Assembly (NCBI GenBank): GCA_963924555.1
Contig: OZ004586.1
Location: 7,212,501 to 7,276,500 of the forward strand
DNA from: Crambe crambe
Lineage: Eukaryota > Porifera > Demospongiae > Poecilosclerida > Crambeidae
Direction of reading: 5' to 3'
Length of the DNA: 64,000 nucleotides
This document shows positions 1 through 64,000 of the stretch, in pieces. The stretch's first letter is position 1. Every line of letters starts with the position of its first letter. The notes under the pieces are model-generated. The model was not told the DNA's origin. It did not search any database and saw nothing but the letters and a program-made list of their open reading frames with translations. Made by a program: the position numbers and the translations under genes.

Positions 1-296
1 CTACTATAGCATGTGCAGCATTTGACAGTGAGCAAGTGAGCAGCTGATAGGCTCCAGTGCTTGATATTGCTAGAGTCATGTATGTTATTGTTCCAACCTG
101 GAAGCTCCATACATACAAAGCTGTAATGCTTAGACAAGCCATAGTGTCTACAATCCACTTAGATAAGCCTTGTACCTGGCTGCCCACAAAGCTTTAGAAG
201 TCAATCTTGAGATTACAATTTTGAGCATCCCCATAGATGCAGCACGTCAAAACACCAATTCTTAAAGTGGCAGTATTAAATTGTGCATAAAGAATT
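1..296 (+). repeat. Left-edge copy of the module-junction repeat
   Basis: This stretch holds no gene. It is nearly identical to 14815-15110, which fixes the period of modules A and B at about 14.8 kb. Parts of it recur in inverted orientation near 9430-9690 and 39180-39420, including the text around 'gcaatgtgcaacatt' and 'ccacttagataagcc'. It is therefore a dispersed repeat as well as intron or spacer sequence in front of the PDZ exon. Confidence 0.6.
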
Positions 297-347
297 TTGT
301 TTGTTTGTTTATTTGTTTGTTTGTTTATTTATTTGTTTGTTTGTTTA
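297..347. repeat. (TTTG/TTTA)n microsatellite before PDZ exon A
   Basis: About 50 bases of TTTG and TTTA units lie directly upstream of the PDZ acceptor. The tract is present at the same place in copies B (about 15110-15160) and C (about 28610-28640) with different lengths. Confidence 0.85.
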
Positions 348-376
348 CTTAATCAACCTTTACTCTCTACTTTTAG

Positions 377-484
377 ATCACCCCAGGGGGCAAGGGGGGC
401 ATAAGATTCGGGGACTATATCATCGAGATCAACGGGGACCAAACCAAGGGTCTTCTCCACTCTGATGCCATGATGCTGATCAAA
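377..484 (+). pseudogene. PDZ exon, copy A (3' end deleted)
   Basis: After a TTTTAG acceptor the frame reads ITPGGKGG, then IRFGDYIIEING, then LLHSDAMMLIK. This is the carboxylate-loop to alpha-2 part of a PDZ domain. Compared with copy B it lacks three codons (AAK) and about 57 bases at the end, including the last beta strand and the gtgagt donor, so it cannot splice as in B. Confidence 0.75.
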
Positions 485-954
485 AAGAATAAGCTCCAAA
501 TACGTAGTAGACACACATGGACCCAGCCTTTGGTCCTTCATAGAGAGGTTGTCCTCTTTTGGAGGGTATTTTGTATAGAGTGTAAACTTAAGGTACTTAT
601 AGATTCTTAGTTGAAAAGTTTCTTTATTGGAAGTTCCACTGTAATAAATTTCTCCCTGGACAAACGTCTGTTTGTGTTATGGTCAAAAATTTCCTAATGG
701 TTCACTATTAATCTTCATGTTCTGTGTGTGACATGGAGACTATGATGTCTTAATGCTAAGTGCTTATAGACCACTGACAGCCATTAGTCCAGAGTGAATG
801 TATGATTTTTGCCAAGTGAGGGCTACATACATAGAAATATCAGTTACTGGCCACTGTACCATTCATGGAAAAGGATAAGCAAAAATGGCATAATCGAGGG
901 ATAGTATAGCATTGTAGGGAGCATTCAGTTAGGGTCTGGGTCTCTGTGTGTGAG

Positions 955-1193
955 GATACTTTACCCAAAATATGCTAAAGTGAAATTTTTATACACAACC
1001 AAACCTTTTTATGATAGGGAAGTACCCAGTTATGCTGCTGACTCAGCACCTATTGAATCCACTGACCATGGAGTGGGTGAGAGGTGACAACCACCTCCCG
1101 TTCGTTCCCATGTCATCTCACTCCAGCACTGTGACTGTCTCACCTGCAGCCCACAAGACCACTGCAGTCGTCCCTAAGAAACGTTACTTCTAC
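955..1193 (+). pseudogene. PDZ-LIM linker exon 2, copy A (nonsense)
   Basis: The exon encodes KPFYDREVPSYAADSAPIES followed by a Ser/Thr/Pro-rich stretch. An in-frame TGA at 1085-1087 replaces the CCA codon seen in copy C, and a 4-nt insertion follows in the CCTCCCGTTCG text. Copy B has the same two lesions, so they arose before A and B separated. The C->T change beside it also creates a GGTGAG donor-like site absent from C. Confidence 0.65.
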
Positions 1194-1216
1194 TGATATT
1201 GCTGTATTTTATGTAG

Positions 1217-1435
1217 CTCCTTCCCCTGAGGTGAAGTCCCAGCCTTCAGCCTTGGTGTAAGTGTATCTTTAGTAGCAGTTAATAGAACAGCCAAGCTTCT
1301 TGCATACATTAATTAACACCATCTCTCTCTCTCTCTCTGCAGACCAGAGTCAGGCTTGGATTCAGGTGGAAGCTCCACTCAGCAATCTCCTGCTTTCAAG
1401 AGGATCACCATCGAGAATCAACCAACTGTTTTTAG
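1217..1435 (+). pseudogene. PDZ-LIM linker exons 3 and 4, copy A
   Basis: Exon 3 (1217-1256) reads PSPEVKSQPSALV and ends at a gtaagt donor. Exon 4 (1343-1435) follows a (TC)n tract and CAG acceptor and reads ESGLDSGGSSTQQSPAFKR, then ITIENQPTVF, ending at gtagag. Both are open and phase-compatible. Just downstream, about 1447-1497, a deletion has fused intron 4 to the tail of exon 5 (DDGSVRKTSQRPQHE). Confidence 0.6.
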
Positions 1436-1694
1436 GTAGAGTTGTATATACTATCGATGATGGGAGTGTGAGGAAAACCTCTCAAAGACCTCAGCATGAG
1501 TTTTCCTTTATTTTTATCCCCTCCTAAGATGGGGACATTTGCTAAAGGAGTCGATGGGCCTCTGATTCAACTTGAGAAACGAAGGTTACATAGAGATAGG
1601 GTTATCGACACAGTTCTTTGTTCCATATTGCATCACATGAGCTGGCCTGTGACACTAAACAACACACTAAAGTCAAGAAATTATTTCCTTTCAG

Positions 1695-1788
1695 CTCCTC
1701 CCAATGTTCTATCCACTGTTACCAAGACAACAGTGGTGGTACCCAAGAATAGCCAAGCCACCTCCCCCCACCACTTCAACCAATTTTA
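1695..1788 (+). pseudogene. PDZ-LIM linker exon 6, copy A (frameshift)
   Basis: After a TTTCAG acceptor the exon reads APPNVLSTVTKTTVVVPK, then loses 11 bases relative to copy C (KKGSHIAKPPPPTT) and shifts frame. This Thr/Val/Pro linker is the best preserved non-domain part of the gene and recurs at 14237-14395, 16626-16720, 32933-33044 and 63296-63425. Confidence 0.6.
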
Positions 1789-1851
1789 GACTTGATGTAT
1801 ATACCCCAGTTAGTGTGCTTTATTTGGAGATAATCAAAAATTATTTTATAG

Positions 1852-2173
1852 ATCCAAGTGGAGGCAAAGTGGTGGATCGTCAAGGTGTGTGTGAAGCCTG
1901 TCAACAACCCATAAGGTAACCATTTGTTTCTCCCTCTTGGTTCCTTGCCTCGATCCTTCACTATCTCCTTCCTGTGATCTTCTCCAGGGGTCCTTTTGCT
2001 AGTGCCCTGGGTAAGGTGTGACACCCTGAACACTTTGTGTGCCAGGACTGCCAGAAAACTCTTCAGAACACAACCTTCATCTTTGAGGAGAGGAGGATAA
2101 GATATTTTGTGAGGAATGCTACCAAAAGAACTTTGCCCAGACCTGCCACTCTTGCAATAAACCCATTCTAGGG
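1852..2173 (+). pseudogene. LIM1 exons, copy A (conserved Trp is a stop)
   Basis: Exon a (1852-1915) reads SGGKVVDRQGVCEACQQPIR and supplies the first Cys pair. Exon b (1988-2173) reads GPFASALGKV, then TGA at 2019-2021 where copy C has Trp-His, then the remaining Cys text. A 5-base insertion in GAGGAGAGGAGG near 2085-2097 shifts the frame before the second zinc site. Confidence 0.7.
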
Positions 2174-2433
2174 GTGAGTCTATCCAGAATAGTTGGGTTC
2201 TCTCCAGTGAAACTGATCAGAGTGGTGCTTGAATACCACATTAAAGGATTCTTAAAATACATTGTTTTAACGACATGAAAGAAAAATGGGCCTGTCAGAG
2301 TGGTGTTGTACTTTTGTGTTGTAGCTCAACCATAATTATGTTATGTTTTGGTTGAAACGTTCACCAAAGGTCAAAGTACATACTTATTTCTTACTGGGCA
2401 TGCTCAGTATTTATACAAATTATTATAATGCAG

Positions 2434-2512
2434 CCCAGCATCAGTGCTATGGGTCTCAACTGGCATCAGGAACACTTTTCCTGCTCACACTGTATGGCCA
2501 ACTTCTCCAAAG
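2434..2512 (+). pseudogene. LIM2 first exon, copy A
   Basis: After a TGCAG acceptor the exon reads SISAMGLNWHQEHFSCSHC, with the Trp-His and Cys-x2-Cys spacing of the first LIM zinc site, then MANFSK and a gtagga donor. The exon is intact here and in B (17243-17321) but missing from C. Confidence 0.65.
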
Positions 2513-2563
2513 GTAGGAATGAAAGAGAAATTGATGTGTAATTTATCTGACCTTTGACCTCAG

Positions 2564-2703
2564 GGTCAGGGTTCAACATGGTGTTGTTTTGTGGCGATTG
2601 TTATGGGGCTATCTGCTTTGGCTGTAGCCAGCGAATTGGAGGAAACCAGTTGTGGGTGGAGGCCCTGGACCACCAGTGGCACCCTGCATGTTTTGTTTGT
2701 GAC
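2564..2703 (+). pseudogene. LIM2 end / LIM3 start exon, copy A
   Basis: The exon is open and reads FNMVLFCGDCYGAICFGC, then SQRIGGNQLWVEALDHQWHP and ACFVCD, ending at a gtgagt donor. It closes LIM2 (CGDC) and opens LIM3 (CFGC...WHPACFVC). It is in phase with the preceding exon. Confidence 0.7.
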
Positions 2704-3490
2704 GTGAGTTGCTTATCTAGCAATTTATATTTAGTCTAACAACTAGAATTCAAACTTCTACTTTAACTAGACAAATGCAATGCATTGTGGGGCAAGCCTG
2801 AGCTGAATGTGATGCATGTTTCATTTTATCAAGGGTGAAACAGTGAGAATGCATGGCCTCTCTTTCTGAAGACAATCTTTGGTCTGTATTCTCTGAGCCT
2901 GATCAACTGCTGACTTGCACTCTCCCTCAAGCACTCTCTTTTCTCTGTAGCTGTGCTTTGAGCAGGATGTCTTGCCTTCTATCTCTTACTTAAGTACTTT
3001 CTTCTTTCTGTTCAGCAATCTTGGAAGCAAGCCAAGTCTCCCTTCTACATCAGAGTTCGTCAGCTTTCTAATTTCATCCATTCTTTAGTAGCTAGCTAGC
3101 AAACCAAAATTTTCTCTGTTATTTGATGCCTGAAGCATTCTTTTCTCTGGACCAGCATATGGGAAGCATGTCTTACTTGATTTCTTGATCTACGTTTCCT
3201 AAGAGGTTCTTCCTTCTGTTTAGCGGTCTCACTGTGATGTAATGTTACCAGATGATTGTCGCACTATTAGAACATATTATATCAAACTCCAGCAGCCAAC
3301 ACGCTAGTGTGGGGTTTGCTCAGGCTTGCCCCAATTAGAGAAAGTGTGGGTTATTTCTCTATTGATAAGGGCTCGCTGCAAGTGCTTTTTATAGCTATGT
3401 ACGTTCTAACATTGCTGAATATGCATACTCATCCCACAGTTATTTAAATTTTGGTTGAAAATCAAGGACAGCATTTTTTATTACTAGAAG

Positions 3491-4068
3491 TTGATTGTTA
3501 GTTTGGCGGCACCGACCCTTTACTTCAGGGGGGGAAAGGGTCTGGTAACTCTAGCATAAACGAGTTGTGTCATTACATCACAGATTACATCACCACATAT
3601 ATTTTCGCGCACGTATTTGCAATTGATGGGTGGTGGTCATGCCTCAGTGTGTTTGGAGACAGGAGTTTGTAGAAGAGCGGAGAAGGGGTAGAGAAGAGGG
3701 GAGAGAGCCTGGATCTTGAGGCTGTTCTCAGAATAATTACCCCTGCTACAGTCTGTAACTATTCTGGCTTTATTCAGTCGAATCTAAATGCTTCTTGAAG
3801 TGCTCATCATGCACAGGGGAACTGTGGTCACTAGGTAGCTGTTCTGCCATCGCTACACTACAGTCTACAGCTAGCTAGCCATGCTGGGAAGCACGTGGGT
3901 AATTAAGAAGAGCGTGTGCACCAATTTCTAGCAATCTGATTGGGCTGCCGTCCTGGCAGCGTTGACACAACTCGTTTATGCTAGAGTTACCAGACCCTTT
4001 CCCTCCCTCCGCCCCCCCCCCCCAAGAAAAGGAGGTAAAAGGTCAGCGCTGCCAGACTAGTTGATTAT
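3491..4068. mobile_element. 562-bp MITE with 8-bp target duplication (hAT-like), in LIM3 intron A
   Basis: The element spans 3499-4060 and is flanked by TTGATTGT (3491-3498) and TTGATTAT (4061-4068), 7 of 8 bases identical. Its ends are inverted: TAGTTTGGCGGCACCGACC on the left, and CTAGTCTGGCAGCGCTGACC when the right end is reverse-complemented. The inner part AAAGGGTCTGGTAACTCTAG is also inverted. There is no coding capacity. The 8-bp duplication suggests a hAT relative; the terminal bases are not typical, so the class is tentative. Confidence 0.65.
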
Positions 4069-5123
4069 ATTCTTCATTTTGCATTTGAATTATATTCTCA
4101 ACAGTCTACGCTAAGAGCAAGGTACAAAGGTTACGACTCACGGGGGAAAAAGGCTTGTATTAAGCAATAGGACATGTTTTGCTCATTCAATATGTCTATA
4201 TCATAACTTTCATTCTATCATATTTTATCATTTCTTACTTCAATAACAACACAAATAATAGTTGATCTATAACCTACGCAGCTTAAATGATTTTGAATAG
4301 TCCATTGAAAAACGAGACAGTTCTAGTGGTGAATTTACTTGAGGGTGGTGACTTGGGTTGACTGTGCATCTTGACTCTTTGCTGAGAGGTAGTCCATGCT
4401 TCATATTTCAACATACCTTTGAAAATTTTCAGTATCATACTTCGTGCTTCAAGATACACGGTCACAAATAGTGATAAAAACACCACTTTTTAACCACGAA
4501 CTGGCATACTCAAAACTAACTTCAAATCTTTTATAGCTCCACAGCAGTCTAGATTAGACCCACTAGTATCACTGCATACTATAGTTGGCCCTCTATGACT
4601 AATGGCTTTAGGCTTATAACATCCTTGCTACACGGCCTTCTTCTCCGTCCATTTTCCCAATTTTCAGTAGACTGTGCAACGTGCAGCAAAAGGTCAGTGG
4701 CACTTCATTTTTGGATGACATCATCCCTGACCTCAATACTATAGTATTATACTACCATGGTAACTCCTACCTGTACAGAATTAGAGATATCAACTGGTTT
4801 TCTGGCTCATCTCCTCCCAAAACAGTGCCTAGAAACGTCATTGATGGGTGTGGCACTGTGATGACACTTTGCAAATTTCGCAGTGCGCCATAATTAAAGT
4901 TGTAATAGTTGTTCACATGAATGTTATGAAACTGTCATACCTCACTGGCATGTGTGGTTTGTTTTGTGGTTGCTGATAATGTACATTCCTGAGTACCCAA
5001 TTATAGTGGGTCTTAGTGTAGACTGTTAAAGTTTGTGCATGCATAATGTAATGTGATGTAATGTTACCACAGAAAAAAAAAAACATTAATGTTAGAACAA
5101 ATTATATTATTCCTTTCTTTCAG
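4069..5123 (+). other. Rest of the LIM3 intron, copy A
   Basis: No supported gene. A 70-codon open frame at 4681-4893 starts without ATG, resembles no family I recognise, and is conserved only in the near-identical copy B (19357-19569). A poly-A tract and the TTTCTTTCAG acceptor of the last exon lie at 5070-5123. Confidence 0.5.
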
Positions 5124-5198
5124 AGCTGTCGTCGTCCTCTTGAAGGCACTACTTTTTTTGCTCGTCTTGGCAGACCCTGTTGCAAGGACTGTGTGTAG
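5124..5198 (+). pseudogene. Last LIM3 exon with stop codon, copy A
   Basis: The exon reads SCRRPLEGTTFFARLGRP then CCKDCV and TAG (5196-5198). It supplies the second zinc site of LIM3 and the extreme C-terminus. The exon itself is intact and is repeated in B, C and E. Confidence 0.75.
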
Positions 5199-5436
5199 AC
5201 ACACAAAGTCATTAATGAAGTGTACAACTCTATAGTGGAGCAGATGAGTATTCAATGTAGCCATTACAAACTCTTCTTTTTTATAGGAGTAGCTATTTTT
5301 GTTGCAGATTTACAATGTATTCAATAGTCTAGTGCATGTCGTGTTCATCACTTTCTGTTATAAGAAGCTTAAGTTTTGAAAAGAAGATTATCACGCATGC
5401 GCAAGATAAATTAACCACCAATCAAATAATGGAATT

Positions 5437-5442
5437 TTTATT
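5437..5442 (-). promoter_or_regulatory. Candidate poly(A) signal of NLR-A
   Basis: AATAAA on the minus strand, 107 bases beyond the NLR-A stop. The same hexamer stands at the matching place in B (20328-20333), C (35290-35295) and the broken copy E (48763-48768). Confidence 0.5.
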
Positions 5443-5548
5443 TGGCGAGTGAAGAGTTCAAAAGAGCTACATGAATTAATTTTAGCATGAAAGGATGTTC
5501 AGTATTGGAATAGCTAGGAGCTACATGGTACATCTAAATTATTTTGTA

Positions 5549-8500
5549 TTAACAAATTGAAGAGTCACTAGTTGATGACAATTCGAATTCAGAGCTTTCT
5601 GTAAAAGAGGGTGCATGTGTATAGTATAGTTGATCACATTCCAGAGCATTCTGTAAAAGAGGGTGCATGTTTTGGAGTGCCAGCATCTCCAGCAGGTCAG
5701 GACACGACTGGTACAGTGATGGCTCAATGTAGCCGGTATTTTTTAGAGGGATATGTCGCCACCCATATGAGGGTAGTGGTCTGGGAGAGTCATGTTGCTG
5801 TAGTACTTGGTGGCGATGGGGGAAGTGCAGAGTTCTGAGATCACAAAGGGATTGGGATCTCCTTAGGTTGTGTCGTGGAACAGCATCTCTTCGCAGAGCA
5901 CGGGCCATGCAGTCACGAAAGGGTGGATTACTTTTAACATCATGAGTAAAATACCTACTACTAGCAAAGTTTAAATTCTCCATGGAATGACGGAGAGAGT
6001 CATTTAGACTCATGATGAAATTGCAACAGAAATGAGGCATTGCGAATAGTATGTCATCAATGTTGTATATTCGTGCTCTTATTGACTTGATGGAGTTCAT
6101 CTCTGCTATGCAGCTCAAGTATTGGAAAGACCTCAACATCTCCAGTGGGTGAATTTTTGAACTTAAAGAGGTTGATGGTATCAATTCCAGGGTAACATGC
6201 TCAATGCTCCCAGCATTAGTACATACTCTACATCCAAAGTTAGTCTCTAATGTTGAAATAGTGGAGGAAGATAGTGCTGCCTGAAGTACTGGATAAAGCT
6301 CATAAGAGGTGAACAGTTCTGACCTTTTATATGGTAGTAGATCACCCAATGTTGGAAGTGACAGATCACCCGGGAGTGGCTTTGCAACATCACTAAGTAA
6401 AGCAGGACAACATTGAAGTACTAATTTTGTAAGAGTAGAACTAGTGGATATGATTTTGCATAATTCCTGCACACCTTTCTGAGTAGGAGTACAGCACACA
6501 AGACTGAATATTTCCAAGTTTATAATATGTTGAATGGATTGGTAAAGAAAACAGTCATCTTCACATGATTCAGAGAATTTTAAGGCAATACTTGTCAATC
6601 CTGGTGAACTTTTTGAAATCCAATCAGAAAGAACTGGTACTAATGGAGAAGAAATGCCACTTAGAGTGAGAGAGTTGATATGAAATTTGGGAAAGTACTT
6701 TGTGAGTGATGTAAGTTTGGATGATACATGCACACTGTGATGTACATCTATATGTAAGTGTTTAATAGTCCATAATGTTCCACCATTTGTTTTCTTTGTG
6801 TGCTCAGACAAACTATGCACCAACATCTCTAGAGATGTATGTATGTACACTAACTGGCACTGAATAGGAGCATGGACTAGACAATATCCAAAAACATACA
6901 CATCCAAGGGGTTGGACAAGTGTAAAAAAGTTTTGATGTCTAGTTTAAGTTCAGAAATGTCTCGAATTTCATATAAACAATGCATTGGGTAAGAAGAATC
7001 AAATCGGGATTGGGTCAGGATTCCTTGAAAGATTTTTTTAATGTAGCCCACAATACCACACAAGAACTGACCAAAGACTCTGAGGTGTGATATCACTAGT
7101 CCATATTGGGATACTATTTTAGAAGAAGCTTCATCTACTAAGTCAGAGTGACATGAAACATACCAAGCAGCAAGAAACTCTTGGATGCTGAGATGGAGGA
7201 AGGAGTAGGAGGTTGCTGCACCCTCACACACATACATCTCTTTGACTGCATTCATGAGACCTAAATGCTGGAAACCCTCTCCAACATCACTATCAGTAAA
7301 CACTAGCTGCACATCTTCCTTAAACAGACCACTGTAAGCTAGTTGACTAACTCTCTTAAGGTCTATGGAAACACTCTCTGGTAGATCTTTAAGACTACTG
7401 GGTACTTTGGAATGCTTGTCCCATTGCCCACTAGAAATCATGTGCCTCCTGATCAGAACTAGAGTAAGGGTGGTGTAGAGCTGTGTCATGGTTTTGGGCA
7501 TCAGCTCTCTGCTCTTTCTGATGTCTTTGTACACTTGTGCAATAATGGCACAATTGACAGGAATGTACATCAGTGAGTTAATGACAGGGTTAGAAAATAT
7601 AAAATCCTTAAAGTGAGCAAGAACCTTGGGTTCTGATTTGAAAGCTATTTCTGCAAACCTTACTTTGCACTCATCAGTGAAACCACACACCTCTACATGC
7701 CTGAAACCCTGAGGAAAGTAACTCTTAAGAGCAGATGGTCGACTAGTAACAAGACGAGTAGCTTTAGGTAAGCAAGAACCACTAATTAATTGGATTATCA
7801 ATCTATTCTCATCATACACCACAGAAGGCATCTCATCAAACCCATCCAGTATGAATAGGACACCCTCCCCCTCACACTTCCGCACCTCGTTCACTACTTT
7901 CCTTTGAAATCGTTCATCTTCATGATGTATCAGATCCTCCAAGGAAGTAGCATTCTGGACCCTTCTTTCACGAAGCTTTAACAGCAATACCATTTTATAG
8001 TGTTTTAATGAAGTCAAGGTGTCCCACTTCCTGCACAACTCCCAGGCCAAAGTGCTCTTACCAATGCCAGGGGGTCCTTCCACCAACACAAACCTTGTCC
8101 CTGAAGGTACAATGTCGTCCAATTCTAAAGGACTCTTTGCTCCTCTAATTTCATCCACATCACTATCCAGGGACGCTTTTGAGAACGTGTCGTCTTCATG
8201 AATGGCTCTACCTTTATCCACCAAAGCAAGGTTAATGAACTCACTACAAGGAGCAATGGAGAGTTTGTCATCACGAGCTACAGACTCATTTTCATAGTAT
8301 GGTTTGAGGTAATTATTTGCATATTGCATCAGTGCTGAGTGCTTAACTTTCCCTTTCCTTAGAGATTTACTGGAAATCTTCTTGGAATGTTTTTTGTGAT
8401 GAGTTTTCCTCTTGTATTTTTTCGTAGTGGTCACATGATCACTATCAAAGGAGTCAGAACTAGTGGCACTACTTGATGTAGATGATGGACTAGATGATGA

Positions 8501-8701
8501 GACTACATGTTGTCTTTTCTTACTTTTCTTGTGTTTGTCCAGTACCTTGTGTTTGTGTGTTCCTTTATGCTGCCTTGTGGAGGTAGAGGGTTTCTTATGT
8601 TTAGCTGGTGGAGTGTTGGAGGCAGAGGCAGACTGGTCAGAATGATCACTGTCACTGGACAAGGATGAGATATTCCTGTAATGGATAGAGTGCAGTGACA
8701 T
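5549..8701 (-). CDS. NLR-A: NACHT ATPase and LRR-like exon (Death-type gene)
   Basis: Start chosen at ATG 8701 (MSLHSIHYRN), conserved in all four copies; the frame is open further upstream. Counting from 8722: Ser/Lys/His-rich linker (about 10-130) with basic clusters, pre-NACHT motif EFINLALVDK (about 161), Walker A GPPGIGKST (216-224), Walker B LFILDGFDE (289-297), TSRPS (about 326), winged-helix-side motif FLHLSIQEFLAAWY (508-521), degenerate leucine-rich repeats (about 660-900), and an Arg/His-rich tail (RRSQSLCDLR). Family knowledge: NACHT proteins bind ATP and oligomerise as intracellular sensors. No stop or frameshift is present. Upstream minus-strand exons at 11861-11638 and 11302-11160 encode a Death domain, so the full product is probably Death-NACHT-LRR. 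Confidence 0.88.
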   Translation of the reverse strand: MSLHSIHYRNISSLSSDSDHSDQSASASNTPPAKHKKPSTSTRQHKGTHKHKVLDKHKKSKKRQHVVSSSSPSSTSSSATSSDSFDSDHVTTTKKYKRKTHHKKHSKKISSKSLRKGKVKHSALMQYANNYLKPYYENESVARDDKLSIAPCSEFINLALVDKGRAIHEDDTFSKASLDSDVDEIRGAKSPLELDDIVPSGTRFVLVEGPPGIGKSTLAWELCRKWDTLTSLKHYKMVLLLKLRERRVQNATSLEDLIHHEDERFQRKVVNEVRKCEGEGVLFILDGFDEMPSVVYDENRLIIQLISGSCLPKATRLVTSRPSALKSYFPQGFRHVEVCGFTDECKVRFAEIAFKSEPKVLAHFKDFIFSNPVINSLMYIPVNCAIIAQVYKDIRKSRELMPKTMTQLYTTLTLVLIRRHMISSGQWDKHSKVPSSLKDLPESVSIDLKRVSQLAYSGLFKEDVQLVFTDSDVGEGFQHLGLMNAVKEMYVCEGAATSYSFLHLSIQEFLAAWYVSCHSDLVDEASSKIVSQYGLVISHLRVFGQFLCGIVGYIKKIFQGILTQSRFDSSYPMHCLYEIRDISELKLDIKTFLHLSNPLDVYVFGYCLVHAPIQCQLVYIHTSLEMLVHSLSEHTKKTNGGTLWTIKHLHIDVHHSVHVSSKLTSLTKYFPKFHINSLTLSGISSPLVPVLSDWISKSSPGLTSIALKFSESCEDDCFLYQSIQHIINLEIFSLVCCTPTQKGVQELCKIISTSSTLTKLVLQCCPALLSDVAKPLPGDLSLPTLGDLLPYKRSELFTSYELYPVLQAALSSSTISTLETNFGCRVCTNAGSIEHVTLELIPSTSLSSKIHPLEMLRSFQYLSCIAEMNSIKSIRARIYNIDDILFAMPHFCCNFIMSLNDSLRHSMENLNFASSRYFTHDVKSNPPFRDCMARALRRDAVPRHNLRRSQSLCDLRTLHFPHRHQVLQQHDSPRPLPSYGWRHIPLKNTGYIEPSLYQSCPDLLEMLALQNMHPLLQNALECDQLYYTHAPSFTESSEFELSSTSDSSIC

Positions 8702-8904
8702 TTCTATTTGATACAATGACATGCAGGATACATAAGCTAAATATAGACCTCTTCCACTTTCTCATTAAATTAAGCATGTTTATTGAAGGTCTAGGAACTA
8801 GACTAGTGGTCACCCATGCCTTGCTTGCCATGCTGGAACTGTGGGAAATACTCCTAGGTCTACAGAACAAGTTTATTATTGCTACAGTATGTAGTATGAC
8901 AAGT

Positions 8905-8975
8905 TGGTAATGGTCTCCAACATTAAAAGCTAGATAATATTGCAGTGTGGTAATGGTCATCGATGTTATAAACAC
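8905..8975. repeat. Paired TGGTAATGGTC motif upstream of NLR-A (first copy)
   Basis: AGTTGGTAATGGTCTCCAAC and, about 40 bases later, GTGGTAATGGTCATC followed by ATGTTATAAAC. The pair recurs at 10044-10120 and twice upstream of each of NLR-B, C and D. It could be regulatory or a remnant of an internal duplication. Confidence 0.5.
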
Positions 8976-9739
8976 ACCTTGAGTCATATGGAGCTAGTTG
9001 GTAAAGGTTATCATTGGACAGTCCATCTAACTAGCAACATTAACAAGTGCATGTTTGGTACAGTATAGCAGTTCAGTATGCTATACCCAAAGAGTACAAT
9101 AAGCCTATATCGATGGTGAGTGGTGACCATTCATATTGACACAATGATATGCAAGAACAATGATATGCAGCATACCCATTTCTAGAAGTCTGCAGAACTG
9201 TGTTCTTTTGAGACTAAGAAAATGATGCTACCCCATGCTCTTAGATTCTGACCACAGTATCAAACATTATTCAGCGAGCACGAGCAAGTGAGCTGACTCT
9301 CAGGTCATAACTCAGGTCATGACTCATTGAAATTGTATATATATCTAGGTCTGGGTCTACACTCCAAAATGCCTGAGGGTGATAGTAGCACAACACGTGC
9401 ATAATGCACATGTTGTAATTGTGATTTCTACAGCCTTAGGCACTAGGCTAGGCTAGGCATTGGCACTAGACTATATTTAAGTGGATTGTAGGCACTAGGC
9501 TTTATCTAAGTGTTTCATGGAAGCATTACAACTTTTTATGTATGCAGTTGCCTGCCACTTGCATAACTCAACAGTGAATCTTCTAAGTAACACAAGGGGA
9601 AAAAATGAATATTAGCTCAAAAAGCCTATAGGAATACTAGCTTGCTCGCTTGCTTGCTGTGACTCAAATGTTGCACATTGCCCTAGTATATGGTACAAGT
9701 CTATGGTTACTCTTGTGGACAGATAGTCATGCAGTTACA

Positions 9740-9935
9740 ATATTCATCCAGTTCAGAATCCGAGATATAAATCCACTTCATGTGTAAACTGTCAAATTGA
9801 ATTAGAATTGAATCCGCATTAAATTCTGTGGGTTGAATTCTGGATTCAATTTCAATCTGGATAAGGTGTTTACACGTGTCACTACTCCGGATTCTGATCT
9901 GGATAAAAAGTGCCGTGTAAACAGGGCTATACTCT
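9740..9935. mobile_element. Palindromic MITE-like insertion in modules A and C
   Basis: ATCCAGTTCAGAATCCGAGA near the left end is matched by its near reverse complement CTCCGGATTCTGATCTGGAT near the right end, with GTGTAAAC/GTTTACAC also inverted. Module B lacks the sequence at the matching place (about 24190-24215); module C has it (about 39460-39645). Exact ends and target duplication are not resolved. Confidence 0.5.
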
Positions 9936-10375
9936 ATCAGCAAGAATCTCCCAAGTCACTCCATCAAAGGACATGTTTGAGATTGGTTGTCTCACATTGG
10001 GAAACTAAATGTATTAGCAAGCATTGTGCTTCCTTAGTATTATAGTATGGAAAGTTGGTAATGGTCTCCAACAGTAAAGTACGTTTTATTGCAAAGTGGT
10101 AATGGTCATCATTGTTATCAACACACTTCCTTATTCCAGGTGGATAAGCTTTCGAGCAGTAAATAATAGTTGGTAAGTGTGGTAGAAAATAGTAGGGACT
10201 CCATGCTATAAAAGAATGTTCCTTTTACTTTTCATTCATGAGTACCCCTCGTCCCAACCAAAACTTTCTTCCTACACCTTTGAAGGATCTTTAGGTATAA
10301 GAATGAGATCCACCATGCCTAACTTTAGTGAGCAGGTGATCAATAACCATTCAGTATATCTATGTAGTTACTTAC

Positions 10376-10409
10376 AGTGCAGTGTTGTTGGGAGGATCTG
10401 CAATGTCAC
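10376..10409 (-). CDS. Candidate 34-nt linker exon, NLR-A
   Basis: On the minus strand CTTTATGTAATAG|GTGACATTGC opens and ACTGCACT|gtaagt closes a 34-nt exon. Acceptor, donor and length are conserved in B, C and D. Entered in phase 1 it reads S-DIADPPNNTA. In A and C its inclusion would put the NLR exon out of frame (see findings), so here it may be skipped or vestigial. Confidence 0.45.
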
Positions 10410-10454
10410 CTATTACATAAAGAAAGAAGTACCATGATGAAAATAATTTACTTT

Positions 10455-10812
10455 TCGATCACCCACAAAATGTAAATTATATATGTAGTCTCCAGCCCAC
10501 CAGAATTCATTCACTTCATGTGCCTTTCCAAGAGCCTCAAAATAGTCACTATATAATATTGTGTGTATTTAATCCTGTTGAAGTGACTGCTATGGACACT
10601 TTGCTCTAGTGTAGTGTACAAGATAACTGGAAACTGCTTTGCGTGGAGACAGAAAGATGTCATTGACACAAATTCAAGACTGTCACATGTTTGTATGTTA
10701 GTAAGTGAAACTCAATCTTCATAATTACCACAAGCTATTCCACAACAATCTGGACAAAGAGTATGAGACTCTACATCCATACAGTGACTGAATCCAGATG
10801 GTGGTAAAGGAC
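10455..10812. pseudogene. Wrecked, palindromic CARD exon relic, module A
   Basis: Two damaged pieces of the CARD exon seen intact at 25337-25019 lie head to head. A minus-oriented 3'-end remnant (about 10455-10530) is followed by a plus-oriented remnant (about 10581-10812), recognisable by AGTGACTGCTATGGA, AACTGGAAACTGCTTTGCGT and GACAAAGAGTATGAGACTCT. Several internal deletions and stops are present, so no CARD can be made. Module C carries the same structure at about 40320-40760. Confidence 0.65.
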
Positions 10813-11159
10813 AAAGGTCATCTGTTATAAGACTGACTCAATCCCACATAACAATACCAATGTCCCTGTAAGGTGCTCTAGAGATGTTGGGAGTGATGAT
10901 ATCAAGTGCCCATAAAGACACTTTTAAGTGGACATGTCCACTATAATAGTAAATAGCATATCATGTACACACAAATATGTTCTATAGAAAATGGAGTGCT
11001 GCACTCAAGGTCGAAAGTGACAACTTATTCTAGGACATAATTAATGTTGGACCAATGCTACATCAACCTCAGTGTGCATGGTCTAAGTAATTTACAAAGG
11101 AGACCCTTGGAGTGTGTGAATGGCTACTCCTCAGTGTACTACCTAGTGCATATACTTAC

Positions 11160-11302
11160 TTCTTTCATTGGCAGTTCTTTGTATAAGCTCACAGACTTTT
11201 TCAGCAGTGTATGTATCTCCTCCTGCTAAACAAGCCTTCAAAAGGTTCTCATATGTTGCATCTGCTTTGATCTTTCCCTTCCAAACAAGTAAAACCTCTA
11301 TC
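11160..11302 (-). CDS. Death domain exon 2, NLR-A
   Basis: A TTCAG acceptor at 11303 and a gtaagt donor at 11159 bound a 143-nt exon reading IEVLLVWKGKIKADATYENL then LKACLAGGDTYTAEKVCELI. The W...ATYENLLKACL...AEKV pattern is the helix 5-6 end of a Death domain. It continues the frame of exon 1 (IIE-R) and ends in phase 1. Confidence 0.7.
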
Positions 11303-11357
11303 CTGAAGGATCATAGTTGGATATTCATGAAGTAATCCCAATCTTATGCCCACCACC

Positions 11358-11401
11358 CATAACAAACAAACAAACAAACAAACAAACAAACAAACAAACA
11401 A
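11358..11401. repeat. (AAAC)n microsatellite in the Death intron, module A
   Basis: About ten AAAC units, followed by a G9 run at 11420. Module C has a related, interrupted AAAC/AGAC tract at about 41231-41283. Confidence 0.8.
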
Positions 11402-11637
11402 CCATCAACAACAACATTTGGGGGGGGGGTGGCAAAGGTAGCATCAAAATTAGGCAGCAGGTTACTAAATATAAAGAGGAGGGAGGGGGAGGGGAATGCT
11501 CTGTCCCGGTCCCCCTAAATACACATTCTGGCTACATAACATGCTCAATTTTGTTTCCAACACATTTTATCTTTTTGAGGAGTTACATTGTTTGGGGACC
11601 TAATCTGTTATTTTATATCAGATGAAATTGTATTAAC

Positions 11638-11861
11638 CTCTCAATGATAGGTTGGGTAGGATCACGTCTGCCCACTTTTAGGATGTCTGAAATGTCAGTT
11701 CGCGTAAGATGCAATTGAACTGCCAACTTTGTCTCCCATTCAGTTATATGTTTGGCTATCTCAGGAAGATCACGATCAGAGTCCACAATCGTCTTCAACT
11801 TCCACTGCTTGGAAGGATCAATGAGTTTGTTGACATACTCCAAACACGACTCCTCACCCAT
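11638..11861 (-). CDS. Death domain exon 1 with start codon, NLR-A
   Basis: ATG at 11861 gives MGEESCLEYVNKLIDPSKQW, then the Death-domain core LPEIAKHITEWETKLAVQLH and LTRTDISDI, then DPTQPIIE and a gttaat donor at 11637. The pattern 'W..LA..L.L...DI..I....P' is typical of Death domains, which bind other Death domains of adaptors or caspase-recruiting proteins. Together with exon 2 it makes a complete domain of about 120 residues. Confidence 0.75.
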
Positions 11862-12286
11862 TATCTGAAAAATATTTCAGAAAGGCAGTCATTAGAGTCG
11901 TACATAGTTACAGACTCTCTTGATAAGATAATGTATTCATCCCAATACAGTTTCACTCTAATTAAGTGTCACTTGCTCCTTCTGGTTATAAAAACCACAT
12001 CATACAAATGTGGGTGTGTCACCATGTGACAATGCCTGGATGTGAATCTAGAGTCTGACTCTTCAACTATCAGATTTCTCCTCTGCTCTAGAGGAATTCA
12101 TTCTTTGCCTTATAACAGGTTTGCTAGGCTATGAATAATCATTAAGTAGCAGATCCAAAATCTTCTATAGGGACTAGGACATGTCCGAGTTGTTGGGCTT
12201 TCTATATAGCAAGAATCTCTTTGTCTTTGTGATTAGTCTTATGTCTTTTGTTTCGTTTTGTTCTTTTTTTCCCCCTTGTCATTCTT
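11862..12286. other. Sequence upstream of the Death exon, module A
   Basis: Presumably holds the NLR-A promoter or an upstream exon. No convincing promoter element or coding exon could be picked out. The right end is pyrimidine-rich and runs into the 71-bp array. Confidence 0.4.
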
Positions 12287-12925
12287 GTCTCTCCTCTTCC
12301 CTCCATACTCTTATTCTACACCTACTCCCTTCAAGGGGGCCTTAATAATAGCTAGTTGTCTCTCCTCTTCCCTCCATACTCTCATTCTACACCTACTCCC
12401 TTCAAGGGGGCCTTAATAATAGCTAGTTGTCTCTCCTCTTCCCTCCATACTCTTATTCTACACCTACTCCCTTCAAGGGGGCCTTAATAATAGCTAGTTG
12501 TCTCTCCTCTTCCCTCCATACTCTCATTCTACACCTACTCCCTTCAAGGGGGCCTTAATAATAGCTAGTTGTCTCTCCTCTTCCCTCCATACTCTTATTC
12601 TACACCTACTCCCTTCAAGGGGGCCTTAATAATAGCTAGTTGTCTCTCCTCTTCCCTCCATACTCTCATTCTACACCTACTCCCTTCAAGGGGGCCTTAA
12701 TAATAGCTAGTTGTCTCTCCTCTTACCTCCATACTCTTATTCTACACCTACTCCCTTCAAGGGGGCCTTAATAATAGCTAGTTGTCTCTCCTCTTCCCTC
12801 CATACTCTTATTCTACACCTACTCCCTTCAAGGGGGCCTTAATAATAGCTAGTTGTCTCTCCTCTTCCCTCCATACTCTTATTCTACACCTACTCCCTTC
12901 AAGGGGGCCTTAATAATAGCTAGTT
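12287..12925. repeat. 71-bp tandem array, nine copies
   Basis: Units start at 12287, 12358, 12429, 12500, 12571, 12642, 12713, 12784 and 12855, each exactly 71 bases and nearly identical. One site alternates TCTTATT and TCTCATT in units 1-6 (T,C,T,C,T,C) and is T in units 7-9, which points to a 142-bp dimer as the amplified unit. There are no unique spacers, so it is not a CRISPR array. Confidence 0.95.
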
Positions 12926-13669
12926 GGCCCACCTCATTGCTTGCAATAAAATTTATTAGAGAAAAAAAAAATCTCGGAATGGGACAAAAAGTATTGGCCT
13001 ATAGGATATCGGATGTCCAACTAAATTCCACATAACTCTCCTTGTATGTTTCTCAAGTGTAGCAGGATAGTATGAAGTTCCACTACCTTTTTGTGAGGGG
13101 TTTTGACAACACTCTCCCTAGTGGGAATCTGATCCATCACCTTCTGAACCCTGTGATTCCAAAATGGGAACTATTTCCTTCATCTCTTCTACTCACCACA
13201 CCTCACACCCAAAGGCTAGACTAGTCAAGCTAGGACTGCTTAGTACATCAAGCTACAGCAGACCTTGATCTATAAACCCACCTTTCAAATAGCAACTCTT
13301 GATCACTGAATGAATCGCGAACGATAGAAGAACATATCTTACCCTCTAGTTTTGCTGACTTTGCACAAACAATATTTCAATATTACTTTATGCTCTAATA
13401 GAGAAGATTTGTGGGTGCATCCGATTCTCTTCTCCTCTCGTCTAGAGGTCCTTTTGCTAACCAAAGCATTGCTTGAGGTAAGTCATGCATAAAGTTTGAC
13501 CTACCTCCCGTGTCATTCCAGGCACTCACAAATCTCCTTCCCCTCGTATGGTACTCACCTTTACCCCCCACCACCACCCTCTTGTCTGATATTAATATCA
13601 TGTTAGTTACCCATGGCCATGCTCCATCCCTTCCCCCTCCCCTTAAATGTCATCTGCATTTTCTTTGTC
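12926..13669. other. Spacer with module-end repeat
   Basis: No gene seen. The part at about 13140-13560 (with GTCCTTTTGCTAA and GCTTGAGGTAAGTC) recurs near 25640-25960, 48300-48460 and 62120-62460, always just ahead of PDZ-LIM sequence, and marks the end of each NLR module. Confidence 0.5.
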
Positions 13670-14400
13670 ACCATTAGGGGTCCTCTTGGTAGTTCCCTGG
13701 GTAAGGTGTGGCATCCTGAACAGAAACCTCTTCTTCAAGACAGTACCATCACAAGGAAACAGTATATGAACATCCGAGGGATATAGTTCAGCCCTCATCC
13801 TTGATGAGGAACGTTCTCAGACTTTCCACTCTTGCCATTCTAGGAGTAAGTCCACATCACACCACAATAGCAGCTGTAACTATTGAAATTTCATGGCTCC
13901 CATTTTAATTTAAGCTTGAGAGTTCAATGAAAAGACTAATATGGACAGTGGGACTCCTCAATGTGTCAGGACTCAGGGGGGGAAGTGTCCTGATTAGAGC
14001 AATGTCCTTATCTCATGGATGAATTTATGTTAAGAACTAGTTAAATCATAATAGATAGTTAATTCCATTCTTGTCATAATATTATTCTAAGGGTAAGTTA
14101 GCTGTGCAAAGGAGACAACACGTACTGTTAGGGTGGTCAGAGAAAAAAACTTTGTGCTGCTACATTTTTATAATTATGATTGTCTCTATAGGTTAACATC
14201 ACACTGTAATGCTGTTTAATGTCAGACGACCCTTGACCTTTCTTCCTCACCTCTTGTGTCCCTCCATTTCCTCCCAATGTTCCCTCCACTGTTACCAAGA
14301 CAACAGTGGTGGTGCCCAAGAAGGAGTCCCCCATAGCAAAGCCACCTCCCCCCACCACATCTGAAGACACCTGAGTGACACCCAACCATGCACCCTCATA
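13670..14400 (+). pseudogene. PDZ-LIM fragments (LIM1 piece and linker exon 6), copy A'
   Basis: At about 13677-13850 a worn LIM1 exon reads GPLGSSLGKVWHPEQ, keeping the Trp-His but losing most Cys residues. At about 14260-14395 linker exon 6 reads PNVPSTVTKTTVVVPKKESP then IAKPPPPTTSEDT and a stop. The order (LIM1 before exon 6) is opposite to the gene order, so these are shuffled remnants. The LIM1 piece recurs at about 26155-26330. Confidence 0.6.
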
Positions 14401-15192
14401 GGTAACTAAGTTAATAGTTAGTCCTGTGTCAGTGTGTGTGTGGTTTCTCTAACCTAACTGTCCATCTATTCTCCTCCAGTCCATATTAAATGGATTCTTC
14501 CAGTTTCAATGGAAGTTCTGATAAAAGAAAGAGGGCACACCTCTTATTTACAATGACTGCTTTTATCTCCAAGAGAGTCTTCTAGAAGGGACAGAATGGT
14601 CTCCCCATTGGGCATCTTTATTCATGGAATGGATTACACCCAATTGTAATCCATTGTACACCCAATTGTACCAATTAGCACTAACTAGGGCAATGTGCAA
14701 CATTAATTTTGACAGCGAGCAAGCAAGCAAGTTAGTGCTACAACTCTTTAAAGTACTTTGCTGTTGAGTTTATACGTAACAAAGTACTTAAATAAGCCTA
14801 GAGCCTCTACAACTACTACTATAGCAATGTGCAGCATTTGACAGTGAGCAAGTGAGCAGCTGATAGGCTCCAGTGCTTGATATTGCTAGAGTCATGTATG
14901 TTATTGTTCCAACCTGGAAGCTCCATACATACAAAGCTGTAATGCTTAGATAAGCCATAGTGTCTACAATCCACTTAGATAAGCCTTGTACCTGGCTGCC
15001 CACAAAGCTTTAGAAGTCAATCTTGAGATTACAATTTGAGCATCCCCATAGATGCAGCACATCAAAACACCAATTCTTAAAGTGGCAGTATTAAATTGTG
15101 CATAAAGAATTTTGTTTGCTTTTTTATTTGTTTGTTTGTTTATTTATTGATTTGTTTTGTTTACTTAATCAACCTTTACTCCCTACTTTTAG
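14401..15192. repeat. Module A/B junction repeat
   Basis: Holds ACCCAATTGTA repeats at 14638-14670 and the long dispersed repeat 14680-15000, whose reverse complement is recognisable at about 9430-9690 (AGGGCAATGTGCAACATT, AGCAAGCAAGC). From 14815 on it matches the left edge of the window. No gene. Confidence 0.6.
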
Positions 15193-15344
15193 ATTACCCC
15201 AGGGGGCAAGGCAGCCAAGGGAGGCATAAGATTTGGGGACTATATCATCGAGATCAACGGGGACCAAACCAAGGGTCTTCTCCACTCTGATGCCATGATG
15301 CTGATCAAGATCATAGGTGTCACTCTCCAACTAAAAGTCACCAA
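15193..15344 (+). pseudogene. PDZ exon, copy B (exon itself intact)
   Basis: TTTTAG acceptor and gtgagt donor bound a 152-nt exon reading ITPGGKAAKGGIRFGDYIIE, then INGDQTKGLLHSDAMMLIK and VTLQLKVT. This is the best PDZ exon in the window. The usual N-terminal GLGF-type loop must come from an exon not seen here. Confidence 0.75.
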
Positions 15345-16792
15345 GTGAGTCAAGCCAAACAGAATAAGCTCCAAATACGTAGTAGACACACATGGACCCA
15401 GCCTTTGGTCCTTCATAGAGAGGTTGTCCTCTTTTGGAGGGTATTTTGTATAGAGTATAATCTTAGGGTACTTATAGATTCTTGGTTGAGAAGTTTGTGT
15501 AGCGTCCTTTATTGGAAGTTCCAATAAATTTCTCCCTAGACAAACGTCTGTTTGTGTTATGGTCAAACATTTCCTACTGGTTCACTATTAATCTTCATGC
15601 TCTGTGTATGACATGGAGACTATGATGTCTTAATGCTAAGTGGATTCAAGCTTATAGACCACTGACAGCCATTAGTCCAGAGTGAATGTAAGATTATTGC
15701 CAAGTGAGGGCTACATACATAGAAATATCAGTTACTGGCCACTGTACCATTCATGGAAAAGGATAAGCAAAAATGGCATAATCGAGGGATAGTATAGCAT
15801 TGTAGGGAGCATTCAGTTAGGGTCTGGGTCTCTGTGTGTGAGGATACTTTACCCAAAATATGCTAAAGTGAAATTTTTATACACAACCAAACCTTTTTAT
15901 GATAGGGAAGTACCCAGTTATGCTGCTGACTCAGCACCTATTGAATCCACTGACCATGGAGTGGGTGAGAGGTGACAACCACCTCCCGTTCGTTCCCATG
16001 TCATCTCACTCCAGCACTGTGACTGTCTCGCCTGCAGCCCACAAGACCACTGCAGTCGTCCCTAAGAAACGTTACTTCTACTGATATTGCTGTATTTTCT
16101 GTAGCTCCTTCCCCTGAGGTGAAGTCCCAGCCTTCAGCCTTGGTGTAAGTGTATCTTTAGTAGCAGTTAATAGAACAGCCAAGCTTCTTGCATACATTAA
16201 TTAACACCATCTCTCTCTCTCTGTGCAGACCAGAGTCAGGCTTGGATTCAGGTGGAAGCTCCACTCAGCAATCTCCTGCTTTCAAGAGGATCACCATCGA
16301 GAATCAACCAACTGTTTTTAGGTAGAGTTGTATATACTATCGATGATGGGAGTGTGAGGAAAACCTCTCAAAGACCTCAGCGTGAGTTTTCCTTTATTTT
16401 TATCCCCTCCTAAGATGGGGACATCCCCCTTTACCTTTTCTCCCTGGTCTAAACATTCCACTGTTTATTTGCTAAAGGAGTCGATGGGCCTCTGATTCAA
16501 CTTGAGAAACGAAGGTTACATAGAGATAGGGTTATCGACACAGTTCTTTGTTCCATATTGCATCACATGAGCTGGCCTGTGACACTAAACAACACACTAA
16601 AAGTCAAGAAATTATTTCCTTTCAGCTCCTCCCAATGTTCTATCCACTGTTACCAAGACAACAGTGGTGGTACCCAAGAATAGCCAAGCCACCTCCCCCC
16701 ACCACTTCAACCAATTTTAGACTTGATGTATATACCCCAGTTAGTGTGCTTTATTTGGAGATAATCAAAAATTATTTTATAGGTCCAAGTGG

Positions 16793-16982
16793 AGGCAAAG
16801 TGGTGGATCGTCAAGGTGTGTGTGAAGCCTGTCAACAACCCATAAGGTAACCATTTGTTTCTCCCTCTTGGTTCCTTGCCTCGATCCTTCACTATCTCCT
16901 TCCTGTGATCTTCTCCAGGGGTCCTTTTGCTAGTGCCCTGGGTAAGGTGTGACACCCTGAACACAATAAACCCATTCTAGGG
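16793..16982 (+). pseudogene. LIM1 exons, copy B (internal deletion)
   Basis: Exon a (16793-16846) keeps CEACQQPIR. Exon b starts GPFASALGKV, meets TGA at 16950-16952, and jumps from CCTGAACAC directly to AATAAACCC at about 16964, removing the rest of the first zinc site and the start of the second. The donor ggggtgagtc remains. Confidence 0.75.
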
Positions 16983-17242
16983 GTGAGTCTATCCAGAATA
17001 GTTGGGTTCTCTCCAGTGAAACTGATCAGAGTGGTGCTTGAATACCACATTAAAGGATTCTTAAAATACATTGTTTTAACGACATGAAAGAAAAATGGGC
17101 CTGTCAGAGTGGTGTTGTACTTTTGTGTTGTAGCTCAACCATAATTATGTTATGTTTTGGTTGAAACGTTCACCAAAGGTCAAAGTACATACTTATTTCT
17201 TACTGGGCATGCTCAGTATTTATACAAATTATTATAATGCAG

Positions 17243-17512
17243 CCCAGCATCAGTGCTATGGGTCTCAACTGGCATCAGGAACACTTTTCCTGCTCACACT
17301 GTATGGCCAACTTCTCCAAAGGTAGGAATGAAAGAGAAATTGATGTGTAATTTATCTGACCTTTGACCTCAGGGTCAGGGTTCAACATGGTGTTGTTTTG
17401 TGGCGATTGTTATGGGGCCATCTGCTTTGGCTGTAGCCAGCGAATTGGAGGAAACCAGTTGTGGGTGGAGGCCCTGGACCACCAGTGGCACCCTGCATGT
17501 TTTGTTTGTGAC
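17243..17512 (+). pseudogene. LIM2 and LIM3-start exons, copy B
   Basis: 17243-17321 (GLNWHQEHFSCSHC) and 17373-17512 (CGDCYGAICFGC to WHPACFVCD) are open and match copy A almost base for base, with normal splice sites. Confidence 0.65.
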
Positions 17513-18289
17513 GTGAGTTGCTTATCTAGCAATTTATATTTAGTCTAACAACTAGAATTCAAACTTCTACTTTAACTAGACAAATGCAATGCATTGTGGG
17601 GCAAGCCTGAGCTGAATGTGATGCATGTTTCATTTTATCAAGGGTGAAACAGTGAGAATGCATGGCCTCTCTTTCTGAAGACAATCTTTGGTCTGTATTC
17701 TCTGAGCCTGGTCAACTGCTGACTTGCACTCTCCCTCAAGCACTCTCTTTTCTCTGTAGCTGTGCTTTGAGCAGGATGTCTTGCCTTCTATCTCTTACTT
17801 AAGTACTTTCTTCTTTCTGTTCAGCAATCTTGGAAGCAAGCCAAGTCTCCCTTCTACATCAGAGTTTGTCAGCTTTCTAATTTCATCCATTCTTTAGTAG
17901 CTAGCTAGCAAACCAAAATTTTCTCTGTTATTTGATGCCTGAAGCATTGTTTTCTCTGGACCAGCATATGGGAAGCATGTCTTGCTTGATTTCTTGATCT
18001 ACGTTTCCTAAGAGGTTCTTCCTTCTGTTTAGCGGTCTCACTGTGATGTAATGTTACCAGATGATTGTCACACTATTAGGACATATTATATCAAACTCCA
18101 GCAGCCAACACGCTAGTGTGGGGTTTGCTCAGGCTTGCCCCAATTAGAGAAAGTGTGGGTTATTTCTCTATTGATAGGGGCTTGCTGCAAGTGCTTTTTA
18201 TAGCTATGTACGTTCTAACATTCATACTCACCCCACAGTTATTTAAATTTTGGTTGAAAATCAAGGACAGCATCTTTTATTACTAGAAG

Positions 18290-18769
18290 TTGATTGTTAG
18301 TTTGGCGGCACCGACCCTTTACTTCAGGGGGGGAAAGGGTCTGGTAACTCTAGCATAAACGAGTTGTGTCATTACATCACAGATTACATCACCACATATA
18401 TTTCCGTGCACGTATTTGCAATTGATGGGTGGTGGTCATGCCTCAGTGTGTTTGGAGACAGGAGTTTGTAGAAGAGCGGAGAAGGGGTAGAGAAGAGGGG
18501 AGAGAGCCTGGATCTTGAGGCTGTTCTCAGAATAATTACCCCTGCTACAGTCTGTAACTATTCTGGCTTTATTCAGTCGAATCTAAATGCTTCTTGAAGC
18601 GCTCATCATGCACAGGGGAACTGTGGTCACTAGGTAGCTGTTCTGCCATCGCTACACTACAGTCTACAGCTAGCTAGCCATGCGGAAGCACGTGGGTAAT
18701 TAAGAAGAGCTTGTGCACCAATTTCTAGCAATCTGATTGGGCCGCCGTTGACACAACTCGTTTATGCTA
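18290..18769. mobile_element. Right-truncated copy of the 562-bp MITE, module B
   Basis: The left end (TTGATTGT then TAGTTTGGCGGC from 18298) is as in module A. The right terminal inverted repeat is deleted after CGTTTATGCTA, so only one terminus remains. Confidence 0.6.
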
Positions 18770-19743
18770 CAACAGTCTATGCTAAGAGCAAGGTACAAAG
18801 GTTACAACTCGCGGAGAAAAAGGTTTGTATTAAGCAAATGTTTTGCTCATTCAATATGTCTATATCATAATTTTCATTCTATCTTATCATTTCTTACTTC
18901 AATAACAACACAAATAATAGTTGATCTATAACCTACGCCTTAAATGATTTTGAATAGTCCATTGAAAAACGAGGCAGTTCTAGAGGTGAATTTACTTGAG
19001 GGCGGTGACTTGGGTTGACTGTGCAAGTTGCAGCAAACGCTTTCCTGATCTTGACTCTTTGCCGAGAGGTAGTCCATGCTTCAACATACCTTTGAAACTT
19101 TTCAGTATCCTACTTCGTGCTTCGAGATACACGGTCACAAATAGTGATAAAAACACCACCTTTTTTTAACCACGAACTGGCATACTCAAAACTAACTTCA
19201 AATCTTTTATAGCTCCACAGCAGTCTAGATTAGACCCACTAGTATCACTGCATACTATAGTTGGCCCTCTATGACTAATGGCTTTAGGCTTATAACGTCC
19301 TTGCTACACGGCCTTCTTCTCCGTCCATTTCCCCAATTTTCAGTAGACTGTGCAACGTGCAGCAAAAGGTCAGTGGCACTTCATTTTTGGATGACATCAT
19401 CCCTGACCTCAATACTATAGTATTATACTACCATGGTAACTCCTACCTGTACAGAATTAGAGATATCAACTGGTTTTCTGGCTCATCTCCTCCCAAAACA
19501 GTGCCTAGAAACGTCATTGATGGGTGTGGCACTGTGATGACACTTTGCAAATTTCGCAGTGCGCCATAATCCTTTGTTGTTTTTGTCTCAGATAATTTTA
19601 GTGACAGAATTTAAAGTTGTAATAGTTGTTCACATGAATGTTATGAAACTGTCATACCTCACTGGCATGTGTGGTTTGTTTTGTGGTTGCTGATAATATA
19701 CATTCCTGAGTACCCAATTATAGTGGGTCTTAGTGTAGACTGT

Positions 19744-19921
19744 TACAGTGGATTGCAGTGATCTTGCAACATGAAATTCAGAACACCAAACCAAAATTTA
19801 CATAGCCTCCTTTCAAAGGACTTAATTGTGGCTTTAGAGTTGGGCTACTTAAAAGGAAGCTATGTAAATTTTGGTTTGGTGTTCTGAATTTCATGTTGCA
19901 AGATCACTGCAATCCACTGTA
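19744..19921. mobile_element. 174-bp mariner-like MITE with TA duplication
   Basis: 19746-19919 is a long hairpin. CAGTGGATTGCAGTGATC at the left is the exact reverse complement of the right end, and more than 60 bases pair. It is flanked by TA on both sides. Module A has the empty site (CTGTTAAAGTTT near 5022), so insertion followed the A/B duplication. Relatives lie at 43228-43370 and 44253-44406. Confidence 0.85.
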
Positions 19922-20015
19922 AAGTTTGTGCATGCATAATGTAATGTGATGTAATGTTACCGCAGAAAAAAAAAACATTAATGTTAGAACAAATTATATT
20001 ATTCCTTTCTTTCAG

Positions 20016-20090
20016 AGCTGTCGTCGTCCTCTTGAAGGCACTACTTTTTTTGCTCGTCTTGGCAGACCCTGTTGCAAGGACTGTGTGTAG
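20016..20090 (+). pseudogene. Last LIM3 exon, copy B
   Basis: Same exon as at 5124-5198 (SCRRPLEGTTFFARLGRP, CCKDCV, TAG). The exon itself is intact. Confidence 0.7.
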
Positions 20091-20327
20091 ACACACAAAG
20101 TCATTAATGAAGTGTACAACTCTATAGTGGAGCAGATGAGTATTCAATGTAGCCATTATAAACTCTTCTTTTTTATATGAGTAGCTATTTTTGTTGCAGA
20201 CTTACAATGTATTCAATAGTCTAGTGCATGTCGTGTTCATCACTTTCTGTTATAAGAAGCTTAAGTTTTGAAAAGAAGATGGTCACGCATGCGCAAGATA
20301 AATTAACCACCAATCAATAATGGAATT

Positions 20328-20333
20328 TTTATT
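20328..20333 (-). promoter_or_regulatory. Candidate poly(A) signal of NLR-B
   Basis: AATAAA on the minus strand, 114 bases beyond the NLR-B stop. Confidence 0.45.
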
Positions 20334-20446
20334 TGATGAATGAAGAGTTCAAAAGAGCTACATGTATTAATTTTAGCATGAAAGGATGTTATAGCTAGAA
20401 GCTACATGGTGGATCTCAATTCTGTTTTGTATTTGTAATAAAAGAA

Positions 20447-23400
20447 CTAATATTTGTAGTATAGTTGATCACATCTCAGAACATTGTGTAAAAGAGGGTG
20501 CATGTTTTGGAGTGCCTGCATCTCCAGCAGGTCAGGACATGACTGGTACAGTGATGGTTGAATGTGGTCAGTATTTTTTAGAGGGATATATCGCCACCCA
20601 TAGCTAGGATGAAAGTGATATCTTTTTAAAGGTAGTGGTCTGGGAGAGTCATGTTGCTGTAGTAGTTGGTGGCGATGGGGGAAGTGCAGAGTTCTGAGAT
20701 CACAGAGGGACTGGGATCTCCTTAGGTTGTGTCGTGGAACAGCAGGATCTCTTCGCAGAGCACGGGCCATGCAGTCACGAAAGGGTAGATGATTTTTAAC
20801 ATCACAGAAGGACTCGGATCTCAGATCACAGGCCATGCAGTCATGAAAGGGTTGAAAGGGTAGATGATTTTTAACATCATAAATCAAATACCCACCACTA
20901 GTAAAGTTTAAATTCTCCATGGAATGACGGAGAGAGTCATTTAGACTCATGATGAAATTGCAACAGAAATGAGGCATTGCTAATAGTATGTCATCAATGT
21001 TGTGTATTTGTGCTTTTATTGACTTGATGGAGTTCATCTCTGCTATCCAGCTCAAGTATTGAAAAGACCTCAACATTTTCAGTGGGTGAATATTTAAACT
21101 TAAAGAGGTTGATGGTATCAATTCCAGGGTAACATGCTCAATGCTCCCAGCATTAGTACATACTCTATATCCAAAGTTAGTCACTAATTTTGAAATAGTG
21201 GAGGAAGATAGTGCTGCCTGAAGCACTGGACGAAGCTCATAAGAGGTGGGATAACATTGAAGTCGTAATTCTGTGAGAGTAGAACTAGTGGATATGATTT
21301 TGCATAATTCCTGCACACCTTTCTGATGAGTAAAACACACAAGACTGAATTTTTTCAAGTTTGTAATATGTTGAATGGATTGGTAAAGTAAATAGTCATC
21401 TTCACATGATTCAAAGAATGTTAAGGCAATACTTGTCAATCCTGGTGAACTTTTTGAAATCCAATCAGAAAGAACTGGTACTAATGGAGAAGAAATGTGA
21501 TAAAGAGCGAGAGAGTTGATATGAAAGTACTTTGCGAGTGATGTAAGTTTGGATGATACATGCACACTGTGATGTACATCTATAAGTAAGTCCTCAATAG
21601 TCCCTAATGTTCCACCATTTGTTTTCTTTGTGTGCTCAGACAAACTATGTACCAACATCTCTAGAGATGTATCTATCTCCACTAACCACCACTGAATAGG
21701 AACATGGACTAGACAACATCCAAAAACATACATATCCAAGGGGTTGGACAAGTGTAAAAGAGAAGTTTTGATGTCTAGTTTAAGTTCAGGAATGTCTCGA
21801 GTTTCATATAAACAATACATTAGGTAAGAAGAAGTAGATGGGGGTAGGGTCAGGATTCCTTGAAAGATTTTTTCATTGTAGCCCACAGTACCACACAAGA
21901 ACTGACCAAAGACTCTGAGGTGTGGTGTCACTTGTCCAAATTGGGATACTATTTTAGAAGAAGCTTCATCTACTAAGTCAGAATGATATGAAACATACCA
22001 AGCAGCAAGAAACTCTTGGATGCTGAGATGGAGGAAGGAGTAGGAGGTTGCTGCACCCTCACACACATACATCTCTTTGACTGCATTCATGAGACCTAAA
22101 TGCTGGAAACCCTCTCCAACATCACTATCAGTAAACACTAGCTGCACATCTTCCTTAAACAGACCACTGTAAGCTAGTTGACTAACTCTCTTAAGGTCTA
22201 TGGCAACTCTCTTAAGGTCTATGGAATCACTCTTTTGTAGATCTTCAAGACTACTGGGTACTCTTGTATCCTCGTCCCATTGCCCACTAGAAATCATGTG
22301 CCTCCTGATCAGAACTAGAGTAAGGGTGGTGTAGAGCTGTGTCATGGTTTTGGGCATCAGCTCTCTGCTCTTTCTGATGTCTTTGTACACTTTTGCTATA
22401 ATGGCACAATTGACAGGAATGTACATCAGTGAATTGATAATGGGGTTAGAAAGCATAAATTTCTTAAAGTGAGCGAGAATTTTTGGCTCCAATTCGAAAG
22501 ATTTTTCTACAAATTTTTTTCTGCACTCATCAGTGAAACCAAGCACCTCTACATGCCTGAAACCCAGAGGAAAGAATTTATGAGGTACAGAAGGTCGACT
22601 AGTAACAAGACGAGTAGCTTTAGGTAAGCAAGAACCTCTAATTAGTCGCATTATCAAACTGTTCTCTTTATAAATCACTGAAGGCATCTCGTCAAACCCA
22701 TCCAGTATGAATAGGACACCCTCCCCCTCACATTTCCGCAACTCACTCACTACTTTCCTTTGAAACTGTTTATCTTCATGATATATCAGGTCCTCCAAGG
22801 AAGTAGCATTCTGGACCCTTCTTTCACGAAGCTTTAGCAGCAATACCATTTTATAGTGTTTCAATGAAGTCAAGGTGTCCCACTTCTTGCACAACTCCCA
22901 GGCCAAAGTGCTCTTACCAATGCCAGGGTGTCCTTCCACCAACACAAACCTTGTCTCTGAAGGTACAATGTCGTCCAATTCTAAAGGACTCTTTGCTCCT
23001 CTAATTTCATCCACACCACTATCCAGGGACGCTTTTGAGAATGTGTCGTCTTCATGAATGGTCCTACCTTTATCCACCAAAGCAAGGTCAATGAACTCAC
23101 TACAAGGAGCAATGGAGAGTTTGTCATCACGAGGTACAGACTCCTTTTCATAGTATGGTTTGAGGTAATTATTTGCATATTGCATCAGTGCTGAGTGCTT
23201 AACTTTCCCTTTCCTTAGAGATTTACTGGAAATCTTCTTGGAATGTTTTTTGTGATGAGTTTTCTTCTTGTGTTTTTTCGTAGTGGTCACATGATCACTA
23301 TCAAAGGAGTCAGAACTAGTGGCACTACTTGATGTAGATGATGGACTAGATGATGAGACTACACGTTGTCTTTTCTTACTTTTCTTATGTTTGTCCAGTA

Positions 23401-23536
23401 CCTTGTGTTTGTGTGTTCCAGAGGGTTTCTTACGTTTAGCTGGTGGAGTGTTGGAGGCAGAGGAAGATTGGTCAGAATGATCACTGTCACTGGACAAGGA
23501 TGAGTCATTCCTGTAATGGATAGAGTGCAGTGACAT
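20447..23536 (-). CDS. NLR-B: NACHT ATPase and LRR-like exon (CARD-type gene)
   Basis: Start at the conserved ATG 23536; the frame stays open to at least 23557 but begins there with GTG. Domain order is as in NLR-A. It is the most divergent copy. Walker A is GHPGIGKST, with His for Pro but still fitting GxxxxGK[ST]; Walker B is LFILDGFDE; the middle region reads RKKFVEKSFELEP where A, C and D agree on another text. An 8-codon duplication (IDLKRVA/IDLKRVS) lies near 22185-22225, and the tail has a duplicated FHDCMA/FRDCMA segment near 20770-20860. The LRR insert is nearly absent (see findings). No stops. The CARD exon is at 25337-25019. Confidence 0.88.
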   Translation of the reverse strand: MSLHSIHYRNDSSLSSDSDHSDQSSSASNTPPAKRKKPSGTHKHKVLDKHKKSKKRQRVVSSSSPSSTSSSATSSDSFDSDHVTTTKKHKKKTHHKKHSKKISSKSLRKGKVKHSALMQYANNYLKPYYEKESVPRDDKLSIAPCSEFIDLALVDKGRTIHEDDTFSKASLDSGVDEIRGAKSPLELDDIVPSETRFVLVEGHPGIGKSTLAWELCKKWDTLTSLKHYKMVLLLKLRERRVQNATSLEDLIYHEDKQFQRKVVSELRKCEGEGVLFILDGFDEMPSVIYKENSLIMRLIRGSCLPKATRLVTSRPSVPHKFFPLGFRHVEVLGFTDECRKKFVEKSFELEPKILAHFKKFMLSNPIINSLMYIPVNCAIIAKVYKDIRKSRELMPKTMTQLYTTLTLVLIRRHMISSGQWDEDTRVPSSLEDLQKSDSIDLKRVAIDLKRVSQLAYSGLFKEDVQLVFTDSDVGEGFQHLGLMNAVKEMYVCEGAATSYSFLHLSIQEFLAAWYVSYHSDLVDEASSKIVSQFGQVTPHLRVFGQFLCGTVGYNEKIFQGILTLPPSTSSYLMYCLYETRDIPELKLDIKTSLLHLSNPLDMYVFGCCLVHVPIQWWLVEIDTSLEMLVHSLSEHTKKTNGGTLGTIEDLLIDVHHSVHVSSKLTSLAKYFHINSLALYHISSPLVPVLSDWISKSSPGLTSIALTFFESCEDDYLLYQSIQHITNLKKFSLVCFTHQKGVQELCKIISTSSTLTELRLQCYPTSYELRPVLQAALSSSTISKLVTNFGYRVCTNAGSIEHVTLELIPSTSLSLNIHPLKMLRSFQYLSWIAEMNSIKSIKAQIHNIDDILLAMPHFCCNFIMSLNDSLRHSMENLNFTSGGYLIYDVKNHLPFQPFHDCMACDLRSESFCDVKNHLPFRDCMARALRRDPAVPRHNLRRSQSLCDLRTLHFPHRHQLLQQHDSPRPLPLKRYHFHPSYGWRYIPLKNTDHIQPSLYQSCPDLLEMQALQNMHPLLHNVLRCDQLYYKY

Positions 23537-23557
23537 TTCATGATAATATATTAACAC

Positions 23558-24635
23558 AACGATATCCAGGATACATAAGCTAAATGTAGTTGCTAGACCT
23601 TTTCCACTTTCTCATAAAATAAAAGCATGTTTGAAAAGGTCTAGGAACTCTAGTGGTCACCCATGCCTTGCTTGCCATGCTGGAAATCTGTGGAACTGTG
23701 GGAAATGTGTTCATTTGAGACTAAAGCTATTCCCAAGGACCTCATGCTCCTAGATTCTGTCCACAGAACAAGTTTATTATATTAAAATATTGCCATGGTA
23801 TGTAGTATGACAAGTTGGTAATTAGGTGATGTTGCAGTGTGGTAATGGTCATCAATGTTATAAACAAACCTCGAGTTATATATATATATGCAGCTAGTTG
23901 GTAAAGGTCGTCATCTGGACAGTCTAACTAGCAACGTATATTTGGCACAAATGGGAACCCAGTATAGAAGTTATACCCAGAGGGTATCATTATGAATTAA
24001 AGGTGAGTGGTGACCATTCATATTGACACAATGATATGCAGGATAACTGAAGTTGCTAGATTTTCCCCCATTTCTAGAAGTCTGCAGAACTGTCCATGCT
24101 CCTAAATTTCGACCACAGCAAACATAATATTACTATAGAGTTAATACTGCCATGGTACAAGTCTAAATACTGATATGGTTAGTCTTGTGGACAGCTAAAA
24201 CACTAAATCAAACTCTATTAGCAAGAACCTCCCAAGTCACTCCATCAAAGAGATCGGTTGTCACATTGGAAACTAGTATTAGCACTATTTGTACTTCCTT
24301 AGTATTATAGTATGGAAAATTGGTAATGGTCTCCAACAGTAAAAGCTACATTTTAATGCAATGTGGTAATGGTCATCATTGTTATAAACACAACTCCCTC
24401 ATTCCAGGTGGATAAGCTCTTGAGCAGTTTATTACAACTTAATTGTAGAGATACTACACAATTTTATAGCTACAATAGGTAACTAAACTTTTCATTCATG
24501 AGTACCCCCCACCCCAACCAAAACTTTCTTCCTACACCTTTGAAGGATCTTTAGGCATAAGAATGAGATCCACCATGCCTAACTTTAGTGAGCAGGTGAT
24601 CAATAACCATTCAGTATATCTATGTAGTTACTTAC
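23558..24635. other. Intron or 5' region of NLR-B
   Basis: Contains two copies of the TGGTAATGGTC pair (about 23813-23870 and 24318-24395). In minus orientation a TTTAG acceptor-like site stands 43 bases before the ATG, from which the frame LCILDIVVLIYYHE runs into MSLHS. No other exon is certain. Confidence 0.45.
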
Positions 24636-24669
24636 AGTGCAGTGTTGTCTGGAGGATCTGCAATGCCAC
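24636..24669 (-). CDS. Candidate 34-nt linker exon, NLR-B
   Basis: Bounded by a TTTCTTTATGTAATAG acceptor and a gtaagt donor. Entered in phase 1 after the CARD exon it reads GGIADPPDNTA and leaves phase 2, which matches the TTTAG acceptor 43 bases before the NLR-B ATG. Confidence 0.5.
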
Positions 24670-24692
24670 CTATTACATAAAGAAAGAATGTC

Positions 24693-24919
24693 ACTAGCAT
24701 GGTTTCATCTAAGGAGGAGGCGCAGGGGAAGCTTCCCCTCCAAACAGCTCAACTTCCCCCCCCCCCCCCCCCCCCCAAGAATTTTAGGTCAAAAATACTT
24801 CTAAGTAGGATCCAAGTATTTACTTTCAAGTGGATTTAAGCCCCTCACTGTGGCCTTATGGCCACATGTTATGTGAGCTTCCCCTCCAAGGTGAAATCCC
24901 TAGATGAAACCCTGACTAG
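24693..24919. mobile_element. 217-bp insertion with inverted ends, module B only
   Basis: 24698-24914 starts CATGGTTTCATCTA and ends TAGATGAAACCCTG, a 14-base near-perfect inverted repeat. It is flanked by ACTAG on both sides; module D has the single ACTAG at the empty site (near 60740). A C20 run sits inside. Likely a non-autonomous DNA transposon of unresolved family. Confidence 0.6.
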
Positions 24920-25018
24920 TAAAAGTACCATAGATCATAATAATCATGTTCATTGTTTATTGGATCACCCTCAAGCTACATGCTCCTTCACCACCACCTG
25001 GATTCAGTATGGACGTAC

Positions 25019-25337
25019 CTTTTCCAAGAGTCTCATACTCTTTATCCAGTATCTTCACAATGTCCTCATACTTCTTCATATTGCTGTGGAAGTACTTGAC
25101 TAGCTTGTGGTAGTTGTCAGGGTTGAGCTCCACTTTCTCCTTGATAGCAGTCACCAACACACCAGCTTTATCAACACGCGACAGTCTCGAATTTGGGTCA
25201 ATGACATCATCATAGTCGTCTTTTTTGAGAAAACCTTCTTCATGGAGATAGTGTGTAATGTCTCTGTCTCCACGCAAAGCAGTTTCCAGTTGTCTTGTAC
25301 ACTTGATCAAAGTGCTGTATTCCCTGGACTCCTCCAT
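25019..25337 (-). CDS. CARD exon with start codon, NLR-B
   Basis: ATG at 25337 gives MEESREYSTLIKCTRQLE, then ITHYLHEEGFLKKDDYDDV, SRLSRVDKAGVLVTAIKEKV, YHKLVKYFHSN and YEDIVKILDKEYETLGK, ending at a gtacgt donor (25018). Six predicted helices, the 'YL..EGFL...DYD.V' turn and 'DKAGVLV..I..K' match the CARD fold. CARDs bind other CARDs of adaptors or caspases. The exon is 319 nt and ends in phase 1. A GTG three codons upstream is in frame, but ATG is preferred. Confidence 0.8.
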
Positions 25338-25390
25338 AGCAGTCACTTTTCTTAGTTAGGTCCGAGACTATAGTAAGTTCATAGGATAAT

Positions 25391-25570
25391 TACAGTAAAC
25401 CCTCCTACAAGGGACCTTCCAAGAAAGGACAACCTCCCAACAAAGGATGCTCTTTTGGGCCCCTTTCCCATAGCATCAGTACATTTTTAACCGCCAAGAA
25501 AAGGACAACCTCTCTGCAAAGGACAAAGTGGCTGATCTCAAAGTGTCCTTTACTCGGAGGACCCACTGTA
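25391..25570. mobile_element. 176-bp TA-flanked MITE (pogo/mariner-like)
   Basis: 25393-25568 starts CAGTAAACCCTCC and ends GGAGGACCCACTG, giving a short terminal inverted repeat with TA on both sides. Internal pieces (AAAGGACAACCTC) are repeated. No coding capacity. Confidence 0.65.
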
Positions 25571-26154
25571 TTTTGAATCACACATTTCAGAAGGATAAAG
25601 TTGTGTCTGGTCCATTAGTTATACAGGGTTATGTGGGGGAGTGGATCTAACACACACACAAATAAGGGAATCACTCACCTCACCTCATAACCAAGGCCAG
25701 ACTAGTCTAGCTAGGGCTGCTTAGTACATCAAGCTCACCTTTCAAATTGCAACTCTCGATCACGAACAAATGTGAATTGCCACACCCTCAATTTTTTTCG
25801 CTTCAATATTACTTTACGGTTTAATGGAAGATTTGTGGGTGGGGCATGGCAGCATCTTCTCCTCCCTTTCCGGATCCCCTCGTCTAGAGGTCCTGTTGCT
25901 AACATCCCAATAACCAAAGCTTTGTTTGAGGTAAGTCTTTGATACATGCATAAAGTTTGACCTACCAACTGTGTAGTCTCGCAGCCCAAGAAAAAGGAAA
26001 GAATTGAGTCTGGCCCGCGAGACTACCTTCCAGCCCTTCCCCTCGTATGGTACTTACCCCCCACCCTCTTATCTGATATTAATATCATGTTAGTTACCCA
26101 TGCTCCATCCCTTCCCCCTCCCCTTAAATGTCATCTCCTTCTTTGTCACAATTA
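25571..26154. repeat. Module-end repeat, module B
   Basis: Matches 13080-13670 in pieces (AAGGCCAGACTAG, GTCCTGTTGCTAACATCCC, GAGGTAAGTCTTTGATACATGC). No gene seen. Confidence 0.5.
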
Positions 26155-26335
26155 GGGGTCCTCTTGGTAGTCCCCTGGGTAAGGTGTGGCATCCTGAACA
26201 GAAACCTCTTCTTCAAGACAGTACCATCACAAGGAAACAGTATATGAACATCCGAGGGATATAGTTCAGCCCTCATCTTTGATGAGGAACGTTCTCAGAC
26301 TTTCCACTCTTGCCATTCTAGGAGTAAGTCCATAT
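26155..26335 (+). pseudogene. LIM1 exon remnant, copy B'
   Basis: Same worn LIM1 text as at 13677-13850 (GPLGSPLGKVWHPEQ), with later Cys residues lost. It is the downstream PDZ-LIM scrap of module B. Confidence 0.5.
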
Positions 26336-28571
26336 CACACCACAATAGCAGCTGTAACTATTAAAATTTCATGGCTCCCATTTTAATTTAAGCTTGAGAA
26401 TTCACTAATATGGACACTCCTAATATTAACACCCCTAGAAATGCTTGGTACAGACTTATTTCCAGATGTTTAACTTGTGCTGGTGTGGGGTTCCCTCCAA
26501 AAACTTCCAGCTTCCCCCCCCCCCCCCCCCCAAAAAAAAAAAAAAAAAAAAATTCCATTACTATTACTATTGCACATGTCCATTAACACCCCTAGAAATG
26601 ATGTGGCACACACCCACGAGGTGGATTAACCATAAAGAGAATGTTTTATACATCAAGTGGGCATGGTTTGATATCCAAAATGAATGGATCAAAGAATTAG
26701 AGCTGGTTCCTCTGCACACATGTTGATAGGTGATATGATGTGTAGGTAATGTCCATTGACAATACATAAGTCATTGTTAATATCATCAAGTAGGTACAGT
26801 TTATCCAAAAGGGTGTGGTCAGGCAAAAGTGGGCATTTTAGTAAAAATTTTCCGTGCACAAGCACGGATATGCTTGCCCTCCTTATTCTGCTCAACCTTC
26901 ATTTTGTCCCCACCCCAGGTCAGTGGTGTAGCAAAGCCAGGGCCTACCATGAATCTATTATCATAAATAACTCAAAGTAGAGTCTTAAAGCACAATTTCA
27001 TGCTCAAGTCCAACATGAAACATAACCATGCCCTGGGAATGAAAATAACCTGGCTACGCCACTGCTTGGGTATAATCCTAAATGAAACCTTGGTGGGCAT
27101 TATATACTGTGGGTTTTAACAATGTGTTTGTACTGTAAATGGTTAGTTAGTGCAGCTGTGAAGCAATACTGACAAGGTATGCACACATGAAACAAACCTC
27201 TTAAAATTCCAGCTATTGAAGAATAGTCTATCCCCAGCCTTCAGGGTTTCATGAATTAAATTGAGGGAATATCCCCATATCTGTAAATCCTTCACTTTCT
27301 TACTCTATCTGTCAGACCACTTGTATGGTGTCTGTGCTGTATGTAGAAAGGTTTATTAGTATAAAGGCAAATTCATTTTCTATTGATGACATTTGCTGCA
27401 GTAGTTGCTGACTATTCCCAAGGACATGGCAATTGCTTTAGGATCGAGATCTGATAGGCACATGCCACTCACTGCCACAGGCAAGAAAGTGTCCAGGACC
27501 CTACCTTGGACAAACTGAAGACGTCTGTTAATTAAGGTTGGTATGCATGCTTCTGATGTGATGCACTATAATGGTGCTCTTTATCTGGTAAATAATTACG
27601 AATGTCCTTTTTTTCCCCTTAGCTAATATTTCTTCCAGTGAAGAAAGGGAGTTAGATCCCCATGGATTGATGCCATGGATTGATGCTCAGTTGGAGAGAT
27701 ACGACTCGGTCCAATGACCCTCCTGTTTCTGCACTCTCCACTCCTGAAGATCTCACATGTAGTACAAAGGTATAAAAGATGACCGCAAAAAATTTCTTCT
27801 AAATAAAAAGTGGGCATGGTTTGATATCCAAAAAGGCATGGTTAGGCAAAACCCATAAGGTAACTAGTCATTATATAGAAGAAGCAGGTTAGAATTATTA
27901 GTCATGTGCTCTCAGCTTGGAATCAAAGAAACAGGAACAAAAGGAGGTTAACTGCTTTTCATGTGCTGTTTCACTAGTAACCTCACTTAGTACAGAGTAC
28001 TCTCATAGAGTCCTTTTTTCAAAACTAATTTTGATGTCTGTCATCTGATTATGTTATGGAGGTCCTGTCCAAACTGCTAAGCCAATTTTGAATTAGTAGC
28101 ACTAATTAACTCCAATGATTACTACCACCCCTCCTGATTGTAAGTTAATTCTAATTTGCCCAATTACACCCAATTGTAGCTTCATCACCAATTAGCACCA
28201 ATTAGCTCCTATTCTCACCCCAAGGCTCTCTTCTTTCCTTCTTCTTTGGGGGGTAGTCTATGGACCTTTAGGGTTCACTTAAAATATGTCAAGGACCTGA
28301 TCACAGTTCAAGTATGCAGTGCATAGCGCTGAATTTTAAATAATGGTGGAGTTTTAATTTGCCGGAACATTTTGTCCAGCCCCTGCAGTGAGTGTATATG
28401 CTTTACTAGGAGAACACATACATAACTCTCTCTTAAACTGAGTGGGAAAGGAGGTCTACCTTAACATGAGGCCCAATATTGTATGAGTAACATGGGGTAT
28501 TGTGTTAGTCTTCCCATCCTAGCAAATTAGAGTTTGCATTTTCATGTGTGAGAAAGTCACTGTGTTGATAG
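26336..28571. other. Gene-free spacer, modules B/C
   Basis: No gene is supported. It holds a direct repeat of AACACCCCTAGAAATG (26429 and 26586) around a C18-A19 run (about 26515-26551), and a direct repeat of GTGGGCATGGTTTGATATCC (about 26658 and 27810). CAATTAGCACCAATTAG-type repeats lie near 28190. A fragment resembling the end of LIM1 exon a (CCCATAAGgtaact) is at about 27852. Confidence 0.45.
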
Positions 28572-28668
28572 TTGTGGCACGTCAAAACACCAATTCTTAA
28601 AGTAAATCAGTTTTGTTTGTTTATTTGTTTGTTTGTTTACTTAATCAACCTTTACTCTCTACTTTTAG

Positions 28669-28821
28669 ATTACCCCAGGGGGCAAGGCAGCCAAGGGAGA
28701 CATAAGATTTGGGGACTATATCATCGAGATCAACGGGGACCAAACCAAGGGTCTTCCTCCACTCTGATGCCATGATGCTGATCAAGACCACAGGTGTCAC
28801 ACTCCAACTAAAAGTTACCAA
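28669..28821 (+). pseudogene. PDZ exon, copy C (1-base frameshift)
   Basis: Reads ITPGGKAAKGDIRFGDYIIE then INGDQTKG, after which GGTCTTCCTCC carries one C more than B (GGTCTTCTCC) and runs into TGA seven bases later. The text beyond the insertion still encodes LLHSDAMMLIK in the next frame, so the loss is recent. Confidence 0.75.
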
Positions 28822-29830
28822 GTGAGTCAAGCCAAAAAAGAATAAGCTCCAAATACGTAGTAGACACACATGGACCCAGCCTTTGGTCCTTCATAGAGAG
28901 GTTGTCCTCTTTTGGAAGTTATTTCGTATATTTATTGGAAGTTCCACTGGAATAAATTTCAAACATCTTGGTCAAAAATTTCCTTATGGTTCACTACTAG
29001 ACAAATGCAATGCATTGTGGGGCGAGCCTGAGCTGAATGTGATGCATGTTCCCTTTTAGCAAGGGTGAAACAATGAGAAAGGCCTCTCTTTCTGAAGACA
29101 ATCTCTGGTCTGCATTCTCTGAGACTGGCCTCTCTTTTCCTCAGCTGTCTGTGACATCAACTGCTGACTTGCACTCTCCCTCAAGTGCTGTCTTTTCTCT
29201 GTAGCTATGGTTTGAGCAGGATGTCTTGTTCTTTCTGTTCAGCAGTCTTGGAAGCACACTGAATCTCCCTTCTACATCTGAGTTTGTCAGCTTTCCATTC
29301 TTTAGTAGCTAGCTAGCATCTGCTATTCGATGCCTGAGGCATTCTTTTCTCTGGGCCAGCATTGTCTCTAGATTTCTCGATCCACAACGTTCTTTCTGTT
29401 CAGCTAGCCTCTAGCTCTCTTAGCTTATAGCACATGTTTATCTACGCATGTGTAATCTACTACTGTACTGTACATATGATGTAATGTTACCAGATGGTCG
29501 TCACAGAGAAAAACCACTATTATTAGGACATACGAGATATATATATAATGTGAAGTCTAGAGAGTGTGGGGCTCATTCAGGCTAATCTTCATGCTCTGTA
29601 TATGACATGGAGACTATGATGTCTTAGTGCTAAGTGCTTATAGACCACTGACAGCCATTAGTCCAGAGTGAATGTAAGATTTTTGCCAAGTGAGGGCTAC
29701 GTACATAGGAATATCAGTTACTGGCCACTGTACCATTCATGGAAAAGGATAAGCAAAAATGGCATAATCAAGGGATAGTATAGCATTGTAGGGTATCTGT
29801 TTTGAGCATTCAGTTAGGGTCTGGGTCTCT
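28822..29830. other. First intron of copy C with a displaced LIM3-intron piece
   Basis: From about 29000 to 29570 the sequence resembles 2760-3300 of module A (ACAAATGCAATGCATTGTGG, GATGCATGTT, AGCAGGATGTCTTG), which belongs to the LIM3 intron. It has been inserted or duplicated into the first intron. From 29583 the intron again follows copy A at 714. Confidence 0.55.
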
Positions 29831-31603
29831 CTAGTCAGGTCCCTTAGCAAAAAAATCGTGACAGAGTGGAACAAAGCATGAAAATTTGCACAGAGATTCT
29901 ATAGTATGTAAGTAATGATATTGGAAGGGGTGCCACAAGAGAACTGCTCTCTCAACCTAAATATGCAGGTTGACATGCCTGCAACTTTTAGCATTCATAT
30001 CAACGATATCCGCGAATATTTAAATATTCGCGCATAATACATTTTAATGTACGAAATTTTAAAACGCGAAAATTTAAAACAAACTTTGAGTCAAGTTTCA
30101 CATTCTGCACTGCATTGGCAAAGACCAGTCCTGCTTCCCTGCATCTACACTTCCTGGAGCAAAGTGGTACAGCTTTACTTTATAGCCACACTTCAACAAT
30201 TCTCGGCTGGCCTTTGCTGCTTCAGGTAGAAGTGTTCACACTGGTTCCCTGACTGCCTTCTTCTTTTGCCAACCATATTCATCAGGTAATGGAGCATTTT
30301 GCTGACTCCGAAGACTGGTAGCCCAAATACTTGATTCTGTTGCAATGTTGCAACAACACAGCCTGAAATACCAAAAACAAAAAAATTACAGCAGCAGATA
30401 TATTTATAATTATATAGAGCTTGGTCTTTACCTGTAGGGGGAATGTTTTCCATTGTTTTCAATTTCTTGGAGAAAAGTTCTTGCCTCATTTTTTTACACT
30501 GGTGAGTACACTGCTTTATCATAATATAGTACACAGGTAAAACGTTCCAGAATTGCAAATGATGGTGAGGTTACTGTCATTGGCTGAAAAGGTTGGTCGA
30601 CAATGCTGACAAAAGCTGCTGTAGCTTCAGGATATGCCTTCCAAGCATCCCATGCTGACTTCTTACCCTTTCCTAGAAACTGCGATGTTGTGTCGCATCC
30701 AGTAAATGCATGGAAAAACAGTATTTCTGAGGACCTAGAGCTTGGCAGATGGCATTGATGTAATATCACTATCTACAGTGCACACCAGTAGATTTCTAGC
30801 ACCACTCCTCACAGCACTGAAGAGATGAAGCGCGATTCTTGTATCTGCTTCTTCATGATCACATGGTTGAGTTGTTTGATCTACATTCTGACACAAAGTA
30901 TGGCTGATTATAGATGAACCTGTGTTATTATAGAGATCCATAATTATTAATATACACATTAGATTGCCATACATACCTGAGGTGACATGGACAATTTTGT
31001 CTGTTTGAAATTCACAAGAAGATATCTCATGTTCTTGTTTGTTTGAGGAATCGATCTGAAAGAGATGGAGGCCAAGGCCACTTTGCTTTATTTGCAATAA
31101 GTTCCCCTGGTGTCATATCACCACTGATTTGAATATTCACAGGAATAGCCCCAATCTCACTGAACTTTTTAACTACTTCCAGAAGGTTACTGTATACCAG
31201 AGGACCATTGTTCTGAAGACTATCCAGTGGACATCTCAAGTCATCTCCTGCTCCAGCTTTACCACAGATGATACACTTGCTCCAATCCATGCTCTCAAGG
31301 GTATATGGCAACCAAGAATCTTGATGCAAGAAAAAAACCCAAAATTTATTTTCGCGATGCTTACATTTCGCGCACTTTTGTATTATAATCTCCATAGCGC
31401 GAAAATTAGATATTTCGCGGATAGCGCAACTTTGGGATGAAACAACAAAACGGTTTCTATTTTGGAAGGAAAAAGTGTCCTACAATGGCACCCCTTCTGT
31501 ATTTATTCAATATGCCATGAAGAAACATCATGCCAATTTTCATGCTTTGTTCCACTCTGTCACAAAACAGCACTAAATTTGGGCTAAGGGACCTGACTAC
31601 TCT
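29828..31603. mobile_element. 1.77-kb DNA transposon with HEEADTR-type gene
   Basis: 29831-31600 has inverted ends TAGTCAGGTCCCTTAGC and GCTAAGGGACCTGACTA, and a second inverted block (GTGACAGAGTGGAACAAAGC). TCT is present on both sides; modules A and B show the unoccupied site (GGGTCTCTGTGTG near 936 and 15824). Several minus-strand coding pieces lie inside. I do not assign it to a named superfamily. Confidence 0.75.
30494..31395 (-). pseudogene. Transposon protein, HEEADTR/GCDTT family, fragmented
   Basis: Three overlapping minus-strand frames: 31395-31027 (CIICGKAGAGDDLRCP, SNLLEVVKKFSEIGAIPVNI), 31097-30735 (CDHEEADTRIALHLFSAV, VDSDI) and 30769-30494 (FHAFTGCDTTSQFLGKGKKS). The acidic motifs HEEADT, DSD and GCD recur in a protein family common in invertebrate genomes and resemble the acidic set of PIN/FEN-type nucleases; that resemblance is inference. 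The frames are split by introns or frameshifts and the product looks truncated. Confidence 0.55.
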
Positions 31604-31612
31604 GTGTGTGAG

Positions 31613-31840
31613 GATACTTTACCCAAAATATGCTAAAGTGAAATCTTTATACACAACCAAACCTTTTTATGATAGGGAAGTACCCAGTTATGCTGCTGAC
31701 TCAGCACCTATTGAGTCCACTGACCATGGAGTGGGCGAGAGGCCACAACCACCTCCTGTTCCCACGTCATCTCACTCCAGCACCATGACTGTCTCACCTG
31801 CAGCCCACAAAACCACTGTAGTCGTCCCTAAGAAACTTAA
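31613..31840 (+). pseudogene. PDZ-LIM linker exon 2, copy C (intact)
   Basis: Open from ILYPKYAKVK through KPFYDREVPSYAADSAPIES to AAHKTTVVVPKK, ending at a gtaact donor. It shows the undamaged state (GAGAGGCCACAA) of the codon that is TGA in A and B. Confidence 0.6.
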
Positions 31841-31995
31841 GTAACTTACATGCAGTGCTTAAAACAGCAGTCAGGACAGAAGTGTTTATGCACTCAAGCT
31901 ACTGTCATTATGCATACACTTAAATACGATATAAACTGATTGTACTAACTCCTTATTATTTGTAACTTTGATGTATTTTCTGTTTCAATATGTAG

Positions 31996-32095
31996 CTCCT
32001 TCCCCTGAGGTGAAGTCCCAGCCTTCAGGCTTGGTGTAAGTGTATCTTTAGTAGCAGTTAATAGAACAGCCAAGCTTCTTGCATACATTAATTAA

Positions 32096-32140
<45 letters not shown>

Positions 32141-32486
32141 GACCAGAGTCAGGCTTGGATTCAGGTGGAAGCTCCACTCAGCAATCTCCTGCTTTCAAGA
32201 CGATCACCATTGAGAATTGACCAACTGTTTTTAGGTAGAGTTGTATGTACTAATAGTACAGAAACGAGTCATGGCCTGAGTTTACTATAGAAACAATTTC
32301 AATGAATCATGGCCTGAGAGTTTGCTCAAAGATTTATTAGTACAGAGTGGATAACTATAGTCTGAGGATGATCCTTTTCCCTTTGTAGTTTTTCACCTGC
32401 TGCTCCTGCATCTCCGCCCACTCAGCAGATGCAGAATATCGTCATTGACGATGGGAGTGTGAGGAAAACCTCTCAAAGACCTCAGC
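31996..32486 (+). pseudogene. PDZ-LIM linker exons 3-5, copy C
   Basis: Exon 3 31996-32035; exon 4 32142-32234 with TGA at 32218-32220 (ENQPT became EN-stop-PT); exon 5 32389-32486 complete here (SPAAPASPPTQQMQNIVIDD, GSVRKTSQRPQ) but its donor reads CATGAG where copy B keeps CGTGAG. The acceptor tract of exon 4 has grown to about 40 bases of (TC)n (32099-32137). Confidence 0.6.
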
Positions 32487-32932
32487 ATGAGTTTTCCTTT
32501 ATTTTTATCCCCTCCTAAGATGGGGACATCCCCCTTTACCTTTCCTCCTGGTCTCAACATTCCACTGTTTATTTGCTAAAGGAGTCAATGGGTCTCTGAT
32601 TCAACTTGAGAAACAAAGGTTACATAGAGATAGGGTTATCGACACAGTTCTTTGTTCCATATTGCATCACATGAGCTGGTCTGTGACACTAAGCACACCA
32701 AAGTCAAGAACTCTAACACATCCATTACTGGTTCTCCTAGTGAAACTGATCAGAGCAGTGGATTTTTGAGATTCTTGTGGCTATTAAAATACATTGTTTT
32801 AACCACATGAAAGAAAAATGGGCCCCATCAGAGTGGTGTTGCACCTCTCTAACACCCTTTGGGGAGAACCCTGAAATAAAAATTATTGCTGTACAAAATT
32901 GACCTTTTCCCTCTTGTATTATGTCCCTTCAG

Positions 32933-33044
32933 CTCCTCCCAATGTTCCTTCCACTGTTACCAAGACAACAGTGGTGGTGCCCAAGAAAGGGTCCCACATA
33001 GCCAAGCCACCTCCCCCCACCACTTCTGGAAGTGGGTGGCACAT
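32933..33044 (+). pseudogene. PDZ-LIM linker exon 6, copy C (intact)
   Basis: APPNVPSTVTKTTVVVPKKG, then SHIAKPPPPTTSGSGWHM up to a gtaagt donor. This is the reference state for the frameshifted versions in A, B and G. Confidence 0.6.
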
Positions 33045-33217
33045 GTAAGTGAAGACGACCTTTTCAGATCTATATAATTATGGCCAATAGGGTAGGGTGT
33101 CTTATTCAATGGAGTGAAACACAATTAGCTGCAGGACCAATTTTAGACTTGTAAAGCTGATATATATATATAAATATTGTGCTTTATTTGGAGATAATCA
33201 AAGAATTATTTTTATAG

Positions 33218-33598
33218 CTCCAAGTGGAGGCAAAGTGGTGGATCGTCAAGGTGTGTGTGAAGCCTGCCAACAACCCATAAGGTAACCATTTGTTTCCTCC
33301 CTCTAATCTTTTCTCATCATTCATCTCTTCCTCAATCTCATCTCCCTCCTCTTCATTCGGATCGTCTTGGTTCCTTGCCTTGATCCTTCACTATCTCCTT
33401 CCTGTGATCTTCTCCAGGGGTCCTTTTGCTAGTGCCCTGGGTAAGGTGTGGCACCCTGAGCACTTTGTGTGCCAGGACTGCCAGAAAACTCTTCAGAACA
33501 CAACCTTCATCTTTGAGGAGGATAAGATATTCTGTGAGGAATGCTACCAGAAGAACTTTGCCCAGACCTGCCACTCTTGCAATAAACCCATTCTAGGG
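33218..33598 (+). pseudogene. LIM1 exons, copy C (intact domain)
   Basis: Exon a (33218-33281) gives SGGKVVDRQGVCEACQQPIR; exon b (33418-33598) gives GPFASALGKVWHPEHFVCQD, CQKTLQN, IFCEECYQKNFAQTCHSC and KPILG with a gtgagt donor. All eight zinc ligands are present (C-x2-C, H-x2-C, C-x2-C, C-x2-C). It resembles LIM1 of Enigma-type proteins. A C17 run follows at 33627-33643. Confidence 0.75.
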
Positions 33599-33902
33599 GT
33601 GAGTCTATCCAGAATAGTTAGGTCCCCCCCCCCCCCCCCCCCCAGAATAGTTGGGTTCTCCCCAGTGAAACTGATCAGTGATGCTTGAATACCACATTAA
33701 AGGATTTTGATATTCTTGTGGCTATCAAAATACATTATTTTAACCACATAAAAGAAAAATGGGCCCCATCAGAGTGATGTTGCACCTCTCTAACACCCTT
33801 TGGGGAGAAGCCTGCTATTTCACCAATATCAGCTCAACCATATTCACCAAAGGTCAAAGTACATACTTATTTCATAATATTTCAGCTGACCTTTGACCTT
33901 AG

Positions 33903-34060
33903 GGTCAGGGTTCAACATGGAGAACAACATGTTGTTTTGTGGATTGTTATGGGGCAGTGTATGGGGCCACCTGCTTTGGCTGCAGCCAGCGAATTGGAGG
34001 AGACCAGTTGTAGGTGGAGGCCCTAGACCACCAGTGGCACCCTGCATGTTTTGTTTGTGA
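33903..34060 (+). pseudogene. LIM2/LIM3-start exon, copy C (damaged)
   Basis: Compared with A it carries extra text (GAGAACAACATG, GGGGCAGTGTAT), a lost base at GTGGATTG, and TAG in place of TGG near 34010. The donor is GACGCGAGT instead of GACGTGAGT. Confidence 0.65.
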
Positions 34061-34993
34061 CGCGAGTAGCAATTTATATTGTTTAGTGTAACAACTATAG
34101 AATTCTCAACCAAATTAGACAAATACAATGCATTGTGGGGCAAGCCTGAGCTGAATGTGATGCATGTTTAGGGTGAAACAGTGAGAATGCATGGTCTCTC
34201 TTTCTGAAGACAATCTTCCTCTGAGCCTGATCAACTGCTGACTTGCACTCTCCCTCAAGTGCTGTCTTTTCTCTGTAGCTGTGCTTTGAGCAGGATGTCT
34301 TGCCTTCTATCTCCTACTTAAGTACTTTCTTCTTTCTGTTCAGCAATCTTGGAAGCAAGCTTCTACATCAGAGTTTATCAGCTTTCTAATTTCATTCTTT
34401 AGTAGCTAGCTAGAAAACCACAATTTGATGCCTGAGGCATTCTTTTCTCTGGGCCAGCGTTTGGGAAGCATGTCTTGCTTGATTTCTCGATCTACACTTC
34501 CTAAGAGGTTCTTCCTTCTGTTTAGCGGTCTCAGTGGCCCTCTCTTAGCACATGTTTATATGCATGCGTAATCTACTGTGATGTAATGTTATTGTCGCAG
34601 AGAAAAACCACTATTATCGCTCAGGCTTGCCCCAATTAGAGAAAGTGTGGGTTATTTCTCTATTGATAGGGGCTTGCTGCAAGCGCTTTTTATAGTTAGT
34701 ACGTTCCAACGTTGCTGAGTATGCATACTCACCCCACAGTTATTTAAATTTTGGTTGAAAATTGAGGACAGCATCTTTTATTACTAGAAGTTGATGTGGT
34801 TAGATGCACAAACTTTAACAACATAATTCAAATGCAAAACGAAGAATACATGCATAATGTAATGTGATGTAATGTTACCGCAGAGAAAACCATTAATGTT
34901 AGAACATACATACGATACATGCAAACTCCAGAGCCAACCCGCTAATGGGGGGCTCGCTCAGGCTTGCCCCAAATTATATTTATTTTATTTCAG
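34061..34993 (+). other. LIM3 intron, copy C
   Basis: Shortened relative to A and B. It lacks the 562-bp MITE but carries, at about 34815-34850, a piece (TAATTCAAATGCAAAACGAAG) that is the reverse complement of the MITE's right flank in A (about 4065-4090). No gene. Confidence 0.5.
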
Positions 34994-35059
34994 AGCTGTC
35001 TTGAAGGCACTACTTTTTTCGCTTGTCTTGGCAGACCCTGTTGCAAAGACTGTGTGTAG
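34994..35059 (+). pseudogene. Last LIM3 exon, copy C (three codons lost)
   Basis: Reads SCLEGTTFFACLGRPCCKDC then V and TAG; RRP is missing after SC and an Arg became Cys. The frame is kept. Confidence 0.65.
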
Positions 35060-35289
35060 ACATTAATGAAGTGTACAACTCTATAGTGGAGCAGATGAGT
35101 ATTCAATGTAGCCATTATAAACTCTTCTTTTTTATATGAGTAGCTATTTTTGTTGCAGACTTACAATGTATTCAATAGTCTAGTGCATGTCGTATTCATC
35201 ACTTTCTGTTATAAGAAGCTTAAGTTTTGAAAAGAAGATGGTCACGCATGCGCAAGATAAATTAACCACACCAATCAAATAATGGAATT

Positions 35290-35295
35290 TTTATT
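35290..35295 (-). promoter_or_regulatory. Candidate poly(A) signal of NLR-C
   Basis: AATAAA on the minus strand, 93 bases beyond the NLR-C stop. Confidence 0.45.
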
Positions 35296-35387
35296 TGGTG
35301 AGTAAAGAGTTCAAAAGAGCTACATGAATTAATTTTAGCATGAAAGGATGTTCAGTATTGGAATAGCTAGGAGCTACATGGTACATC

Positions 35388-38300
35388 TCAATTTTTGTAT
35401 TTTTTGTACAGTTGATCATATTTCAGAGCTTTCTGTAAAAGAGGGTGCATGTTTTGGAGTGCCTGCATCTCCAGCAGGTCAGGACATGACTGGTACAGTG
35501 ATGGCTGATCGAGAACAAATATATGCTTTTTTAGTGGGATATGTCGCCACCCATATGAGGATAGTGGTCTGGGAGAGTCGTGTTGTTGTAGTAGTTGGTG
35601 GCGATGGGGGAAGTGCAGAGTTCTGAGATCACAGAGGGATTGGGATCTCCTTAGGTTGTGTCGTGGAACAGCAGGATCTCTTCGCAGAGCACGGGCCATG
35701 CAGTCACGAAAGGGTGGATCATTTTTAACATCATAAGTAAGGTCTAAATTCTCCATGGAATGATGGAGAGAGTCATTTAGACTCATGATGAAATTGCAAC
35801 AGAAATGAGGCATTGCAAATAGTATGTCATCAATTTGTAATATTCCTACTGTTATTGACTTGATGGAGTTCATCTCTGCTATGCAGCTCAAGTATTGGAA
35901 AGACCACAACATCTCTAGTGGGTGAATTTTATGTGATTTCAGGGTAACGTGCTGAATGCTCCCAGCATTAGTACATACTCTACATCCAAAGCTAGTCTCT
36001 AATGTTGAAATAGTGGAGGAAGATAGTGCTGCCTGAAGTACTGGATAAAGCTCATAAGAGGGGAACAGTTCTGACCTTTCATATGGTAGTAGATCACCCA
36101 ATGTTGGAAGTGACGGATCACCCGCAGGATGACATTGAAGTACTAATTTTGTAAGAGTAGAACTAGTGGATATGATTTTGAATAATTCCTGCACACCTTT
36201 CTGAGTAGGAGTACGGCACACAAGACCGAATTCTTCCAAGTTTGTAATATGTTGAATGGATTGGAAAAGTAAACAGTCATCTTCACATGATTCAAAGAAT
36301 ATTAAGGCAATACTTGTCAATCCTGGTGAACTTTTTGAAATCCAATCAGAAAGAACTGGTACTAATGGAGAAGAAATACCATTTAGAGTGAGATAGTCGA
36401 TATGAAATTTGGGAAAGTACTTTGTGAGTGATGTAAGTTTGGATGATACATGCACACTGTGATGTACATCTATTTGTAAGTATTTAATAGTCCCTAATGT
36501 TCCACCATTTGTTTTCTTTGTGTGCTCAGATAAACTATGCACCAACATCTCTAGAGATGTATATATGAGCACTAACTGCCACTGAATAGGAGCATGGACT
36601 AGACAATATCCAAAAACATACACATCCAAGGGGTTTAACAAGCTTATTATAAGCTTAAGCTTAAGCTTGGACAAGTGTATATGTAAAAGAGAAGTTTTGA
36701 TGTCTAGTTTAAGTTCAGAAATGTCTCGAATTTCATATAAACAATGCAGTAGGTAAGGATCAAGCAGGCATCGGGTCAGGATTGCTTGAAAGAATTTTTC
36801 ATTGTAGCCCACAATACCACACAAGAACTGACCAAAGACTCTGAGGTGTGGTGTCACTTGTCCAAGTCCAGATTGGGATACTATTTTAGAAGAAGCTTCA
36901 TCTACTAAGTCAGAATGACATGAAACATACCAAGCAGCAAGAAACTCTTGGATGCTGAGATGGGGGAAGGAGTAGGAGGTTGCTGCACCCTCACACACAT
37001 ACATCTCTTTGACTGCATTCATGAGACCTAAATGCTGGAAACCCTCTCCAACATCACTATCAGTAAACACTAGCTGCACATCTTTCTTAAACAGACCACT
37101 GTAAGCTAGTTGACTAACTCTCTTAAGGTCTATGGAAACACTCTCTGGTAGATCTTTAAGACTACTGAGTACTCTTGTATCCTCGTCCCATTTCCCACTA
37201 GAAATCATGTGCCTCCTGATCAGAACTAGAGTAAGGGTGGTGTAGAGCTGTGTCATGGTTTTGGGCATCAGCTCTCTGCTCTTTCTGATATCTTTGAACA
37301 CTTGTGCAATAATGGCACAATTGACAGGAATGTACATAAGTGAGTTAATGACAGGGTTAGAAAATATAAAATCCTTAAAGTGAACAAGAACCTTGGGTTC
37401 TGATTTGAAAGCTGTTTCTGCAAACCTTACTTTGCACTCATCAGTGAAACCACACACCTCTACATGCCTGAAACCCTGAGGAAAGTAACTCTTAAGAGCA
37501 GATGGTCGACTAGTAACAAGACGAGTAGCTTTAGGTAAGCAAGAACCACTAATTAATTGGATTATCAATCTATTCTCATCATGCACCACAGAAGGCATCT
37601 CATCAAACCCATCCAGTATGAATAGGACACCCTCCCCCTCACACTTCCGCACCTCGTTCACTACTTTCCTTTGAAATCGTTTATCTTCATGATGTATCAG
37701 ATCCTCCAAGGAAGTAGCATTCTGGACCCTTCTTTCATGAAGCTTTAACAGAAGTACCGTTTTATAGTGTTTCAATGAAGTCAAGGTGTCCCACTTCCTG
37801 CACAACTCCCAGGCCAAAGTGCTCTTACCAATGCCAGGGGGTCCTTCCACCAACACAAACCTTGTCCCTGAAGGTACAATGTCGTCCAATTCTAATGGAC
37901 TCTTTGCTCCTCTAATTTCATCCACATCACTATCCAGGGACGCTTTTGAGAACGTGTCGTCTTCATGAATGGTCCTACCTTTATCCACCAAAGCAAGGCT
38001 AATGAACTCACTACAAGGAGCAATGGAGAGTTTGTCATCACGAGCTACAGGCTCATTTTCATAGTATGGTTTGAGGTAATTATTTGCATATTGCATCAGT
38101 GCTGAGTGCTTAACTTTCCCTTTCCTTAGAGATTTACTGGAAATCTTCTTGGAATGTTTTTTGTGATGAGTTTTCTTCTTGTGTTTTTTCGTAGTGGTCA
38201 CATGATCACTATCAAAGGAGTCAGAACTAGTGGCACTACTTGATGTAGATGATGAACTAGATGATGAAACTACATGTCTTTTCTTACTTTTCTTGTGTTT

Positions 38301-38462
38301 GTCCAGTACCTTGTGTTTGTAAGTTCCTTTATGCTGCCTTGTGGAGGCAGAAGGTTTCTTACGTTTAGCTGGAGTGTTGGAGGCAGAGGCAGACTGGTCA
38401 GAATGATCACTGTCACTGGACAAGGATGAGACATTCCTGTAATGGATAGAGTGCAGTGACAT
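35388..38462 (-). CDS. NLR-C: NACHT ATPase and LRR-like exon (Death-type gene)
   Basis: Start at conserved ATG 38462; the frame is open to ATG 38483 as in A. Walker A GPPGIGKST, Walker B LFILDGFDE, TSRPS, and FPHLSIQEFLAAWY (Leu to Pro in the usual FLHLS motif). The LRR-side region has a short insertion (LSKLKLKLIISLL) produced by repeated AAGCTTAAGCTT text at about 36645-36670. The tail with RRSQSLCDLR is kept. No stops. N-terminal Death exons lie at 41621-41401 and 41180-41038. The ATPase half is almost identical to A and D. Confidence 0.88.
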   Translation of the reverse strand: MSLHSIHYRNVSSLSSDSDHSDQSASASNTPAKRKKPSASTRQHKGTYKHKVLDKHKKSKKRHVVSSSSSSSTSSSATSSDSFDSDHVTTTKKHKKKTHHKKHSKKISSKSLRKGKVKHSALMQYANNYLKPYYENEPVARDDKLSIAPCSEFISLALVDKGRTIHEDDTFSKASLDSDVDEIRGAKSPLELDDIVPSGTRFVLVEGPPGIGKSTLAWELCRKWDTLTSLKHYKTVLLLKLHERRVQNATSLEDLIHHEDKRFQRKVVNEVRKCEGEGVLFILDGFDEMPSVVHDENRLIIQLISGSCLPKATRLVTSRPSALKSYFPQGFRHVEVCGFTDECKVRFAETAFKSEPKVLVHFKDFIFSNPVINSLMYIPVNCAIIAQVFKDIRKSRELMPKTMTQLYTTLTLVLIRRHMISSGKWDEDTRVLSSLKDLPESVSIDLKRVSQLAYSGLFKKDVQLVFTDSDVGEGFQHLGLMNAVKEMYVCEGAATSYSFPHLSIQEFLAAWYVSCHSDLVDEASSKIVSQSGLGQVTPHLRVFGQFLCGIVGYNEKFFQAILTRCLLDPYLLHCLYEIRDISELKLDIKTSLLHIHLSKLKLKLIISLLNPLDVYVFGYCLVHAPIQWQLVLIYTSLEMLVHSLSEHTKKTNGGTLGTIKYLQIDVHHSVHVSSKLTSLTKYFPKFHIDYLTLNGISSPLVPVLSDWISKSSPGLTSIALIFFESCEDDCLLFQSIQHITNLEEFGLVCRTPTQKGVQELFKIISTSSTLTKLVLQCHPAGDPSLPTLGDLLPYERSELFPSYELYPVLQAALSSSTISTLETSFGCRVCTNAGSIQHVTLKSHKIHPLEMLWSFQYLSCIAEMNSIKSITVGILQIDDILFAMPHFCCNFIMSLNDSLHHSMENLDLTYDVKNDPPFRDCMARALRRDPAVPRHNLRRSQSLCDLRTLHFPHRHQLLQQHDSPRPLSSYGWRHIPLKKHIFVLDQPSLYQSCPDLLEMQALQNMHPLLQKALKYDQLYKKYKN

Positions 38463-38483
38463 TTCTATTTGATACAATGACAT

Positions 38484-40260
38484 GCAGGATACATAAGCTA
38501 AATGTAGACCTATTCCACTTTCTCATTAAATTAAGCATGTTTATTGAAGGTCTAGGAACTAGACTAGTGGTCACCCATGCCTTGCTTGCCATGCTGGAAC
38601 TGTGGGAAATGTAGAAATGATGTTATTCCCAAGGACCTCATGCTCCTAGGTCTATAGAATAAGTTTATTATTGCTATGGTATGTAGTATGGCAAGTTGGT
38701 AATGGTCTTCAATATTAAAAGCTAGATAATATTGCGGTGTGGTAATGGTCATCGATGTTATAAACACACCTCGAGTGATATGCAGCTAGTTGGTAAAGGA
38801 TAGTCCATCTAACTAGCAACATCATGTTTGGTACAGTATAGCAGTTCAGTATGTTATACCCAAAGAGTACAATAAGCCTATATCGATGGTGAGTGGTGAC
38901 CATTCATATTGACACAATGATATGCAAGAACAGTGATATGCAGCATACCCATTTCTAGAAGTATGCAGAACTGTGTTCATTGAAATGACACAACCCCATG
39001 CTCCTAGATTCTGACCACAGCAAACATTATTCAGCGAGCGAGCTATCTCTCAGGTCATGACACAGGTCTCTTACTCTCTGCTCAGGTCATGACTCATTGA
39101 AATTATATATATATCTAGGTCTAGGTCTACACTCCTAAATGCCTGAGGGGTATATAAATATGTATCGTGATAGTAGCACAGCACGTGCAGCCTTAGGCAC
39201 TAGGCTAGGCTAGGCATTGGCACTAGACTAATCTAGTAGGCACTAGGCTTTATCTAAGTGCTTCATGGAAGTAACAGCAAAATCTTCTAAGTAGCACAAG
39301 GAGTCGAAGCATAAATGAATATTAGGTCAAAAAACCTATAGGAATTCCAACTTGCTCGCTTGCTTGCTGTGACTCAAATGTTGCACATTGCCCTAGTATA
39401 TGGAGCTATGGTACAAGTCTATGGTTGCTATTGTGCATAGATATTTATACAGTTATTAATCCAGTTCAGAATCCAGGATATAAATCCACTTCATGTGTAA
39501 ACTGTCAAATTGAATTCCGTATTAAATTCTGTGGGTTGAATTCTGGATTCAATTCCTGGATTTCAATCTGGATAAGGTGTTTACACGTGTCATTAGTACT
39601 CTGGACTCTGATCTGGATAAAAAGTGCCGTATAAACAGGGCTACACTCTATCAGCAAGAACCTCCCAAGTCACTCCATCAAAGGACATGCTTGAGATTGG
39701 TTGTCTCACATTGGGAAGCTAAATGTATTAGCTTCCTTACAAGTTGGTAATGGTCTCCAACAGCAAAAGCTACATTTATCGGGATGTGGTAATGGTCATC
39801 ATTGTTATCAACATGCTTCCTTATTCCAGGTGGATAAGCTCTCGAGCAGTTTATTGGATGTCTAACATCTTAGTTATGCTCAGACTGTGGTAAAACAATA
39901 GGTAAGAGTGGTAGAAAATAGAGCATAGATGTAGGGACTCCCTGCTATAAAAGAATGTTCCTTTTTACTTTTCATTCATGAGTACTCCCTTCCAACCAAC
40001 CACAAATTCTCTTCCTACACCTTTGAAGGATCTTTAGGCATAAGAATGAGATCCACCATGCCTAACTTTAGTGGGCTCACAGTAACACTCTAGTATTGTC
40101 CGGACATGATTATCTAATAGCAGTTTTAAGAGTATAGCTATAATAGAAAAATTAGTCGGACAAAGGCAGAAAATGACTGGACAAATGAAGAAATTGACTG
40201 GAAAATGTCCTGTGACTGACTGTTATTGTGAGCACTGAGTATAGCTATGTAGTTACTTAC
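38484..40260. other. Intron or 5' region of NLR-C
   Basis: Follows module A (8723-10375) closely: TGGTAATGGTC pairs at about 38693-38765 and 39742-39810, the palindromic insertion at about 39460-39645, and the inverted junction repeat at about 39180-39420. No exon is certain. Confidence 0.45.
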
Positions 40261-40294
40261 AGTGCAGTGTTGTCTGGAGGATCTGCAATGCCAC
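40261..40294 (-). CDS. Candidate 34-nt linker exon, NLR-C
   Basis: Same acceptor (TGTAATAG) and gtaagt donor as in A, B and D; reads S-GIADPPDNTA in phase 1. As in A, including it would break the frame into the NLR exon. Confidence 0.45.
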
Positions 40295-40319
40295 CTATTA
40301 CACAAAGAAAGAAGTACCA

Positions 40320-40760
40320 TGATGAAAATAATTTACTTTTCGATCACCCACAAAATATGTAGCCTCCAGCTACATATTCCTCCCCACCGCCAGAACTCAT
40401 TCACTTCCTGTGCCTTTCCAAGTGTCAAAATGGTCACTATAATATTGTGTGTGTTGAAGTGACTGCTATGGACACTTTGCTCAAGTGTACAAGACAACTG
40501 GAAACTGCTTAGTGTGGAGACAGAGACATTGCACACTAAGAGAGTTTTCTCAAGAAAGACGTCATTGACATAAATTCAAGACTGTCACATGTTTGTATGT
40601 TAGTAAGTGAAGCTCAATCTTAACTACCACAAGCCATTCCACAGCAATATGAAGAAGTAGCTATGAGGACATTATGAATCTGGACAAAGAGTATGAGACT
40701 CTACATCCATACAGTGACTGAATCCAGGTGGTGGTAAAGGACAAAGGTCATCTATTATAA
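40320..40760. pseudogene. Wrecked, palindromic CARD exon relic, module C
   Basis: A minus-oriented scrap of the CARD 3' end (about 40340-40430) is followed by a plus-oriented, deletion-ridden copy (about 40457-40755). AAGTGTACAAGACAACTGGA, GGAGACAGAGACATT, CCACAGCAATATGAAGAAG and GACAAAGAGTATGAGACTCT are retained and line up with the reverse complement of 25019-25340. It is better preserved than the relic in A but has stops and at least four internal gaps. Confidence 0.7.
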
Positions 40761-41037
40761 GACTAACTTAGGATCCCACATAACAATACCAATGTCCCTA
40801 TAATAGTGAATAGCATATCATGTACACACAAAATTAATTTGTTCTACCATATATAGAAAATGGAGTGCTGCACTCAAGGTCAAAAGTGACAACTTATTCT
40901 AGGACATAATTAATGTTGGACCAATGCTACATCAACCTCAGTGTGCATGGTCTAAGTAATTTACACAGAGGACCCTTGGGGTGTGTGAATGGCACAAAGA
41001 CCTACTCCTCAGTGTACTACCTAGTGCATATACTTAC

Positions 41038-41180
41038 TTCTTTCATTGGTGGTTCTTTGTATAAGCTCACAGACTTTTTCAGCAGTGTATGTATCTCCTC
41101 CTGCTAAACAAGCCTTCAAAAGGTTCTCATATGTTCCATCTGTTTTGATCTTTCCCTTCCAAACAAGTAAAACCTCTATC
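41038..41180 (-). CDS. Death domain exon 2, NLR-C
   Basis: 143 nt, CTTCAG acceptor and gtaagt donor. Reads IEVLLVWKGKIKTDGTYENL then LKACLAGGDTYTAEKVCELI, the C-terminal helices of a Death domain, ending in phase 1 exactly as in A. Confidence 0.7.
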
Positions 41181-41230
41181 CTGAAGGATCATAGTTGAAT
41201 ATTCATAAAGTAATCCCACACCACCCATAA

Positions 41231-41283
41231 CAAATAAACAAACAAACAGACAGACAAACAAACAAACAAACAAACAAACAAAC
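41231..41283. repeat. (AAAC)n microsatellite, module C
   Basis: AAAC units interrupted by AGAC, at the place of the tract at 11358-11401 in module A. Confidence 0.75.
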
Positions 41284-41400
41284 ACCACCAACAACACAAA
41301 AACTCCTTTGGAGTCATTAGCTTTGTTAATTCTCCTCCTTGGTATTCCAAGGTTTTATTTATTGGGAAAGTATCACTGATCCAGATGAAATTCTACTAAC

Positions 41401-41621
41401 CTCTCAATGATAGGTTGGGTAGGATCACTTCTGCCCACTTTCTTGATGTCTGAAATGTCAGTTCGTGTAAGATGCAATTGAACTGCCAACTTTGTCTCCC
41501 ATTCAGTTATATGTTTGGCTATCTCAGGAAGATCACGATCAGAGTCCACTATCTCCTTCAACTTCCACTGCTTGGAAGGATCAATGAGCTTGTTGACATA
41601 TTTTTTCAACTCATCAGCCAT
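41401..41621 (-). CDS. Death domain exon 1 with start codon, NLR-C
   Basis: ATG at 41621 gives MADELKKYVNKLIDPSKQW, LPEIAKHITEWETKLAVQLH, LTRTDISDI and DPTQPIIE with a gttagt donor at 41400. One residue shorter than A at the N-terminus (MADELKK against MGEESCLE) and otherwise nearly the same. Confidence 0.75.
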
Positions 41622-41739
41622 TTTCTGAAAGTTAATGCACACAGTTACAGGGCCGGAGCCATAGGTCAGGTTTTAAGGTTTCAACCTGACCACTTTTTGT
41701 CACAAAAATTAATGTTAGCTACTTTACTTAACTTTGCTT

Positions 41740-42650
41740 CAGCAAACTACAAGGCCCTGAGGAAGATTTTGAAAGTAAACCAATATCTTGGTGTGGTAGA
41801 GATAGTGGGAATATGGTCAGACTGAATGGGCTTATCAAATTGGTGTGGTAGGTTGTGTAGGTAAATCACATGGCCCTTGCTAGGAAATGACCTCTCCCTC
41901 CCTCCTGCTTCTTTGTGGTAGGTTGTGTAGGTAAATCACATGGCCCTTGCTAGGAAATGACCTCTCCCTCCCTCCTGCTTCTTTGTGGTAGGTTGTGTAG
42001 CTAAATCACATGGCCCTTGCTAGGAAATGCCCTCTCCCTCCCTCCTGCTTCTTTGTGGTAGGTTGTGTAGCTAAATCACATGGCCCTTGCTAGGAAATGC
42101 CCTCTCCCTCCCTCCCTCCCTCCTGCTTCTTTAGATTTAGTGTTTAGCCATCAGATTGTTAGTTATAGCTAGCTATCTAGCTAGACGGCTATTGACAGTG
42201 ATCCCTGAGATAGTCCAGACACTTCCACCAATGGCAACTTCTATCCTTAGCCTGGGGGAGGGGGTGTCTTGGCATGCAGAGAAAGGTGTTGAGTTTTTGC
42301 TATGATTAATATTGGTATGTTTTTGTTCAATCACATACCATGGCTTTCTACAGTACTTATAATTTGCATTTTACTAGTGCACTTGCCAACCTGATAAGAC
42401 ACTGTGGGGAGATAACCCAGAGGGATCCTGGTGTAAATACTCTGGTAATATGGTCAGACTCATGTTAGACTTGTGTATGGTCATTGCAACTAGGCATGTT
42501 TCGGCCTTTATAATTGTAACTCTCAGAACAGAAGTGAAGTCACTGACTATCAAAGAATTGCCACATGCACACACTCTATACAGAGGATTGCAGGTTGGTT
42601 GGTTGAGGGAGAAGATTTTTCTTATTGACATATTATACCACTAGCCATTG
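41740..42650. repeat. First of three diverged segment repeats
   Basis: The order of landmarks (GGTAGAGATAGTGGGAATATGGTCAGAC, CACATGGCCCTTGCTAGG, CTCCCTCCTGCTTCTTTAG, GATCCCTGAGATAGTCCAGACACTTCC, CACTTGCCAACCTGATAAGA) recurs at about 42790-43450 and 44060-44830. No gene. Confidence 0.65.
41844..42127. repeat. 70-bp tandem array, four copies
   Basis: Units begin at 41844, 41914, 41984 and 42054, 70 bases each and nearly identical; units 1-2 read GTAGGTAAATC and units 3-4 GTAGCTAAATC. Single diverged copies of the unit are at about 42873 and 44130. Confidence 0.92.
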
Positions 42651-42729
42651 TTCAGAACAATAGCTAGTGGCCTCTTATGTAAACAAGCAAAGTCTTGAGG
42701 CTCCCTCAACCAACCTGCAATCCTCTGTA
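42579..42729. mobile_element. 147-bp TA-flanked MITE
   Basis: 42581-42727 has inverted ends CAGAGGATTGCAGGTTGGTT and the matching AACCAACCTGCAATCCTCTG, about 28 bases long, with TA on both sides, and an inner hairpin (CCACTAGCCATTGTTC / GAACAATAGCTAGTGG). The termini resemble those of the 174-bp family at 19746. Confidence 0.8.
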
Positions 42730-42789
42730 GTCTTCCTGAGGCATACAATATTGTCCACATGAACATAATTATCATGTATATATTCCATC

Positions 42790-43450
42790 TACAAGGCCCT
42801 GATGAGCCTATGGGGATATCTTGTAGTGGGAATGTGGAATGTGGTCAGGCTCTTATCAAATTTGCAGCTGTTGGTGCGGTAGGTTGTGTAAATCACACAT
42901 GGCCCTTGCTTCATGCTGTATCCTGCTTCTTTAGCTAGATGGCTACTGTAATCCCTGATACGTAGTCCAGACACTTCCATCAATGACAACTTCTCCAGAG
43001 GGGGTGAAACAGTCCTGTCTTGGCATGCAGATAAAGTAAAGGAGAGGTGTTGAGTTTTGACTAGTGTTGGTGTGTTTTGTTCAGTCGTATTGCAATGGCT
43101 TAGCTACTAGCTACAGTATTTTTCATTTGCAATGTGAATTAATGCATAGTGCTGTGCACTTTGAAATAGCTATCTGCCAATCTGATGAGACACTGTGGGG
43201 AGATAACCCATAGAGGGAATACTCTGGTACAGTGGATTGCAGTGATCTTGCAACGCAACACCAAACCAAAATTTACATAGCTTCCTTTGAAAAGCCACAA
43301 TTAAGTCAGTTGAAAGGAGGCTATGTAAATTTTGGTTTGGTGTTTGAATTTCATGTTGCAATCCACTGTATATATGTTCAGACTTCTAGCTAATTTGTGG
43401 TAGGCTGTGTATGGTCATTGCAATTATGCATGTTTGTGAAATTGCTTAAT
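42790..43450. repeat. Second diverged segment repeat
   Basis: Shorter and more degraded copy of 41740-42650, interrupted by the MITE at 43228-43370. No gene. Confidence 0.55.
43228..43370. mobile_element. 139-bp mariner-like MITE, second family member
   Basis: 43230-43368 begins CAGTGGATTGCAGTGATC and ends CAATCCACTG, flanked by TA; inner arms (AAACCAAAATTTACATAGC) are the same as at 19746-19919. The right arm has lost the GATCACTG part. Confidence 0.8.
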
Positions 43451-44059
43451 GATCACTCCAGTAGTACTCACTCCTTGAACAATTAAGTTCGGTATCTACT
43501 ATTCACCCCCTCCCTTCCCCCCAAGGAAATCCAGCTCACCCACTGCATGAACAGCTACAAGGAATGTCTCACTTGAGAAACATTACAAGGAAGGTTATAA
43601 GCTCATGTGGAATTTGGATGTGACTTAAAATAGGTCAGCTATTCATCAATGATAAATTGGCAGCTCAGTAATTTCTAAATAGGCTATTATAGTGAAAACT
43701 GAAAGCCTAACAGATAGCATGAAGTTGCATTGCATATCATTTTGAATTCTCTTGACCCACCAACTTTTGTACCCTTATGGTGATGGATGTGGTCTAATTC
43801 CATCACCTTGTCAACCTAGTGATTCAAAACTGGGAACTATTCCCTCCATATTTCTCTCATCTCACTTCTATAACCAAAAGGAAAGTGGTCTGGTATACCT
43901 CATACCCAAAGGCCAGACTAGTCTATACTGCTTAGTACAGACCTTGACTATAAACCCACCTTTCTCTCAGAAGTGAAGTTGCTGACAATTGCCACACACT
44001 AGTCTTGCTGATACGCAAACAATATGATCCACATGAACAGTATAGTTTATATTATAGCC
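43451..44059. other. Spacer with module-end repeat, module C
   Basis: 43800-43970 matches the module-end text of A (13140-13290) and D (62120-62220). No gene seen. Confidence 0.45.
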
Positions 44060-44830
44060 CTAGCTAAACCAATGTGGTAGAGATAGTGGGAATATGGTCA
44101 GACTTCAGAATGGGCTTATCAAATTGGCGTGGTAGATTATGTTTCACATGGCCCTTGCTAGGGAACTTCATGCTGTATGTGAAGGTCATTACTGGATGCC
44201 CCCTCCCTCCCTCCCTCCTTCCTGCTTCTTTAGATTTAGTGTTTAGCTATTATACAGCAGATTGCAGTGATCTTGCAATACAAATTCAGAACAGCAAAAC
44301 CAAAATTTACATGGCCTCCTTTCAAAATAACCCAATTCCAGAGCCATTTGAAAGGAGGTTTTGCTGTTCTGGATTTTATGTTGCAAGATCACTGCAATCT
44401 GCCGTATACCATCAGATTGTTAGTTATAGCTATCTATCTAGCTAGATGGCTACTGATAGTGATCCCTGAGATAGTCCAGACACTTCCACCAACGGCAACT
44501 TCTATCCTTAGCCCGAGCCCGGGGGGAGGGGGGGTGGGGGGCTTGGCATGCAGATAAAGTAAAGGAAAGGTGCCGAGTTTTTGCTATGATTAGTGTTGGT
44601 GTGTTTTTGTTCAATCACATGCAATGGCTTTCTTCAGTACTTATAATAGCTATCATGTATTTACTAGTGCACTTGCCAACCTGATAAGATACTGTGGAGA
44701 GATAACCCATAAAGGGATCCTGGTGTGGTTGAGATAAATACTCTGGTAATATGGTCAGACTTCTATTAGGCTGTGTATGGCTCTCATGCATGTTTCCTGA
44801 AATTGCTTTATGATAATGATCACTGTCACA
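44060..44830. repeat. Third diverged segment repeat
   Basis: Carries the same landmarks as 41740-42650 and is interrupted by a MITE at 44253-44406. No gene. Confidence 0.6.
44253..44406. mobile_element. 150-bp mariner-like MITE, third family member
   Basis: 44255-44404 begins CAGCAGATTGCAGTGATCTT and ends GATCACTGCAATCTGCCG, flanked by TA; arms share AACCAAAATTTACATGGCC-type text with the other members but are more diverged. Confidence 0.8.
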
Positions 44831-45440
44831 GCATGCATTATGAAGGTAAATGAAAAAAATGATACTTTCTATACTTTTTATAACATATTTTTGAAACCAT
44901 ATCCCCTCAGTGCAGCTAAGCCCATAGAAGCTATGATAAAGGTCTCCTAAGTACCTGTGGTGATTTTAGAAGTTTTTTTTAACCACTGAGGTCATGTCAT
45001 GTCTTCCATATGGGGGGTGTAAAGTTGTAACTAAGTACACTATTGGAAAGCTCTCAAAGAAAGCTCTCTTTTGAGACCTAAATCAAGCTTATATGGAGTA
45101 GTATAATGAAGATATGGACATTTTAAAAATTCAAATTATTATGGAATAATCTATATTGATCTTCTCTTAAAATAATTATGTTGGACAAGGACGCAGACCA
45201 GATGGAGGAAAAAGAATAACGATTGTATATTATACCATGCCTCTGATGATAGAGGGATGGGTGGGAGGGATGAGTAGAGTAGCTAGTTGCTTGGTCACTT
45301 GCATTTGCCTTGACTAACTGGCTAAGCATGTGTGCAAGCATGTCTGCTCCGTGTGGCCCACACTACAGTATTGCATATATGAACATCCTGCTGCTGAGAG
45401 AGAACCTCCCATCATTAACTCTGTTTAATATTTAACATTA
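44831..45440. other. Gene-free spacer
   Basis: AT-rich sequence without supported exons. I see no repeat shared with the rest of the window. Confidence 0.4.
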
Positions 45441-46200
45441 GCATCATGGGGTGTAAACGTGTATGGTAGTCTGGTGCCCTGAACTCTGGTTGGTAGCATC
45501 CAATATGAAATGTAACAATTTCAGCAAGTAGCTAATGGGGTGGAAATGTGAACTCTTGTTTGGTAGCTTCCAACATTCAGCATGAAAAGTAGTAGTGGAG
45601 TGGAAACGTGTATGGTAGTCTGGTGCCCTGAACTCTTGGTTGGTAGCATCCAACATTCAGGATGAAATGTAAGTAATGGGATGGAAATGTGTATATGGTA
45701 GTCTGGTGCCCTGAACTCTGGTTGGTAGCATCCATGAAATGTAACATTCAGCAAGTAATGGGATGGAAATGTGTATATGGTAGTCTGGTGCCCTGAACTC
45801 TGGTTGGTAGCATCCATGAAATGTAACATTCAGCAAGTAATGGGATGGAAATGTGTATATGGTAGTCTGGTGCCCTGAACTCTGGTTTGTATAGCATCCA
45901 TGAAATGTAACATTCAGCAAGTAATGGGGTGGAAATGTGTATGGTAGTATGGTGCCCTGAGCTCTGGTTTGTAGCATCCATGAAATGTAACATTCAGCAA
46001 GTAATGGGGTACGTGTGGTGCCCTGAACTCTGGTTGGTAGCATCCAACATTTAGTATGAAATGTAGCATTCAGCAAGTAATGGGGTGGAAACGTGTCCTG
46101 AACTCTTGATTGGTAGCATCCAACATTCAGCATGAAATGTAGGATTCAGCAAGTAATGGGGTGGAAACATTTATGGTAGTCTAGTACCCTGAACTCTATG
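45441..46200. repeat. About 82-bp tandem array, roughly nine copies
   Basis: Unit landmarks: GGTAGTCTGGTGCCCTGAAC, TCTGGTTGGTAGCATCC, ATGAAATGTAACATTCAGC, AAGTAATGGGRTGGAAA. The clean units at 45734, 45816, 45900 and 45978 are 82, 84 and 78 bases apart; flanking units are longer, shorter or gapped. The minus-strand open frames here are a by-product of the repetition. Confidence 0.85.
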
Positions 46201-46301
46201 GTAGTCAGCATTCGTAGAGATGTCCTCTTCAGGGAGAACTTCTGAATCAGCAAGTCTTGATCATTGTAGCATTTTTATATCTCCTATTATTGTACATACA
46301 G

Positions 46302-46371
46302 GGAAGCTCAGTGTCCTGGGCACAAGAAAGAGAAGTGTGACCATGATTGTGTTACAGATACTGCTGTGAAG
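46302..46371 (+). other. Isolated exon-like segment
   Basis: A TTGTACATACAG acceptor and a gtactt donor bound 70 bases reading EAQCPGHKKEKCDHDC then VTDTAVK. The Cys/His-rich text is exon-like, but no neighbouring exon in a compatible phase was found, and no family is recognised. Confidence 0.25.
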
Positions 46372-46547
46372 GTACTTTGAGTTTACTGCTCCTATTAACA
46401 TTACATGGTTTTTATTAATGATGAAGAAATTAAAGATAACAGAAAAAAAACTTTGCAGATCCAATGGTCGCTTTTGCATTTGAGGGTATAGCTACTATCA
46501 TTACATCAGCTAGTTTGTATGTTTGGTTACAGACTGTGAAGTGGATT

Positions 46548-48000
46548 CAAGTGCAGATATAGTTTGTACTAGCATAGAGGAAACTGGTGACCACTGGAAC
46601 AGAACACACCTTATCTTTTTGGAGAGTAACGGCAATGGGTCCTTAATCAACTCCTCTTCTAGAAAACAATGTTCCTCAACTAGGAATAGAGATATAGGTC
46701 ATCAAGTACAGATATAGTTTGTACTAGCATAGAGGATACTGGTGACCATTGGAACAGAACGCACCTTATCTTTTTGGAGAGTAACGGCCATGGGTCCCTT
46801 CTTCTAGAAAACAATGTTCCTCAACTAGGAATAGAGATATAGGTCATCAAGTGCAGATATAGTTTGTACTAGCATAGAGGGTACTGGTGACCATTGGAAC
46901 AGAACACACCTTATCTTTTTGGAGAGTAACAGCCATGGGTCCTTAAACAACTCTTCTTCTAGAAAACAATATTTGTCAACTAGGAATAGAGACATAGGTC
47001 ATCAAGTGAAGATATAATTTGTACTAGCATAGAAGATACTGGTGACCATTGGAACAGAACGCACCTTATCTTTTTGGAGAGTAACGGCCATGAATCCTTA
47101 ATCAACTCCTCTTCTAGCAACTAGGAATAGAGATATAGATCAAGTGTAGATATGATTTGTACTAGCATAGAGGATACTGGTGACCATTGGAACAGAACGC
47201 ACCTTATCTTTTTGGAGAGTAACAGCCATGGGTCTTTAATCAACCCCTCTTCTAGAAAACAATGTTCCTCAACTAGGAATAGAGATATAGATCAAGTGTA
47301 GATATGATTTGTACTAGCATAGAGGATACTGGTGACCATTGGAACAGAACGCACCTTATCTTTTTGGAGAGTAACAGCCATGGGTCTTTAATCAACCCCT
47401 CTTCTAGAAAACAATGTTCCTCAACTAGGAATAGAGATATAGATCATCAAGTGCAGATATAGTTTGTACTAGCATAGAGGATACTGGTGACCATTGGAAC
47501 CTTATCTTTTTGGAGAGTAACAGCCATGGGTCCTTAATCTACCCTTCATCTAGAAAACAATGTTCCTCAACTAGTCACCAGTATCCTCTATGCTAGTACT
47601 AACTATATCTGCACTTGATGACCTATATCTCTATTCCTAGTTGAGGAACATTATTTTCTAGAAGAGGGATTGATAAAGGACCTATGGCCGTTACTCTCCA
47701 AAAAGATAAGGTGCGTTCTGTTCCAATGGTCACCAACATCTTCTATGCTAGTACAAACCATATCTGCACTTGATGACCTATATCTCTATTCCTCCATTGG
47801 AACAGAATGCACCTTGTCTTTTTGGAGAGTAACGGCCATGGGTCCTTAATCAACTCCTCTTCTAGGAAACAATGTTCCTCAACTAGAAATAGAGATATAG
47901 GTCATCAAGTGCAGATATAGTTTGTACTAGCATAGAGGATACTGGTGACCATTAGAACAGAATGCACCTTATCGTTTAGGACAGTAGTGGCCATGGGTCC
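46548..48000. repeat. About 140-155-bp tandem array with an inverted block
   Basis: Landmarks per unit: GCAGATATAGTTTGTACTAG, CATAGAGGATACTGGTGACC, ATTGGAACAGAACGCACCTT, TTTTTGGAGAGTAACGGCC, CTCAACTAGGAATAGAGATA. Direct units start near 46550, 46705, 46850, 47005, 47143, 47296 and 47450. The block 47574-47795 is inverted, followed by direct units again from 47796. The first unit follows a TTGGTTACAG site. Confidence 0.88.
47574..47795. repeat. Inverted one-and-a-half units inside the 150-bp array
   Basis: Reads TAGTCACCAGTATCCTCTAT and onward as the reverse complement of the flanking units (GTTGAGGAACATTATTTTCT, AAAAAGATAAGGTGCG), so large hairpins can form with either neighbour. Confidence 0.85.
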
Positions 48001-48460
48001 TTAATATTATTTGACCATTCCTCTTCTTGAATATTATATTACTCTTTTACATTGATGGAAGCAAGTGAGATGCTCTGAGATTAATTCATACTCCTTCCTC
48101 AATGTATTAGATATATTACACTTGCCTGAATCCATGCCATTTAGCTAGATTTTCATCCGTAGCTTATTGAGTAGCTGCAAGTAGCACTGCAAGTAGCTGC
48201 TTTAATCCGAATGTATGGGGTTAAATAAATTTAAAGATGACGTCATTTAGGTCCTTAGAAATGGGTCCTAGTCTAAAATTCCTGGATATGCAGCATCTGA
48301 TCCTCTTCTTCTCCCTTTTCCCTCGTCTAGCGGTCCTTAGCTAACATCCCAATAACCAAAGCCTTGCTTGAGGTAAGTCTTTGATACATGCATGAAGTTT
48401 GACCTACCTCCTGTGTCCTTCCAGCCACTCACAAATCTCCTCCTCCTTGTACTACTCACC
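48001..48460. other. Spacer with module-end repeat, module E
   Basis: 48285-48460 matches the module-end text of A, B and D (CGTCTAGCGGTCCTTAGCTAA, GAGGTAAGTCTTTGATACATGC) and is joined directly to LIM3 coding text at 48461. Confidence 0.5.
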
Positions 48461-48532
48461 TGTCGTCGTCCTCTTGAAGGCACTACTTTTTTCGCTCGTC
48501 TTGGCAAACCCTGTTGCAAAGACTGTGTGTAG
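48461..48532 (+). pseudogene. Last LIM3 exon fragment, module E
   Basis: CRRPLEGTTFFARLGKPCCK then DCV and TAG. The acceptor and first codon are replaced by module-end repeat (ACTCACC), so the exon is orphaned. It precedes the broken NLR-E as the last exon precedes NLR-A. Confidence 0.7.
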
Positions 48533-48762
48533 GCACACAAAGTCATTAATGAAGTGTACAACTCTATAGTGGAGCAGATGAGTATTCAATGTAGCCATTA
48601 CAAACTCTTCTTTTTTATATGAGTAGCTATTTTTTTTGCAGACTTACAATGTATTCAATAGTCTAGTGCATGTCGTCATCACGTTATAAGAAGCTTAAGT
48701 TTTGAAAAGAAGATGGTCACGCATACGCAAGATAAATTAACCACCAATCAAATAATGGAATT

Positions 48763-48768
48763 TTTATT
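48763..48768 (-). promoter_or_regulatory. Poly(A)-signal hexamer of broken NLR-E
   Basis: AATAAA on the minus strand at the position homologous to the signals of A, B and C. Confidence 0.35.
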
Positions 48769-48867
48769 TGATGAGTGAAGAATTCAAAAGAGCTACATGA
48801 ATTAATTAGCATGAAAGGATGTTCAGTATTGGAATAGTTTAACAAAAGAGACACTTTTAGTGTTTTT

Positions 48868-50466
48868 GTAATATAGTTGATCACATCTCAGAGCATTCTG
48901 TAAAAGAGGGTGCATGTTTTGGAGTGCCTGCATCTCCAGCAGGTCAGGACATGACTGGTACAATGTTGGCTCAATGGGATCAAATACACTACGCTGGCCA
49001 GTATTTTTTAGAGGGATATGTCGCCACCCATATGAGGATAGTGGTCTGGGAGAGTCATGTTGCTGTAGTAGTTGGTGGCGATGGGGGAAGTGCAGAGTTC
49101 TGAGATCACAGAGGGATTGGGATCTCCTTAGGTTGTGTCACGGAACAGCAGGATCTCTTCGCAGAGCACGGGCCATGCAGTCACGAAAGGGTGGATAACT
49201 TTTAATATCATGAGTAAAATACCTACTACTAGCAAAGTTTAAATTCTCCATGGAATGACAGAGAGAGTCATTTAGACTCATGATGAAATTGCAACAGAAG
49301 TGAGGCATTGCTAATAGTATGTTATCAATGTGATGTATTTCTATTCCTATTGACTTGATGGAGTTCTTCTCTGCTATGCAGCTCAAGTATTGGAAAGACC
49401 TCAATACTTCCAGTGGGTGAATTTTACGTAAGGGGATTGATGGCATCGATCCCAGGGTAACATGCTCAATGCTCCCAGCATTAGTACATACTCTATATCC
49501 AAAGTTAGTCCCTAATGTTGAAATAGTGGAGGAAGATAGTGCTGCCTGAAGTATTGGATAAAGCTCATAAGAGGTGAACAGTTCTGACCTTTTATATGGT
49601 AGTGGATCACCCAGACGTGTTGGCCCTGCAACTTCACTAAGTAAAACACGAAGTACTAATTCTGTGAGAGTAGAACTAGTGGATATGATTTTGCATAATT
49701 CCTGCATACCTTTCTGAGTACACAAGACTGAATTCTTCCAAGTTTGTAATATGTTGAATGGATTGGAAAAGTAAATAGTCATCTTCACATGATTCAGAGA
49801 ATTCTAAGGTAATACTTGTCAATCCTGGTAAACTTTTTGAAATCCAATCACAAAGAACTGGTACTAATGGAGAAGAAATTCTATTTAGAGTGAGAGAGTT
49901 GATATGAAATCTGGGAAAGTACTTTGTGAGTGATGTAAGTTTGGATGATACATGCACACCGTGATGTACATCTATACGTAAGTCCTTAATAGTCCCTAAT
50001 GTTCCACCATTTGTTTTCTTTGTGTGCTCAGACAAACTATGCACCAACATCTCTAGAGATGTACGTATGTACACTAACTGGCACTGAATAGGAACATGGA
50101 CTAGACAATATCCAAAAACATACACATCCAAGGGGGTGGACAAGTATATATCAGCATTTTTGATATCTAGTGAATGTTTAGAGATGTCATATAAACAATG
50201 CACTAGGTAAGAAGAACCAAGGTTTTTCAGGATTCCTTGAAAGAATTTTCATTGTAGCCCACAATACCGCACAAGAACTGACCAAAGACTCCGAGGCATG
50301 GTATCAAGAAAGATTGGGATACTATTTTAGAAGAAGCTTCATCTACTAAATCGTGATATGAAACATACAACACAGCAAGAAACTCTTGGATGCTGAGATG
50401 GAGGAAGGAGTAGGAGGTTGCTGCACCCTCACACACATACACATCTCTTTGACTGCATTCCTGTGT
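48868..50466 (-). pseudogene. NLR-E: truncated, frameshifted C-terminal half
   Basis: Begins abruptly at 50466, inside the text corresponding to MNAVKEMYVCEGAATS, and so lacks the linker, Walker A, Walker B and death-fold parts. It keeps SFLHLSIQEFLAVLYVSYH, LRR-like text and the tail. Defects: a 2-base insertion near 50440 (CACACATACACATC), frameshifts near 50235 and 49720, and TGA at 49140-49138 that cuts off the RRSQSLCDLR tail. Upstream of 50466 the sequence is unrelated. No product is expected. Confidence 0.8.
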
Positions 50467-51410
50467 ATGCAGCTGCCACAACCACTGCAATATCTTAGCC
50501 CAATAAGTCAAAGTACAAATGACTTTCACCAACTGCTTCGCTCGCTCGCCGATTGAATATGTTACACGAACATACCCTAGTGTCAAGCAACCTGCAATCC
50601 GCTTGCGCATGAAATAGCTACTCAGCTAATAACTTTCATGCAATGATTTTCATTGAACTTGAAGTAGAAACGAGTATTATGAAACCCAGAGAACCAGAAA
50701 AAAAGTGAAGGAGGGCCCCTGACGAGCAAAGAAGAGCGAGACTTAATGAAAGAAATAAAGGGGACAGAGAACAGAGTCAGAGGAACAGAGAAAAGCAAGA
50801 CTAGCCAAAAGAAATGCGAGAGATAGAGCCAGGAGGAGGGCATGTACAGAGTCAGCAGAAATAAAACTGCAAGAGCAGAGCAGATGAGAGCCAGGAGGAA
50901 AGCAGAGTCAGCAGAACACAGAGCTGCCAGATTACAGCAAATGAGGGCTCAAATAATGAGAAACTAGCCTCTGAGTCTGCTGAGCAGAGAGCTGCTAGAC
51001 TCACAGATTTCCTATGTAGTGCAACAGCAGGTGAGCATCTGTTCACAACACTGTGTGTAGTTACCACTATTTTAAACCATGCATGCATACATGATCTGAC
51101 GACGACACTTTTGTTATTATGCAGGGAGAAGAATGATTCACAGCCTCATGTTCCACTCCTTTCTCATTCGGGATGTATTATACAGTTATTATTATGTATT
51201 ATTGTTGAGGCTATATAATCATAAGTGAGGGAGGAGTACATTGAAATGACCACTGGCTGCTTACTCACCCAACTAATGCTATACGAGCATCTCAGGTAGT
51301 GTGATGAACTCTGGACCTTGTATGTTTAACACCTCTGTATGTTTGTAGCCTATGATTGTCGTTTCTGTGTGTTAAGATTAATAAAAATTTGTATCATTCC
51401 CGTGTGCGGG
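50467..51410 (+). pseudogene. Degenerate ESAEQRAARL-repeat coding remnant
   Basis: On the plus strand about 50780-51020 the text encodes repeated R-x-ESAE(Q/H)RAARL units (for example AESAEHRAARLQQMRAQ, then in another frame ASESAEQRAARLTDF). Such repeats occur at the N-terminal side of large selfish-element proteins in aquatic invertebrates (Helitron-like and others). It is broken by stops and shifts. The rest of the stretch shows nothing recognisable. Confidence 0.45.
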
Positions 51411-54400
51411 CAGGGAGAAAAAGCGGAATGACGGAAATGGCGGAATGGCGGAAATGGATGTAAAGCCTTAAGGGACTAACTGACTGGTATACTGGTATTT
51501 ATAAAGGGTTAGGGATAATCTTTGTAGTTACTAATAGCCAGACTACATTAATGTATGTATGTACTAATCAATCTGCATCTGAGCATGCCCAGAAGAGAAC
51601 ACAGAAGCACATGTTTGGCACAGCTCAGTTCAGATGTCTCAGAAGAATCTTTTAGGTATGTCTAGCATTTATGGGTACAGTGTATTTCCATAGCTAAGGT
51701 GTGTAGCTATGTTACTATATTTCTTTCCTTTGATTTATCAGCCCCATTCTGTTTGAAAGCCACAAGGACCATTCTGAAGATTTTAATACTAGTGCCAGCA
51801 TTTTGGAAGATGATATAATTGAGCTCCCATAAAAAAAGTTAACTCTGTCAATAACGGAAGAAAGTATGTAACAGTTAGTTTCCGTCACTTCTAGCTCCTT
51901 AATTAGTTACTATTTTCCATTTTTAAAGTTCTACCAGAAGAGTCCTCTTCAAGCAAGAAAAAGGCACAGTGGAGTTATGGAATGGAAATACTAAACTTCC
52001 CGTGTACAGTAAACTCAATGAGCATATCAGTATGGAGAATGCTGTCAAAATAATATTAGATGAAGAATTTGATGTGTTAATGTTGTGTCAGATGCAACCA
52101 ACATGTGTCGATAAGAATTGTGTATTTGTTATTGACCTCGAAAAGTTACGAGATCCAAAAGACATCTCTTGTGATGACATGGGATCCTGGCGTGCTAATG
52201 GTACTCATCCAAGTTATATCTTAGTAGACTGAAAAGGATTCATCACGGATTCATCACTACGATATCTCGAAAGAAAGCTGAAAAGGGAAAATTTCAGGAA
52301 GATAATACAAGCTAATAAAGCGGTATTACTATCACAAAACAGCTATAGATTTGCTGAAAACTATCTTTCTGATGCAAGGTTAGTAGTTGTATTAAGAAAA
52401 CATACACCTTAGGGCACTTTTACTCAATTACGGTACAGCTACAGCAAATATTTCAAGTGGGAAAAATTCACGAATTTCGCTTGCATCCAGCAATCGAAAT
52501 CTTCACACACAAAATAATGGAACATGTGGCTAGTATGCAGCTGCCCAGCACTATCAACTCTACCAGATTCTTCTGTCAGACACTGTGCCATCTTCGTCAA
52601 TAAAAGCTGAAGTGAGCCCAGCTAGCTAAGCTCTCTCAGGTGAAAACTAGAGCTAGAGACAGCCATCATTGTTTGACAGAAACATGGTGGTCATGGGCTA
52701 ATAGCTAAACTCGTGGATATCAATATCACAGATGAAAAATCCACTATGTGAAATCTGTATGGAATTTTTTCCCGCTTGATGCCGTATAGGTAGTACCTAC
52801 CAATTATCTGATACATGCACACTGCTTAGAGGCAGTAAACCATTATGTGAGCAGATGTCTGTCTGTGTGGTGTATGTGAACATGTTTATACATGTCATGT
52901 GTGTGCATGCATGTTGTATGCAGTATGTGTGTGTATAGTGGGTGATATTATGTATGTACATGTTAGACATACATGTATGTACAGTGTGCATATGATTACA
53001 TAATTTTGCTATTAAAGCATTAGTGATGGACCAGTTCAAAGTTAATGGAACTTCAGTATAGGCTATAAGTTCATATGATGCTCTATGCATGAACTGCATG
53101 CTTTGCCTACTTTGTATGGTTCCTGATATATCAGTACCATAATGGACCAACATTAATTAAGCTCAAGGTTATCAATTACACCTTTTTTTATAAAAAAATA
53201 ATGAGAGTTTGCTGTATGAAATTCCAGTATTAGTAGCTTTTAGAGAAGATCAATCTGGGAAGAACAGAGTGAGGTAAGGGTTTCATCAGCATTTCTGCAA
53301 GGATTTTTGAACATAATGCTGGATATGAAATTCACTTTGTATCATGTTACATGTGAGGCCATTTCCATAATTATGGTACTTGATCACTCAAGATAAAGTA
53401 GTTAATTCATTTAGCCTCTTCAAGAATGTGTTCTACAAATCTACAAAGGTAGGAACATGGCTATTATTGAAGAGAAGGCTGATGAAACGGCAGCTTTTGT
53501 ACATGTAACTCTGAGTCAATCTGACAATGCAGAAAAGCAAATTTCCCTCAAGAGTATATAGCCAGAAATGGTTCTACACCAAGCACTGATGGAACCTTCT
53601 CAGCTCAACCTCCATGGCTGCTGCAATACTGGAACTTCATACAGATAATGCAACATAGCTCCTGCGTGAATAATAATAGTACAACATTAACATAATTATG
53701 CAGATTATGAAGACCATTTATTGAGCAGAGCCATAGTGCAGTACCATTTTATTGGTGAAGAACATGCTGTACTATTAACCCACCCCCATGGTAACTCGAA
53801 GAAATCCTACCCACACGTCCGTACAATGCCAAGTACTCTCAAAAGCTTGCTTTGAAGCTAACGCCAAAACATGCAGCGCATATAGTGTTGTCTCAAGCTG
53901 GAGGTGCTTCTTCTGCTGGGTCCTTACCTAGAAATGATAGGCAGGTAAAGGATATGCGACGAAAAAAGAGAGTTGGATTAAAGGACCCCCTGGTTTCTGT
54001 AATGATGATGTGTAAAGAAAGTATGAAGGATTTTATTAGAGCTGTAACCAGAGCTCCTGATTCTTAGCTTTGATCGTATACTCTTGACAATGTTATTCGC
54101 TTCTGTTGCAATCCTAAACTACCTAGTGTTCTCACTTTTGACCCAACCTTCAATCTCGGCCCATTTGATGTCACGGTAACCACCTATAAGCATCCATTGC
54201 TTGTGTTTCGAAATCCACAAGAACATACATCAGAGCACCCTAACCTTATTGGACCAGTTCTTATCCATCAGAGGAAGCAGTTCAGTAATTATCATTATTT
54301 TACTTCTGCCATGGTTGGATTCCACCAGAATCTTACTGCTTTTGGAACTGATGGAGAGGTAGCTCTGTACAGGCCTGTCATTCACAATTCCCTACTGCCA

Positions 54401-56160
54401 TCCACTTGAGGTGCTGGCTTCACTTTAAAGAAATAAGCTTAAACTAGATTTATGACTTCCAAGGAATGTTGCACAAGAGTTTATAGCAGATGTTCTGGGT
54501 AGTGCATCAAGTCTTGAAACAGGGTTAGTGGACGCCGATAATGAAGATGTCTACACTGCCCAATTAATAAGCTCAAAGGAAGTATGGAACGAAAGAGAGC
54601 ATGGTTCCAGAAAAACTCTTCTGAAATCATTAAAAAGACAATGCTACGAAGTGTTCGACAATCTGCTGGCTTAGGGCTACCACCCTCTCCTTATTATACC
54701 AATGCTGTAGAATCCATTAACAGCTTGCTGAAACTAAGGACCAACAACAAAAAGCAGGATTTGGCAACTTTTATTACTCAGCTCAGAGAAATTGTATCTC
54801 ACGGTTCACAGAAGTTGACCGTGCCTTAGCAGGATTGGGTGAGTATAAGGTGGCTGCTGAATATCAAAACTTCCAATATAATGTATGCAGCTCGCTGGTG
54901 TGCAATGTCCGAACAACAAAGAAAAAGAGTTCAGATACAGTTTACTTCAGTGAAAACTGTGGCCCTGGGTACGATGTCCAGTCTGCAAGAAAGCAGCTCA
55001 TCACTATAGGAAGGCTTCAATATAGAAGAAGAGGAACAATCTTCTTCAAATCCACTAATTTGTCTGCTTATGTCGCAGATATGATTTGGAAGAATGCTAA
55101 TGATCTCCTTCAAGCTCACAACAGCATTGTTCCTGCTCCAGGGAAGGTTTTGTGTCTATGCAAAAAGGACACCTATGAATGTGAATCTACTACCAATCAG
55201 GTAAAGTGTGTGCACACATGCATTATCGCTGTAGCCAAGACGAATGGAGATCTGGATAAATTTATTGCCTGGCATGAACAATACCAACATGAAGTCAATG
55301 TAACTCATTTGGCTGAGAGTGGCTTATCAAAGAGTTCTATTGGTTAAAAAAACCACTACAAGGAAGGGAGTGTCAAAGAAAAAAAGTGCAAAAATTGGCA
55401 AAATGATAGCTAAGGCTAATGAATCTTCCTGGAAGCAAAGAGCAGCATTGAGAACAATCAGCCCTACTGTTGTGCCACAGCAAATGTCTTCTTCAGCACC
55501 AACAAGTGAAAGCATGCAGTATACAGTTCTCCAAGTGCACCATTCTAAGTTCAACCAGTCACCTCTAATCTGCAACACATTTATGCTCCACCACAAACCA
55601 TGCAATCAAGTTTTCCCACTGCTCCATCGCCAGCAACTCAAGGTTATATGACACAGCAAGAAATGGATCCATTTTGGGTGACCTTCATTCAAGGTAACAT
55701 CAGTGTTTGCTTTGGTTGCAAACAACGGTACATGAAACCTGTCATTCCTCCTCATGATCTGTGCATCATGCATCGTGAATGGAGGACATTCACACTTGCA
55801 GGAAGCCCAATTCCCCAGTCTCAGTTTGGTAATGCATATTACCATCTACATGTGATGTGCATTCGTTCAGTATGGCCACAGTTTGACCCACAGAGGCATC
55901 TAATAATCCCTCATGAAATAATTTCTGCTCTGCTTGAAAGTCATAAAGTCATTTTACGTACTCTTGGAGTCAATATCTAATTATTATCAACAAGACTATG
56001 AATGATTTGCCTACATGTTATTATTGACTTTATTATTATAACATATACTAGTTATCATAATAGTCCCTGCACCCTTTCTTAAAGCTTTACATTTGTCTCC
56101 CTGCCCCAGTCTTAAGGCTTTACATCCATTTCTGCCATGTTCGCCATTCCGCTTTCCCCC
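51411..56160. mobile_element. 4.75-kb MULE-like DNA transposon
   Basis: Inverted ends: GGAATGGCGGAAATGGATGT then AAAGCCTTAAG near 51440-51471 is matched by the reverse complement of 56112-56152, with AAAGCGGAATG further out on both sides. Candidate degraded target duplications flank it (GTGTGCGGG and ATGTGCTTG, 6 of 9 bases equal). The plus-strand transposase is in pieces. It separates the broken NLR-E from NLR-D. A second possible insertion with ACGGTAC/ATGCCGTAT ends sits inside at about 52432-52792. Confidence 0.75.
51969..55980 (+). pseudogene. MULE-like transposase with SWIM-type zinc motif, fragmented
   Basis: Plus-strand pieces in several frames: N-terminal region 51969-52232 (NCVFVIDLEKLRDPKDI, CDDMGSWRANGTHPSYILVD); catalytic region 54130-54735 with FDPTFNLGPFD (first Asp, about 54140), FGTDGE (second Asp, about 54350) and NAVESINSLLK (Glu, about 54710); SWIM-type CLCKKDTYEC...CVH at about 55150-55225; a C-terminal Cys/His piece 55660-55980 (CFGCKQRYMKPVIPPHDLCI). 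The Asp...Asp...Glu layout and SWIM motif fit Mutator-like transposases, which cut and paste the element by its ends. Frameshifts and stops make it inactive. Confidence 0.7.
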
Positions 56161-56492
56161 ATGTGCTTGTGAATCTTGGTTTGTGTTAATTTGTTACTCT
56201 TTGATGTGTTCTAGAACTAGGCTTTTTTGGTAGTGACTTTGTTTAAAAGGAGCAGATATAGATGAGTAGAGAGCTCCTGTGTTTTTCATTTTGTGTGTGT
56301 CATCCTGAAACTATTAATATTTTACTGATACTCGACTTCTGCATCACGTCCTGACAGACGACATTATCACAATAATTTTTAAATGATTATTTGTTTGGTG
56401 AGTGAAGAGCACAAAGGAGCTATTAACATGAAAGGATGTTCAGTATTATAATAGTTCAGTGTAGGAACATTTTTGTATTAATTAGCAAAAGA
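56161..56492. other. Spacer between MULE element and NLR-D
   Basis: Right part (from about 56395) follows the 3' flank of the other NLRs (GTGAGTGAAGAG, CATGAAAGGATGTTCAGTATT), but the AATAAA hexamer present in A, B, C and E is not conserved here. No LIM3 exon precedes NLR-D. Confidence 0.5.
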
Positions 56493-59400
56493 CTATAGGC
56501 CATTACATCCCAGAGCTTTCTGTAAAAGAGGGTGCATGTCTTGGAGTGCCTGCATCTCGAGCAGGTCAGGACATGACTGGTACACTGTTGGCTTCATGAC
56601 AAGAGAAGGGAAACGAAAAATATGTTTTCTTGCCCTGGGAGGGATATGTCGCCACCCATAGCTAGGATAAGAGTGAGAGTCGTGTTGTTGTTGTAGTAGT
56701 TGGTGGCGATGGGGAAAGTGCAGAGTTCTGAGATCACAGAGGGACTGGGATCTCCTTAGGTTGTGTCGTGGAACAGCAGGATCTCTTTGCAGAGCATGGG
56801 CCATGCAGTCACGAAAGAACGGATTTTTAAAAAGGTATTTAAAATAAGTGATGTCTAAATTCTTCATGGAATGATGGAGAGAGTCATTTAGACTCATGAT
56901 GAAATTGCAACAGAAGTGAGGCATTGCTAATAGCATATCATCAATGTCGCCTATTTGTACTGTCATTGACTTGATGGAGTTCATCTCTGCTATGCAGCTC
57001 AAGTATTGGAAAGAGCTTAATACCACCAGTGGGTGATATGATCTCATGTCCAGGGTCACACACTCAATGCTTCCAGCATTAGTACATACTCTATACCCAA
57101 AGTTAGTCTCTAATGTTGAAATAGTGGAGGAAGATAGTGCTGCCTGAAGAACTGGATAAAGATCATAAGAGGCGAGCAGTTGTTTATATAGTTGACCCTG
57201 TATATGTGCTTCAAATTCCTCCAGTGATTGCTTTGCAGCAAAAACAGCACGACGATTTTTAAGTACTAATTCTTTAAGAGTAGAACTAGTGGATATGAAT
57301 TTGCATAATTCCTGCACACCTTTCTGAGTAGGAGTACGGCATACAAGACTGAAGTTTGTAATATGTTGAATGAATTGGTAAAGTAAATAGTCATCTTCAC
57401 ATGATTCAGAGAATTTTAAGGCAATACTTGTCAATCGTGGTGAACATTTTGAAATCCAATCAGAAAGAACTGGTACTAATGGAGAAGAAATGCCATTTAG
57501 AGTGAGAGAGTTGATATGAAATTTGGGTAAGTACTTTATAAGTTTGGATGATACATGCACACTGTGATGTACATCTATATGTAAGTCCTTAATAGTCCCT
57601 AATGTTCCACCATTTGTTTTCTTTGTGTGCTCAGACAAACTATGCACTAAAATCTCTAGAGATGTATATATTTCAACACACTGGCACAGAATAGGAACAT
57701 GGACTAGACAATATCCAAAAACATACACATCCAAGGGGGTGGACAAGGATACAATAGCATTTTTGATATCTAGTGAGTGCTTAGAGATGTCTTGGATTTC
57801 ATATAAACAATGCACTAGGTAAGAATCAAGTAGGGATTTGGTCAGAATTCCTTGAAAGAATTTTTCATTGTAGCCCACAATACCGCACAAGAACTGACCA
57901 AAGACTCTGAGGTGTGGTGTCACTAGTCCAGATTGGGATACTATTTTAGAAGAAGCTTCATCTACTAAGTCAGAATGACATGAAACATACCAAGCAGCAA
58001 GAAACTCTTGGATGCTGAGATGGAGGAAGGAGTAGGAGGTTGCTGCACCCTCACACACATACATCTCTTTGACTGCATTCATGAGACCTAAATGCTGGAA
58101 ACCCTCTCCAACATCACTATCAGTAAACACTAGCTGCACATCTTCCTTAAACAGACCACTGTAAGCTAGTTCACTAACTCTCTTAAGGTCTATGGAAACA
58201 CTCTCTGGTAGATCTTTAAGACTACTGGGTACTTTGGAATGCTTGTCCCATTTCCCACTAGAAATCATGTGCATCCTGATCAGAACTAGAGTAAGGGTGG
58301 TGTAGAGCTGTGTCATGGTTTTGGGCATCAGCTCTCTGCTCTTTCTGATGATGTCTTTGTACACTTGTGCAATAATGGCACAATTGACAGGAATGTACAT
58401 CAGTGAGTTAATGACAGGGTTAGAAAATATAAAATCCTTAAAGTGAGCAAAAACCTTGGGTTCTGATTTGAAAGCTATTTCTGCAAACCTTACTTTGCAC
58501 TCATCAGTGAAACCAAGTACCTCTACATGCCTGAAATCCTGAGGAAAGTAACTCTTAAAAGCAGATGGTCGACTAGTAACAAGACGAGTAGCTTTAGGTA
58601 AGCAAGAACCACTAATTAATTGCATTATCAATCTGTTCTCATCATGCACCACAGAAGGCATCTCATCAAACCCATCCAGTATGAATAGGACACCCTCCCC
58701 CTCACACTTCCGCACCTCGTTCACTACTTTCCTTTGAAATCGTTTATCTTCATGATGTATCAGATCCTCCAAGGAAGTAGCATTCTGGACCCTTCTTTCT
58801 CGAAGCTTTAACAGCAATACCATTTTATAGTGTTTTAATGAAGTCAAGGTGTCCCACTTCCTGCACAACTCCCAGGCCAAAGTGCTCTTACCAATGCCAG
58901 GGGGTCCTTCCACCAACACAAACCTTGTCCCTGAAGGTACAATGTCGTCCAATTCTAATGGACTCTTTGCTCCTCTAATTTCATCCACATCACTATCCAG
59001 GGACGCTTTTGAGAACGTGTCATCTTCATGAATGGCTCTACCTTTATCCACCAAAGCAAGGTTAATGAACTCACTACAAGGAGCAATGGAGAGTTTGTCA
59101 TCACGAGCTACAGGTTTATTCTGGTAATATGGCTTGAGATATTGATTTGTATATCGTACCAACATAGGCTCATTTCTTTTCTTATTTCCCTTCAAAGATT
59201 TACTGGAAATTTTCTTGGAATGTTTTTTGTGGTGTTTCCTTTCATGTCTCTTTTTTGTAGTGGTCACGTGATCACTATCAAAGGAGTCAGAACTAGTGGC
59301 ACTACTTGATGTAGATGATGAACTAGATGCACGTTGTCTTTTCTTATTTCTCTTATGTTTGCCCCGTACCTTGTGTTTGTAAGTTCCTTTGTGCTGCCTT

Positions 59401-59525
59401 GTGGAGGCAGAGGGTTTCTTACGTTTAGCTGGTGGAGTGTTGGAGGCAGAGGCAGACTGGTTAGCACTATCACTGTCACTGAACAAGGATGAGTCATTCC
59501 TGTAATGGATAGAGTGCAGTGACAT
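56493..59525 (-). CDS. NLR-D: NACHT ATPase and LRR-like exon (CARD-type gene)
   Basis: Start at conserved ATG 59525. Walker A GPPGIGKST, Walker B LFILDGFDE, TSRPS, FLHLSIQEFLAAWY, LRR-like region, RRSQSLCDLR tail. The ATPase part is almost the same as in A and C, but the basic linker (KRHERKHHKKHSKKI, GNKKRNEPMLVRYTNQYLKP) and an LRR-side insert (RRAVFAAKQSLEEFEAH) are its own. An extra codon (KDIIRKS) comes from a GATGAT repeat near 58350. No stops. The CARD exon is at 61159-60841. Confidence 0.88.
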   Translation of the reverse strand: MSLHSIHYRNDSSLFSDSDSANQSASASNTPPAKRKKPSASTRQHKGTYKHKVRGKHKRNKKRQRASSSSSTSSSATSSDSFDSDHVTTTKKRHERKHHKKHSKKISSKSLKGNKKRNEPMLVRYTNQYLKPYYQNKPVARDDKLSIAPCSEFINLALVDKGRAIHEDDTFSKASLDSDVDEIRGAKSPLELDDIVPSGTRFVLVEGPPGIGKSTLAWELCRKWDTLTSLKHYKMVLLLKLRERRVQNATSLEDLIHHEDKRFQRKVVNEVRKCEGEGVLFILDGFDEMPSVVHDENRLIMQLISGSCLPKATRLVTSRPSAFKSYFPQDFRHVEVLGFTDECKVRFAEIAFKSEPKVFAHFKDFIFSNPVINSLMYIPVNCAIIAQVYKDIIRKSRELMPKTMTQLYTTLTLVLIRMHMISSGKWDKHSKVPSSLKDLPESVSIDLKRVSELAYSGLFKEDVQLVFTDSDVGEGFQHLGLMNAVKEMYVCEGAATSYSFLHLSIQEFLAAWYVSCHSDLVDEASSKIVSQSGLVTPHLRVFGQFLCGIVGYNEKFFQGILTKSLLDSYLVHCLYEIQDISKHSLDIKNAIVSLSTPLDVYVFGYCLVHVPILCQCVEIYTSLEILVHSLSEHTKKTNGGTLGTIKDLHIDVHHSVHVSSKLIKYLPKFHINSLTLNGISSPLVPVLSDWISKCSPRLTSIALKFSESCEDDYLLYQFIQHITNFSLVCRTPTQKGVQELCKFISTSSTLKELVLKNRRAVFAAKQSLEEFEAHIQGQLYKQLLASYDLYPVLQAALSSSTISTLETNFGYRVCTNAGSIECVTLDMRSYHPLVVLSSFQYLSCIAEMNSIKSMTVQIGDIDDMLLAMPHFCCNFIMSLNDSLHHSMKNLDITYFKYLFKNPFFRDCMAHALQRDPAVPRHNLRRSQSLCDLRTLHFPHRHQLLQQQHDSHSYPSYGWRHIPPRARKHIFRFPSLVMKPTVYQSCPDLLEMQALQDMHPLLQKALGCNGL

Positions 59526-59546
59526 TTCATGATAATATATTAACAC

Positions 59547-60685
59547 AATGATATCCAGGATACATAAGCTAAATGTAGTTGCTAGACCTTTTCCACTTTC
59601 TCATAAAATAAAAGCATGTTTATTGAAGGGTGAAAAGGTCTAGGAACTCTAGTGGCCACCCATGCCTTGCTTGCCATGCTGGAAATCTGTGGAACTGTGG
59701 GAAATGTGTTCATTTGATACTAAAGCTATTCCCAAGGACCTCATGCTCCTAGATTCTGCCTACAGAACAGGTTTATTATATTCAAATATTGCCATGGTAT
59801 GTAGTATGGCAAGTGGGTAATAGTCTCCGACATCGATATTGCAGTGTGGTAATGGTCATTAATGTTATAAACACACTTCAAGTCATATGGAGCTAGTCAG
59901 TAGCAACGTATGTTTGGCACAGATGGGAACCCAGTATAGAAGTTATACCCAGAGGGTATCATTATGAATTAAAGGTGAGTGGTCCATTCATATTGACATG
60001 ATGATATGCAGGATAACTGAAGTAGCTAGATCTTTCCCCCCTTTCTAGAAGTCTGCAGAACTGTGAAATGATGCTACCCCATGCTTCTAGATTTCGACTA
60101 CAGCAAACATAATGGTACAAGTCTAAATAATGATATGGTTAGTCTTGTGGACAGCTGAAACACTAAACCAAACTTTATCAGCAAGAACCTCCCAAGTCAC
60201 TCCATCAAAGGACATGCTTGAGATTGGTTGTCTCACATTGGAAGCTAAATGTATTAGCAAGCATTGTGCTTCCTTAGTATTATAATATGGAAAGTTAGTA
60301 ATGGTCTCCGACAGTAAAAGCTACGTTTTATTGGAATGTGGTAATGGTCATCAATGTTATAAACACAACTTCCTTATTCGAGGTGGATAAAGCTCTTGAG
60401 CAGTTTATTACATCTTAGTTATGCTCAGACTGTAGGCATACTACACAACTTTATAGAAAAACTGCTACAATAGATAACTAAGAATGGAACATAGATGTAG
60501 GGACATGCCTGCTATAAAAGGATATTCTTTTACTTTAAACTTTTCATTCATGAGTACCCCACCCCCCAACTAAAATTTTCTTCCTATATCTTTGAAGGAG
60601 CTTTAGGTATTAGGTATAAGAATGAGATACTATGCCTAACTTTAGTGAGCAGGTAACCATTCAGTATAGCTATGTAGTTACTTAC
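59547..60685. other. Intron or 5' region of NLR-D
   Basis: Resembles module B. TGGTAATGGTC pairs lie at about 59811-59880 (first half mutated to GGGTAATAGTC) and 60296-60365. No certain exon. The TTTAG acceptor 43 bases before the ATG is conserved with B. Confidence 0.45.
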
Positions 60686-60719
60686 AGTGCAATGTTGTTC
60701 GGATGATCTGCAATGCCAC
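60686..60719 (-). CDS. Candidate 34-nt linker exon, NLR-D
   Basis: TGTAATAG acceptor and gtaagt donor as in the other copies; reads GGIADHPNNIA in phase 1 and leaves phase 2, compatible with the NLR-D exon. Confidence 0.5.
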
Positions 60720-60840
60720 CTATTACATTTAAAAATGTCACTAGTAAAAGCATAGATCATAATAATCATGTTCATTGTTTATTGGATCACCCTCAAGCTA
60801 CATGCTCCTTCACCACCACCTGGATTCAGTATGGACGTAC

Positions 60841-61159
60841 CTTTTCCAAGAGTCTCATACTCTTTATCCAGTATCTTCACAATGTCCTCATACTTCTTCA
60901 TATTGCTGTGGAAGTACTTGACTAGCTTGTGGTAGTTGTCAGGGTTGAGCTTCACTTTCTTCTTGATTGCAGTCACCAACACACCAGCTTTATCAACACG
61001 TGACAGTCTTGAATTTGGGTCCAGGACATCATCATAGTCATCTGTCTTGAGAAAACCTTCCTTATGGAGATAGTGTACAATGCCTCTGTCTCCATCCAAA
61101 GCAGTTTCCAGCTGTTCAGTACACTCAATCAAAGTGCCGTATTCCCTGGACTCTTCCAT
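60841..61159 (-). CDS. CARD exon with start codon, NLR-D
   Basis: ATG at 61159 gives MEESREYGTLIECTEQLE, IVHYLHKEGFLKTDDYDDV, SRLSRVDKAGVLVTAIKKKV, YHKLVKYFHSN and YEDIVKILDKEYETLGK, with a gtacgt donor at 60840. It is 319 nt, the same length and phase as in B, with about a dozen substitutions spread over the domain and no gaps, as expected for a maintained fold. Confidence 0.8.
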
Positions 61160-61309
61160 AGCAGTTACTTCAGCAGGATTAAGTGGTTAAGTCTGAGATT
61201 ATCAGCAAGATTAAGTGGTTAAGTCTGAAACTATAAGTCCACACACAATATTATATAGTGACTACTTTAAACACACACACACACTTCAGCAGATATATGT
61301 TACATGAGT

Positions 61310-61347
<38 letters not shown>

Positions 61348-61673
61348 GGGGGGGGAATTTCATGGATTTTATGGCTCCTAACACACACACACACACACAG
61401 GAACCCACACTTTAATCTTTGCAAAACATACGATAAGAAAGAACTGCCACAATTCAGGGTTTATTTCTGGAAGAGCAGAAGGGGAGGTTTCTGCCCCCAT
61501 AAACAATGACTCCCCCCCCCCCCCCCAGGTATGAGATTATCACATACATGTACTGGTTTGGCATTTGACCCCCCTCGAGCAAAATTCTGTGTTAGTGCAG
61601 AGGTCAAGCATACTTCTAGCCGTAAATCAATGGGTGTACAATTAGCTGGAGAGAAGTCTTAACAGCAGCATGG
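61160..61673. repeat. Spacer with alternating (CA)n and (TG)n tracts
   Basis: (CA) near 61270-61285, (TG) near 61310-61340 followed by a G run, and (CA) again near 61381-61400 could pair as hairpins. TCAGCAAGATTAAGTGGTTAAGTCTGA is partly duplicated near 61171 and 61201, and a C15 run is at about 61511-61527. No gene. Confidence 0.6.
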
Positions 61674-61904
61674 TATGGTGAACTCTAATCCGGCCACCTT
61701 TGGGGCCAGCAGAGTACAGAGGTGGCCTCATTGCAAATTTATATAATTCTTACATTGGGACTCTTTTTTTTTTAAGCGTCCTGATTAGAGGGGTGGTCAC
61801 ATTTCAGGGGCAAATTTATATTTCATTGGGACTTTTTAAAAAGTGTCCTGAATACAGGGGTGGCCTCGATTCAGGGGTCCTGATTAGAGGAAATTCACTG
61901 TACA
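61672..61904. mobile_element. Possible TA-flanked MITE
   Basis: Left end GGTGAACTCTAATCCGGCC and right end TCCTGATTAGAGGAAATTCACTG are roughly inverted, with TA outside each; inner text GTCCTGATTAGAGG and ACATTGGGACT is repeated. Ends are imprecise. Confidence 0.45.
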
Positions 61905-62589
61905 AGCACTTGTGGCAAAAAAAAGCAGGGCCTTTGTTCAAGCATAGATACTAAATACGGATCAAGGCTAGTTACGCTGTTGATCCTTATCAACCAACCC
62001 AGAAGTCATCTTTAGAGATGTGCACTCAACAAGAAATATTGAGGGAAATAGTTCCCACCAAAGTGATGGGTCAAGTGGAGGCAAATTAGGCCACACCCCT
62101 CAAGACGATAGTCTCTGTACTCAAAAGGAAAGTGGTCTGGTGCCTCATAACCAAAGGCCAGACTAAGGATCAAGCTATAGCAGACCTAGATCTACCTTTC
62201 AAATTGCAACTCTCGAGAATAGGTTGGTAAGGGTCTGGCTTGCGACGAGAGAACGAACGAACAAAAGAAGTAACGTGCCACGATATTCTACGTACGCTGA
62301 AATATGGTAAAGGGTAGACTAGTACATCCGATCCTCTTCCTCGGCCTCTTCTCCCTTTCAGGTCCTTTTGCTGACATCCCGATAACCAAAGCTTTGCTTG
62401 AGGTAAGTCTTTGATACGTGCATGAAGTTTGACCTACCTTCTGTGTCCTTCCAGCCACTCACAAACTCTCCCCTCGTACTACTCACTTTCTTTACCCTCC
62501 ACCCTCTTCTGATATTAACATCATGTTAGTTACCCATGCTTCATCCCTTCCCCCTCCCCTTCAACATAATTCCATCTTCTTTCATCCAG
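61905..62589. repeat. Module-end repeat, module D
   Basis: 62120-62560 matches module-end text of A, B, C and E (GGCCAGACTA, GAGGTAAGTCTTTGATACGTGC, CCATGCTTCATCCC). No gene. Confidence 0.5.
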
Positions 62590-63890
62590 GGTTCCTGTTT
62601 GCTAGCACCCTGGGTAAAGTGTGGGATCATGAAAACAGGACTGCTCCCATTCCCACATCATCTCACTCCAACATTATGACCATCTCATCTGCAGCCCACA
62701 AGACCACTGCAGTCATCCCTAAGAAACTTAAGTACCTTACATGCAGTGCTTGAAATGAAGCATATTTTACTGACTCCCAAGTCTCTCTCCCATAGACCAA
62801 CTGTTTTCAGGTAGAGTTTTACGTATAGATCAATTTGAATGGATCATGACCTGAGAGTTAGAGTACGCCTAAGGATGACCCTTTTTCCTTTATAGTTCAT
62901 CACCTCATCTCCACCCACTCAGCAGATGCATAATATCGTCATTGATTGACGGGAGTGTAAGGAGAACCTCTCAAATACCTCAGCATGAGCCCCTCCTGAT
63001 ATGAGAATACCCCCCCCCCCCTTGATTTTTTTCTCCCTGGACTCCAACCCATTCAGAGGTTCCCACTGTTTCTCAGTGCTATATTGCTAAAGGAGTCGAT
63101 GGGCCCCTGATTAAAAATGAGGGTTACTTAGAGACAGGTTTATTAGTTCTTTGTACAGTATTGCATCACATGAGCTGGCCTGTGACACTAAACAAGTAAT
63201 GTACCAAAGTCAAGAACTCTAACTTATCCATTACTCCTTTCATGAAAACTCTATTAATTGCGTTGATTTTTTCCTCTTATATTGTGTCCCTTCAGCTCCT
63301 TCCAATGTTCTCTCCACTGTTACCAAGACAACAGTGGTAGTGCCCAAGGGTCTCCCATAGCAAAGCCCCCCCCCCCCACCACATCTGAAGACACCACTCA
63401 AGTGGGTGGCACCCAGCCTCCCTTATGTAAGTAACAATAATAATCCTGTAAAGACGACCTCTTTAGATGGGACAAAATCTATAAGGTGTCTTTATTTTAA
63501 TGGAATTTATTTAGTGGAATGGAACTCTGGGATGATGTATCAGCTGCAGGACCAATTTTAGAAACTCTTAGCCTTATAAAGCTGAACTATATAATATCCC
63601 AGTTAGTGTGCTTTATTTGGAACTATATGATATCCCAGTAAGTGTGCTTTATTTGATAATTTTATTTTTATTTTTATAGCTCCAAGTGGAGGCAAAGTGG
63701 TGGATCTTTAAGGTATGTGTGAAGCCTGTCAAGAACCCATAAGGTATATGGTTTCTCCCTCTAATCCAATCTCATCTCCGTCTTGATTCCTTGCCTTGAT
63801 CCTTCACTATCTCCTTCCTGTGATCTTCTCTCCCCTCCACCAGTCCAGGGGTGCTTTTGCTAGTGCCTTGACCGTTAACCTTCTCGAGAC
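62590..63890 (+). pseudogene. PDZ-LIM gene fragment, copy G, shuffled
   Basis: Begins with a LIM1-type exon start (GTTCCTGTTTGCTAGCACCC, GGTAAAGTGTG) fused at about 62635 to the second half of linker exon 2 (TSSHSNIMTISSAAHKTTAV, IPKK, gtacct donor at 62732). Then come the tail of exon 4 (about 62793-62811), exon 5 (about 62897-62988, with an extra ATTG), exon 6 (63296-about 63425, frameshifted), LIM1 exon a (63681-63743, TAA where others have CAA) and the start of LIM1 exon b (about 63848). After CTAGTGCCTTGAC the text diverges to the window end. Not functional. Confidence 0.65.
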
Positions 63891-64000
63891 CATTGACCAA
63901 GAGTTTGACCCTGGTCATGGGTAGAAGTACAGACTCTATGTAGGTGACACCCTCCTTGACAATTACGATATTGATGAAATAGCTCTTCTGGTGTAATATG
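63891..64000. other. Right edge of window
   Basis: Sequence after the break in LIM1 exon b of copy G matches nothing else in the window; no call. Confidence 0.3.

What the first reader, a model, noticed from the sequence alone, without database searches (positions are those of the whole stretch)
10376..11861. Death-for-CARD replacement in NLR-A, with the old CARD left as a palindromic wreck
Modules B and D carry an intact one-exon CARD upstream of the 34-nt exon. At the corresponding place modules A and C carry a CARD relic made of two damaged pieces in opposite orientation, and further upstream a complete two-exon Death domain that B and D lack. The same NACHT-LRR body is thus attached to two different death-fold domains within one tandem array, and the wreck shows that CARD was present before in the A/C lineage. 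An inverted duplication that destroyed the CARD, with Death exons taking over, is the simplest reading. I know of no described case with the intermediate still visible.
Basis: partly seen in the sequence, partly recalled or inferred. Interest (0 to 1): 0.87.

Follow-up and report, generated by a model that had tools for sequence, protein, structure and literature searches.

The report
Swappable effector cassettes in sponge NLRs
In one gene cluster of a sponge, the same kind of immune-receptor body is joined to different death-signalling domains, and the remains of an older, flipped-over domain are still visible where one type seems to have replaced another.

Summary
Modules B and D have an intact one-exon CARD; A and C have a two-exon Death domain plus a CARD relic in the intron before the 34-nt exon. 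The relic is a near full-length inverted CARD abutting a short sense stub of the same CARD.

Lengths match Crambe crambe chromosome 6 (inferred). In 276 kb held around the window, 8 of 8 Death cassettes carry this relic and 0 of 3 CARD-I modules do; genome-wide 12 copies match, all on one contig. A diverged CARD-II occupies other modules, 4 of 8 with a fossil of the CARD-I splice donor.

A's body is closest to a CARD-II gene, B's too, and D's NACHT exon is 95% identical to a Death module's; tests reject Death or CARD-I bodies as one clade. Best reading: CARD-I came first; one inversion disabled it in a cassette that acquired (or already had) Death; cassettes and bodies then recombined near the 34-nt exon. 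The cassette types read end in splice phase 1, so swaps stay in frame. Expression, and the order of Death gain and CARD loss, are not shown.

The parts
11638..11861 (-). Module A Death exon 1 (ATG at 11861)
   Evidence: open frame, donor AG|GTTAAT; 95.5% DNA identity to module C over 200 bp
11160..11302 (-). Module A Death exon 2, ends phase 1
   Evidence: CAG|G acceptor, GTAAGT donor; 97.2% to module C; Pfam Death match runs over both exons, E 0.01, below cut-off
10541..10811 (+). Module A inverted CARD-I relic with CARD 5' flank
   Evidence: colinear minus-strand matches to B and D CARD; 0 of 500 shuffles
10429..10540 (-). Module A sense stub: end of CARD-I exon plus its intron
   Evidence: aligned with module M7113 and K7101; marginal on its own in A (1-2 of 500 shuffles)
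10376..10409 (-). Module A 34-nt linker exon
   Evidence: conserved splice sites; 34 or 43 nt (both 1 mod 3) in 17 of 18 copies looked at
5549..8675 (-). Module A NACHT exon (body)
   Evidence: Pfam NACHT E 7.4e-22
25019..25337 (-). Module B CARD-I exon (ATG to donor)
   Evidence: open, phase 1; Pfam CARD E 0.0011, below cut-off; CARD-like model
24636..24669 (-). Module B 34-nt exon
20447..23510 (-). Module B NACHT exon; 91.7% to CARD-II module M7288 through the 34-nt exon
41401..41621 (-). Module C Death exon 1
41038..41180 (-). Module C Death exon 2
   Evidence: Pfam Death over both exons E 0.006, below cut-off
40427..40741 (+). Module C inverted CARD-I relic
   Evidence: 341-column match to CARD B, E 1.2e-43; 0 of 500 shuffles
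40314..40426 (-). Module C sense CARD-I stub and intron
   Evidence: 0 of 500 shuffles
40261..40294 (-). Module C 34-nt exon
35388..38436 (-). Module C NACHT exon (start placed by analogy with A)
   Evidence: NACHT hit
60841..61159 (-). Module D CARD-I exon
61241..61268 (-). Module D CARD 5' flank that is found inverted in the relics (marks a D-like source)
   Evidence: 28 bp, 96.4% to A 10539-10566; not shared by B or K7101
60686..60719 (-). Module D 34-nt exon
56493..59499 (-). Module D NACHT exon; 95% to the body of Death module M7165

Best explanation
The locus is part of a tandem NLR array in which an N-terminal effector cassette and a receptor body (34-nt linker exon, NACHT exon) behave as separate recombining units. 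The ancestral cassette was CARD-I. In one cassette an inversion with breakpoints in the CARD exon's 3' end and its 5' flank, duplicating about 50 bp in inverted orientation, disabled CARD-I; that cassette carries a two-exon Death domain. It then multiplied and was placed on different bodies by unequal recombination or gene conversion near the 34-nt exon, as were CARD-I and CARD-II cassettes. Because CARD-I, CARD-II (two copies read) and Death exon 2 all end in phase 1, any of them can be spliced to the linker exon in frame. The expected result is that similar sensors feed into CARD-type or Death-type signalling. Shown: relic, shared junction, phases, incongruent histories. Inferred: splicing, signalling, and the order of events.
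For: 8 of 8 Death cassettes in the held 276 kb carry the relic between Death exon 2 and the body, 0 of 3 CARD-I modules do (M7113 and M7146 are a recent duplicate, so seven distinct). The stub/inverted-flank junction aligns in all eight. Genome-wide 12 inverted relics matched, all on C9; 11 of the 12 close Death exon pairs on the minus strand of C9 have one. Of 8 held CARD-II units, M7081 and M7181 keep a 28-bp, 96% copy of the CARD-I donor and intron start beside the 34-nt exon, M7288 and M7511 a 31-bp, 97% copy; the other four gave no such hit, one of them has a 13-bp match by eye. Bodies: Death rows not one clade (AU p 3.1e-29; 1.1e-3 without M7165), B and D not one clade (p 3.5e-12). A's body is closer to CARD-II M7181 than to C in 10 of 11 body windows, then identity to M7181 falls to 53-65% in the cassette; B to M7288 90-99% over nine windows, then 59-72%. 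Phase 1 ends: (CARD-I, Death), by eye for two CARD-II copies. Death reading frame open in 8 of 8.
Against: Which direction each swap went is not resolved. Gene conversion of bodies would give the same incongruence as moving cassettes. On the body tree the Death label needs 4 changes but well-supported branches force only 2, and 296 of 500 shuffled labelings do as well, i.e. the label is simply not clustered. Death/CARD dN/dS is only modestly low (Death pairs 0.09-1.08, A to C 0.42; CARD-I 0.24-0.50). Only 5 of the 8 held Death cassettes sit on an adjacent linker exon and a full NACHT exon: M7170 has an altered exon-2 acceptor and no adjacent linker exon, M7147's NACHT is truncated, M7202 lies behind a CARD-II. 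A further inverted CARD piece at C9 7,841,418, right beside a linker exon, seems to have another junction (positions only), so inversion may not be unique.
Confidence: 0.72

Rival explanations
1. One reading: in one gene lineage (A/C) an inverted duplication destroyed CARD and Death exons took over afterwards.
For: Shared relic, sense stub plus inverted copy; CARD-I with the linker exon also exists far away at C9 8.45 Mb, so that arrangement is old.
Against: A, C and the other Death bodies are not one clade; A's body is nearest to a CARD-II gene. Order of loss and gain untested.
Confidence: 0.15
2. Death first: the ancestor had Death and CARD as alternative or tandem N-terminal exons; CARD was inverted in some copies and Death deleted in others.
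For: The flank upstream of Death in A (13191-13947) matches the flank upstream of CARD in B (25673-26416) at 74%, so both could derive from a longer unit; M7195 has CARD-II with Death upstream.
Against: 0 of 3 held CARD-I modules show a Death match upstream; the intron between relic and Death exon 2 is found only in the 12 relic-bearing copies, apart from one 66-bp piece on C8.
Confidence: 0.2
3. The inverted CARD is a chance insertion of a neighbour's exon into a Death gene's intron, unrelated to replacement.
For: An inverted exon beside a related array could arise by ectopic insertion; the inverted piece carries D's 5' flank, not B's or K7101's.
Against: The sense stub of the same CARD exon and its intron next to the linker exon means CARD-I stood in sense at this very place.
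Confidence: 0.08
4. Assembly artefact or chance similarity.
For: Only the marginal stub score in A and M7094.
Against: Eight copies, seven of them diverged from each other, share it; 0 of 500 shuffles for A and C.
Confidence: 0.01

Closest known systems
Zebrafish NLR-B30.2 (FISNA-NACHT) family, Open Biol 2016, PMC4852459 (passages read)
   Same: Large NLR family with NACHT in one big exon and N-terminal units on single exons; the paper reports exon shuffling of N-terminal repeats between NACHT groups, and gene conversion.
   Different: In the passages read the shuffled N-terminal units are about 30-aa peptide repeats, and death-fold domains belong to NACHT groups 1 and 2; here whole death-fold domains of different families change between near-identical bodies, with the flipped predecessor still present.
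Sponge NLRC / NLRD / NLRX repertoires (Dysidea avara and other sponges, PMC12909245; abstract, section 3.5 and the first part of section 4 read)
   Same: CARD-NACHT-LRR and Death-NACHT-LRR genes in sponges; trees group by species more than by category; it cites 15 NLRC in Amphimedon within a clade holding NLRX and NLRD.
   Different: That work counts 1 NLRC in C. crambe; here CARD-like exons lie within 8 kb upstream of 16 of 25 NACHT places in this array alone (the two CARDs scanned score below Pfam's cut-off). No intermediate or fossil was described in the parts read.
Staggered-break inversions of Drosophila (PMC5080602, PMC7584159: seen in a search listing only; mechanism recalled)
   Same: Inversion with short inverted duplication at breakpoints.
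   Different: Those are large polymorphic inversions; here a few hundred bases inside one gene.

Membership tests
NLR (NACHT-type STAND receptor) | NACHT domain over the curated cut-off | tested here: met
   A body 78.4 bits against 26.7; A, B, C, D all listed over the cut-off
NLR (NACHT-type STAND receptor) | C-terminal leucine-rich repeats | tested here: inconclusive
   No LRR family among the 22 listed for A at E <= 1; other bodies not scanned
NLRC (CARD at N terminus) | CARD domain | tested here: inconclusive
   Pfam CARD is the top hit, E 0.0011, 19.3 bits against cut-off 23.9; model resembles CARD structures, best E 0.069; no PDB sequence match at E 0.1
NLRC (CARD at N terminus) | CARD and NACHT in one transcript | not testable with these tools
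   Only splice phases fit
NLRD (Death at N terminus) | Death domain | tested here: inconclusive
NLRD (Death at N terminus) | Death and NACHT in one transcript | not testable with these tools
   Phase 1 end fits the linker exon
CARD pseudo-exon (relic) | Homology beyond chance with loss of frame | tested here: met
   for homology; stops within the inverted protein hits, e.g. module C; indels

The most novel reading that the evidence does not exclude
The array is a natural plug-and-socket system: a phase-1 linker exon acts as a fixed socket at which whole death-fold effector domains (CARD-I, CARD-II, Death) are exchanged among near-identical NACHT bodies, so receptors are re-wired to another signalling pathway within a few per cent of divergence. 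The antisense CARD-I sequence kept in Death-gene introns might, in addition, act on CARD-I transcripts as complementary RNA (untested).
Probability: 0.45. Interest if true: 0.78.

Novelty: new variant of a known kind. Interest (0 to 1): 0.6.

Why it matters
How immune receptors change their output domain is usually inferred from end states. Here a probable start state, the disabled predecessor and the replacements lie side by side in one array with the recombination joints readable, so rate, direction and selection of effector swaps can be measured directly. It also suggests that cut-off based surveys undercount CARD-type NLRs in this sponge.

Tried and rejected
Rejected: an equal-sized palindrome (inverted-repeat search finds nothing in A or C); a single Death lineage of bodies; chance. 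Led nowhere: PDB sequence searches with Death and CARD profiles (0 matches each at E 0.1); naming the genome from protein records (no organism names in the rows listed). The species comes from lengths only: C9 8,843,633 and C21 5,671,324 bp against chromosomes of 8.84 and 5.67 Mb, total 143.14 against 143.20 Mb, Crambe crambe, PMC12166358, passages read; contig counts differ (119 held, 124 published). M7113's second fragment first looked like noise and proved to be the sense stub. dN/dS is too variable to prove constraint. The first body tree used 16 of 19 bodies (three short ones dropped); the tests used 13, with M7195 unlabelled. Absence from print rests on searches of an open-licence library (one returned no paper at all); Yuen et al. 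2014 on Amphimedon was not read, only seen cited. PMC12258605 (fungal NLRs) was seen in passages and not used.

Full report
What was checked. Window modules A-D are four NACHT genes on the minus strand. The CARD exons of B and D are open with a phase-1 donor; the Death exons of A and C are open, splice to each other in frame and also end in phase 1; the 34-nt exon is present in all four, and the NACHT acceptor in A, B and D, the three that I read. In 17 of 18 copies in held DNA the linker exon is 34 or 43 nt, both 1 mod 3; one copy did not fit my pattern.

The relic. Matches between the A/C intron and the CARD exon are all on the opposite strand and colinear over the exon, with no shuffle reaching the score (0 of 500 each). 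Aligning eight related introns and the CARD-I modules shows two parts: next to the 34-nt exon the old CARD-I intron with the last ~17 nt of the CARD exon in sense, and abutting it an inverted copy that starts in a D-like CARD 5' flank, runs through the CARD exon and ends some 34 nt inside its intron. About 50 bp around the donor therefore occurs in both orientations. An inversion with staggered breaks gives this directly (mechanism recalled); an inverted duplication followed by deletion is also possible. The stub is strong in M7113, passes in C and M7063, and is marginal in A and M7094 taken alone.

How general it is. The window lies at 7,212,501-7,276,500 of contig C9. In the held stretches (276 kb contiguous and 50 kb farther on) there are eight Death exon pairs and all eight have the relic; three intact CARD-I modules have neither Death nor relic; eight CARD-II exons were found, one of which (M7195) has a relic and Death farther upstream. 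Genome-wide the relic query matches 12 inverted copies, all on C9; one (7,314,034) has no Death hit, and one of 12 close minus-strand Death pairs on C9 (7,872,557) has no relic hit. Besides these, a partial inverted CARD (7,841,418-7,841,657, plus strand, two stops) lies directly beside a linker-exon match (7,841,366-7,841,415) and so seems to have another junction; I have no letters for it. Of 25 NACHT places between 7.0 and 7.6 Mb, 15 have a CARD-like exon within 8 kb upstream, 8 a Death exon, 1 both, 1 neither; of 6 other places on C9, 2 have CARD, 2 Death, 2 neither; of 71 places on other contigs, 7 have a CARD-like exon of this kind and none this Death (limits in Tried and rejected).

CARD-I as the first occupant. 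Four of eight held CARD-II units (M7081, M7181, M7288, M7511) keep a near-exact 28-31-bp copy of the CARD-I donor and intron start beside the linker exon, where it has no evident use; in the two CARD-II copies that I read, a separate phase-1 donor follows the CARD-II exon (by eye), and one of these (7198) has only a 13-bp match to the CARD-I donor. A CARD-I module with the linker exon also lies more than 1 Mb away (8.45 Mb; CARD 79% identical). This favours CARD-I before Death and CARD-II, but the junction alone does not prove direction.

Bodies and cassettes have separate histories. In the NACHT-body tree the Death label needs four changes (two forced by well-supported branches; three for the label without M7165), no better than shuffled labels, and the data reject one Death clade (p 3.1e-29, or 0.001 without the odd module M7165) and one CARD-I clade for B and D (p 3.5e-12). 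Pairwise (window profile): A against CARD-II module M7181 is 94.3% over 4.6 kb up to window position 10446, where the cassette begins; A's cassette, from 10497 on, is 96% to M7165; B's body is 91.7% to CARD-II module M7288 up to window 24697; D is 95% to M7165 up to window 59511, at the NACHT exon's start; C's Death exon 1 and upstream part is 97.8-99.6% to M7110 against 88.9% in the body. Moving cassettes or body conversion would both do this. The joints of A and B lie within 90 bp of the linker exon; that of D lies at the NACHT exon.

What it probably does. By analogy with animal NLRs (established knowledge, not tested), the NACHT body oligomerises on sensing and the N-terminal death-fold domain recruits the matching adaptor or caspase. 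Exchanging CARD for Death would redirect the output while keeping the sensor. Death frames are open in 8 of 8 held copies, but A-to-C dN/dS is 0.42 and values scatter from 0.09 to 1.08, so constraint is suggested, not proven. Five of the eight held Death cassettes sit on adjacent linker and full NACHT exons (A, C, M7061, M7092, M7110).

Compared with what is known. Sponge NLRC and NLRD genes are published (PMC12909245, parts read), as is exon shuffling of N-terminal peptide repeats between zebrafish NLR groups (PMC4852459, passages read). I found no paper describing an inverted death-fold relic between effector and NACHT exons (searches; open-licence library only). I file this as a new variant of a known kind.

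Noticed in passing
window 48823-50625 (-): A fifth, broken body: NACHT-gene C-terminal frames split over four ORFs, without a NACHT domain hit.
   Followed up: no
window ~12300-12925: About nine tandem copies (by eye) of a ~71-bp unit inside module A's Death cassette, between Death exon 1 and the shared upstream flank; M7165 has fewer.
   Followed up: partly
C9:7195687-7206500 (L023, L024): One NACHT body with CARD-II next to it and the relic plus Death cassette farther upstream: either a second replacement caught midway or a deletion joining two modules.
   Followed up: partly
C9:7841366-7841657: A partial inverted CARD with two stops directly beside a linker-exon match, with a junction unlike the other relics: perhaps an independent inversion (positions only).
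   Followed up: partly
C9:7110-7132 kb and 7144-7165 kb (L015, L017, L018, L020): Near-identical blocks (same relic match scores, identical Death exons, two identical NACHT bodies), so a recent segmental duplication or a haplotype duplicate in the assembly.
   Followed up: no
C9:7869461 and C9:8378170: Two NACHT places with this Death type nearby but with no match to the relic or the linker exon; possible donors of the Death cassette.
   Followed up: partly
window 33281-33688 (+): ORF with a LIM-like cysteine pattern (by eye) between modules B and C.
   Followed up: no
window 51927-55980 (+) and 30193-31479 (-): ORF clusters that look like remains of mobile-element genes between modules (by eye).
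   Followed up: no
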